Source: Saccoglossus kowalevskii
Taxonomy: Eukaryota > Hemichordata > Enteropneusta > Harrimaniidae
Direction: 5' to 3'
Assembly: GCF_000003605.2 (NCBI RefSeq)
Contig: NW_003116946.1
Coordinates: forward strand, 881,130-933,420
DNA: 52,291 bases
Shown: one piece after another, positions 1 to 52,291 of the stretch
Layout: every line of letters starts with the position of its first letter
Position numbering within the stretch: position 1 is the stretch's first letter
Made by a program: the position numbers and the translations under genes
The notes under the pieces: model-generated
Database searches by the model: none
Told to the model about the DNA's origin: nothing
What the model saw: the letters and a program-made list of their open reading frames with translations, nothing else

Positions 1-175
1 TTGACCTTGTAGTTTATGTTATTGTACATGGATTTAATGATTTCATAGAAATGATCATTTATTCCTCAATTTTGTAATTTTAGGAATAATGCTTTCCTCC
101 AGACGCTGTCGAAAGCTTTTCTAAAATCTATAAAACATGAGTACATGCGTTTTGGTTTATCAGAATGTTTTCCTT
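1..175 (-). mobile_element. Truncated non-LTR retrotransposon (LINE), reverse-transcriptase domain fragment
   Basis: The minus strand of 93-137 translates to CFIDFRKAFDSVWRK, the first catalytic-aspartate block of LINE-type reverse transcriptases (RVT_1). It continues in frame toward position 1 with a match to the usual GI-(N/G)-x-x-FY-x-I-IKSMY block. An in-frame TGA at 66-68 sits where the family has a coding codon, so this copy is dead. Homology is lost above about 175, and the element runs off the window edge below position 1. The family is judged from motif memory; the clade (CR1-, RTE- or L2-like) is not resolved. Confidence 0.82.
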
Positions 176-1439
176 GACTGCTTTACAATGGCAGAGTCGA
201 ATAGTTTCACTCCCACTGGGAAATCTGCATTTTTGCTTGAATGACAACTAATTAAGCACATTTTCCAGACCGGCGAAAGAGTATGCAACAGCCAATTTTA
301 ACAGCCTGTCACATGATTTTACTTTGAATGTCAACATGAAAAGAGGCTAGTCCATTCTACGCAGGAGTAATTGGGAGTAGAATATGTGAGGGATAGTATC
401 AACAGAGATGTGCATAGTGAAAAATAACATATATCCTTTTTTTGCATCGCTGAGCATTTCTGGTTTAGTATACTGGTTTGAAAATGTTGAACTTGCATGA
501 TTTGCTATGTTTTTTTTTACTGAAACTCCTCTATTGATCGAATCCCGGGTTTGAACATGGTTAGTTAGTACCTGCCATGGTTTGAAGGAGAACGACACAC
601 CACGTGATTCGTTTAAATACAATGGTGAAGGCAAACATGCTGTGCTACTGTGGTACTCCACTGACGGGATGACTTATGTGGACAGCAGTCGTCGCTGAGC
701 TGCACGCTACAACTTCGTTTGTGATTTGCTTGCTAGCCATGGATTAAATTAATCTTGATTACCAGTTAAAATGTTGCTCATTTGGCGTTGGTAATCTTTA
801 TTTGGAACTGGGTAACGTCGCAACGTCACCAGCAGAAACCTCCTGATACTTTGATGTTGATGGTCGCGCCTCAATGGTAATCGCTAATTTTACTGTGGGT
901 GGATCTTCCAAGAGCCCTTCAGGATTTATAAAACTCAGTCAACATACATCAAGTTCTCTCAATCGTAGTATTCCATGTGATGTACACCTAATATGCCAAA
1001 AATGTTGCTGAACGACTTGAACTGGATAAAATTGGCAGACGAAAATGTGTTTACAAAATAAAAATAGTTTGGTTGCCAATGAAAACAAACCGGTAGGCTG
1101 GCTGGCGATTCGCTCCGCTCAAAACAAGCTACTAGTATATGTTATCGGCCTTTGCCGATGTAGGAAACCGGGCACCGTATACGAAGTTCGCAAAAAAACA
1201 TTTAGAAGTCACTTTATTTTATTGCTAGTACGTATTCTGCCATTAAATTTATTATTTCCAACCGTTTTGCGATAGTATTTTCTAGATTGGAGACAGCATT
1301 TACATTTCATTCAATGTTGCATTGAGATTACTTTGATACAGTGTAACAATGTCGGCGCCGGTGATCTCTTATCGGTGTGCAACGTAGCCAAAATAAAAGG
1401 CATGATCATTTGAACATTACAAGACTGGTAGGAGGTAAT
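176..1439. other. Gene-free stretch
   Basis: I see no gene here. Short open frames exist, such as the minus-strand frame at 347-661, but they show no recognisable domain and are within chance for AT-rich DNA. The part next to 175 may be more of the decayed LINE, but I cannot read it. Confidence 0.5.
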
Positions 1440-1960
1440 AAATTTGGGGCGAAAGTATTCAAAAAACAGTTTTTGGCTGTTGCCATGGTAGCTGTGGGCC
1501 AGGATTGTTTTTTCCAATTAGTGACGGTACGACCTGCTTGTCAAGTATGAACAAAATTACGTTGAGGTCAATTTTCTCGGTAATGAAAATAGACATAAAA
1601 AACAGTAAATTGTTGCCCACATTCAAGCATACATTTAGCGCGAAGCTATCCCAAAATCAGTTTTTTGGCTGTTGTTATGGCAACGGTGGGCGAAATTATT
1701 TTCAGGTTTTTTCTAATAACTAGAGTGAATGTGTGACCTACCTGCTAAGTTTGAGCGAAATCGGCCAAGCCAAAAAAACACAGAAGAATTTATACGTGAA
1801 AACACTGGAAATCACACACATACACACAAAGGTGGTTTCAAGGGCAATCGTAGTGGAGCAGATCGCCAAAACCATGTTCATTTGCATATTGACCGTGAAA
1901 AATACCAAAAACATTATTGCATTGGTGATATGCAAATTAGTTTTAGTCAAAATAAGTGAC
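1440..1960. repeat. Diverged dispersed repeat with two internal units
   Basis: Two stretches about 195 bp apart share the same text. Around 1460-1500 and again around 1652-1692 there is a CAGTTTTT(T)GGCTGTTG block, followed by an ATGG...GTGGGC block. Downstream is a phrase with CTACCTGCTAAGTTTGAGC. The unit looks like a decayed multicopy repeat. The short open frames on both strands (1505-1980) are by-products. Confidence 0.45.
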
Positions 1961-2983
1961 TGACTGTCTAGGAGTTCCATTACTGTTGTTCAAATTTCAT
2001 TTCACTCGGCAAGTATATTCATGTACCCAAGGGTAAAATATCGTACTTCTAAATACTGTTTATTTCTCATGTAATAATTTGGAATACATTTTCAATTTTC
2101 CCGCTAAAATAAATTCCAGTGAAAATTTCCCTCATACTCTATCGAGACTTGACACAGCACAGTGAAAATTGGATTCACACGTAATGCTTGAAAACGTTTC
2201 ATTGAAAATACATTTTAAGTGAAATTTTATGTGACTTCATGAGAGTTGGAAATGAACAAATTATATGAAATCCAACCTTACCACTCCATACACAATGTAA
2301 ACTACACCCCCAAAACATCCTTTCACCAGTGTATTCTATTTGACTTCAGGAGAAATTGAAATAAACAAATTATATGACAACGAACTTAATTATAAATTTA
2401 GCCTCTAGTTCAGCACTGATTAAATAAACTACCTCGTCTTTATGCCAACTTGAAGTTATTCTATGCCTACATCAGTGACTTCGAAATCTATGTTCCAATC
2501 TCAGGAATTTCACTTGCTATTAATTGCATGGGAGTGCCAGTCTTTTATTTTCTATTGTAATGTCAATTTCTTGCGATTACTGGGAACATGAAGCTGTAAC
2601 CACAGACCGTCTAGGTAAAACCTGGTGTAAGCACCGGTTTAGGCAGTCTTAAACTATGCATGTGAAGCCAGCTGAGAGATATATCCAATCCTATAGATTT
2701 CTCATTGTTTGGTAACTATTTGCTGCAAATGCAACAAAAATCAATATAAAAATATTACCCACACAGCATTCTACAGGTTACTCGTAGCATATAGAATTAA
2801 GCCGATTAACATCTTAAATAACAGGCGTTGCCAGTCTGTTTAATAGTTGTCTGAGGACTTTCATGCCGCAATTAGGATTAGCTTGACGTGCTCAAAATAT
2901 GTGTAGTATTCGTTAATTTAGACACAAAATACGGTCAAATAGCGGTCACATGTGTTGTTACATGTGCGTTGATGACGACGATA
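1961..2983. other. Gene-free stretch
   Basis: AT-rich sequence without a convincing coding frame, RNA gene or repeat array. A weak imperfect inverted repeat lies near 2603-2650, which I do not interpret. Confidence 0.45.
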
Positions 2984-2987
2984 TAAC

Positions 2988-3636
2988 TATCAGGGGGGAA
3001 TTCTTCTCCATGGGGTTCTCCACACGTGCCAGAGGGGAATCTCGTCTCGTCTCTCTATCGCGTCCCCTCGAGGTACGGGATCGGGAAAGTCACTTAAGCT
3101 TTACAGTCAAATAGACGCTCACAACGAAATACGTTTCAACTCTCGTCTTAGTCGATCTGTCGAGCACTCTATAAGACAGCGCCCTGGGGAAAAGTCCCCA
3201 AGACTATCGCAAGGCTGGCCCAAGACTCTTTTAGACTGCGTCAAGGCTCGCCCCAAGTCTCTCCAGGGCTTCGTCTGTTCTGCTGTACTCCCCAAGACCA
3301 ACTAAAACAACTTTATTCATTTTCAAAACTCTAACCAATTACAAAACAGTAAAAAGACTCTAGGACGTAACCTTCAATCATAAAGCCTATCACACTAAGT
3401 ACTGAATACGTCATATCTTTTGATTAATCGTTCACTACATTAATAACTACGGATACCAACTGTCAGAAATCGTAGTCAGAATAGCGACGGCTATCTCGTA
3501 ATTAGTTCCAAATCACTGAGCCAAGTTCCGTCCAAAACTTCAAATAGGCCTAAACGATGACAGACATAACACAGCAATTCGCTCGTAATCAGCTAATTAG
3601 GTCGGTCAACAGATACGCGAAAACAAATTCATGACA
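2988..3636 (-). mobile_element. Solo-LTR-like element, copy 1
   Basis: A 649-bp element matching the copies at 11975-12637, 27977-28630 and 48039-49197. Read on the minus strand it starts TGTCATGAATTTG and ends CCCCCCTGATA. It is flanked by the 4-bp direct repeat TAAC (2984-2987 and 3637-3640). A poly(A) signal AATAAA lies on the minus strand at 3312-3317 inside it. Size, TG start, small target duplication and internal poly(A) signal fit a solo LTR of a Ty3/Gypsy-type retrotransposon. No internal coding region is present. A non-autonomous DNA element is the alternative, since the 3' end is TA rather than the usual CA. Confidence 0.7.
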
Positions 3637-3640
3637 TAAC

Positions 3641-5278
3641 GTCCACTCGGAGGTATCGCCTATACACATCGATAACATGATCTTTTCACGGTAAAAGGAT
3701 TCAATTCACCTTAGCTTCACCGCTGGCACAATTGTTGATTGCGTATAATTAAACACCTGTTATGGACAACGGCAAGCAGACACAATATCGGTGAAACAAA
3801 TTCTTATGTAACACTTGCCATTCAGTTGCGAATACATTTGTTTTGTTTTCAGCGCTATATTATTTTCCTTTGTCGACGTCAACATTTTTCATTTATATCA
3901 AATTGGCACAAATATACCAAACATCCAAGCTGCAACGCAACTAGTTTATCATTAGAAATTCAGATTTTAAAATAAATATTTTGTCTATGCACTATTAGCT
4001 TCGCCGTGAGTGGGTTTCGTATCGGGTGGGTTTCGCGGGAAGTAGGGCTTTGTTCAGTAACTGGTTCTTTCATCGTTGTTGAGAATTAAAGTTTTACGTT
4101 TCTTTAACAACTTGTGCTATTCTAGGAATACCATCTTTAGAAGCTATTAATTTGTCATCGTGATTTGTTCAGTTGCTCTGGCAGGAGTTCCAAAATAAGA
4201 CTCATCCTCTGATAATGCCCCCAGTTTCAAAGACAAATAAACATTATCATTACGATCTTATTGGTGTTGCAAAGCATAGTTGAATATGGTTTATTGAAAC
4301 TTTAATTAATAATCTCCGTTTTCTAATATAGATAAACTATAGTACTGGTACGTAACGAATGTATAACTCAACAATGAAATAAAGGATTTTATATATACCT
4401 GTATATATATATATATAGTCTAGGTGTGGGAGTCGATTAAAACAAAAGTGCTCAATACAAAGTATATGTAGAGCGAATAAATGCGTTAATAGAGGAATTA
4501 ATACACAACTACATGAATATTGAAACTCGACAGCACTGTTTCGTAAGGTACAAATACCTCACTCATCAGGAGATTTATGTTAAAGCTCAAGCAAAAAAGA
4601 CTGTTTCGAGTCGTGGTGTGAAATGGAGGTATATACCATTGGAAATCAATCGATTTGTAGGTGTCACAATAAGCGAGGTAGCAAATCGTTTTTATGGAAC
4701 GTCATTTTTGTTTGATTACCTAACGTTTTTAGATTCATGTGTTGCAAGTTACAAAGCACATAATTAAGCGACCGTCCCTCAGCAAATAATGAAGCCAAGG
4801 CATTTTCGATGTCGAAATCGCAAAACTCTCCATTTTTACGCAAACTGGGAAGTTTGAATTACTAAATGAAGTACAGGACGACGAAGCTTAAATATCCAAG
4901 AACCAACACATACCAAAAATTATACCTCAAAAGTGAACATTCGTGGTGTATTTTAGGTCTAACCGGACCGGAAGTAGTAATTTTTAGTACTCTAAATATC
5001 CAAACATATTTTAGTATAAGGTAGTAACTATTAGTGGTTTCTGTAATTTTTATTATGGATTTTTTCTCAAAATTCTTCTAGAATTCAGGAGAATTCATTG
5101 GTTAATCAACTTCTAATGGTCCTGACTTGGTAACAATAAAATGATACCAAACTTTATCTGGCCATCAACAAATCCCTATCATTCTTGTCTCTTTTCAAAA
5201 GGTTACCATGGTTACGTAACAATTGAATTGGCTTGATGTTTTAATAGTTTTGCATTGTTTGCTCAATATAACCACTGT
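3641..5278. other. Gene-free stretch with a short (TA)n tract
   Basis: No supported gene. A (TA)n microsatellite lies at about 4398-4418. The open frame at 4513-4767 has no recognisable domain and ordinary AT-rich composition, so I do not call it. Confidence 0.45.
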
Positions 5279-5323
5279 GCTACACCATGGAGCTAAAAAA
5301 ATTACTTAGCTCCATGGCTACAC
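5279..5323. mobile_element. Micro-hairpin insertion with 7-bp target duplication (type A)
   Basis: A 31-bp hairpin at 5286-5316 has 11-bp perfect arms, CATGGAGCTAA and TTAGCTCCATG, around a 9-base loop. It is flanked by the exact 7-bp direct repeat GCTACAC at 5279-5285 and 5317-5323. The repeat does not extend by a base on either side. It has the same architecture as 9231-9272, 20160-20201 and 21446-21472 (CA...TG ends, 7-bp repeat) but different interior sequence. Confidence 0.6.
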
Positions 5324-7259
5324 ACAGTATTTCAATTAGAATTATATTTATGGTAGTTCGGTTGTCTTACTGAATCGTTTCTGCACAGACATCCAGGCTT
5401 ACTTTGTTAGTATAATACCAGACGCAATGCTGTCACAAGGCAAACAAACTGAAACTTTCATAACAGTGACGTATGTTTTAACTAAAAAGTAGTCAACGAA
5501 ACTATCCGTGCAAAACACTGTTCGTGTGAGTGGGCAGGGGAAATACATCATTTAATGAATGGATGGGAAAAATTGAGCGGGTTTGGGCGGGGAAAGCATT
5601 ATAATTTAACAGACGGGGATAATCTTGCGCATTTTGGTGGGATATTTTTTAAGCACATGGATAATTGAAATCATGTACACTATTACCGTAATTCCTTGGT
5701 TTTGGTTACAATCTTTCCCTTTGAAATTCAGGTGGTAAATACATTACTTGAATTACTTCTTTATTAAATAAATCTTTCCAAAAACAAAATAACAATATTT
5801 TGCGCCCTTTTCCAAAGATTATATAGCTAGAAAGTTCTTCAAGAATTGGTCAAACTGCAACATCGCACATTATCGCGTTTCAACCACCCTCTATTTCATG
5901 ATACGAAGTCATATACCATATTTTATGAAAAACCGCTGGGAATTAAGGAAAAATATCAACTCTGCGTCTGATATTCACTTTCATATTTGGCCAATCATTT
6001 GGAAGTTGAAATAAAAAAAATGATTGAAAATTGTTTTTCGAAGTAAATTATTAATTATATGGATAAATAAGAAAAAAGAACTTGTTTTTCTTGTTAAATG
6101 TTAGTGTTTGGGTTTCAAATAAAGTCAATACTTTCTAACCCAATAATTTTTCAAGGACAAACAACTTTTACGCCATGTCTTTGACCGCCATTTTTATCGG
6201 AAAAAAATCAAATGCAAATTTATACATGATATCTTGCACTATTTTCTGGTTATTTCACTATATTTTTGGACCAGTATCCTATTGCTTTTAATTTTGATCC
6301 AAGAGTTTGTTAATTTTCATACAGACTTCCTGAGGACTGTACAGGACTTGTTTGTGGATGACTACAGTTAATAGTTGTGATCCATTCAACGGCAACGGCA
6401 CCCACTCAAATGGACCGCTTATGGTTTATTCATAAAATACCGGAAGGGGGCTCTCGTTCCAAACGCTATTTTTTAGACAGGGTCAAATGGTGTTCATGAA
6501 GACTATTGAAATTTTGAAGTTGTACGTTGGGTTAAGTAGTGCTGATATTTGGAGGGGTACAAATTTGACCTACACGTAATACATTGCACAGAAGCTGTTC
6601 CTGGGACGGTACTCCCTGAATGAAGAAGAGAGCTGGTACAACCGAACAGCTTTTGAGAGCATTTTTTTCTCGCAGGAATGCAGTGCCGTTGCTGTTGACG
6701 TTGACGATTTCAAACTAACAAATGCACAGAAAAAGTTTTGCATTTTTCCTTCCAGCGAGTGGGTCGAACAACACCAACAAAAGACAACACGTAGAATTAA
6801 ACAATGAGCACCGTGACTACGACACGGAACGAATGATTAACCGAATACTATGTTCAAGTTTAACCGGTAATTTGCAGGTGGGCGAATTTGTTGTTGATGT
6901 ACATTTGTGGTTGAAACCAGAAGCGTGCAAGATGGTCGAGATTATCCACCCGACTTGTTGAGACAACTATGCTTTGTAATCTGTCTTTATTTACACAAGG
7001 TATGCATTAGACCAGATTTTAAACTTCAAAACAATTATAATATAGATGGATTTAGAAATACTCCGGATGGCGTAATGAAAAGAAAAACTGTCTGACGCAG
7101 CAGATATGAAAACAAGCAGAACCGTATATTAAGTAGAACAAGTCATTGAAAAAGACACAGTCCCTGTTAAATTATTGAAAGTTCTCTTTGTGCTCGTCAT
7201 ATTAAAGCGGAGGGGTTGTCGCGAGCGTGTCCTTGAAACTTGAGTTCCAATTGGCGTAT
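5324..7259. other. Gene-free stretch
   Basis: No domain or exon chain is recognisable. Open frames at 6722-6961 and 6907-7095 overlap in different frames and look accidental. Confidence 0.4.
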
Positions 7260-9230
7260 ACAACAGATTGTTTATTTACATCAAAACACGTGTTTCGTGT
7301 CATAGTAATATGGCCAAAAATAAAAACAGCCGTTATTCGGCCATCTTTGATCCGATTATAAAACACACTGATATGTATGATGTATGTGCCAAATACGAAT
7401 GGAAATGGTACATAAATTGTGGAAATATAGTAGTAAGGCCAAAAAGTCAGATGGCTGTCAATCGGTCATCCTGGACCAGATTTTGAAACAAATTGCCATG
7501 GACATGCATCTTAACATGTATAAAGTACATGTATGTGCCAAATTGAAATGAAAACTGACAGAGCACGTCCAAGATACCGCATAAAAAAAACAAGATGCCT
7601 GCCAGTCGACCATCTTTGATCCAATTGCGAAATAAATCGTCATGGACATGTATTCTAACATGTATAATCTATGTACGAAGTTTGAATGACAACTGACAAA
7701 GCATGTCCAAAATACAACATTTTCAAAAAAACAAGATGGCTGCCAGTCGGCCATTTTGAATCGAATCACTAAACCACTGCATGTGCATATGTTCCACATA
7801 AGGTACTAGGAACATGCAAAGAATGAACGGAATCAGTCCACAGGATTCTGAAATATGACTCTAGACAGACTGACACACGGACAGACGGACGGACGGACGG
7901 ACAGACAGACAGACAGACTTAGGAACTCACGGACGGTCGGAGACATGTATCCTAACACGTATGATCTATGTACTAAATTTGAATGTAAACTGACAAAGCA
8001 TGTCCAAAATACAACATTTTCAAAAAACAAGATGGCTGCCAGTCGGCCATCTTTGATCCAATTGTGAAATAAATCGTCATGGAAATGTATCCTAACATGT
8101 ATAATCTATGTACCAAGTTTGAATGAAAACAGACAAAGCATGTCCAAAATACAACATTTTCAAAAAACAAGATGGCTGCCAGTCGGCCATCTTTGATCCA
8201 ATTGTAAAATAAATCGTCATGGACATGTATCCTAACATGTATAATCTATGTACTAAGTTTGAATGAAAACTGACAAAGCATGTCCAAAATACAACATTTT
8301 CAAAAAACAAGATGGCTGCCAGTCGGTCACTTTGAATCAAATCGCTAAACCACTGCATGTGCATATGTCCCACATAAGGTACTAGACACATGCAAAGAAT
8401 AAACAGAATCGGTCCCCAGGATTCTGAAATATGACTCTAGACAGACTGACACACGGACGGACGGACGGACGGACAGACAGAGAGACTCAGGAACTCACAG
8501 ATGGTCGGAGACATGTATCCTAACATGTATGATCTATGTACTAAATTTGAATGTAAACTGACAAAGCATGTCCAAAATACAACATTTTCAAAAAACAAGA
8601 TGGCTGCCAGTCGGCCATCTTTGATCCAATTGTGAAATAAATCATCATGGACATGTATCCTAACATGTATAATCTATGTACCAAGTGTGAATGAAAACTG
8701 ACAAAAGCATGTCCAAAATACAACATTTTCAAAAAACAAGATTTCTGCCAGTCGGCCATCTTTGATCCAATTGCGAAATATATCATCATGGACATGTATC
8801 CTAACATGTATAATCTATGTACCAAGTGTGAATGAAAACTGACAAAAGCATGTCCAAAATACAACATTTTCAAAAAACAAGATGGCTGCCAGTCGGCCAT
8901 CTTTGATCCAATTGTGAAGTAAATCATCATGGACATGTATCCTAACATGTATAATCTATGTACCAAGTGTGAATGAAAACTAACAAAGCATGTCCAAAAT
9001 ACAACATTTTCAAAAAACAAGATGGCTGCCAGTCGGCCATCTTTGATCCAATTGTGAAATAAATCATCATGGACATGTATCCTAACATGTATAATCTATG
9101 TACCAAGTTTGAATGAAAACTGACGAAGCATGTCTAAAATACAACATTTTCAAGAAACAAGATGGCTGCCAGTCGGCCATTTTGAATCGAATCGCTAAAC
9201 CACTGCATGTGCATATGTCCCACATAAAGT

Positions 9231-9272
9231 ACTAGGCCACAGTCCCTCTATCTAGAGGGACTGTGACTAGGC
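9231..9272. mobile_element. 28-bp palindromic micro-insertion with 7-bp target duplication (type B)
   Basis: A perfect palindromic insert at 9238-9265 has left arm CACAGTCCCTCTA, spacer TC, and a right arm that is the exact reverse complement. It is flanked by ACTAGGC at 9231-9237 and 9266-9272. Two sister copies of the surrounding satellite module (near 7801 and 8378) lack it and read straight through from GTACTAG to ACATGCAAAG, giving built-in empty sites. A diverged copy of the same 28-mer is at 20167-20194. Confidence 0.75.
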
Positions 9273-9402
9273 ACATGCAAAGAATGAACAGAATCGGTCG
9301 AAGGGATTCTGAGATATGACTCCGGACGGACGCACGGACGCACAGACGCACGGACGCACGGACGCACAGACTCACGGACGCACGGACGGAGACCGAATTA
9401 TA

Positions 9403-9436
9403 AGTCCCCGTTTTCGGACTTCGTCCGAACGGGGAC
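9403..9436. other. Terminal hairpin of the satellite module
   Basis: AGTCCCCGTT and AACGGGGACT form the outer arms, and TCGGAC/GTCCGA the inner arms, around TTC. This gives a strong stem with two unpaired bases on the left side. It lies exactly at the right end of the array, after the GCACGGAC tract. Confidence 0.7.
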
Positions 9437-11970
9437 TAATAATGAATTAAAGGCCGGACAATTGTTGGACGAGAAAAGTGGACATATTTTTTCTGATTAC
9501 ACTGGAATGTGTGTTTGGAACCCACAGTCATATTAAACGTTTTGAGGTTGAATGAGGTTGTATCAGCTTGCAGCCTTGTATTTGAGATATTCTAACCTAC
9601 ACATAAGATGGCAAGTGTATTTCTTGAATAGTTGTAAAAAGAACAACATGGGGAGGGGGGGTGGCTGTAATAAGTAAAATCGTCTGGGTAGGCTTTATAT
9701 CAATCCAGTCTTACGACATACCATCCAATGACCGCTGGATCATTAAAATTCATCATTGGGTCTCCTGCTTTTTCAGCCTCTCGGCTGAGATAGTTCCGCT
9801 GTTAGCAAGGCACATTTCAATTAGAGAACTGAAGATATCACAAAATGGCATGAGGTACATATATGTATAATATCAGAACCGTCAAACTTAGAGAATTAAA
9901 GATATCATTATGAAATGAACAAATCTAAGTGAGGTCTACCGAGGTACATATACACCAAGTATCAAAGCAATCAGGCTTGTTGTAGTTTTCAAGAAGTCGA
10001 AAAAGTAAAATGTTGACACGGACGACGTCGAACACCGGACGAAGCTGAACGACAAAGTCAAAATCGGAGATAATAAACATTGTTGAGATGTAGCTACAAG
10101 GAGCTTCTGTATGTGACGCTGAACAGGGATGTTTTTATTCAAGGTGATTTTCACTTTCTTTCTTTGGTTTCAATAAAGCTTCCCCAATTAACTATTTTGA
10201 TTGGATGAATAGCTATTTATTACCAATTTTGTCAATAAGGAATATTGATACCCAAGGACGGCAAAATAAATATATAAGACATTAAAAATACCCTAAAGTA
10301 GTTGCCTGTGAGTGCATAATTTAAAATTTTGGCACATAATTGTGAATTGAAACTGACAAAATTTGTATATTTTCTATTATTTGAAAATTTGACCTCAGGC
10401 AACCAATTAGTCCTAAATGTTTTATGTATTAGCTGTTTTCACTTTATTTTTGTATATTATACATATTAATATATTTTGACTGATTATTTTTCATGAAATA
10501 CATCTCAAATAATATTCTTATTTACACTAATAAGCTGCAATATTTTGTATTAGATATATTGGGGCTGATGAACATTTTTGCGACGCATTACCCAGAAATC
10601 TAGAAAATTATATTTTTTACTATTTATTATTATTTTCTATTATTTAGAATAACATTGTCGAATTAAATCCACTTGGATATATCCGATTAAACTCAATGTT
10701 TACGATTTAAATCCAATTCAATATTGCGTCATTTACCAATATGTAGAAACCCAATTCAAATCGTCATTATTAGCACAAATGTAATTGCCAATTCATAATT
10801 CCATTTTTGAAATCAAAAAACGATTTCCTCTCCTCAAAATATCGTTTCTGCGAGTACTTTCGTGTTTCATCTATATCTATTATATGTAAAATATAAGACA
10901 TTAAAAGTAAAATGTTGACACGGACGACGTCGAACACCGGACGAAGCTGAACAAACTTCTACGATCCCCCTCTATAAATCAATATAATATGAATTCCACA
11001 ATGATCCATCTCAACTTTACATATCATACACAAACTATTCAAGCAATATAACTTCAAGCTAAATTAGATAAGTATATAATAACTTTTCTGTGAGACTGTG
11101 GCATCTGCTTTTGATGGTTCATGAATCAGTGATTTTGCAATTTTACCAAGCATCTCAGATGATTTTTTGCTTTTAAGCCATTAAATCTATTCTCACATTT
11201 TTAACAAGAAGTGGAGATTACTAACTTCTACTTGCTCACAGAAAATTAATCTTTGGATTTTCAGGGTCATGCATTTACTGCTCACACCTGTCACTCTTCT
11301 TTACTAGTTTGGAATTGTTAAATTTCACGTGACACTCAAAATTGTTTCAATGTTTCCAAAATGAATTTCAACGGGAAGACGATTGATGGCTCAGAACTGC
11401 TCGACATTTGTCAGATATGCATCATTAGTATTATTCGGATGTTATCACACTAGCTGTAACCGATGCCCTAAACAATTCACAAGTATTCGTTATTCAATTT
11501 TTAAGTAGTTTTGAACATTTTAAACTAACATTGTTTGGTATTACATGTTCAGCGAAATAGTGTGATTTATTGTATTGGCTATATATGTGATAACTGGCTG
11601 AACCGAAAGTAAACGTAAATGAAGGCATGTTTGTTTTTTTAATTATTTCTACAAACAATACACTGGTAAATATCATACTATAATGTTTTTATCAATATAT
11701 GTTATTTAATTACCGTTATTTAAAAAATGCTCAACACGAATAGAAATCAGGCTGGGTGCTTACAAAGGCAGTAGATAATACAATTTTTCAGCTAAATGAA
11801 TATTAGCTAATAATAAGGAATTTCTGTTATCATCTGAACAAATCTAATACGGGTTCACCCGGGGCACCTACATTTCAAAGCAGGGGTTAGAGTTTTCACG
11901 AAAAAGTTGATAATAGAATTTTTACCAAAACTTTAACAACGTTCACTAAAAATGAACAAATCTGATGGAG
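9437..11970. other. Gene-free stretch with a 45-bp direct repeat pair
   Basis: No gene is supported. About 45 identical bases containing GACACGGACGACGTCG occur at about 10008-10052 and again at about 10909-10953. A shared ATAAGACATTAAAA motif lies near 10276 and 10893. This suggests the edges or internal duplication of an unnamed AT-rich element. Confidence 0.5.
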
Positions 11971-11974
11971 GTTC

Positions 11975-12637
11975 TATCAGGGGGAAATTATCTTTCTCTC
12001 GGGTTCTCCACACTTGTCAGGGGGGGGAACTCGTCTCGTCTCTATTTCTCGTCTCCTTGAGGTACGGGATCGGGAAAGTCACTTTAACTTTACAGTCAAA
12101 TAAGACACACACAACGAAATACGTTTCAGCTCTCGTCTTAGTCGGTCAATCGAGCACTCTATAAGACACAGCGCCCTGGGAAAAAGTCCCCAAGACTCTC
12201 ACAAGGCTGACACAAGGCTAGCCCAAGACTGGACTGCCTCAAGGCTCGCCCCTGGACTCTCTCGGACTGCGTCTGTCGTGGAGTATTCGCCAAGACCAAC
12301 TCAAACTCTCTTTATTCATTTTCAAAACTCTAACCAATTACAAAGCAGTAAAAAGACTCTAAGGCGTAACCTTCAATCATAAAGCCAATCACACTAAGTA
12401 CTGAATACGTCATATCTTTTGATTAATCGTTCACTACATTAATAACTACGGATACCAACTGTCAGAATGAGTAGTCTAAAAAGCGGCGGCTATCTGGTAA
12501 TTAGTTCCAAATCACTGAGCCAAGTTCCGTCCAAAATTTCACAAATAGGCCTACACGATGACAGACATAACACAGCAATTCGCTAATAATCAGTTAATTA
12601 AGTCGGTTAACAGATACGCAAAAACAAATTCATGACA
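11975..12637 (-). mobile_element. Solo-LTR-like element, copy 2
   Basis: A 663-bp copy of the same family as 2988-3636, same orientation. It is flanked by the 4-bp direct repeat GTTC (11971-11974 and 12638-12641). AATAAA is present on the minus strand at 12311-12316. The open frame 11952-12164 lies inside it and is an artefact. Confidence 0.72.
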
Positions 12638-12641
12638 GTTC

Positions 12642-13247
12642 ACTCAAGGATACATACCAAGTAATCAAAAATGTAGTAACACGCTTGGCAGTAAATTGAG
12701 GTTGCACATTGATATAGTGCTAGCATGTCTCAATACATAAATATATGTTTCTTATATGCCTAGGTACCGGTCTAACGAACAGTTGGTGAACAATAACAAT
12801 ACGATAAATGCGAATGAAAACGATTAATAATATAAATACAATTCTAACGATTTTCATTTAAATTATCGAGAAGTAAGTTTCAATCCTAGTTTGTGTTGCC
12901 CGATAGCACAGCATACACATAATATAAGCTAATATAAAATAGAATGTTCTATTTGGCATGTACAACATTTAACATTGAGTACATTAAGAAAAAGACAATC
13001 ACAACAAACGAAAATACAAAACAAACTAGCCGAAAATAATTCAAAGGTTTAAGAATTTAAATAAAATATACATACAAGAAGTCTCTAGTGAATAAGAGTG
13101 AATAAAGAATCTTTTGGCTTGTCTTTACATATCTGGCATTTAATGAACTAAGTAGCAGCAGTAATAGCCCTGAGTGTACCGTACTGAATATATGGGTGGT
13201 GCACGACACATGTGTATTTATAGGACTTGCATCAACAACGCCAGGAG
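12642..13247. other. AT-rich gene-free stretch downstream of the zinc-finger gene
   Basis: Nothing coding is seen. It lies 3' of the zinc-finger gene on the minus strand and may include distal 3' UTR if the poly(A) signal at 13248-13253 is skipped. Confidence 0.4.
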
Positions 13248-13253
13248 TTTTAT
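13248..13253 (-). terminator. Poly(A) signal AATAAA of the zinc-finger gene
   Basis: AATAAA on the minus strand, about 93 bases downstream of the stop codon of the zinc-finger CDS. It is the first canonical hexamer I find there. Confidence 0.5.
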
Positions 13254-13345
13254 TTTAATTTGTTAGTTCATATCTTGACTAGTGGTACAAATCAACGATC
13301 GTTAACAAAACTAATTTTGCGTTATTCATTTTTATAAACGGACTT

Positions 13346-15316
13346 CTATACTTTAAACTTGAGTCTAAATGAGTCAAATGCAGAGGTCTCAAATGAAATT
13401 AGATGCAAACTTGTTTGGTCAGAACATGTCTCATATTCATAGGGCCGTTCCTCTAACAAGCTCAAATCTACACATTTGTGTGAAAGGCCCTTGCCACAAT
13501 CATCAGGTTTCAATACTTTTACCCCTACACAGACGTCAGTATATTTACTTGAGTTGAGTTTAAGAAAACTTTCGGCAGGTGGACTTGCTGATGTTGATGG
13601 GTCTTCTAGTTTTCTTTTGGGCTGCTCCATTGTCAGATTAGTGTTGTTAACTCTATATACATATGAATTATGTGTGTCCATCTTTTCATGATTCAGAAGG
13701 TGCTGATTTAGGTTCCGTTCACTTCTGAAGCATTCACCACATATTGCACATTTGTAAGGTTTATGAGCATGAGAAAACATGTGACTTTTATAAACTTTAT
13801 GCGAATAAAAATGTGTTTGACATTTGACACAAGTATACGTGTGTTGCATTTTAGTTACCTTTATACTGCTGTTTACCTTCTCTGGGGTCAAACCCCTCCT
13901 ATGATTACATTGGTTACTTTTCTTAAAATGATGTTTTTCACAATGAATATTCACGAGTGCCTGTTTTGCAAATGTTCTTACACAATGTTCACAAGGATAC
14001 TTGCTTGTCTTACTGTGTGTTTTCATGTGACGATTTATATCATGTTTCCGCTGAAAGCGTTTACAACAGACACCACATTTGTATTGAACTACATTAGAAT
14101 GTTTTCTCATATGACTATTGATGGCATGACTTCCGCCAAACAGTTGTCCACATACTTTACACGAGTATTTCCTGTGCAACATGTCAGCATGCTTTGTACC
14201 AGAATATTTCTTATGCAAGTCTGTATAGCACTTTAAGTCAGCTTGTTTTGATTTGATACGTTTTGGGGGTTTAACCACCACAACAATTTTCTTATCAGAT
14301 ATCTTCTTATCAGGTTTGCTATAGTTCTGTTGCACGTTATTCCAATCAGCAATATTCACTTCTGATATATCATCAAGACACTGAATATGTTCGCGTTTGT
14401 GGTTTTCAAACTCATCAAGTCTTCCAAATATTTCTCCACATACTTCACACAGTCGTTCAAACGACACAATATTGCACAATGGGCTGTCAGCTCTGGAAAA
14501 AGTTATTTCTCTGGATTGCGTACATGGTGTCCTTTCGCATTTTAAAGGACTCTCCGTGGCAGTTTGTTCAATCTCTTCACCAACCTTTGAATCATTCGAG
14601 TGTAGCTTCATGTGGTGCTTGAATTTAATATTATCCTCCAGGTTTTCACCACATATGTCACACATCACAGAGTCTAAATCTTCGTCTTTGAAACAATCCC
14701 CAACTATCTTATCTCCACATGTCTGTAGTACTTCCCTTTCATGCATTTTCATATGTTTCGTCACATCAGATTGTCTGATAAAACTTTTCCCACATCGATC
14801 ACAAAGGAAAGTTATCTCCCTTCTGTGTGACCGCATGTGAATTTTGAGTTCTACTCTCCGAGCAAAACAGCTGTGACAATATGAACAGGTATACATGTGT
14901 GAGGTGCTGGTGCTTACTGTATTTTGAGAGCGATTATGTTGTTTCATACACTGCTTTCTGTGTATCGTCAGCTGACCCACTTTTGTGAAACATTTTTCAC
15001 AGCTCTGACACCTATATGACTGTTTATGTATGTCCTCGTGTAATACGAAATCTGACTTGCTTGTAAAGCAGTTGGCACATATACTACATTGATACATGTT
15101 CCCGGGATGAACATTCTTCACATGGTGTTTTAACTTTTTTATATCTGAAAACTGTTCACAACACTTGTCACATTGGAATGAACTTTTAGCAGAATGAACA
15201 CACACATGGAAATACAGTTGACTGTATGTAGCATATATACTGTGACAAATGCTGCATTTATGAACGGATAAACTTGATGGATTCTTAGTTGTTTTCACAT
15301 TCTCTGCAGTTGCCAT
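13346..15316 (-). CDS. C2H2 zinc-finger protein, 13 fingers, 656 aa, single coding exon
   Basis: Probable nuclear sequence-specific DNA-binding protein. Thirteen C2H2 fingers lie at about residues 21-41, 49-70, 77-97, 103-123 (last ligand Cys instead of His), 144-164, 172-192, 219-239, 290-310, 386-406, 414-434, 442-462, 496-516 and 523-543. They come in small groups separated by acidic or basic spacers. The canonical TGEKP linker is essentially absent, unlike KRAB-type polydactyl proteins, and I see no KRAB, BTB or ZAD domain at the N-terminus. Basic clusters at 349-357 (KPPKRIKSK) and 566-571 could be nuclear-localisation signals. Residues 544-656 carry no finger. The start Met is the first in the frame and lies 20 bases downstream of a possible 3' splice site, suggesting a 5'-UTR intron. 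Ortholog identity is unknown. Confidence 0.93.
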   Translation of the reverse strand: MATAENVKTTKNPSSLSVHKCSICHSIYATYSQLYFHVCVHSAKSSFQCDKCCEQFSDIKKLKHHVKNVHPGNMYQCSICANCFTSKSDFVLHEDIHKQSYRCQSCEKCFTKVGQLTIHRKQCMKQHNRSQNTVSTSTSHMYTCSYCHSCFARRVELKIHMRSHRREITFLCDRCGKSFIRQSDVTKHMKMHEREVLQTCGDKIVGDCFKDEDLDSVMCDICGENLEDNIKFKHHMKLHSNDSKVGEEIEQTATESPLKCERTPCTQSREITFSRADSPLCNIVSFERLCEVCGEIFGRLDEFENHKREHIQCLDDISEVNIADWNNVQQNYSKPDKKISDKKIVVVVKPPKRIKSKQADLKCYTDLHKKYSGTKHADMLHRKYSCKVCGQLFGGSHAINSHMRKHSNVVQYKCGVCCKRFQRKHDINRHMKTHSKTSKYPCEHCVRTFAKQALVNIHCEKHHFKKSNQCNHRRGLTPEKVNSSIKVTKMQHTYTCVKCQTHFYSHKVYKSHMFSHAHKPYKCAICGECFRSERNLNQHLLNHEKMDTHNSYVYRVNNTNLTMEQPKRKLEDPSTSASPPAESFLKLNSSKYTDVCVGVKVLKPDDCGKGLSHKCVDLSLLEERPYEYETCSDQTSLHLISFETSAFDSFRLKFKV

Positions 15317-15336
15317 TTATCAATGTTTTTTTCTCT

Positions 15337-15358
15337 TCTGAAATAGATTGGTAAAAAA
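15337..15358 (-). promoter_or_regulatory. Putative 3' splice site of a 5'-UTR intron (zinc-finger gene)
   Basis: Read on the minus strand, a pyrimidine-rich tract ends in CTATTTCAG about 20 bases before the ATG at 15316. This would place the coding exon start near 15337, with a leader exon farther upstream (higher coordinates). I cannot identify the donor. Confidence 0.35.
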
Positions 15359-16019
15359 AATACAGATAACACTTCTAATGATTCAGAAGCAAAACAACAT
15401 GTGAGTTTCAATGTGTCATGTTTCAATGAATTTTGGCAATTGAAAAATGTGTTCCAGCATAACAATGAATAGTGGCAACCAGCCAACCATCGTTTAATCA
15501 CATTCAACAAAATGATAATCACGTGAAAGTTGTTATGCCATATTTATGGGCATGTTTCTATGGCACATGTTGAGTTGACACATGGGGCTAAAAAGCACAG
15601 TTATGTGGCACAAACTGTGCTATCGAAACAAATGAATCCAGAACTTACTTCATGATCGTTTATGGTCCTTCAATGTAATGTAATGTAATGTAGTTCAATG
15701 TTCAACAATTTGTAATGGTAATCGAATGTCAATATTGCTACTTTGTTAGCAAAACGGTGGGTTATATTGCAATACTGATGGTTGGGTTGCTTTTTCGTTC
15801 ACAGTAAAGAGCAAGTCAGTTAGAGTTTACAGCGGAAATATCGGGTTCGTTCTGTGCGAGCTCAACCCCGGGATGTATTGCAGCCGTACTCAGCTCGAAC
15901 TGAACGCGTTTACACGGCGATTGTTGCCGCTCCAAACGTTTGGCTCCGATATAATGTTGCCGTATAAACGAGGAAGTATCAAGATTAACGTCTCAATTCG
16001 AATACATGGTAGTAATTGA
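15359..16019. other. Gene-free stretch upstream of the zinc-finger gene
   Basis: Probably holds the 5' UTR intron and promoter of the zinc-finger gene. A short (AATGT)n tract lies at about 15674-15693. No TATA box stands out. Confidence 0.35.
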
Positions 16020-16027
16020 TTACATTA

Positions 16028-16207
16028 CGCGGCAAAACTTTATTATTTGATGGCCAAACACTATTACTTCACGGCAAACACTATTACTTCATGGCAAAAC
16101 TCAATTATTTGACGGCAAAACTATATTATTTTACGGCAAAACACTATTACTTCACAGCAAAACACTATTACTTCACAGCAAAACTCCGTAATTTGACGGC
16201 AAAATTC
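16028..16207. repeat. Minisatellite, 21-22-bp unit
   Basis: About eight copies of a unit like ACGGCAAAACACTATTACTTC. The period is mostly 21 bp, a multiple of three, which explains the open frame across it (16016-16252). The repeat would encode an alternating LxxLTAK-like peptide, but there is no sign of a real gene. Confidence 0.85.
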
Positions 16208-16563
16208 TCACGTCTCGCAAATGAAACTCTCCATTTTCCACGGCGGAAGTAGCCATGATATCCTATAATTCTCCCTTTTTTCAATCAAACTTCAGAAAGC
16301 TAATAAATGTATTAGTTGTCTGAGATCAAGGGCAAGACTGGTCACGGTTTAGTTAGACTGTGATCACCACCGCTGTCTGCTGAAAATTCGTATACATAGC
16401 AATGCAGCGTTTCGTGTCAATCTATCCAACACATCCGTCTGGGGATGCTATCGAAGTACCGACTGAGAGAGATGGGAGCATTTTATTGATTCCGCGATGA
16501 ATTAAATATATGTTGTCACTTGTGGGCCACCGCAATTTTAATATAAACGTATAAAAACGGTTA

Positions 16564-16611
16564 TAGTCACAGCGGTTGAGAGTACAATCGAGACTAGTCT
16601 GAGTTCAAGTC
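16564..16611 (+). repeat. tRNA-like sequence, possible SINE head
   Basis: TAGTCACAGCGG at 16564-16575 resembles a Pol III A box with one extra base. GTTCAAGTC at 16603-16611 fits the B-box consensus GWTCRANNC. The intervening bases do not fold into a functional cloverleaf that I can see, so a decayed tRNA-derived SINE is likelier than a tRNA gene. Weak evidence. Confidence 0.28.
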
Positions 16612-19600
16612 ATCGATGGCCCAATACTATGGGTTGCTGAACAAATACTTATTCACTTAACCTGACCGAGAAGAGTGGCAAAAACAGTTGACCCTGCAGA
16701 CAATTAACTCGCTTGTGTTGAGCTACGCACCCAACGCCCTTTCGAATAGAGCCTCTGTCATAAGAGGGAGTATGGTCATATGCAGTTCGTATCGTTTTAA
16801 CCCATAGATGACCTCTTCGTATGATATAGTAGTACTAGTAATTTGTTGTGGAGTGAAAGTATACAAAAACAGTAAGTTTAGTAGCATATACAATGCATTA
16901 AATACTCACCTAATTCCTGAAATGGAAAGTTGTCTTATGAATAAGTAGGTTTAGAGGATAACGGAGTGCGTACAGTGCGTACACTATACTCAAAATGGAG
17001 AACTGTTTTGGAATACACTCTCAACGCTGGTGGCGCCCTCACTTGCGCAGCCACAGAGCATACTTTGATATCAAAGATGTTTGGAAAGTGTTATGGTTAA
17101 TGGATGTTCTGACTAAATTTGTTAATTCGTTCAATTTTGCATATTGTTAGTTGTTGGTACTTTTATCTTATCTCCGTGAACATCCAGTTCGAGACATAGG
17201 ACACTGAAATGCACGGCAATCTGTAGTAAATACGTCGTTCAAACTCTGAATAAACCATAGCTAGAAGTGAAAACATAATTGTATAGGTAATAGGTAAATT
17301 GTTTCGTCTTTTCTTGCGGCGTACACTGTAACAGCCATAAATGACACGGATGTCAATCTGGTAAGTCTCATTACAGAATCTTAAACACATAGTACAGTAA
17401 ACAACTCCCCCCTCCCGGACAAAAGTGCGCACATACAAACCCTTCCAGAAAAAATACCGTTGTACATTTAGCAATTTCTCTGGGTGGGGTTTCGTCAGGG
17501 AGGGGAACGTTTGTACTAAACTAGTTAACATCACTATGACCCAATGTATATTTTAGTAACATCGCACTGAATTCTTTTTCTTTTTCCAGCTGTCCTCATG
17601 AATTTAATTAAAAGTCAGTTCGTTGAAATTCAACAGATCTAACACCCAAATACGCGGATTTGGTTGAAAGCGTATAGATTATGCCACACATTGGTGAAAA
17701 GTGATTAGAAACGCTTTTAAAATACTGGGAAATGTTGTTGATTACGCACACTTCTAGTAAACAAGAAACAAAACAATATCGTTTTACAATATTAAAACTA
17801 ACATTTTGCTTTGATATTTGAACACTGGGTGGCGCTGTTTCTATTGAGTCCGCGGAGCATTATGTCACCAGTCATAGAATTTATTCAATACAACTTCAAA
17901 ATACAACGACAAGGCCTGTATTTGGAAGTTGTGATTTGCATATTCGTGTATTCAACATTATGTATGACAGCTCTAGATAATTTAATAGAACCATACATGC
18001 TCATGGGTTGTTAGTTGATTCATCGCACGTTTGATTACTTCGTATATATAAGTAGATGTTTGTTATACTGTTCTCAGCGGTATTTGTGCTGCAGAACATT
18101 GTACGACGTCAAGTGTTACAACATAGTATACATTGCATACACTGATTTGTATGGTAATTACTTGATTCAATTTCAACGATGGTGCTGTTTGCGAAAAAGT
18201 ATTAAATGACGGTGGTCGCCGCGGCACAACGCGTGTTCGAATTTCACGTAAACTAACAATGTATTTTACACGTGTTGTGTAAGTCGCTATGAGTCCCATA
18301 TCGAACAGGACGCGACGCAACGACCACCGCCCTTTAACCGTAACAAGTTCTCCGAATAAAAAATCACAAAAAAAACAACAACACAAAAACATATTTCATT
18401 TTGAAATTTGGAAGAACATAGTACTTCTGTAAGGTTTTCATATTTGTTGATCAGTAACTTAAGGTTGTTCCTTATTATGTGATCTCACTATGTCACTTGT
18501 GTTTTGCCAAGAAGTGTGTCATTTCAAATCAACTAACGTGTGGGTATAATAATTACAACTGGCAGGTCAACTGAGCTATAAGGTTGTTGGAAATACTCTT
18601 TTCTACATTTACGCTTGAGTGACCTCTATGGCCAATTCAACGAATGACTTCTTTTATTATCATACCTTACAGATTTGAATAAATCTGTGAGCTATACTTG
18701 CTTCAGTCGTGATGATTCTTTTTTTTTACTATAAACTAGGAACCACTTTGCTTCAATACATCTGTCCCGTAATGGCAAAATGGCTCGTGGTGTCAAGGTC
18801 ACTCACCACTGTTTCGAAAGTATGTCACCAATAACGAGAAACTGACATGTTTACCAAATTATTGTAAACCATCATAATCAACCCAGCTGGAGCCAGTCTA
18901 CCAGTGAGCATACAAAAGTCGATACAAGGCGTTTTGGAAATATTTAGTGACCACATTCATCGATAAAATAAACTCTAGAAATATATTTTTTATACGTGTA
19001 TTATTTGCGTCTAATAAATTGAGACTGGTATCGAAATCAAATTTAGAAACCTCATAATATTATGCTTGCTTTGGTGATTAGGCACCACGACCTTCAGTGA
19101 GTGCATGCATGCTTCAATGCTGCAAAATTTCAGAATGTGTTGCCATGCCAACTAATTGTTCATGGTAATCCCAAGAATTAGTGGAATGTGATAAGTAATA
19201 ATACAAAGTGTGTGCGCAACTTCAAGCTATTGGTAGACGATATATAATTAAAACTAATAACTTAGTCGAGTTATCTGTTCTTTCCAGACAGATTGTTTGT
19301 CGCCGATATAATCTCTTGGTTGGTTATCGTTGAAGCATAATCACAGTCATCTGTAACTGTAGCGTGATACCGTATCGTGACGTTCTGTGACTGTGTAGTT
19401 GGTTGTAGGGCCTGGGGGACGGGTCTCCGCTTGCATTTTTTTAATCATAGAATTACACACTTTGTGGTGATTTCGTCCTAATTAAATACATAAAAAAGAA
19501 GTTACTTAACATTGAAGAATTTCGCGTTAACAACACAGTGTCACTACCATTGCTATTCACAATAAATCACCCGTCTGGGACACGTTTAACTTGTTTAGTA

Positions 19601-19880
19601 CGGCTGAACTTACACACAAATGCACGACGTTATGGATAGAAAGTCAAGTATCAGAAAATAACTTGACCGTACTTTACATTGGTTTACTATCAGGAACATC
19701 TTTATCTTATGATACACTAAGCACGCATGACTCAAAACACCAGCCCCCCCCCCCAATACGAACTTGTCCTGTTTTTATGTAATTTTGTGTGACTCCGTAA
19801 ATTTAATAACAAAGAGTGTTATAATCGTCGTAAGTTGTCACGCTGTCTGGACTGGGTTATGATTATAAATGATCGAGAGA
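16612..19880. other. Gene-free stretch
   Basis: No gene is supported. The 123-codon minus-strand frame at 17163-17534 has no recognisable domain. Two tRNA-like GGTGGTCG...GTTCGA stretches face each other at about 18213-18235 and 18287-18332, possibly the ends of an inverted-repeat element. Confidence 0.35.
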
Positions 19881-19921
19881 GTCACGGTGACTAGATAAGA
19901 ACCATTTGACGTCACCGTGAC
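19881..19921. promoter_or_regulatory. Nested palindrome containing a CRE site
   Basis: GTCACGGTGAC (19881-19891) and GTCACCGTGAC (19911-19921) are reverse complements, and each is itself almost palindromic. The cAMP-response-element core TGACGTCA sits at 19907-19914, on the inner edge of the right arm. No gene starts are evident nearby, so function is unproven. Confidence 0.4.
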
Positions 19922-20159
19922 GAAAGGCCAATATTACATAAGTAACTTTACATGTGGTGATTCTATGACATGCAAAGTGCAGTTATTGACAACTGTGATT
20001 GTAACTACTATCAAGTTACCGGTGTCTCGGAGTTTATACCCACCATCGATAGTGTTATTATCATCAGTCCCAAATATCAAATATCTTTATTTTCATGTAC
20101 GACTCCTCTTTTTTATATTGAGCAATGCATCAACAATATTTTAAATAGCACAATACTTG

Positions 20160-20201
20160 ACTACAGCACAGTTCCTCGGGATAGAGTGACTGTGACTACA
20201 G
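20160..20201. mobile_element. 28-bp palindromic micro-insertion, diverged copy (type B)
   Basis: A 28-bp insert at 20167-20194 begins CACAGTTCCTC and ends GAGTGACTGTG. It matches the 28-mer at 9238-9265 at 22 of 28 positions and is flanked by ACTACAG at 20160-20166 and 20195-20201. Its palindrome is decayed in the centre, as expected for an older copy. Confidence 0.7.
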
Positions 20202-21445
20202 GTACTCCAATACATTTACCACATTTTCAATGTGTACGATATTGACACGCTGGACATTACATTATATGCCTTGCGTGCAAATGCACTGAATACGTCAAGG
20301 GCTCATATCTGGCGTGGTTATCACGTGGTCGCGTCCACTCGTTGCGTATCAAGTTCAGATGACGCCGATGAGTTGTCTTATCTCCATTTGAGTTTACACT
20401 GTATTGCTTTTGAAAAATTTATATCGCGTCACCTCGACAATCACGCGGATAAGTATAGATTAGAATATGGTCCACCCTTTATACAGAGTTACAAAACTTA
20501 ACATATTCATGTTCAGACAGACAGACAGTGCTGCCAGATTGCCCTATATCCAGCTCAATACGAGGAGAGAGTCTCGACCTCCAGGATCGGAAGACTGTTT
20601 CGCAGGCGTCGGTCGTTGACATTCGAATATTTAGGGCAATGGCCGGTGTTCGCGAAGTTTAACTTACTCAGTACATACACACATGTGTTATTACAAATAC
20701 AGGGCATTGGAATCCGAGAAATAAAGACATTTGGAATTGACTACAAATATCCACTCGGGACACCCGAGCATTCTGCGTCCGGCATATACTGCAATCCATG
20801 CACGGGCAAGCGAAGCTTTACGTCAAAGCTGAAGCTTCGTTATGCTAAGGCGAGTTGGTACACCAATGGTCAGACCATGATGCTACCAGTTGCCATTCTG
20901 TAGCTATATGTGCAACGGGAAACTCTGTGGCTGTATACATGTTAGTATAATGCTATATTTCGTGTTGGCTTTCTTTAATCATAGTTTGGTTGCCAATATT
21001 AGTGGAATACTAGTATGCGGTAGGATTATTCTACAAGATCTCAACCCATCCCATTTATGTTAGCAAGTTCCAGGTATGGCCTGTAGTTTGGCAGCACGAC
21101 TCGTATCATGCGTGGTAGCACGACTCGTATCATCATGTACGACAGCTATGACGTCACGGTTCGATGTCCAGTATCTGACACGTGTACATGTGCGTACTGT
21201 ACTGTGCTGACTTCAAGTCACCTTTGTCCCGCTATTGACACGTGGATCTTTCCCCACTACTAAGTGAAGGGTCACAGTGAAGACATGTATTTCTGTGTCA
21301 TATATCGTATGATGTTATTACGAATTTGAATTACTTAGTGAGACAAGTACATATATTATCCTTTGACGATCGTATTTACAGTGCAAGTATTATTTAAACC
21401 AAGTTCAGTTTCCGTCGTGGTACTGTTTGTCTATCGTAATTTTAT
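20202..21445. other. Gene-free stretch
   Basis: Somewhat more GC-rich than its surroundings (20500-20900) but without a recognisable domain. A 25-bp tandem duplication built on AGCACGACTCGTATCAT lies at about 21091-21136. A CRE core TGACGTCA is at 21149-21156. Confidence 0.35.
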
Positions 21446-21472
21446 GCCTAACCAGAGGGACTGTGGCCTAAC
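21446..21472. mobile_element. Internally deleted micro-insertion (13 bp) with 7-bp target duplication
   Basis: CAGAGGGACTGTG at 21453-21465 equals the right end of the 28-bp palindrome plus its terminal CA. It is flanked by GCCTAAC on both sides (21446-21452, 21466-21472); the repeat can also be read as 8 bp, GCCTAACC. It looks like a 28-bp copy that lost its left and central 15 bp while keeping the CA...TG ends. Confidence 0.55.
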
Positions 21473-21473
21473 C

Positions 21474-23510
21474 TAGATTATGTGTGCCACTGAGTGTCTC
21501 ACCTCTCAGACACATCTCTGCCAATCCAACTCCGGTACTCACTTATATTAAACACTTAATCGGGTAGTATGCCTTGTATATAATATTTAGTACAAATTAA
21601 CCTAAACTATTAACGGGGAAACTGTAGTGATATGTTAAAGACTACTTAAAGGTGAATGTCGGATCACAAATTAATGGTTGATTGGGGTTGCCTGACCACG
21701 TCTCACTATCTAGTAAAAAGTATATCACGAAACACAACCCGGAAACACAATAGCGCCCTCCCACGTAATCCCTAGAACTACTAGTATGTCATAAAAGTAG
21801 AATCATCCATACATTGATTTACAAGTTTCTGTGTTGCCGCTCTATAAGCGTTGACAAGCACTCAGAAGTACATTCTAGCATGAACCAAATACTGGGAGGC
21901 GAACATAAGTGCGCAGATAAAATTAATTCTACCTATTTCTTATAATAATTTACGATTGGCCAAATTGTGAGGTGTTGGAACATGAATGTGGACATATTAC
22001 GTTAATCAGACGGTTAATTAAAGTTGCTTTTCCACTTTGTTTTATATGCAAAACACCACTCACTGATTATGATGTCCACCATGTAAATGATATAAAGGGT
22101 TGGTTTGGCCACAAATTATGGAATATTTCTCTGACGTTAGCCTGTCTAGTCCCGAAACCAAATACTCATCTGATTGTTGTAATCACTCAAGACTACTTGC
22201 ATTTATTCTTCAAGATTGGTTCAAAGATACTGTTTGAATAAGATTTCCCACGAACTTTATGCAATCCCAAACCCGTATAAATGATGCCCACAGGGGTCAG
22301 TGAAAGGTATTTTACAGATCATACAAAATATGAATGCAACCTCAGATTATGTTTATTGTGTTTCAAATCAGCTCGAGACCTGAAAAACCAGACTGAACGA
22401 CAACTGATTATCTGCCCCTTCTGCCATTCGCCAGGGACACGAGGAACCAGCCAAGACCCAAGGTGTGACGTGTGGCTTACGAACGTTCATACATTATTCT
22501 CTTTGTTGTATTTTATATCGGTGGTGGCGCTCATTTGATACGCATTTAAAAAAAAAAAAACTGCCATGCGGGAAACAAATTTCCAAATCTTCAATTCGAC
22601 CCTAATCTCATTTAGTAGTAGCTCGATTTATGATTGAATAAATATTGCCTCACACGTTGGTGGGTGGCCGCATAGTATTTAATGTTCATTCCGTATACAA
22701 TATGGTTATTCAGTTAAGAAGAATTATTTTGTTTCAATTATTCTTTTCTGATTTTTGTCGTTGTTGAAAATGCTCAACTTACTTAATAATATGCTGGCCC
22801 GTGTACGAATTCAACTTGAATTTAGTTAGTACGTACGCCGATAGTACCACATATTGCCTTCGATTGGTCAACCACCTCACAACGCACGGTCATTTTCAAA
22901 AGTTGTTTTATCTGAAAATGTACAATATGAACAAATAATTTCTGACAACTGAACTATTAAATGTTTGACTTTCGTAAATACGAACAATTTTATCGGAAAC
23001 TACGTTGTGCGAGGTAATGTTACTGATCAGAGTGAAAAGGCGCACGTGATACACTAAAACTGCATGAAAACATATTCTGTGTATGTATATAGTTGGGGAA
23101 GAATTTCACTCAAAATGATTTCCTAGCATCTCTGGTTGTCATGTTTTCTGTTCACAACTCTTTTTGGCTTGAATGGGTTCGTTTTGCCAAGCCTATATCC
23201 ACAGAACACAGAGCCCCTAGCCAGTCTATAAAGTAAGTAATTTATTTTGTAATCTAATACCTTGACAACTCAGAGAATACTATACTTTTCCAACGCAAAT
23301 CATGCACATTTAAAACTAATTAACCAAACATCTCATTCAGATTCAGGGCATAAAAACGTCTTATTGAACCTATTAACGTAACCGGGTGACTCACATTACT
23401 GTTTAACCGAACTCGTAGTTCGAACGTATTCGAATATTCAAATGAGTGACGACCAGTTCAAAGCGCGTTACTTATTGCGTATAGCGCAAAGACCTATGGG
23501 AAGGAGATTG
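21474..23510. other. Gene-free stretch
   Basis: Open frames at 21972-22241 and 22281-22538 have some Cys pairs but no known fold and do not connect by convincing splice sites. I call no gene. Confidence 0.35.
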
Positions 23511-23833
23511 GTTACGACCGTGACGCTGTGTGACGACCGAGACGCTGTGTTACGACCGTGGCGCTGTGTGACGGCCATGGCGCTGTATGACGGCCATGGC
23601 GCTGTGTGGCGACCATGGCGCTGTATGGCGACCTTGGCGCTGTGTGGCGGCCATGGCGCTGTGTTACCATAAAGACGCTGTGTGGCGACTGTGACGCTGT
23701 GTGGCGACCGTGGCGCTGTGTGGCGACCATGGCGCTGTGTGACGGCCATGGCGCTGTGTTACCATCGAGGCGATGTGTGGCGACTGTGACGCCGTGTAAC
23801 GACCGTGGCGCTGTGTGACGATTGAGGCGTCTT
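23511..23833. repeat. GC-rich minisatellite, 19-bp unit
   Basis: About 17 units like GCGCTGTGTGGCGACCATG. The units vary at the TGTG/TGAC/CATG positions and show a five-unit (95 bp) supra-period, marked by GTTACCAT at 23663 and 23758. Because 19 is not a multiple of three, the array stays open in several frames on both strands, producing overlapping frames of 70-94 codons. They should not be read as genes. Confidence 0.92.
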
Positions 23834-24273
23834 TAGGTGATTTAGCTGATCGGTAGCCTTTGCTCACTAACAACGTTAACAATGTAATATGGGAACATGT
23901 AATATTAACGTTTATGTTTTTGTTTGATACTGCATTTGATGTAGACAATGAATTATCGTGATCTGGTTACCAAAAAAATGTTAATGCCAAAGACAAATAC
24001 AGAATGTCTTTGACTTAGATGCAGGTAAAAGGTCGTTACCAAGTTAAATCTGATAAGACAAAGTATTCAATCTTGTAGTTTATTCTTTAAGACCCTATCA
24101 CGTGGTTCATCAAAACTCAATATTTACTCAAGTAGTTCTGTTTTATTTGGTTAACTTAGAGATATATCACTTTTTTCAAGGGTGACTATGATGTCCATCC
24201 ACATTTTCAAGTTTATTAGAGGACTGGCTCACTATTTTGCATCACATTAGTCATACAATGATTTTTTTCTTTT
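23834..24273. other. Gene-free upstream region of the first FABP gene
   Basis: AT-rich with no coding signal. It separates the 19-bp minisatellite from the promoter of the first FABP-like gene. Confidence 0.4.
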
Positions 24274-24298
24274 AGAGAGAGTGAGAGAGAGAGAGAGG
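24274..24298 (+). promoter_or_regulatory. (GA)n tract upstream of FABP-like gene 1
   Basis: A nearly pure GA repeat about 100 bases upstream of the TATA box. It could bind GAGA-type factors or be a plain microsatellite. The other family members lack it. Confidence 0.3.
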
Positions 24299-24372
24299 CG
24301 AACAAAATGGAGTGAACTTCAAGTCAATTTTAAAAAATAAGTTTGCTTTTACCCGGCGATACTACCCAATCA

Positions 24373-24403
24373 ATAATGGAACGTTCCCAGAGAGTCTATA
24401 AAA
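24373..24403 (+). promoter_or_regulatory. Core promoter of FABP-like gene 1 (clade I module + TATA)
   Basis: ATAATGGAACGTTC at 24373-24386, ten bases, then TATAAAA at 24397-24403. The same module precedes genes 2 and 3. The ATG lies 119 bases after the TATA start, implying a 5' UTR of roughly 90 bases. Confidence 0.75.
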
Positions 24404-24515
24404 TGGATCACCGAGTTCAAAACGTCACCATCGATACGTCGCAATTGGTCCGACAGAAGACACAATTCCGTCATTTCAACGAGTTAGAAGAATATCGTAT
24501 CGACCATCATCAAAA

Positions 24516-24932
24516 ATGGCTTTCGAAGGAAAATGGACATTTGACCGATCAGAGAATCTCGAAGCATACCTGGAAGCCGTCGGTGCTCCCGAAGAGGTTC
24601 GCGCTAAGATGAGAATCGGAAAACCTAAGCTGGAATTTACGAAAACTGGCGACGGAGAAGGTACAATTAAACTGATAGGTGAGCAGAAAACCATTGTTAT
24701 AAATGCTAAACGAGACGAAGAATACGATTCACCGGCTGGTTTAGCGTACGACAAAACCAGAAAAGTGAGAACCGAAAAGGTCTCGGATTCAAAGTTCGTA
24801 ACAAGGGGCACGGGTGACCAGTCCCAGATCGTCAACCGAGTCGTAGAAACACGTGAACTTGTCGGTGACGTGTTGGTAGTTTCCTTGGAACTGGATGGTG
24901 TTGTGTGCAAACGTTACTTCAACAGAGCATAG
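24516..24932 (+). CDS. FABP-like intracellular lipid-binding protein 1 (clade I), 138 aa, intronless
   Basis: Predicted small cytosolic beta-barrel carrier of a fatty acid or similar lipid. The N-terminus GKWTFDRSENLEAYL follows the FABP family signature (G-x-W-x-F-x4-N-x-E-x-Y-L), except Leu where Phe/Tyr is usual after Asn. Two lipid-head-group arginines of the family appear conserved: Arg113 in ETREL and Arg133 in CKRYF, 20 residues apart as in canonical R106/R126. The canonical Arg-x-Tyr ends here as Arg-Tyr-Phe. There is no signal peptide, and the length is slightly above the usual 127-135 aa. The frame is complete in one exon, although animal FABP genes normally have four. The start has a good context (AAAAATGG), and the next genes start at the same MAF. 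Poly(A) signals are at 25064-25069 and 25131-25136. The ligand is unknown. Confidence 0.9.
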   Translation: MAFEGKWTFDRSENLEAYLEAVGAPEEVRAKMRIGKPKLEFTKTGDGEGTIKLIGEQKTIVINAKRDEEYDSPAGLAYDKTRKVRTEKVSDSKFVTRGTGDQSQIVNRVVETRELVGDVLVVSLELDGVVCKRYFNRA

Positions 24933-25063
24933 GACTTGTAACTATTGGAAAGATTGAAGAAAAGCAACAAGACGCAACAAAAATAGAAGATTTCGTACAA
25001 ATTTACATCGCTGAATGCTACAATATTGACATTACCTTCTTATATCAACCACCATGGCGTCTG

Positions 25064-25136
25064 AATAAATAATGATAATTTTAGAATCAATATTTAGAAT
25101 CAATTCCTGTAAAATGTGATTAGAGTGGATAATAAA
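25064..25136 (+). terminator. Poly(A) signals of FABP-like gene 1
   Basis: AATAAA at 25064-25069 and again at 25131-25136, 132 and 199 bases after the stop codon. Confidence 0.6.
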
Positions 25137-26138
25137 CGAAACTTGTGACATTTCAATCGTGTGTTATTGTCTATATTGGGTCAAGCAGTCTTTCTATAAC
25201 TAAAAGTATTGCGACCAACTTTAAGTGGGCAGATCCCTTTTCTCACCAAAATTTCAAATTGCTATGTGTGGTTAAGAAATCAAATGGTAAATATTATAGT
25301 AAATTCTTTATATTGGAGTACATTATAATCAGAAAATGTGTGTTCGTCTTTTGATCGATTATTGATACATATACATGTTCGTCGTTCTCCAGAGAAATTG
25401 CGATAGAAATGAGTATATAGTATTTTAACATTTTAGTCACATCGAATTGCTTCCAACTATGGATAGCAGGAGTGACAAATCACAAAAAAATCTGCTATCG
25501 TAAATTGCAAAATGCTGGTGAGCATTTCTCCATGGTGCTTCTGATTGGTGGGCATTGCATATCGTAAAACTATCATATCTGGGAGGCAACGACATGTGAT
25601 CGTAATATGTTAGTGTTATCAGAGGTACATTACTTGGGGTTTGCAACGAGCATAGTACTGTAGGGCTCATACCACTAATTGAATTTCCATAGACGACAAT
25701 GTTAACATATGACGAGATTGCTATATGAAAATGACGAAGAAAGTTGAAAATATGGCTCAAAAATGGGAAATCAACATGCCAGTAATCAACCATATGAAAA
25801 AAACTAACATGTTGGCCAGCTCAAACTCTTGCAAATCTCAGGTAAACAAGACACACCTACTGTATTTGGATTGCACCAAGAGAAATCACTGGAAAAACAC
25901 CAAGATTAGAACATCCATTAACACACAGAATAAACCCACAGGTACACAGCCGCTAAGTAGTAAACAAAAGACCACATGTTGGTCTCACCTCTGACCCAGG
26001 TGATTACGCCCTCAAACAGGGAGCACCTGAGAAAAATAATATTTAAAAAATTTCATTGGTTCTTGCTGGGCATTTAAATTGGTTAATTAGTGGCATGAGA
26101 CCTGTATGGTGACATCATGCCAAGATCCCATTCAAGTC
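25137..26138. other. Gene-free stretch before the assembly gap
   Basis: No gene is supported. It contains the left arm (25621-25647) of a 27-bp perfect inverted repeat whose partner is at 26484-26510, beyond the gap. Confidence 0.4.
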
Positions 26139-26510
26139 NNNNNNNNNNNNNNNNNNNNNNNNNNNNNNNNNNNNNNNNNNNNNNNNNNNNNNNNNNNNCT
26201 CGTAGATAGCGAGACTGATGCTACGACCTTCTGACATGACATAGACGGTTTGTAATAAAACAATAAAACATGTATTACCACATTCATAGTGAAAAAATGT
26301 AATACATCGAAAATGTACAGAAAATATAGTTATCGTAATCCGTCATATCGTGAGCAGCTATTTTGATCCACCTGGACATCCCTGTATCCTAGTTACCTCG
26401 GGCATGCGCATTCGCATTTTTCTGAGTTGGAACGCTTATGCGAGAGCGAGATTGAAACGGGGTCTCGTTATCATGTCACCGTAGTTGCAAACCCCAAGTA
26501 ATGTACCTCT
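25621..26510. repeat. 27-bp perfect inverted repeat enclosing the assembly gap
   Basis: The left arm at 25621-25647 begins AGAGGTACATTACTTG. The right arm at 26484-26510 is its exact reverse complement. The enclosed interval is about 840 bases including 60 Ns. It may be the terminal repeat of a fold-back element or part of a larger palindrome that the assembler could not close. Confidence 0.65.
26139..26198. other. Assembly gap (60 N)
   Basis: Run of N. The true length of missing sequence is unknown, since round-number N runs usually mark gaps of unknown size. Confidence 0.99.
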
Positions 26511-26712
26511 GGTGTTATTTAATAATTTATGTAATTACCGCTGTCACCACTGCCAGTCACTGAGTGTCCTTTGAAGTGTGTAGTAGAATACCGTGTACTT
26601 CAAGGTTAAGTTACTTACTAGAATGTTTAACTGAAGGTGTGGGTGGTAACCAAATTCTCACTCACATCCTTGGTTGACACCAGAGTAGCACGTTAAAACA
26701 ATGTTTTCTTGT

Positions 26713-27003
26713 GTGTGGTAACCCGAATTTCGCGGTAATAAGCTTTCGCCATTTACACTCCCAGAACATTTACTGAGAAAATAACAAATAAACAAGGTAC
26801 TGTATTTGTGCGGTAACCCGACTTTCGCGGTAACATGGCTTTCGCCATTTACACTCCCAGAACATTCTATTTTATTGAGAAAACAGCAAATAAACATGGG
26901 ACTGTATTTGTGCGGTAACCCGACTTTTGCGGTGACTTGGCTTTCGCCATTTACACTCCCACAACATTTTATTTTATTGAGAAAACAACAACAAATAAAC
27001 AAG
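26713..27003. repeat. Three-copy tandem repeat, 95-102-bp unit
   Basis: Units start at 26713, 26808 and 26910. Each contains GGTAACCCGA, TTTCGCCATTTACACTCCCA and a GAGAAAA-rich AT tail. Frames on both strands through it are repeat artefacts. Confidence 0.88.
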
Positions 27004-27976
27004 GAAAGTATGCAAGTCTACGCATTAAATTGCCATAATGCCATTATGATAGGAAGATGGTAACACATCCAACACAAGAGGTCCCAAACTGGAATATAGT
27101 CTCTGTGACTGACAAAATGCAATGTATGTCAGCACTGACGATATATTCAGATTTAGTTATAACCTTTCATAGAATTTATATCTCAATAAGTTTGCAAAAC
27201 ATTCAAGAAATTAACTAAGTTTAAACTTCACCTCGAAACTCTACTACATTTTAATATTTTCGGCCAATGACGGTTGGTTGCGCCCGAAACATTCCAGAAT
27301 ATACTATTCCTATAAATGGCATATGTGACGTCAAGGTGACGGTGAAGGCTCAAAATGATTCGAACGGCCTTCGTGTCACCTACTCACGCGGTCACAAGAG
27401 GGCGTGATTTATGGAAAAGTTATATTTATAGTCTCCTACTGTTTTATATTCACCTGGTAGATTGTAGCTGTAATGTACGTGTGATAGTTGGCGCTGTATT
27501 CTGTATCGGATTTAATCGTCGAGGGCGCAATAACTTGGTCAGTCTTGTGCGCTGTGGCATTTGGCTGTCGGTCCTGTATACTCCACATTGTATTTTTGCC
27601 AGTAATTGTTTTCATTTCATTATACCGTTAAGATGAATTGAGGCAACCTATCGGAAACAAATGGACAACCGACAACCACCGAACACAATCCATCGATAGA
27701 AGAGGAAACTGTTGATACAACCAAGATGATGATTTTTGTTTTTGTTTTTTTACTGTAAAATTTATTGTTGAATTCATTTGCAATTCAAGCAATTCGAAAC
27801 ATTATTTGTGATCAATAATAGTGCTCTATATTCAGTGTTTTAAATTATTAAACTGCTTATTTTTAAATAATCGTCTTGAATTATATACATTATATTATGT
27901 TTACGGCAGTCCAAAATCCCAGATGTAAAAATCAGGCAGTGTTTCTGATAACCCTACCGTGCTGTCTATTATATAC
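27004..27976. other. Gene-free stretch with a promoter-like spot
   Basis: A TATAAAT at about 27311 is followed closely by a CRE core TGACGTCA at 27326-27333, but no recognisable gene follows. The open frame at 27355-27636 has no known domain. Confidence 0.3.
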
Positions 27977-28630
27977 TGTCATGAATTTGTTTTTGCGTAT
28001 CTGTTGACCGACTTAATTAGCTGATTATTAGCGAATTGCTGTGTTATGTCTGTCATCGTGTAGGCCTATTTGAAGTTTTGGACGGAACTTAGCTCAGTGA
28101 TTTGGAACTAATTACGAGATAATCGTCGCTATTCTGACAGTTGGTATCCATAGTTATTAATGTAGTGAACGATTAATCAAAAGATATGACGTATTCAGTA
28201 CTTAGTGTGATTGGCTTTATGATTGAAGGTTACGCCCTAGAGTCTTTTTACTGCTTTGTAATTGGATAGAGTTTTGAAAATGAATAAAGAGAGTTTGAGT
28301 TGGTCTTGGGGAGCACAGCACGATAGACGCAGTAGAGAGAGCAGTCCTGGAGAGCCTTGGGGCGAGTGTTGACGCAGTCTAAGAGAGTCTTGGGTCAGCC
28401 TTGCGATAGTCTTGGGGATTTTTCCCCAGGGCGCCGTGTCTTAAAGTGTGCTCGATTGACCGACTAAGACGAGAGCTGAAACGTATTTCGTTGTGTGCGT
28501 CTTATTTGACTGTAAAGTATAAGTGACTTTCCCGATCCCGTACCTCAAGGGGACGAGATAGAGAGACGAGACGAGATTCCCCCCCCTGACAAGTGTGGAG
28601 AACCCCGGAGAGAAGAATTTACCCCTGATA
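27977..28630 (+). mobile_element. Solo-LTR-like element, copy 3
   Basis: A 654-bp copy on the plus strand, from TGTCATGAATTTG to CCCCTGATA, with AATAAA at 28283-28288. Unlike the other three copies, the bases outside the same end points do not form a 4-bp direct repeat. ATAC occurs at 27973-27976 and 28628-28631 only if the element is ended 3 bases earlier. It may have lost its duplication by recombination or mutation. Confidence 0.68.
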
Positions 28631-29908
28631 CCAAGCGACGTGCCTGGTCCACACTTGTATAACGCTTCGATACCAATTTCTATACTGTTTGTTAACATTG
28701 TGAAATGCATAAGTGATTATGTTTATTCGATTTCTGGAAAAGGGGAAGACGGCCTTTATAATATAATACATGTAATACCAGTGTTGCTCACCCCCACACG
28801 AATCGCTGACACATTCCAGGGGAATGCATGCTTGTATGTATTTAGAACAGGTACCTCGATCGCTGTTCTTAGTTTGTTAGATAGTAAATTGAGTGCAACA
28901 TTTGACCCAATTTACAAAAAAAAAATATTCCACGCTAAGGTCTAAGATAGTGTAGAGCTGGTTTAATAACACGATAATTAAGCCATCATAGAGCCATCAC
29001 ATTAACAATGATAACCACTGTGATATCTCTTAAGAGTGGAGCATAGTCTAGGTACCGTACAAATAAACCGAATAACCTTACCATTTGAGGTCTGAATTAG
29101 ACTGCCCTGTTGGTGCCGAACAACGAGACCTAGTAAAATAGGACAAACCCAACAGCGCCTTCTAATCATGTGTAATTTATATATATATATTTATATATAT
29201 AGCCGATTTCGCACTATGTTTTCCCTGTTCTGTTTTCATGTTTATGCAATGTAAAGGCACTTGATATTCCATCACGGGAGGTTTGAGTAGAATAGACACA
29301 CTGACAGAACCTCTTTGCCGCGTACGTATTTTGCGACAAAGGAAATTGTGAATGACGATAATGCAAAACGCTAATGCAAAACAACAAAACTTAGGCGTGG
29401 ATTTATTTCTGAGTTACAAACTAACATCTCAGAAATAGACACCGTATAATCTGAATTGTACTGGCGAAACTTTTTATCATTTTGATTGTATTCCTTATAT
29501 GTTCAAACACCGAGATAACAAATCGTGTATTCACCCAGAAAACAGAAATCCGTCAATTTAAAATCGTTGATGTATGTCCCGTACTTACACACATCGTTCG
29601 TGTGCGTGGTCGGTGACCTTTGGTACTGCATTCATAATTATCGTTGCTTGGTGACATCATCACTTATGGCAACTCCAGTAGATAATGTCACCATATTCAA
29701 AACACATATTAACTAATATAATTATAAATGTAATGAGTTATTTACCTATCTATTGATTTATTTCTAAACAAAATATACTTTCCTAATAGAAAGTACCCTA
29801 GTGTCACTGCCGTGTTCAATACAACAAACGTTAAGCTAAGTTCGAGGAATGATGTGGCGTTTTATCTAATCTCATAAAACCTTCATTGTCTGACATTTTA
29901 TCCGAAGA
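28631..29908. other. Upstream region of FABP-like gene 2
   Basis: No separate gene is seen. The part near 29570-29680 (CCTTTGGTACTGCATTCA...) is similar to 31210-31330 upstream of gene 3, so it belongs to the duplicated clade I unit. A (TA)n tract lies at 29177-29203. Confidence 0.5.
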
Positions 29909-29940
29909 ATAATGACACGGTCTGGTCTATGTCTATAAAA
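29909..29940 (+). promoter_or_regulatory. Core promoter of FABP-like gene 2 (clade I module + TATA)
   Basis: ATAATGACACGGTC at 29909-29922, eleven bases, then TATAAAA at 29934-29940. The ATG follows 97 bases after the TATA start. Confidence 0.75.
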
Positions 29941-30030
29941 GGAGCATCGAATTCAAACAAATACAGCGTTGTTCAGTAAGAAGACACACTATTCCCAAGC
30001 TGAACTAAACGAATAGCGATTCTATCAACG

Positions 30031-30447
30031 ATGGCTTTTGCAGGAACCTGGTTGTATGACCGATCGGAAAATCACGATGCCGTCATGGAAAAACTCGGTG
30101 TTCCCGAAGAGACTCGTGTTTTAATAAGGAACGCAAAGCCCAAGCTTGAATTTAGCAAAACAGCGGACGGTGAAGGCACAATGAAGATTATCGGCGATAA
30201 GAAGACACTGGTGATAAATGCTAAAAGAGACGAAGACTACGACTCGCCGACTAGTATCGTGAGTGACAAAACCAGAAGAGTAAGAACAGAGAAGATATCT
30301 GATACCAAGTTCGTCACAAGGGGCACAGGTGACCAGTCCCAGGTAATTAACCGGGTCATCGAAACACGTGAAATTATCGACGGTGTGTTGGTGGTATCAT
30401 ACGAAGTTGACGGTGTCTCGTGTAAGCGTTACTTCAACAAAGTATAG
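30031..30447 (+). CDS. FABP-like intracellular lipid-binding protein 2 (clade I), 138 aa, intronless
   Basis: Same family and length as the gene at 24516. The N-terminus GTWLYDRSENHDAVM keeps the G-x-W and the acidic helix, with His for the usual aromatic residue of the signature. The C-terminus reads CKRYFNKV, keeping the terminal Arg-Tyr-Phe, and the ETREI arginine is conserved. The single open frame has no intron. It has its own TATA promoter and a poly(A) signal at 30524-30529, so it looks like an active gene and not a dead retrocopy. Tandem with gene 3, 1.8 kb downstream, same strand. Cytosolic lipid binding is inferred from the family; the ligand is unknown. Confidence 0.9.
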   Translation: MAFAGTWLYDRSENHDAVMEKLGVPEETRVLIRNAKPKLEFSKTADGEGTMKIIGDKKTLVINAKRDEDYDSPTSIVSDKTRRVRTEKISDTKFVTRGTGDQSQVINRVIETREIIDGVLVVSYEVDGVSCKRYFNKV

Positions 30448-30523
30448 AACTTGAACTGAACCTGAAAACTAATTTAATGTTTTGAAAAAAAACTCATATG
30501 TATCAGTATCATCCCTGTCACAG

Positions 30524-30529
30524 AATAAA
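30524..30529 (+). terminator. Poly(A) signal of FABP-like gene 2
   Basis: AATAAA 77 bases after the stop codon. A second AATAAA near 30711 lies in the conserved 3' flank shared with gene 3. Confidence 0.6.
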
Positions 30530-30569
30530 AAAATGCTTGAGCATACAATTTGTTTCATTCCCGCCTATG

Positions 30570-30820
30570 AGCGATTGTCACGGTGTTGTTATTCGTTTAC
30601 ACACCACTTGAACACCAAAGCACACGGAGATTATTGACTGCTTTTCTTAAGTATAATATTAGCACAATAAGTTTTATTAATGTGTATCGCCCACTAAAAG
30701 TGACATATGAATAAATCACATTTATTTCAGATCAATCATGCCCAATGTATTGTGTTGATGATTGTATAGATGACGGGTGTGTGAGTGAAAGGGGTGTTGC
30801 GAAATAAAATGAACGAGAAT
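30570..30820 (+). repeat. Clade I 3'-flank unit, copy 1
   Basis: Contains ATTCGTTTACACACCAC..., GAATAAATCAC and ATTGTGTTGATGATTGTAT. It is homologous to 32880-33090 and 34440-34640. It marks the end of each clade I duplication unit. Confidence 0.65.
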
Positions 30821-31359
30821 TATATATAAATATATTCTTATCGCACATTCAAATGCATTACCAGACACATGGGAGGATTGGTTAGGGTTCGGTACATAAC
30901 TCTCCATTAGGGATCCAAGCTACATCTTTGCATATGCATGATTGTGATGAGAATTTTACATGGTGTCATATACATATTGTTCAACTCTGTTTCACGTGGC
31001 GTAATGTAAGCTATCAATTCCCCTTTTTATCAAAACTATTCATAATATTGCAATAATATATCGTAGTAGTAGTAGCAGGGTAGTAGTATGTTAATGGCGT
31101 ACAACGTGCGCAGTTGTAATAGAGGTATTTTACATTTAAAAATCACTTACAATTCATCTATAGAAATAGGAAATCTTCATTTAACACGACAGCTTATTTT
31201 GTAAGTTTTTGACAGTACTCTAGATGTACGTTAACGATTCTGTAGCCACGTAGTCTGTGGTCAGTTTGGCCTTTGGTATTGCATTCAACATCAACGTTTC
31301 TTGATTTAGTGTGATAGATATTTTTGATGTTTCGAAACCTTTCACTTAGGTAACCGGGA

Positions 31360-31640
31360 TTCGATTGTTCTCCACGCTAGACTCACAAAAACACGCACAA
31401 GCTCAGTTCATGTCGCATTCGATTCTCCGCTTGTCTCCAGCTTTCTTCCCGAGACAGCTTAAAATCACTTTTTATTACTTGTCAACCATTAGCCAATTAC
31501 AATACAGTATAAGAGACTTTAAGGCCTTGTCTTCAAACAAACAGCCAATCACATGAAAGTTTTACACATCATAATACAATAATTGATTAATCGTCACTAT
31601 ATTAGGAAAACCACTATCATATTGTCAACGTCAGTTTATA
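31360..31640 (-). mobile_element. Diverged relative of the solo-LTR family
   Basis: Between genes 2 and 3. It shares the order and text of the LTR family: TTCTCCAC, CCAATTACAATACAGTA, AGAGACTT, CAGCCAATCACA, then TTGATTAATCGTCACTA. It has many substitutions and lacks the GC-rich middle. It is too decayed to find a target duplication. Confidence 0.5.
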
Positions 31641-31726
31641 TTTATGGGTTTTAATAGTCTTGCAATAACATTCCACAAAGACACCGCATAAATTTAAAAT
31701 CGCAAACACCATTAGTTTTGGGTTAC

Positions 31727-32000
31727 GACCAAAGTACCGCGTAAGCTCGAAATTGCAAGACCAGTTCCGCCATCTAGCCTCATCATTAAGTAGATGTCAT
31801 GGTAACCACTATTAAGCTGAAATTTAAATCATGATACAACCAAAGTACCGCGTAAGCTCGAAATTGCAAGCTCATGAGAATGTGTCGGCTGGTCTCGACC
31901 AGTTCCGCTATCTGGCCTCATCATTAATTTTTATCAGTAATTTAACCTTTATCAGTAGATGTCATGGCAACCACTATTAAGCTGAAATATAAATCATGAT
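31727..32000 (+). repeat. Tandem duplication upstream of FABP-like gene 3
   Basis: ACCAAAGTACCGCGTAAGCT, the CAGTTCCGC-ATCT-GCCTCATC block and the GATGTCATGG-AACCACTATTAAG block occur in that order twice, at about 31727-31837 and 31838-32000. The second copy carries small extra segments. Confidence 0.8.
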
Positions 32001-32144
32001 ATTAGTATGGTCATCAAATGCGATAACCCGTGGATATCTTGATAATACGACATTCAGAGAGCCAACCATGAATCACTGAACTAAATCTGAAAAATCTGAA
32101 AAATATTCCGCGGATGATGTCATCTATGCAATAATACCCAAACT

Positions 32145-32176
32145 ATAATGGTACGTTCTGATTGTGTTCTATAAAA
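32145..32176 (+). promoter_or_regulatory. Core promoter of FABP-like gene 3 (clade I module + TATA)
   Basis: ATAATGGTACGTTC at 32145-32158, eleven bases, then TATAAAA at 32170-32176, 91 bases before the ATG. Confidence 0.75.
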
Positions 32177-32260
32177 GAAGTACACGTCTAAAACCACATC
32201 ACTAGCCAAGACGGAGTCACTCGTTCATCGATATAAAAGAATAACGACTAATTCACAACT

Positions 32261-32677
32261 ATGGCTTTTGAAGGGACCTGGCTGTATAACCGATCAGAAA
32301 ATCTTGATGCCTTCATGGAGAAACTTGGTGCTTCTGAGGAGGCTCGCGCTTTAATAAGAAAAGCAAAACCTAAGCTGGAATTTGAAAAAACCGAGGACGG
32401 AGCGGGTACAATCAAGATGATAGGTGAGAAGAAAACAATCGTTATAAACGCCAAACGAAACGAAGAATACGATTCACCGACTGGCGTCATGACTGACAAA
32501 ACCAGAAAAGTAAGAACAGAGAAGATCTCGGATACCAAGTTCGTCACAAAGGGCACCGGTGACCAGTCCCAGTTAATAAATCGAGTCGTCGAAACACGCG
32601 AAATCATCGACGGTGAGTTGCTGACCACATACGAAGTTGACGGTGTCACTTGTAAGCGATATTTTAAAAGAGCATAG
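32261..32677 (+). CDS. FABP-like intracellular lipid-binding protein 3 (clade I), 138 aa, intronless
   Basis: Third clade I copy, close to gene 2 throughout. The N-terminus GTWLYNRSENLDAFM is the best match of the three to the FABP signature helix. The ETREI arginine and the terminal CKRYFKRA are conserved. One exon, good start context (ACTATGG), and the ATG is aligned with the sister genes. The tandem duplication at 31727-32000 and an LTR relic lie upstream, so distal regulation may differ from gene 2. Poly(A) signal at 32976-32981. Function in lipid carriage is inferred from the family. Confidence 0.9.
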   Translation: MAFEGTWLYNRSENLDAFMEKLGASEEARALIRKAKPKLEFEKTEDGAGTIKMIGEKKTIVINAKRNEEYDSPTGVMTDKTRKVRTEKISDTKFVTKGTGDQSQLINRVVETREIIDGELLTTYEVDGVTCKRYFKRA

Positions 32678-32879
32678 AACTTGAACACTGACTTAAAAAA
32701 ACAATCAAGCGAAGAGTAACGTTAATTTGAACTAAGTAATTAATTCGGTGTCAAATAGGTGGAGCACCAACGTTACCATGGAGTAGGTATGATGGGTCCA
32801 GATAATGGATGTAGTAGAGAGATGACGAGGATTAAGGAAGAAGAGGGTGTTTTACAAAACCAATATCACTGATATCAGT

Positions 32880-33090
32880 ATCAGTGCACACATTGTGTCG
32901 TTATTCGTTACAATAACTGCTACTCTCATGTACAATATTGGCATAATATGTTTTGTTACCACTCACTGACATTCGAATAAATTAAACTGATTTTAAATCA
33001 ATGTCCATCGTATTGTGTTGGTGGTATGGTTGATGACGAGTGGGTGGCGGTGTGAAATAAAATTAATGCGTATTAGCTGGCCATACATTA
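32880..33090 (+). repeat. Clade I 3'-flank unit, copy 2, with poly(A) signal of gene 3
   Basis: Homologous to 30570-30820. It contains AATAAA at 32976-32981 and the ATTGTGTTGGTGGTATGGTT block. Just before it, 32878-32900 holds the 12-bp palindrome ACTGATATCAGT. Confidence 0.65.
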
Positions 33091-33199
33091 AATCGAACTA
33101 TCTATCCATTTATATATATATATATTGTTATTTCAAAACAAATTGATGGACGTGATCCTGTTCCGTGCGTATATACATCAACCGCCCAGTCACACATAT

Positions 33200-34430
33200 T
33201 CCCTCCATCATCGAGCAAATTACATCTTATTACACTGAAAAGTCCCAAACAAATCAGAACGTCGACCTTGCCCAAACACGACAGCCAGATAACACAGCCG
33301 AATATCCAGGGCATGCAAATTGCATCACAAGCTGGAGAATGAGTACAACAAAAAGCCATGAAAACGGATATATAACAAATCAACATTGAGGGCAGTATTT
33401 GGTCGACGTGCATTGGTGACCCAGTCAACCTTAGTACGTAGATACGGTTGACAAACTACTGCATGCAGGACACAAGTGCCTGGATCGGTGTGAATATGTA
33501 TATGTGTGTGTGGAGGGGGGGTCACAGAGCTCATTCACTTACTTTACTTTGTTAAAATACATAACATTCCCGGGCGAAATTAAAATGTTGCTATGATACC
33601 AAAAAACGATCCGCTACAGTGCACACCTAATATTGCTTTATGAAAATATTTTTCATGGATTCTGTAGCTGTTTATGCGTGAGTACAGTGGGACATGTGTT
33701 CAACTTGGACAACAACAGTAACTAGGCCATAGTTGAGTTAATCGTGAGATAAGAAAGCAGACTAACGAACAAACAAACACGCATAGCAAATGAGTCGGTT
33801 GTCTGTGTGTTAAAGGTGAAGCGTATGATATGTCACGTGGTTGTACAACCGTCGTCGCCTAGAACATACTAGAATATATTTTATGCTACTTTTGCACAAT
33901 TGGAGCAAATTCATGACTCAATTTCTAACACAATCATATGAATCAGTTATTATGACGTGGAAGCATTCGCCATGGCCATTATTCAGAGAGACCCTACTAA
34001 AACTTCGGGATAGACCCTTGCCATAAACTGACTCAATGGTAGACGTGATATATTGTGCCCATGCACCATGACATTATCATGACCCCACTGGTCTCACATT
34101 TGATTTACCCTTAAATATGGCGCGTCATGCTCCTCATACAGTGCGTACGTATGATGCCACTAATTATATAATTAAATTAATTAATATACCGGTATCCGCC
34201 CATGATTGCATATGCAGAAGGCAAAACTGATGAAACTAACAGTTTCGAGAACCTTATAGAATTCAAATAAAAACGGGTTGGTCATTTGGTTTAATTGTAA
34301 GGCTAGCATCTGTTATATAGTCCTGTTTCATCAAGATTGCTGTCAATTATAGAACATGTGATCAGTTGTCATGCGATGTCATTCGGTCGGACATTTTGTT
34401 AGGTTCACACTTAATGTGTAATTGATTGAG
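33200..34430 (+). repeat. Segmental duplication, copy a
   Basis: Collinear with 35650-36920. Shared landmarks are TTACATCTTATTACACTGAA, CACTTACTTTACTTT, GACTAACGAACAAACAAACA, GTCACGTGGTT-TACAACCG, CTCCTCATACAGTGC and TCAAGATTGCT, in the same order. No coding region is recognisable in either copy. Confidence 0.8.
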
Positions 34431-34439
34431 TGTCGATAG

Positions 34440-34640
34440 GCGAAGCACCTGTCACACTATTCGTTTACATACCACGTGGAAACCAATGCAGACAAACAGA
34501 GCTTGTTGACTGCCACTTTCGTTGGTATACTTTTTTAATACCAATACTGACAGTGATACACGAATAAATCAACGACAAATGTGTGTGAGTGATTGTGTTG
34601 GAGAAGAGGGTGTTAGTGCAGTCAAGGTGTGGCAGAGGGT
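34440..34640 (+). pseudogene. Orphan clade I 3' flank (ghost of a fourth clade I gene)
   Basis: ATTCGTTTACATACCAC, then GACTGCCACTTTC..., ACGAATAAATCA and GATTGTGTTGG follow the same order as the 3' flanks of genes 2 and 3. No FABP coding sequence is found upstream. Either the gene was deleted or only the flank was copied. Confidence 0.45.
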
Positions 34641-35649
34641 AACACGAATTGAAAGTAAGAATTTCAGTGTTTTGATTTTATGTATGAATGTATGAAAAAA
34701 GTATATTGGGCAATTTCACACATCCATATAAAGCACATAAGTTACACACAGTCAAGATAGGTATTTTCAAATCGATTATTAGGTCATTGTATTAAAAATG
34801 ATGTTTACAAATTGTACTGACCTTGACAAATATGCATATTCAGGTAAGCTATTTTGTTCATTTGGATCTAATTTCACCAACATATATGTCATGTAGTGAA
34901 TATAATTCAAGCAATATCTGAAATTAATCATATTTACTTAGCCGAACAAGAAGTGATGTCATCATAGGGAATGATGGAGACCTTAACGTTTCTCACAATT
35001 TAAATAATTACAATTTTTTTACAATATTATGGATAGTAACCAAAGAAGAACGGACAGATTGTGAAATAATACCATTGTTGGTAGCATGAAAACAATGACA
35101 TACATACCAGTAACTTACTGATACGAGTAAAAAAAACTCTCATACCTACTGAGATACCATCAATAATAAAACAAACATTTGCTCTTTTTCAAAGTAGATA
35201 TCCAATGGAAACTGTTGTATATAATTGTATTTGTTACTTTCATGTAATTAAGCTATTGTGTGTATAGAGGCAGATTTGTACAAGAAAAACTAGTAGCAAA
35301 AATTAACGTTTTTTTCTTTTACCATATTACTTACACATAAACTATAAATTAAAAATCTCTTACTTGAATCACTGAATCTGATTCCAATTTAACATCAAAA
35401 TACCTTTCGATTGCCCCATTAGGATGTAGTATTAATGAGATGATTTATGATTTGTAAATATAAATAATAATTTTCATATCTAATATAACACTATCTCACA
35501 ACATTCACTACGGACCCATCATTATATTAAATTGAAATTTACACTAATATCACATAATTTGAATATGTTTGAGTACAATAAAATGCATTTCATTTGGTAA
35601 ATTATATGATTTGAATTGACAAGGTTGATTTTTGTTATCTCAATTCACA
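34641..35649. other. Gene-free stretch
   Basis: Very AT-rich and without signals that I recognise. Confidence 0.4.
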
Positions 35650-36920
35650 TCATTTTAAACATATTTTCCCCATCCCCAGCAATTTACATCTTATTACACT
35701 GAAAATAGCCCTATATATATGCCTATAAGCTGGTATTACAACATACCGAGTAATTCACAATATCGATAATGCCTGAACGTGACATCACAAATGACATTAC
35801 AATGAGAATCAGTAAAAACTGTGAAAAACGCATATAAATCAATCAACATAGAGGGCAGTATTGGCTGACGTACTATGGTGAACCCACTGAACAAACATAA
35901 AGTGGTTAAATACGGGTGGAAAACTAGCATGACAGGACACGTGTCAAGTCCCTGGAAAGATGTGTGTGTGAGTGGTTTCACAGACCTAATCCACTTACTT
36001 TACTTTTTGAAATACATAACATTTCCCAGGAGACTATAAAACTACTTTGAACATTTAATATTAAAGTTTCTATAACCGTTCTTTTTTGTTGTGTACAGGT
36101 AGTGGGTGTCGCTTAACAATAGTTTAAGGGTCACAATTTGTGATGCAAGCAAATGTCGTTCATGTGTTCAACTTGAAAAAAACACAATAAATTATGTCTA
36201 TCTTACTTGGCCAAAGTTGAGTCAAATGTAGGATTAAAAATCAGACTAACGAACAAACAAACACCATAGCTAGGTCGTCGGTTGTCTGCGTGTTAAAGGT
36301 GAAGAGTACGACATGTCACGTGGTTATACAACCGTCGTCGTCTAGAACAATCTAGAATATATATCATGCCTCTTTTCTACAATTGCTATTTCTATAATAC
36401 AGTCAGTTACTACGCTGTGCGAGCATTAACCAGTAGTCAGATAGGCCCTTGTGACCAAACGAAGTAGAAACAGACTCAATCAGCTGCCACGTTGTCGACG
36501 TATTACTAAGTATTTGAAGGAATAGTACATTTTGAACCATGGCATCGTCACGATCTCACCGGTCGTTCACTCCATCAAGTCTTAAACATGTCGGTGTTTA
36601 TGCGCCATACTCCTCATACAGTGCTTATGTACAGTATCACTAAATATGTACAGATACAAACCCGCGATTGCATGTGCAGAAAGCATGATATCTTCAAGCC
36701 TGCATGACATCATGTGTTGATTATATACTAACATGTAGCTGATGAGACAGTGGTTGTAGGAAAGTGTAGGGAAAACTAGCACCTGCAATATTAACGGCAG
36801 ACCGTGGTATCTTAGATAACGGACTACCTAATGACCTAGCCCTGTCTAATCAAGATTGCTAATTATAGACCATGCGAGTCAGTAAGCATGTGATCCCATT
36901 CATACGGACATTTCGTTAAG
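35650..36920 (+). repeat. Segmental duplication, copy b
   Basis: Second copy of the block at 33200-34430, about 2.45 kb downstream, with many small indels. No gene in it. Confidence 0.8.
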
Positions 36921-37076
36921 TTATAATAATTATTAATCGATTTTTGATTATTGAAACATATATATTTGAATTTGTTTATGAAACCGGACATTTCAACTAC
37001 ACTTAATTTTCACGAACAAAAATGAGATAAAGTCGGAATATGACGTCATTATTGGATATCATAATGAAAGGTTTAT

Positions 37077-37475
37077 TCATCTCACGTTAAACATTAGATT
37101 ACTAATTACATCTGAGGGAGAAAAATAGGTCACCAGGTGCACTATCATATTGACGGCAGCCGAGTGTGTGACTGCGTGAGACATCTCCAATTTAACAGCA
37201 TCCGCAATGGAAACACTATTGCACTCAGCAGTCGTAGTGACTTTTAGATATTCTAGTTTAAAACCAGTGCCCATAAAAGAATGTTTTCTTCCACTGTTTG
37301 TTGCCAGGATGACACCACGACACAACTTAGTGCAACCACTTTTCAGAGTATAATACATTTCTTGACACCGTTCCTGAGCTAAAATTGCAATCACTGACGA
37401 TGATGTAATAACGTCGCTAATAACACGTGTAAAACACTCCAATTGACACATATGGTAAAGCAATAAAACAATCAA
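37077..37475 (-). CDS. Hypothetical open frame, 132 codons
   Basis: Longest frame in the window not explained by a repeat or by antisense to a gene. The predicted product has a hydrophobic N-terminus (MIVLLLYHMCQLECF) and several cysteines but no domain I recognise. It is not FABP-like despite the matching length. No TATA box or convincing splice sites are seen. AT-rich DNA yields frames near this size by chance, so this is a weak call. Confidence 0.15.
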   Translation of the reverse strand: MIVLLLYHMCQLECFTRVISDVITSSSVIAILAQERCQEMYYTLKSGCTKLCRGVILATNSGRKHSFMGTGFKLEYLKVTTTAECNSVSIADAVKLEMSHAVTHSAAVNMIVHLVTYFSPSDVISNLMFNVR

Positions 37476-37479
37476 TGGC

Positions 37480-38333
37480 CCTGCAATATATTAATGCATT
37501 AGACGGTCGATGATTTACACAAAACTAAGTTGAGTGATTCTAGATGTTTTCAAACCAACATAACGACCGATGACTAATATTGTTTGTACCATAATTCTAA
37601 TTCTATTAGCGACAGCGACGAGTGCACCACATTCACGGACTCAGATTAATGTTACATTGCTCGTTATTAGCCGACTCCATTACATCTAGAAATACACTTT
37701 AATAATTTTAGGAAAAAAATCGTGTTCCTCATTATTCTTCCTTACGAACGTTAACCAAATGGGGCTACGTCTATATGATCGCCCGTTGAATCGAAAAGAA
37801 TATTGTACAATAATAAGAATGTAAATGACATCATCATACCGAATTTGGGTGTAGTTTTCTAATACATATTCACCCATTTTTTGGTATTAATACGGGATTC
37901 TCCGTTCGCACACATAGGACGAACATTTACAGAGGGCTGTTGAAGTGGGTGAACTGGAGTCTGTGTAAGGGTCGTCGTGCAGTTATTGACACGTCCAATC
38001 CATTCATGGTTATAGCTTGCTTGCCTGCCACTCAGCGACAAAAATGAGACGTGCTGACTCAGCTTGATTACAAACTTTTAAAAAATCATGTGATGCGAAA
38101 GTTCATAGTATTGTAGATTATTTCAATTTTGCCTGATGGAGGGGGATTCGGGTGAAAAATGAATAATATCTTTATTATTATGCGTACATTTGATCTGTCT
38201 CAAGCACACACACTGTATCAAAATCGTTTCTTTAGAGGGTTGGTTTTTTTAATTCAAGCCAATTAACTAGTCCAAGTAAATGTTTTGTTTTGTGTATGAG
38301 AGATACCCCCAAAGCAAATGCTGTTTTCCGTTA
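37480..38333 (+). repeat. Clade II upstream unit (gene 4)
   Basis: Homologous to about 46270-47383 upstream of the pseudogene. The shared order includes GCTACGTCTAT, CGCCCGTTGAATCG, AAATGACATCATCATACCG, TTTTCTAATACATATTCAC and GTGGGTGAACT. Part of it also matches upstream of genes 5 and 6. These blocks show that clade II genes were copied with 0.5-1 kb of 5' flank. Confidence 0.8.
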
Positions 38334-38357
38334 ATTTGCATACTACATCCTATATTA
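38334..38357 (+). promoter_or_regulatory. Core promoter of FABP-like gene 4 (octamer + TATA, clade II)
   Basis: ATTTGCAT at 38334-38341, the inverse of the POU-factor octamer ATGCAAAT, then nine bases and TATATTA at 38351-38357. Spacing is identical in all four clade II copies. The ATG is 97 bases after the TATA start. Confidence 0.75.
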
Positions 38358-38447
38358 GATCATTCATTACAGCAGCCATCTCCACTTTACACCTTGTATC
38401 GGCTGTCAGTTCATTCAATCCATATCCACTATATCTCATCCAGCAAC

Positions 38448-38846
38448 ATGGCTTTCGCCGGAAAATGGGCCTTCGTGAGGAATGAGAAGATGAGGGAGTT
38501 TGCAACTGCTGCCGGAGCACCAGAAGACAAAGTAGACAAAATGATTGATGTACCGATAACAGTGGATTGCAAAAAAGATGGTGATTTCTACACGATGACT
38601 TTCACCGGACCCGAGAAAAGTATCGTACAGAAATTCAAGTCAGACGCAGAATTCACCGAAGAAATTGGGCCTTTCGGCAAGAAACGACAGGCTATCGCTA
38701 AAATAGACGGTGACAAGATGGCCATCAGGGGAGTCAATGAAGGCGAAGCAGTGGAAAAGAGAGAGGTAATCGGCGACGAAATGATCTTTACATTCGTCAA
38801 ACCTGGAATTCCATTCATGGCGAAACGCTACTTCAAACGGGCTTGA
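38448..38846 (+). CDS. FABP-like intracellular lipid-binding protein 4 (clade II), 132 aa, intronless
   Basis: Predicted cytosolic lipid carrier of the FABP/CRABP barrel family. The frame is open farther upstream, to 38280, but MAFAGKW is chosen as the start: it has context CAACATGG, lies after the TATA-defined start site and aligns with every sister gene. GKWAFVRNEKMREF replaces the usual Asn-aromatic of the FABP signature with Lys-Met. Arg105 (KREV) and Arg127 (KRYF) correspond to the two ligand-anchoring arginines, with two extra residues in the last turn (KPGIPFMAK). The protein is highly charged, about one third Lys/Arg/Glu/Asp. One exon, with ATTAAA poly(A) signal at 39028-39033. It differs from the gene at 43664 at only three residues (positions 20, 86, 107). 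Confidence 0.9.
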   Translation: MAFAGKWAFVRNEKMREFATAAGAPEDKVDKMIDVPITVDCKKDGDFYTMTFTGPEKSIVQKFKSDAEFTEEIGPFGKKRQAIAKIDGDKMAIRGVNEGEAVEKREVIGDEMIFTFVKPGIPFMAKRYFKRA

Positions 38847-39027
38847 AGAGCGTGCTTTGAACTAACTCTGTGGCACCATGCAGTTATTTTCGAATATCCT
38901 GAAACAAACACTGTACTGTAGTGACTCTTTGTTTTTCCGTATTAACTGAATAACTCTTAATATGTGGCTTTTATTTTTTCTGTTTTATTTGCTTGCTGTG
39001 AACTTCTTTTAATTTTCTTCAAATATT

Positions 39028-39033
39028 ATTAAA
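39028..39033 (+). terminator. Poly(A) signal ATTAAA of FABP-like gene 4
   Basis: A variant hexamer inside a conserved TATTATTAAAGG block, also found after gene 5 (41167-41172), gene 6 (43473-43478 minus) and the pseudogene (47710-47715). This supports use of ATTAAA throughout clade II. Confidence 0.65.
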
Positions 39034-39399
39034 GGTCTTTCACAAACGTTACTTGTTTAGTTTGAGAGTGAAATCTTTGCGTTTTTTTAAATGTTGAATC
39101 TAATGTTCGAATCTCAATACTATTTTTTTAATTTGGCATCGGTTAATTATAACGATTCAGAACGGTAACGAACTTCCTAAGACATGAATGTTCAATGATC
39201 GAATATCATCCTCAGATCCCTGATTATAGGTTTATTGTTTTAATGTATTAATAGGGTCATTACGAATTGAATGTTCACTCAAAACAGTCAAAATATATCC
39301 TACACGAACCATCATTAAATTGTCTTTAGATGGATTTTCTACATGCTTCGTACCCCACTAATGCGCATGCGTTCAGGATTTATGTACGGTTACAAACTA

Positions 39400-40130
39400 A
39401 TATTAGTAATATGTACGCAAAATTAACTGTCAAGAGCATGTACAGTAAGTTAACTACAAAATACTAATAAATTGCGGGTTGTCGGAATAGTCTCAGTGAA
39501 ATTGCAAAGGTGTGTTTCAAGGTAAAAAAAAGACATCACTAAATTGATACAACGGTAATATATTCACAATTTCAGCAGCGAAAAGAACAGGAACAACACC
39601 AACAACATCACCACAAGAATGCTGTTTCGAGGAATAAATCAATCAAGTGAAATGTTTGGAATACGTAATCAACCTCACCCCAGCATGCTACATTTGAATT
39701 TAGTCTGAAAACTTGGGAAATAAAGGACCAGCATTACTGTGGACACTGTCTATAAACCAAATATATGAATACCACTTGAAATACTAGTGCTTTATCGCCT
39801 GGTGAGCTATTATTTGTTGTCCCCAACAACGTAAATTTACACTGCTTACATGTGTTGATCGTAGTATAACATGTAAAACACGAAGAATAATGACGCGTCA
39901 AAGCTATCAATGAAGTGATTTGCACAAAACTAGACGTTTATTTTGTCAAAACTATCATGACCAATATTCACAATACTAATGGTAGTATGATAACTGGAAA
40001 GGGTTGACATATATCAGCACTATGATTGATTTTGTGTTAGTTATTGACGTTTATTCAATTTTATCTATGATAAAATATTGTATGATATTAAACACCTAGT
40101 GTTGTATGGAGTGGGTGGGTTCAACGCAGT
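39400..40130. other. Intergenic region between FABP-like genes 4 and 5
   Basis: No gene is seen. Near 39920 the GTGATTT-CACAAAACTA block recurs from 37510 and 46290, so this is where the gene 5 duplication unit begins. Confidence 0.4.
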
Positions 40131-40452
40131 CTGTGTAAGGGTCGTCACATTATTCGCCACGTCCAATCCATTCATGTCTGTAACCCTATCTACGTCTATA
40201 TGATAGCGATGGCAGGTGTGGATTCAGGTCGATTACAGAAAAAAAAAACGTTGACCAGAGTTGCGGATGAGTTGAACATTCTATTGCATAGTGAGGGAGT
40301 GTCGGGCAGAAAAACGACAACATCGATGTCCGAATAAGTGCATAGTACAGTTGACCAAAGACGCTGTTTAATTAAACGCATAATTGTCTAGTCCAAGATT
40401 AAGTGTTTTTATGCATGAGAGACACCCAGACACAAGTGTAGTGATCTGTTTC

Positions 40453-40476
40453 ATTTGCATACCACATCCTATATTA
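40453..40476 (+). promoter_or_regulatory. Core promoter of FABP-like gene 5 (octamer + TATA, clade II)
   Basis: ATTTGCAT at 40453-40460, nine bases, TATATTA at 40470-40476; the ATG is 96 bases after the TATA start. Confidence 0.75.
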
Positions 40477-40565
40477 GAGCATCATGACAGCAGTCATCTC
40501 CACTTTACACCTTGTATCGGCTGTCAGTTCATTCAATCCATATCCACTATATCTCATCCAGCAAC

Positions 40566-40964
40566 ATGGCTTTCGCCGGAAAATGGGCCTTCGCGAGAAA
40601 TGAGAAGATGAGAGAGTTTGCAATTGCTGCCGGAGCACCAGAAGACAAAGTTGACCAAATGATTGATGTACCGATAACAGTGGAATGCAAAAAAGACGGT
40701 GATTATTACACGATGACGTTCACCGGGCCCAAGAAAAGTATTGTACAGAAGTTCAAGACGGGCGAAGCATTCACTGAAGAAATTGGTCCTTTCGGCAAGA
40801 CAAGAGTGGCTATTGCTAGAGTGGAAGGCGACAAGATGGCCATCAGGGGAATCAACGAAGGCGAAGCAGTGGAAAAAAGAGAGGTAATCGGCGACGAAAT
40901 GATCTTTACATTCGTCAAACCTGGAATTCCATATATGGCAAAACGCTACTTCAAACGCGCTTGA
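40566..40964 (+). CDS. FABP-like intracellular lipid-binding protein 5 (clade II), 132 aa, intronless
   Basis: Tandem paralogue of gene 4, 1.7 kb downstream on the same strand. It differs from gene 4 at 17 of 132 residues. Changes cluster in the middle of the barrel (65-68 TGEA for SDAE, and 79-87), a region that in FABPs lies on strands and turns near the ligand portal, so ligand preference could differ. Arg105, Arg127 and the Arg-Tyr-Phe end are unchanged. Start chosen at MAFAGKW, though the frame extends 18 codons upstream. Poly(A) signal ATTAAA at 41167-41172. Cytosolic lipid binding is inferred from the family. Confidence 0.9.
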   Translation: MAFAGKWAFARNEKMREFAIAAGAPEDKVDQMIDVPITVECKKDGDYYTMTFTGPKKSIVQKFKTGEAFTEEIGPFGKTRVAIARVEGDKMAIRGINEGEAVEKREVIGDEMIFTFVKPGIPYMAKRYFKRA

Positions 40965-41166
40965 AGTGTTTGCTTTGACTCAGTGGCGCCATGCAGTGAT
41001 CGTCAACTACCCTGAAATACACCTAACAGACAATGTGACTAGAGGAACTCTTTACTAGATAACCCATAACGTGAATATTATCTGAATTATTCATAATATG
41101 TCACATTTACCTTTATATTTTATTTCATTCATTAACTGTAAATGACTTTTAACATTTACGGAGATT

Positions 41167-41172
41167 ATTAAA
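41167..41172 (+). terminator. Poly(A) signal ATTAAA of FABP-like gene 5
   Basis: In the conserved GATTATTAAAGG block, about 200 bases after the stop codon. Confidence 0.6.
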
Positions 41173-41599
41173 GGATTTCATAAACGTTACGTATTCAGTG
41201 TGATGTATTTGCTTTTAAAATATTCCAATGTTTAACTCTTAACGTCTTTGATAAGATTATTGTTGATGCTGGAAACAAGCGCAAAACTGTTAAAATACGT
41301 GTATCGATTGTCCGTGTAACATTCTGTCGTATTTCCGGGCGCTAAAATAGTTATTGTTTCAGTGAAATTTGGTAATCTTTGGGGTTTATTGCCCAAATTA
41401 GCATTTAGACACCGTGACGTGCTCCAAGTCGCCTTGCTTACAAGTGAGTTATCAGCGATCCAATATTAATATTACCCATTTTGTTTAGTGTAATAAATGG
41501 GTTATTGTAAATGAATGTTAAGATATTTATTTTGCGATATGTTGAATCGTGACCAATATAACAACATAGTAAAGACCAGAGTTGTGTGTATACTGAATC

Positions 41600-42045
41600 A
41601 CGCAAACATGGATTTTTCTGAAAATTAATTTCAAAATTAATCCAATTAAACTAATTTCCCAAATTTCAATAGATGGGGTTGCTTACACGCTTCAGTGTCC
41701 CACAAATGTAGTTACTATCATTGATGATTGCTATTGGAGTCGTTTCTATGGTGTTCACTAAGTGCAGTCACAAATTACAACATCATAAACTGTCATTATG
41801 CGTACGTATTATGGTCATCATGTTTAAATGGTTGTCGTATGGACACCGTGTTAAACAACCTATTGAGTCTAGGAAACCATTCAATATAATCCCCTGGTGA
41901 TCAACTTTTTATTTGGTTATGTTTGCGACGATATTCAGTCATTCGACCTAAACATCTCTCAAATGTCTGTGGTGGCCATGTTGAATATTATACGGTAGAC
42001 TAAAACGATAAAATGATGTATTATATTTGCTATTTATTCAAAACG
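41600..42045 (+). repeat. Segmental duplication (downstream of gene 5), copy a
   Basis: Collinear with 51830-52260. Shared blocks include AATCCAAT, GTGTCCCACAA, ATGATTGC/ATGACTGCCATTG, AAATGGTTGT, ACAACCT-TTGAGT, AATATAA-CCCCTGG and CATGTTG-ATATTA. This ties the right end of the window to the clade II duplication unit. Confidence 0.7.
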
Positions 42046-42849
42046 TGGCGAACACTCGGGATGTCTCTTCCATGCACAATGCACAGCTTTTGAATTCATC
42101 AATTATTTGCAAATAAATGATAAATTTAAAAATACACAGGGACTAAAGTACCCAGGCGATTCAGGAGATATCTCGGATGTTAGCATACATAAGACAAAAA
42201 TAGGGTTTGCTGCAAATGACGTCATTTCGTAAGGTGATTAATTGTTGATACATCTATCTGATGCGTTAAACTCAAACTGAAATAGCTACAGGTTTTGAGT
42301 TATAACTTGGTCTGAAATAATTTCTTTAGAACTTTGGTCAGTAAATACACTTCTTTAGGATTTACATAGAATTACCACATCAGAGTAGCCAGGTCCAAAA
42401 TGTTTTGAGTCGCCCGCGCACGTTTCACGCGGTATACTACATCAGCTCTATTTCATTTCGCAGTCACGACGAAAGCTCGCTCCCTTTATAAATGCTACGT
42501 ATGCCCACTGTGAATCGAGTGTTGCGTACATTATCTAAAACGTGGTAATGTTGCATGAGATACTGCAGTTTATAGACAATTGCAGAAACACTACAAAATA
42601 ATACCTACTTAGTTAGTTCTTCCGTAATGAATTTGTGGTATTTCCTCCACTGTGTGTAATAGTTGTCCCCTCAGACTAGGCGTGTATTTGTTTCTGTTAT
42701 TGATTCCTCCAGAACTTCTTTCCTGTGTAATTTTATTTTATGCAATTCTACCGTCGCCCACATAGTTTCTTACGGCCCCACTTTAAACTGTGTTGTATTA
42801 CTGTCGATAAAACAAACCCGTTCCCTTTATATTTCAATGGAAGTTGAAT

Positions 42850-42903
42850 CCAATCAGCCAAGGGCAGTGCGCAATGACGTCATGTAAAAAATATTCTATA
42901 AGG
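42850..42903 (+). promoter_or_regulatory. Promoter-like cluster without a gene: CCAAT, CRE, TATA
   Basis: CCAATCAG at 42850-42857, TGACGTCA at 42875-42882 and TATAAGG at 42897-42903, in normal promoter order and spacing. The downstream DNA holds only an antisense pseudogene fragment. It may drive a non-coding transcript or be chance. Confidence 0.3.
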
Positions 42904-42984
42904 GAATAAATATATCTTCTTTCAATTATATTGTAAACTCTATTAACATTTATAAAAAATGAAGGTGTTTTATTTGAATGCATG

Positions 42985-43110
42985 GTTCAAAGCACACGTT
43001 CAAGCCCATTGACAAAACGTTTTGCAGCCAATCAACTCCAGGTTTGTCGAATAAAAAGATCATACCCTTGCTGTTTACCCCTCTTTTTTCCACTGCTTCG
43101 CAACGTCAGG
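42985..43110 (-). pseudogene. Clade II FABP pseudogene fragment (3' half)
   Basis: The plus strand reads GGTTCAAAGCACACG, TTCAAGCCC, ACTCCAGGTTTGTCGAAT, AAAGATCAT and TTTTTTCCACTGCTTCGC. This matches in order the 3' end of the gene at 43664-44062 (GTTCAAAGCACGC, TTCAAGCCC, TTCCAGGTTTGACGAAT, AAAGATCAT, CTTTTCCACTGCTTCGC). Only the last third of the coding sequence and the start of the 3' UTR remain, with substitutions and indels that break the frame. It lies just downstream of gene 6, same strand. Confidence 0.8.
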
Positions 43111-43472
43111 TTGTGAATTACATAGCAAACATAATAATATTTGTGTGATGATGTTAGTTAGTAATAAATCCTGGACGCGCTGGCATTAGTGGGTACGAAG
43201 CGTGGGGCAATCCCATCTAACGATATACTGATAAATAACGTAAAACGAATTTAAATAAATGAGAGTATAGCCAGGGATCTGGGAATGGTATTGGATCACT
43301 GAACATCATGTATTAGGAATTTCTAAATCGTTATTTTGAACAATAAACCATAAAGTGAAAGATGCCAAATTTCATTGAAAAAAAAAATAGTATTAAGACT
43401 CGAACATTAGATTCAATATTTGAAAAAAACACTATCACTCTCAAACTGAAAATTTAACGTGTATGAAAGACC

Positions 43473-43478
43473 TTTAAT
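43473..43478 (-). terminator. Poly(A) signal ATTAAA of FABP-like gene 6
   Basis: TTTAAT on the plus strand, in the same conserved block as in genes 4 and 5. Confidence 0.6.
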
Positions 43479-43663
43479 AATCTCTGACCAAAGTTAAAAG
43501 TCGTTCACAGCAAGCAAATAAAAAATAAAGAAAAAAAGCGACATATTAAGAATTATTCATTTAATACAGGCTAACCAGTAAAAAGTCACTACAGTACATT
43601 GTCTGTTTCAGGATATTCGCCAATCACTGCATGGTGCCACAGAGGTAGTTCAAAGCACGCTCT

Positions 43664-44062
43664 TCAAGCCCGTTTGAAGTAGCGTTTCGCCATGAATGGA
43701 ATTCCAGGTTTGACGAATGTAAAGATCATTTCGTCGCCGATTATCTCTCTCTTTTCCACTGCTTCGCCTTCGTTGACTCCCCTGATGGCCATCTTGTCAC
43801 CGTCTACTTTAGCGATAGCCTGTCGTTTCTTGCCGAAAGGCCCAATTTCTTCAGTGAATTCTGCGTCTGACTTGAATTTCTGTACAATACTTTTCTCGGG
43901 TCCGGTGAAAGTCATCGTGTAGAAATCACCATCTTTTTTGCAATCCACTGTTATCGGTACATCGATCATTTTGTCAACTTTGTCTTCTGGTGCTCCGGCA
44001 GCAATTGCAAACTCCCTCATCTTCTCATTCCTCACGAAGGCCCATTTTCCGGCGAAAGCCAT
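43664..44062 (-). CDS. FABP-like intracellular lipid-binding protein 6 (clade II), 132 aa, intronless, inverted
   Basis: The only intact FABP-like gene on the minus strand here. Its protein equals gene 4 at 129 of 132 positions (Ile20, Val86 and Ile107 instead of Thr, Ile, Val; all conservative except 20). That closeness, and the matching flanks, point to a recent inverted duplication or to gene conversion between the arms. Arg105, Arg127 and the Arg-Tyr-Phe terminus are conserved. One exon, with its own octamer-TATA promoter at 44154-44177 and ATTAAA signal. Predicted cytosolic lipid carrier; ligand unknown. Confidence 0.9.
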   Translation of the reverse strand: MAFAGKWAFVRNEKMREFAIAAGAPEDKVDKMIDVPITVDCKKDGDFYTMTFTGPEKSIVQKFKSDAEFTEEIGPFGKKRQAIAKVDGDKMAIRGVNEGEAVEKREIIGDEMIFTFVKPGIPFMAKRYFKRA

Positions 44063-44153
44063 GTTGCTGGATGAGATATAGTTGAGGTGGATTGGATGAA
44101 ACGACAGCCGATTGCCAAATGCGGAGTGAATATGTCTGATGCAAAGACTGATC

Positions 44154-44177
44154 TAATATAAGATGTATTATGCAAAT
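44154..44177 (-). promoter_or_regulatory. Core promoter of FABP-like gene 6 (octamer + TATA, clade II)
   Basis: On the minus strand ATTTGCAT (44177-44170), nine bases, TATATTA (44160-44154); the ATG is about 98 bases downstream of the TATA start. Confidence 0.75.
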
Positions 44178-44640
44178 TACGGAGCACTGCACTCGTGTGA
44201 GGGAGGGTTATCTCTCGTACACAAAACAAAACAAAACATTTACTTGGACTAGTTAATTTGCTTTAATTAAAAACGATCCCACTAAAAAAACAATTTAGTC
44301 TCTAGTGTGTTTGCTTACGACTGATCTAATGTATGCATAATAATAAAGATATTGCCATTCTACCACCCGAAACCCCCCTCCAGTAGGTAATATTCAAATT
44401 ATCTACAACTATGATCTTTTGCATGTATTTTTTAAATCTATAATCAAGCTAAATCCACATTGCTATCAATGAGTGATAGACAGGCGTGTAAACATGGATG
44501 GATTGAACGTGCTGATAATTGTAACGACCCTTACACAGACTCCAGTTAACCCACTTCACACAACACTCAGTGCTCAATATCAATAATTAGTAAATGTCCA
44601 ATCTATGTGTGCGGATGGCGAATCCCGTTTAAAAGTAAAA

Positions 44641-45000
44641 TTATGGAACCGTTAAGCAGAACAAGAAAATGCAGTTCGGACCGTGTTACAGGTGTGTTGT
44701 CATATTTGCGTTTACACATACTTAATAACAACACTAATATTTTAATCACATATTTCTGATTCAAATATCTAATTGCTCGAAACAATAATGATAATTAATT
44801 AAACATTACTTTTGATAATATTATTTTTCTCAGATTAATTGATTATTTATGGAGGGTGAAAAGTAAAATTGAATGAAACAGAATGGATGTGGTGCATATA
44901 TATAAGAATGAGATTGGAGTAAATTTTTAGTGAGCATGTTTCTCTGAAATAAATCATTGTCTATTTGTCCCACTATTTTTTTCTTTTTCCCAGGAATTTC
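44641..45000. other. Gene-free stretch
   Basis: AT-rich, nothing recognised. Confidence 0.4.
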
Positions 45001-45255
45001 ATGTGCCCAGAGAGACTGCATTACCAGACACGACGAGAAAACAATACCACAGAGAATGAGACTGCATTACCAGACACGACGAGAAAACAATACCACAGAG
45101 AATGAGACTGCATTACCAGACACGACGAGAAAACAATACCACAGAGAATGAGACTGCATTACCAGACACGACGAGAAAACAATACCACAGAGAATGAGAC
45201 TGCATTACCAGACACGACGAGAAAACAATACCACAGAGAATGAGACTGGGCACAT
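45001..45255. repeat. 46-bp tandem repeat bounded by a 10-bp inverted repeat
   Basis: Five units (the first 42 bp, four of 46 bp) of AGAGAATGAGACTGCATTAC... plus a partial sixth, nearly identical to each other. The array is bounded exactly by ATGTGCCCAG (45001-45010) and its reverse complement CTGGGCACAT (45246-45255). This resembles a small mobile element whose interior has been replaced by a minisatellite, though I cannot define a target duplication. Confidence 0.85.
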
Positions 45256-46269
45256 TTATATCAATGACGAAATAATTTAAAGATGTTATTGTTTATTTCA
45301 ATTCATTACTCATCTGTTTCACAATTTTGTATTTTTTTTCTACAGTTTCACGAAAGTTTTAAATTCAGTAAAAACACAAGTCAATTAGTTTAAAAACACT
45401 TATTTATGCGATTGTAATTCCATTTTACAGAAACTAGATATGTATATCTTTTTAAAATATTTTACAATATCTTATTAAAAAAATGCTTATATCTAGTAAT
45501 AAATATTCATTCGATTATGTGATTGTATTATTGTATAACACTTTATATAATGTAATCTATGCATTCTACAAATTTGCATTCAAAACCACTGACATTCAAG
45601 TGTTATCATCATGTGCACTTTTCATAAATATGCTGATTATACAACACTTAAGACAAGCTTATAAACACTTTATATGTTTGTTTTTTCCTAAAAACAGTAA
45701 AAATGTTTTTATTTATAATACAACTCATAATTATAATTATAATTATAAAACACTCAAAATTGATTCTAAGTTGGGGACAAAAATTTGTTTCAAAACACTT
45801 AGATGTACAGTGTATAAGCATTGATTACCATGTAAATCCAATACAAATTAATATAAGACTATCGAAATAGTCGTCAGCGTTATTTAACCCTTTCAGAAAT
45901 GTCCTGATGTATTTGATCATGTAGGCAAAATATTTGACTTATGCAAAACAAAGTGACGTGCATCCAAATTCTGATTTGGGAATGTCAAAAATGCTTGATT
46001 ATAATGAATTGGTAGCCGCCGTCCAATCAGATTACAAAACGAACTAAGTGTCAACGTCATCGATCGATGAACGTCATTGTCCCAGGGGTTCAGACATGCA
46101 GACGGGCGGACGGAGGTGAAATCATGGACTCTGCCCAAACTCTGATTAACAAAGATGCTAGTGATTTTGATGTGTGACACATATGTTCCGGTCAGTTAAT
46201 TTTTTATCTCCAACACTGACAACTTACACGTCTAGCATGTATAGCAAGACCACAATTAATGACGGATCG
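45256..46269. other. Gene-free stretch
   Basis: The frame at 45483-45824 is low-complexity AT-rich DNA with an (AATTAT)n tract (about 45726-45747). A perfect 14-bp palindrome TCATCGATCGATGA lies at 46057-46070, flanked by AACGTCAT repeats. No gene is called. Confidence 0.35.
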
Positions 46270-47383
46270 ATGAACTACATGGTCAATGGTTTACACAAAA
46301 CGTAAACCTTAGAGCAAAGGAATGAGGAATGGGGAATTTCATTTAATTCAATCTGAATTTGGATTACTCATCCTCATTAAGTCCCAATTTAACTAAATGA
46401 TCTTTAAACGCCCTTTATCATGACTTCTGTCTTGTTTATTAAAAATCGCTCTCAAGTTAACAAAAATAAAATATCCGTTCATTTTGTGAACGGTTCTCAT
46501 GTATACAGTTAATTGTTGTTCAATCAAGCACATTACTTACAGTGAGACGTAAGACAGTTTCAAGTTTTTTTTTGCGAAATGAAATACACAATGTGAAATT
46601 TTGCTGACATTCACAACTACTGACATCCAAATATCACTATGTCGCATGATCTTACTTGTCACGCGTTGGAAAATTATTTTAAAAAACACACAGGTTTGCC
46701 ATGGGTTTTTAGAGACCAACTATTAACCCGTTTGTCATTATCCGACTTCGTTATACATTGAAATAAACATCAGTTACTGTGTGTTCTTCATTATGATCAC
46801 TTTGGTGTTCTTTAATACGAACTTTTACCTCGTTCGGCTACGTCTATGTTCGCCCGTTGAATCGGAAAGACCACTGTACAATAATGAGAAGAAGTCCACG
46901 TAAATGACATCATCATACCGCATTTTTGGTGTGGTTTTCTAATACATATTCACTCATTATTAGTTTTGTAGGGGATTCGTACACATTGAACGAACATTTA
47001 TACTAATCATTGATATCGTGAACAGTATGTTGTTTAAAGTGGGTGAACTGAAGTCTGTGTAAAGGTCGTCACATATATAGGCACGTCCAAACCACTCTGA
47101 GATACACGTGCAAATTCAGCTTGATTGCAGACTGTGAAAAAAAACATGTGATTCAAAAGCGTTGTAGATGATTTAAATATTCTCTTGACTAATAGGGGGT
47201 TTCGGGTGAGAGTGGCAATAATAGTGTTAATAACTGTACAGTTTGTTCAGTCTTAAGCAAAGACACTCAATTTATGCTTTAGTGTTTTTGTTTTAAATCA
47301 ACAAAAATTAACAAGTCCAAGTAAATGATTTTTGTGTGTGTATGATAGATACCCCTCCCTCCCACAAGTCTAATGATCCATTT
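46270..47383 (+). repeat. Clade II upstream unit (pseudogene copy)
   Basis: Matches the 5' flank of gene 4 over about 1 kb, including CGCCCGTTGAATCG, AAATGACATCATCATACCG, GTCTGTGTAA-GGTCGTC and AGTCCAAGTAAATG. Confidence 0.75.
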
Positions 47384-47407
47384 ATTTGCATATCACATCC
47401 TATATTT
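47384..47407 (+). promoter_or_regulatory. Relic octamer-TATA promoter of the FABP pseudogene
   Basis: ATTTGCAT at 47384-47391, nine bases, TATATTT at 47401-47407. The spacing is intact although the gene behind it is dead. The leader is about 48 bases shorter than in its sisters. Confidence 0.65.
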
Positions 47408-47449
47408 GTTCATTCATTACAGCAGACATTTCACTCCTTATCCAGTAAC

Positions 47450-47548
47450 ATGGATATCGCTGGAAATGGGCCTCCGTGATAAAGTAGAATATGATATGAG
47501 GGACTTTGCAATCGCTGCTGGAGCACCAGAAGACCGATGTGATGTGTA
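47450..47548 (+). pseudogene. Truncated clade II FABP pseudogene (5' part)
   Basis: The ATG and first codons align with genes 4-6, but one A is lost in the GGAAAATGGG stretch. This shifts the frame into a TGA after nine codons. The text then continues recognisably (GAGGGACTTTGCAATCGCTG, GGAGCACCAGAAGAC) and stops near codon 28. The rest of the coding sequence is deleted. A 3'-UTR relic with GATTATTAAAAG resumes at about 47640-47745. A good splice-donor-like GTAAGT at the break is probably accidental. Confidence 0.85.
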
Positions 47549-47639
47549 AGTGATTACACCTTACACGTAATTCACTCTAGTGACGCTTTCCTGGTTAGTC
47601 CGCATCATGCGCATATTGACTGAAACACATTATACATAT

Positions 47640-47745
47640 TTGTCTGTCGCATTTGCTTTCTTTTTTTTATTTTATCACTGAGAATTAACTCTTAACTTTT
47701 ATGAAGATTATTAAAAGTCTTTCATAAATGTTACATACTTAGTAT
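47640..47745 (+). pseudogene. 3'-UTR relic of the truncated FABP pseudogene
   Basis: Aligns with the 3' UTR of gene 5, including ATTAAA at 47710-47715 and the TTTCATAAA-GTTAC tail. It proves that the middle of the gene was lost by internal deletion. Confidence 0.65.
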
Positions 47746-48038
47746 GCATTTTGTCTGGTTCGTGTATTTCTTTCTGTGTAACATTCGGTACTAGTAGTAT
47801 TTAGTTACATATATTCGCAAAACCACACTTTTAAAATACACTGTGAATCTTAAAAATAAACTGTTTGAATAAAAAAACGCATATTATATTCTAAAGCTGT
47901 ACTTTCAAACGAAACAGGAGTGTTTTTGTACAAGTAATTGTTGGAGTAATTGAAACACCTTTCGGGAAAAAATAGTGTTTTACGGAGGCATACATTTGTC
48001 ATGACGTGCACCATTAGGACACTTTAGATTAATGGAAC

Positions 48039-49197
48039 TGTGATAAATTTGTTTGAACGTATCTGTTGATCGACTTATTTAGCTGATTACTGGCGAATGG
48101 CTGTGCTATATCTGTCATCATTTAGGCTCATGCGAGGTTCTGGACGGAACTCGACTCAGTGATTTGGAACTAATTACGATATAACCGTCGCTATCCGGAC
48201 TACTATTTCTGACAGTTAGTATTCGCAGTTACTAATATAGTGAACGATTAATCAAAAGATATGACGTGTTCAGTACTTAGTGTGATTGGCTTTATGATTG
48301 AAGGTTACGCCCTAGAGTCTTTTTACTGCTTTGTAATTGGTTAAGGTTTTGAAAAAAATTGTTTTAGTTGGTCTTGGCGAGAAATCAGGAGAGACGCAGT
48401 CCTGGGCCAGTCTTGAGACGCAATCTAGAGAGAGTCTTGGGTCAGCCTTGGGATAGTCTTGGGGACTTTTCCCCAGGGCGCTGTGTCTTATAGGTTGCTC
48501 GACTGACCGACTAAAGACGAGAGTTGAAACGTATGTTGTTGTGTGCGTCTATTTGACTGTAAAAGTTTTAAGGTAGAAGCCTAGTCATAATTTCTGACAA
48601 AATTGGTCACAAATCGCATAACAATGTTCATTAGTTTATTATGTACAATCATGAAGCTAATGTTCTATGGTACAACTAAATAGCATTATTTTGTGTGTTA
48701 CAGTTAAGCTTTTTGAGAAACGTGTCCTAATATTTCTTGAAAATTGCTATTTTTAGAACAATTCCATAGAATACAATGTTAAAGAAAAATTGCATTTTTG
48801 ACACTTTTTAAAACCCAGATTTTTTAAATAATTCAGAACAACAAAATGCACTCCATCATTAAAAATATATGATTTTTTTCAGCCTATGTCACCAGGCTAG
48901 ATTTTGAGATATTGCATAATATCTCTGCCATAGGAACCTGTGGTAAAAGTGTTATAATAGTGTCAAAATGGCGACTTTCCACTAAAATACAACCATCAAT
49001 TTCTCGAAAAAAAGGCTGGTGACCCCCAACTTTTTTAAGGTCAATATCCTTATATTGCCGTGGAGTACAATTTATTGCAAAATGAATAAATTCTGGGTTT
49101 TTTAATTTATGAGGGAACGCGATAGAGAGACAAGACGAGATTCCCCCCCCCCCGGCACGTGTGGAGAACCCCGAGGCTGAAGAATTTCCCCCTCATA
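48039..49197 (+). mobile_element. Solo-LTR-like element, copy 4, with internal insertion
   Basis: Same family as 27977-28630. It is flanked by the 4-bp repeat GAAC (48035-48038 and 49198-49201). LTR sequence is interrupted between about 48568 and 49107 by roughly 540 bp of unrelated AT-rich DNA, which replaces about 40 bp of the LTR. The usual AATAAA is lost in this copy. Confidence 0.72.
48568..49107. mobile_element. Unidentified insert within LTR copy 4
   Basis: Begins near AAGGTAGAAGCC and ends near TTTAATTTATGAGGG. It contains TGGTGACCCCCAAC and has no coding frame of note. No clear terminal repeats or target duplication, so an insertion-deletion or gene-conversion patch is possible. Confidence 0.4.
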
Positions 49198-49201
49198 GAA
49201 C

Positions 49202-50326
49202 CTACTTTAGCCGGAAGTACGACCACAATAGTATGAAGCGAAATTAGACCGTGACTATATTCTGGGAGTCGTGAAGCGATGTTCCAACCCAAAATTCCAA
49301 AGACTATAAATGTTTCACAAAGTGTTTAATACACATCTGTGTTACTGCAACATTTTTATTGAAATTCATTAATACTACTCAGCAAACATACTGTGCATAT
49401 AGTTTCATATATTCATATGTATTTTGCGCGTGTACATACCATGTACCTATCATAAGTTTTGTAATAGATGGAATTCAACACACATGATCTTATTATCAAT
49501 GGTGAAATTAGTAAACTGGATGATAATTTAATTTTCCTATAGCTATTATTTATTCATCGGAGCGTCTATATTGAATGCAATCTAATATGGTGATTACCAC
49601 ACACCAGTGCGAGGTTGAGTATATTCTAAATGAAAGCCTCTCTAAAATAATACATAGCTACTTCGCTAATTATTTCGAAATGCCCCAAATACAGAACATT
49701 ATGAAACCTCTAATATTGAACAACAATATATGTTGATACTTTATTTGTGAAAAACTTTTCGTAAACAGCGGTGTTCACGACACTAATACATACTGGATGT
49801 TGTTTAACTGGTAACATGTGCAGTAGTTTTTCATCGATTGTATGATAGTAAGAGAATCATGTACAATGGTAGCATACTCGTTAAAGAAACAACAACAATA
49901 ATCAAAGGCCTTTTAGATTTTCTGAGAATGACGGGCACCGGAATAAACTTGAAGGTATGGTGTATTGTTACTTTCTTACACAATGCGCGTGATTGATAGA
50001 CGACTTTCATTCATTCTTTGTTTGTTTGTTTGCGGGTTAGTACGATGAATGATTTAACTCAAATTCACGTATTTACAGGATCAGAGAATTCCATACAGAC
50101 ATTGCTTGCCGACATCGACCGAAAACAGAATATGGCAGTTCCATTTGTGGTACTGGTATGTGAAATTAATATTTAATAATTATTTAATATATAACAATTC
50201 AAAATATTATTCTACATCACATATTTCTGATTTAAATATCACAGTGCTTGATCCCAAAACGCATCATTTTACGCATTTTGCCTATGAAAAAATTATAAAT
50301 GTATTTTGGTGTAGAATTTTTTTTTA
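49202..50326. other. Gene-free stretch
   Basis: AT-rich DNA with no recognisable gene, RNA or repeat. Confidence 0.4.
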
Positions 50327-51289
50327 TTTTTGTAATCATGTTACCAGTGGAACAATTTTTGTAATCATGTTACCAGTGGAACAATTTTTGTAATCATGTT
50401 ACCAGTGGAACAATTTTTGTAATCATGTTACCAGTGGAACAATTTTTGTAATCATGTTACCAGGGGAACAATTTTTGTAATCATGTTACCAGTGGAACAA
50501 TTTTTGTAATCATGTTACCAGTGGAACAATTTTTGTAATCATGTTACCAGTGGAACAATTTTTGTAATCATGTTACCAGTGGAACAATTTTGGTAATCAT
50601 GTTACCATGGGAACAATTTTTGTTATCATGTTACCAGTGGAACAATTTTTGTAATCATGTTACCAGTGGAACAATTTTGGTAATCATGTTACCAGGCGAA
50701 CAATTTTTGTAATCATGTTACCAGTGGAACAATTTTTGTAATCATGTTACCAGTGGAACAATTTTGGTAATCATGTTACCAGGCGAACAATTTTTGTAAT
50801 CATGTTACCAGTGGAACAATTTTGGTAATCATGTTACCAGTGGAACAATTTTTGTAATCATGTTACCAGTGGAACAATTTTGGTAATCATGTTACCAGGC
50901 GAACAATTTTTGTAATCATGTTACCAGTGGAACAATTTTTGTAATCATGTTACCAGTGGAACAATTTTTGTAATCATGTTACCAGTGGAACAATTTTGGT
51001 AATCATGTTACCAGGCGAACAATTTTTGTAATCATGTTACCAGTGGAACAATTTTTGTAATCATGTTACCAGTGGAACAATTTTGGTAATCATGTTACCA
51101 GGCGAACAATTTTTGTAATCATGTTACCAGTGGAACAATTTTTGTAATCATGTTACCAGTGGAACAATTTTTGTAATCATGTTACCAGTGGAACATTTTT
51201 TGTAATCATATTACCAGTGGAACAATTTTTGTAATCATGTTACCAGGGGAACAATTTTTGTAATCATGTTACCAAGGGAACAATTTTTG
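50327..51289. repeat. 29-bp minisatellite, about 33 units, with higher-order pattern
   Basis: Unit TTACCAGTGGAACAATTTTT followed by GTAATCATG. Variant units carry AGGCG instead of AGTGG, or TTTTGG instead of TTTTTG. All five GGCG units directly follow a TTTTGG unit, so units spread in blocks of two to four. Each unit holds a near-palindrome, T(G/T)GTAATCATGTTACCA. It has no spacers, so it is not a CRISPR array. Confidence 0.97.
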
Positions 51290-51829
51290 AAATTTGTTTC
51301 GGGTACAAGTACTTTTCAATATTGGGATTGTGTTTCGCATGGACGTTTTTTTTCTTCAAAACATTACTAGTGAAGACACTTTTCAAAATGTTGTTGTACA
51401 AAGTCTTTGATACAAGCACTTTTCCTTATTGGAATCGAGTTACTGTTGGAAATACTTGTAATATTAAGTGTTTTGACAATAAAGACTTCATTATAGCAGT
51501 TCTCCGGATAAGACGCTATTCAATGTCTCGTCGTGGCCATAATCAAATGCCAAAATATGTGTCTGGTGAATGCTATATTATATTTGTCGTCATTATAAAC
51601 ATTTAAAGACAAAAATGGCAAAAATACAAGTATGCTCAACGTTTATTGGAAATACCGATTTGACACCTTGGCGACCTTCTCGTCGACCTACTTACACGCA
51701 AGTTATAATTTGTGCAATCTCTCTGAATAAACGCTGGCCAATTTAAAGTAGTGAGAGGATGATTGAATCTTAAATGAATTGTGTCAGTATAATATTGGTT
51801 ATAATCCCAGTATAGTGAAGTATACGGCT
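51290..51829. other. Gene-free stretch
   Basis: The open frame 51322-51606 has no recognisable domain and its composition equals the surrounding DNA. Confidence 0.4.
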
Positions 51830-52260
51830 AACGTGTTGTTTTCTTGAAATCAATCCAATACCATCATTAAATTCGTTTCCCCTATTCCAATTATCAAAGT
51901 TTACTTAGATCGGGTTGTGTCCCACAATTGAAATGATTACGCCACTGATGACTGCCATTGTGAACGTCTCCATGTTGTCAATCGAGTCCCGACACCAATT
52001 ATAACGCACGGACTGTTGCTATGATTTGATGAGTGACCACCATGTCGAAATGGTTGTTGCATAATTTCGTCTGAGACATACAACCTGTTGAGTGTACGAG
52101 GGTACAATATAACCCCTGGATCAACATGTCACAGTATTCAAATATGGTTGCTTAAGAGACGACACCACTCCAACCAAAGCATTTCTCAAATGATGACCAT
52201 GTTGGATATTACACAGTGGATTTAAAATGGTATATGCGTTATTACGTTATTATAATACAG
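51830..52260 (+). repeat. Segmental duplication (downstream of the clade II pseudogene), copy b
   Basis: Collinear with 41600-42045. The LTR copy 4, the unique block and the 29-bp minisatellite separate it from the pseudogene, so they inserted or expanded after the duplication. Confidence 0.7.
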
Positions 52261-52291
52261 GTATGTAGGATGTACTAGGAACTAAGACTTG

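What the first reader, a model, noticed from the sequence alone, without database searches (positions are those of the whole stretch)
5279..21472. A class of micro-insertions: 13-31-bp hairpin-derived inserts with CA...TG ends and exact 7-bp direct repeats
Seen: four inserts with identical architecture at 5279-5323, 9231-9272, 20160-20201 and 21446-21472. Flanking repeats are GCTACAC, ACTAGGC, ACTACAG and GCCTAAC. The first three inserts are 31, 28 and 28 bp hairpins or near-hairpins; the fourth is a 13-bp shortened form. Known: ordinary cut-and-paste transposons have ends separated by hundreds of bases, and 7-bp target duplications are uncommon (hAT 8, Transib 5, piggyBac TTAA, Tc1 TA). Inference: these are elements reduced to little more than their two terminal repeats, or transposition by-products in which two ends were joined and reinserted. 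A separate templated-hairpin mechanism is also possible. I know of no described family like this.
Basis: partly seen in the sequence, partly recalled or inferred. Interest (0 to 1): 0.85.

Follow-up and report, generated by a model that had tools for sequence, protein, structure and literature searches.

The report
P-element excision footprints with 7-bp repeats
The tiny hairpin inserts are best read as scars left where P-element-type jumping genes were cut out and the break was sealed by end joining; such scars are known from fruit-fly experiments, and here one animal genome carries many of them as a natural record of DNA repair.

Summary
All four inserts are present with exact 7-bp repeats, well above shuffled sequence, and there is a fifth at 556-579. 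They are best explained as excision footprints of P-superfamily transposons, not as micro-transposons.

In the same 572-Mb genome the outer ends of family A bound longer elements with exact 7-bp duplications (191, 616, 1014 and 1329 bp read). Pattern searches found two-armed palindromes at 178 sites for family A, 43 for B and 43 for C. Where flanks were read, 34/47, 34/40 and 15/19 have an exact 7-bp duplication. Arms stop after about 17-18 nt, matching the 17-nt 3' tails of P transposase; Drosophila P excision junctions look the same (PMC2895639). Longer inserts often carry filler copied from the arms. Two paralogous empty sites lie in the window. P-type transposase genes exist in the genome. 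One such locus carries an end whose outer 18 nt equal the arm of a family-B footprint subtype, but its other side reads N, so no complete autonomous element was seen.

Known kind, new and rich example; 7-bp duplications are also known in this superfamily (Galileo).

The parts
5279..5323 (.). Footprint of family B: 7-bp duplication GCTACAC, 31-bp insert 5286-5316 (outer ends CATGGAGCTAA), second GCTACAC
   Evidence: 43 family-B palindromes in the genome, control 0
9231..9272 (.). Footprint of family A: ACTAGGC, 28-bp insert 9238-9265 (15-nt + 13-nt arms), ACTAGGC; lies in a ~140-bp tandem array
   Evidence: empty paralogous sites
20160..20201 (.). Older footprint of family A with mutated arms: ACTACAG, 28-bp insert 20167-20194, ACTACAG
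21446..21472 (.). Trimmed footprint of family A: GCCTAAC, 13-bp insert 21453-21465 (CA + 11 nt of the other arm), GCCTAAC
549..586 (.).
   Evidence: 43 two-armed family-C palindromes in the genome, control 0
48643..48676 (.). Possible old footprint of family B: GTACAAT, 20-bp insert 48650-48669, GTACAAC (one mismatch)
   Evidence: weak: that loose scan gave 19 rows in the window, many inside a tandem array, and 4 in the reversed window
7732..7882 (+). Paralogous array copy without the insert: one target-like 7-mer ACTAGGA (empty site for the 9238-9265 insert); limits are those of the alignment
   Evidence: alignment
8308..8476 (+). Second paralogous array copy without the insert: one target-like 7-mer ACTAGAC; limits are those of the alignment
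   Evidence: alignment

Best explanation
Each insert is the scar left at the donor site when a P-superfamily DNA transposon was excised. The transposon had inserted with a 7-bp target duplication. Its transposase then cut each end with a long stagger, 17-18 nt inside on one strand and at the boundary on the other, leaving both duplication copies and two 3' tails of terminal-repeat sequence. Because the two tails have the same sequence, joining them tail to tail gives a near-palindrome of up to about 34-36 bp beginning CA and ending TG; short matches between the tails help to align them. Trimming gives shorter or one-armed forms such as the 13-bp insert. Copying from the tails before joining gives longer forms with filler. 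At least three transposon families (A, B, C) did this in this genome. Shown here: structures, counts, duplications, longer elements with family-A ends, arm limit, copied filler, empty paralogous sites for one insert, P-type transposase genes in the genome. Inferred: the cut chemistry, the repair pathway (Pol theta-like end joining), and that those transposases acted on these ends.
For: Longer family-A elements with exact 7-bp duplications: 191, 616 and 1014 bp and 1329 bp; one search finds 242 long-form ends (30-nt pattern, up to 2 mismatches), control 0. Two-armed palindromes: A 139 + 41 with 2 sites in both, B 43, C 43, control 0 each. Exact 7-bp duplication: A 34/47 read, 8 more with one mismatch, two more exact if the compound insert is taken whole; B 34/40, 1 more with one mismatch; C 15/19, 3 more with one mismatch; permuted flanks give means of 1.0-1.3 sites and maxima of 5-6 at <=1 mismatch. 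Arm limit: of 182 family-A ends 124 keep nt 1-15, and 0 of 182 show the YGG usual at nt 18-20 of longer elements. Sixteen family-B ends of one subtype match the outer end of a transposase locus for 16 nt (6), 17 (1), 18 (8) or 19 (1). Drosophila P excision: 17-nt 3' tails, junctions of the form duplication-tail-tail-duplication with microhomology or templated insertions (PMC2895639, passages; PMC7776569, passages). Filler: 28 of 47 centres of >=5 nt contain a >=5-nt run of an arm, shuffled mean 6.4, maximum 13. Empty sites. Transposase: 13 TNP-like RNase H matches, 0 of 14 control genomes; the only solved-structure match is P transposase 6p5a, at weak E-values 0.0074 and 0.0048.
Against: No complete autonomous element was read. 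Six transposase loci with 1.5-kb flanks had no A or B end within 2 mismatches; of three looked at further out, none had an A end and neither of the two tested had a C end. At the one locus with a family-B end the far side reads N. No long family-C element, and no complete long family-B element, was read. Family C is dominated by one identical 32-mer (25 of 43, counted by eye), which a self-mobile palindrome would also give; a CG overlap of two 17-nt tails explains it, but that is inference. The arm limit looks like 17 nt in A and 18 nt in B, not one number; two A ends have GG at nt 19-20 after a purine, read as filler, and one has YG at 18-19. Three of 47 A sites (after counting the two compound ones as duplicated), five of 40 B and one of 19 C lack a 7-bp repeat within one mismatch. 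The weak PDB E-values would not stand alone.
Confidence: 0.93

Rival explanations
1. The palindromes are themselves mobile: minimal elements of two joined ends that transpose as 28-36-bp units.
For: Most sites read have their own 7-bp duplication, and some sequences recur: one 33-mer at 8 of 50 listed A sites, one 32-mer at 25 of 43 C sites (counted by eye).
Against: 24 distinct forms among 50 listed A sites; unequal arms and one-armed forms such as the 13-bp insert, which keeps only CA of one end; arm-copied filler; P transposase needs internal sites (only the title of Kaufman 1989 seen, in a reference list); most longer-element ends read carry a subterminal CTATTGT beyond the reach of the footprint arms (8 of 10 family-A ends).
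Confidence: 0.03
2. Same footprint logic, but a different transposase superfamily cut the ends (for example a RAG/Transib-like, hAT-like or undescribed DDE transposase).
For: No complete autonomous element with these ends was read; family A starts CACAG, which loosely recalls RAG signal heptamers (recalled, no call).
Against: 7-bp rather than 5-bp (Transib) or 8-bp (hAT) duplications (those sizes recalled and as in the finding); 17-18-nt arms match the stagger described as unusual for P elements (PMC7776569, passages); a P-type transposase locus carries an end identical for 18 nt to a B footprint arm subtype.
Confidence: 0.05
3. The inserts are internally deleted non-autonomous elements that shrank by slippage or aborted gap repair, rather than excision scars.
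For: P elements do make defective copies by aborted gap repair (passage in PMC4168063).
Against: Deletion endpoints would be expected to scatter along the element; instead none of 182 family-A footprint ends shows the usual nt 18-20 of longer elements.
Confidence: 0.02
4. Chance palindromes or assembly artefact.
For: None found.
Against: Shuffles, zero reversed-pattern controls, permuted flanks, empty paralogous copies.
Confidence: 0.005

Closest known systems
Drosophila P-element excision footprints (P{wa} repair junctions, PMC2895639 Table 1, passages)
   Same: Direct repeats of the target flanking CA...TG near-palindromes made of up to 17 nt of each end; microhomology joins, small insertions and templated insertions. 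A 32-bp product (2-nt overlap of the two tails) was recovered 5 times and a 30-bp one 14 times there; a 32-bp form is the commonest in family C here.
   Different: There an 8-bp duplication, one engineered locus, laboratory flies; here 7 bp, at least three families, many sites in one assembly, arm limit near 18 nt in family B.
Galileo (P superfamily, Drosophila; PMC4168063 and PMC3573991, passages)
   Same: P superfamily with 7-bp target duplications (three 8-bp cases reported) and a target preference. Here 34 exact family-A duplications favour T at 2-3 and A at 5-6 (both orientations were summed, so the symmetry is by construction).
   Different: Long terminal repeats of about 300 bp to 1.2 kb; the word footprint does not occur in the main text of PMC4168063.
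Zebrafish Pdre2/THAP9 elements (PMC10983969, passages)
   Same: P-like elements outside insects, CA...TG ends, short terminal repeats of 13 bp, internally deleted copies.
   Different: 8-bp duplications; end sequence CATACCTGTCAAC is unlike families A, B and C.

Membership tests
P-element excision footprint | Two copies of the target duplication retained around the joined ends | tested here: met
   A 34/47 exact (36/47 with compound inserts), B 34/40, C 15/19; 5 sites exact in the window
P-element excision footprint | Arms limited to the single-stranded tail length (17 nt in Drosophila) | tested here: met
   0 of 182 A ends show YGG at nt 18-20 (two have GG at 19-20 after a purine); 16 B subtype ends stop at 16-19, mode 18
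P-element excision footprint | Templated insertions or microhomology at the join | tested here: met
   28 of 47 centres of >=5 nt hold a >=5-nt run of an arm, shuffled mean 6.4; use of microhomology was not tested statistically
P-element excision footprint | A longer donor-type element with the same ends | tested here: met
   Family A only: non-autonomous elements with exact 7-bp duplications, 191-1329 bp
P superfamily of DNA transposons | CA...TG ends and 7-8-bp target duplication | tested here: met
P superfamily of DNA transposons | P-type transposase inside an element with these ends | tested here: inconclusive
   P-type transposase genes present; one locus has a matching family-B end on one side, other side reads N; none found for A or C
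P superfamily of DNA transposons | Subterminal transposase-binding sites at unequal distance from the two ends | tested here: inconclusive
   CTATTGT at +39 in 5 of 5 left ends and +31 in 3 of 5 right ends of family A, +41 in the B end; binding not testable here
hAT superfamily | 8-bp target duplication (recalled) | tested here: not met
   0 of 47, 0 of 40, 0 of 19 sites exact at 8 bp

The most novel reading that the evidence does not exclude
This genome keeps a dense natural archive of germline double-strand breaks with known position, known end structure and readable repair products. Family-A footprints appear to outnumber recognisable long elements several-fold, so excision followed by Pol theta-like end joining must have been frequent, and P-type transposases outside insects may cut with a 17- or 18-nt stagger depending on family.
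Probability: 0.55. Interest if true: 0.6.

Novelty: new member of a known kind. Interest (0 to 1): 0.45.

Why it matters
To my knowledge (recalled) P-element excision scars have mostly been studied at one engineered locus at a time. If the reading holds, simple pattern searches recover a few hundred such scars from one animal genome. That would give a comparative record of how germline breaks with long 3' tails are repaired outside Drosophila and an estimate of transposase cut positions from scars alone. It is also a caution that CA...TG palindromes with 7-bp repeats are scars, not a new class of micro-element.

Tried and rejected
Micro-transposon reading: rejected for unequal arms, varied centres and filler. 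Chance: rejected by shuffles and reversed-pattern controls. Ends at P-type transposase loci: six loci with 1.5-kb flanks gave no A or B end within 2 mismatches. Further out, C1630 gave no A end and only a 3-mismatch B match (C not tested there), C2039 gave nothing within 2 mismatches, C4066 gave one family-B end with one mismatch to the 15-mer used. A general search for inverted CA...TG ends with a 7- or 8-bp duplication around those loci gave only poor candidates. A short coding frame in the 616-bp family-A copy was followed: 11 matches in the genome, four loci cut out; three are bounded at both ends and non-autonomous in size, one has no second end in the stretch read. Rfam (gathering threshold) and tRNA scans of the window were empty. 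Paper searches for earlier reports of natural genome-wide P excision footprints listed none that is plainly this from title and start of abstract; five papers were opened, as passages only, and most subscription journals are not in the library. A query on the 17-nt stagger found nothing. I thought of a limpet-like mollusc as host from memory and looked up one name; no call supports it and no species is claimed.
Full report
Observation. A scan of the 52,291-base window for CA...TG inserts of 12-40 bp with an exact 7-bp direct repeat returned 5 hits: the four and a new one at 556-579. Two hundred dinucleotide shuffles gave a mean of 0.71 and a maximum of 3; with inverted ends required the window has 4 (the 13-bp insert drops out) and shuffles a mean of 0.025, maximum 1. 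A looser scan against the three end sequences returned 19 rows: the five sites, rows inside a tandem array at about 23.6-23.8 kb, and three others, of which 48650-48669 is a possible old footprint. The reversed window gave 4 rows, so that scan is weak evidence.

Empty sites. The 9238-9265 insert lies in a tandem array of about 140-bp units. Two paralogous copies in the same window align straight across the position with no insert and a single target-like 7-mer, ACTAGGA or ACTAGAC, where the filled site has ACTAGGC twice. For this site that shows an insertion-type event with target duplication. No such test was made for the other sites.

Counts in the genome. The window lies in a 572-Mb assembly of 4,830 contigs. 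Family A, outer end CACAGTCCCTCTATC: 139 palindromes with both 13-nt arms exact and a centre of 0-8 nt, and 41 with a centre of 9-39 nt; two sites are in both lists, so 178 sites. Family B, CATGGAGCTAA: 43. Family C, CATGGNAGGTACTA: 43. The reversed-pattern control is 0 in all four searches. The 13-mer of family A occurs 1,393 times (715 + 678; control 2), while a 30-nt long-element end with up to 2 mismatches occurs 242 times. So most exact 13-mers are not in long elements that this pattern recognises. Among the first 30 places (25 distinct sites, taken as listed), 12 have a second duplication copy within 70 bp by rule, 2 are long elements (1,014 and 494 bp) and 11 are unassigned; two of the unassigned, L044 and L048, look like footprints by eye. 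The several-fold excess of footprints is a rough estimate, and old long elements may have decayed beyond the pattern.

Duplications. Of the 50 family-A places listed (of 139), 47 were fetched and read (one of the other three is the window's own site): 34 have an exact 7-bp repeat, 8 one mismatch, 5 more. Two of those five (L016, L069) are compound inserts whose outer flanks repeat exactly (CGCCAAT, ATTTCAC). Exact repeats in a register of 6 or 8 bp: none. Permuting right flanks among sites gives a mean of 1.3, maximum 6, at one mismatch or fewer. Family B: 40 of 43 read, 34 exact, 1 with one mismatch, 5 with more. Family C: 19 of 43 read in that call, 15 exact, 3 with one mismatch, 1 with four. 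At one place the order is ATATAAC - A footprint - ATATAAC - C footprint - ATATAAC, so the same 7-bp target was used twice (L147). At another, a family-C palindrome with duplication GATAGAG sits inside a family-A footprint whose own outer flanks do not match (L054).

Longer elements. Family-A ends and exact 7-bp duplications bound elements of 191 bp (GCAAAAC), 616 bp (GATACAT), 1,014 bp (ACCATAC) and 1,329 bp (ATTAGCC). A 471-bp copy has an imperfect duplication. No transposase was recognised in those read. In five elements a subterminal CTATTGT lies at +39 in 5 of 5 left ends and +31 in 3 of 5 right ends; it is at +41 in a family-B end. This recalls the unequal spacing of transposase sites in Drosophila P (PMC7776569, passages).

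Where the arms stop. The 91 listed family-A inserts (50 of 139, 41 of 41; two sites twice) give 182 ends. Of these, 124 keep nt 1-15. None shows the YGG usual in long elements at nt 18-20. Thirty-one have the C usual at nt 17; of these 15 have a pyrimidine at 18 and one has YG at 18-19. Two ends have GG at 19-20 after a purine, which I read as filler. In family B, 16 ends of the AAAATAA subtype match the end of a transposase-bearing locus for 16 (6 ends), 17 (1), 18 (8) or 19 nt (1). The reading is a cut about 17 nt in for A and 18 nt in for B. Published work gives 17-nt 3' tails for Drosophila P and calls the stagger unusual (PMC7776569, passages; PMC10983969, passages).

Repair signature. 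Forty-seven of the 91 inserts have 5 or more nt between the recognisable arms (a share raised by taking all but only 50 places); 28 of these contain a run of at least 5 nt identical to an arm, against a shuffled mean of 6.4 and maximum of 13. Drosophila P excision junctions show duplication, tail, microhomology or templated insertion, tail, duplication, with polymerase theta involved (PMC2895639, abstract and passages with Table 1). That polymerase theta did it here is inference.

Transposase. The Pfam family TNP-like RNase H N-terminal domain has 13 matches in the genome and none in 14 control genomes; three open frames were confirmed with Pfam. The only solved-structure match for the two searched is Drosophila P transposase 6p5a, weakly, E 0.0074 and 0.0048. 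One locus has, beyond its last recognisable coding frame, an end whose outer 18 nt equal the arm of the AAAATAA subtype of family-B footprints. The other side of that locus reads N, so an intact element is not shown. No family-A end was found at the loci examined, nor a family-C end at the two tested.

Comparison and verdict. What it works like: P-element excision and end joining, with high confidence. Membership: the footprint criteria tested are met. Membership of the donor elements in the P superfamily is met on ends and duplication, and inconclusive on a transposase inside an element with these ends. A 7-bp duplication is not a bar, since Galileo has it (PMC4168063, passages; PMC3573991, passages). 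The class is therefore known; the scale, the three families and the natural setting are the new part. I saw no report of such a natural set in the listings, which cover open-licence papers only.

Noticed in passing
50181-51600 (end approximate): Tandem array with a 29-bp period (34 overlapping 300-nt register copies).
   Followed up: no
23473-23871: Tandem array of a 19-bp unit.
   Followed up: no
7315-9284: Array of about 140-bp units that holds the 9238-9265 footprint.
   Followed up: partly
2988-3640, 12020-12640, 27975-28630, 48037-48563: Four dispersed copies of a roughly 600-bp repeat in both orientations, about 80-98% alike in pieces; not identified.
   Followed up: no
24402-24932, 30004-30447, 32252-32677, 38280-38846, 40488-40964, 43664-44152: Two sets of related single-frame genes; of the three scanned one (38280-38846) matches the lipocalin/fatty-acid-binding family.
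   Followed up: partly
13346-15316: 656-aa C2H2 zinc-finger frame on the minus strand.
   Followed up: no
L147 (136 bases): Two footprints of different families share the same 7-bp target, giving three copies of ATATAAC.
   Followed up: yes
L098-L100: Family-A copies carrying a conserved short coding frame that includes MWKAY; origin unknown.
   Followed up: partly
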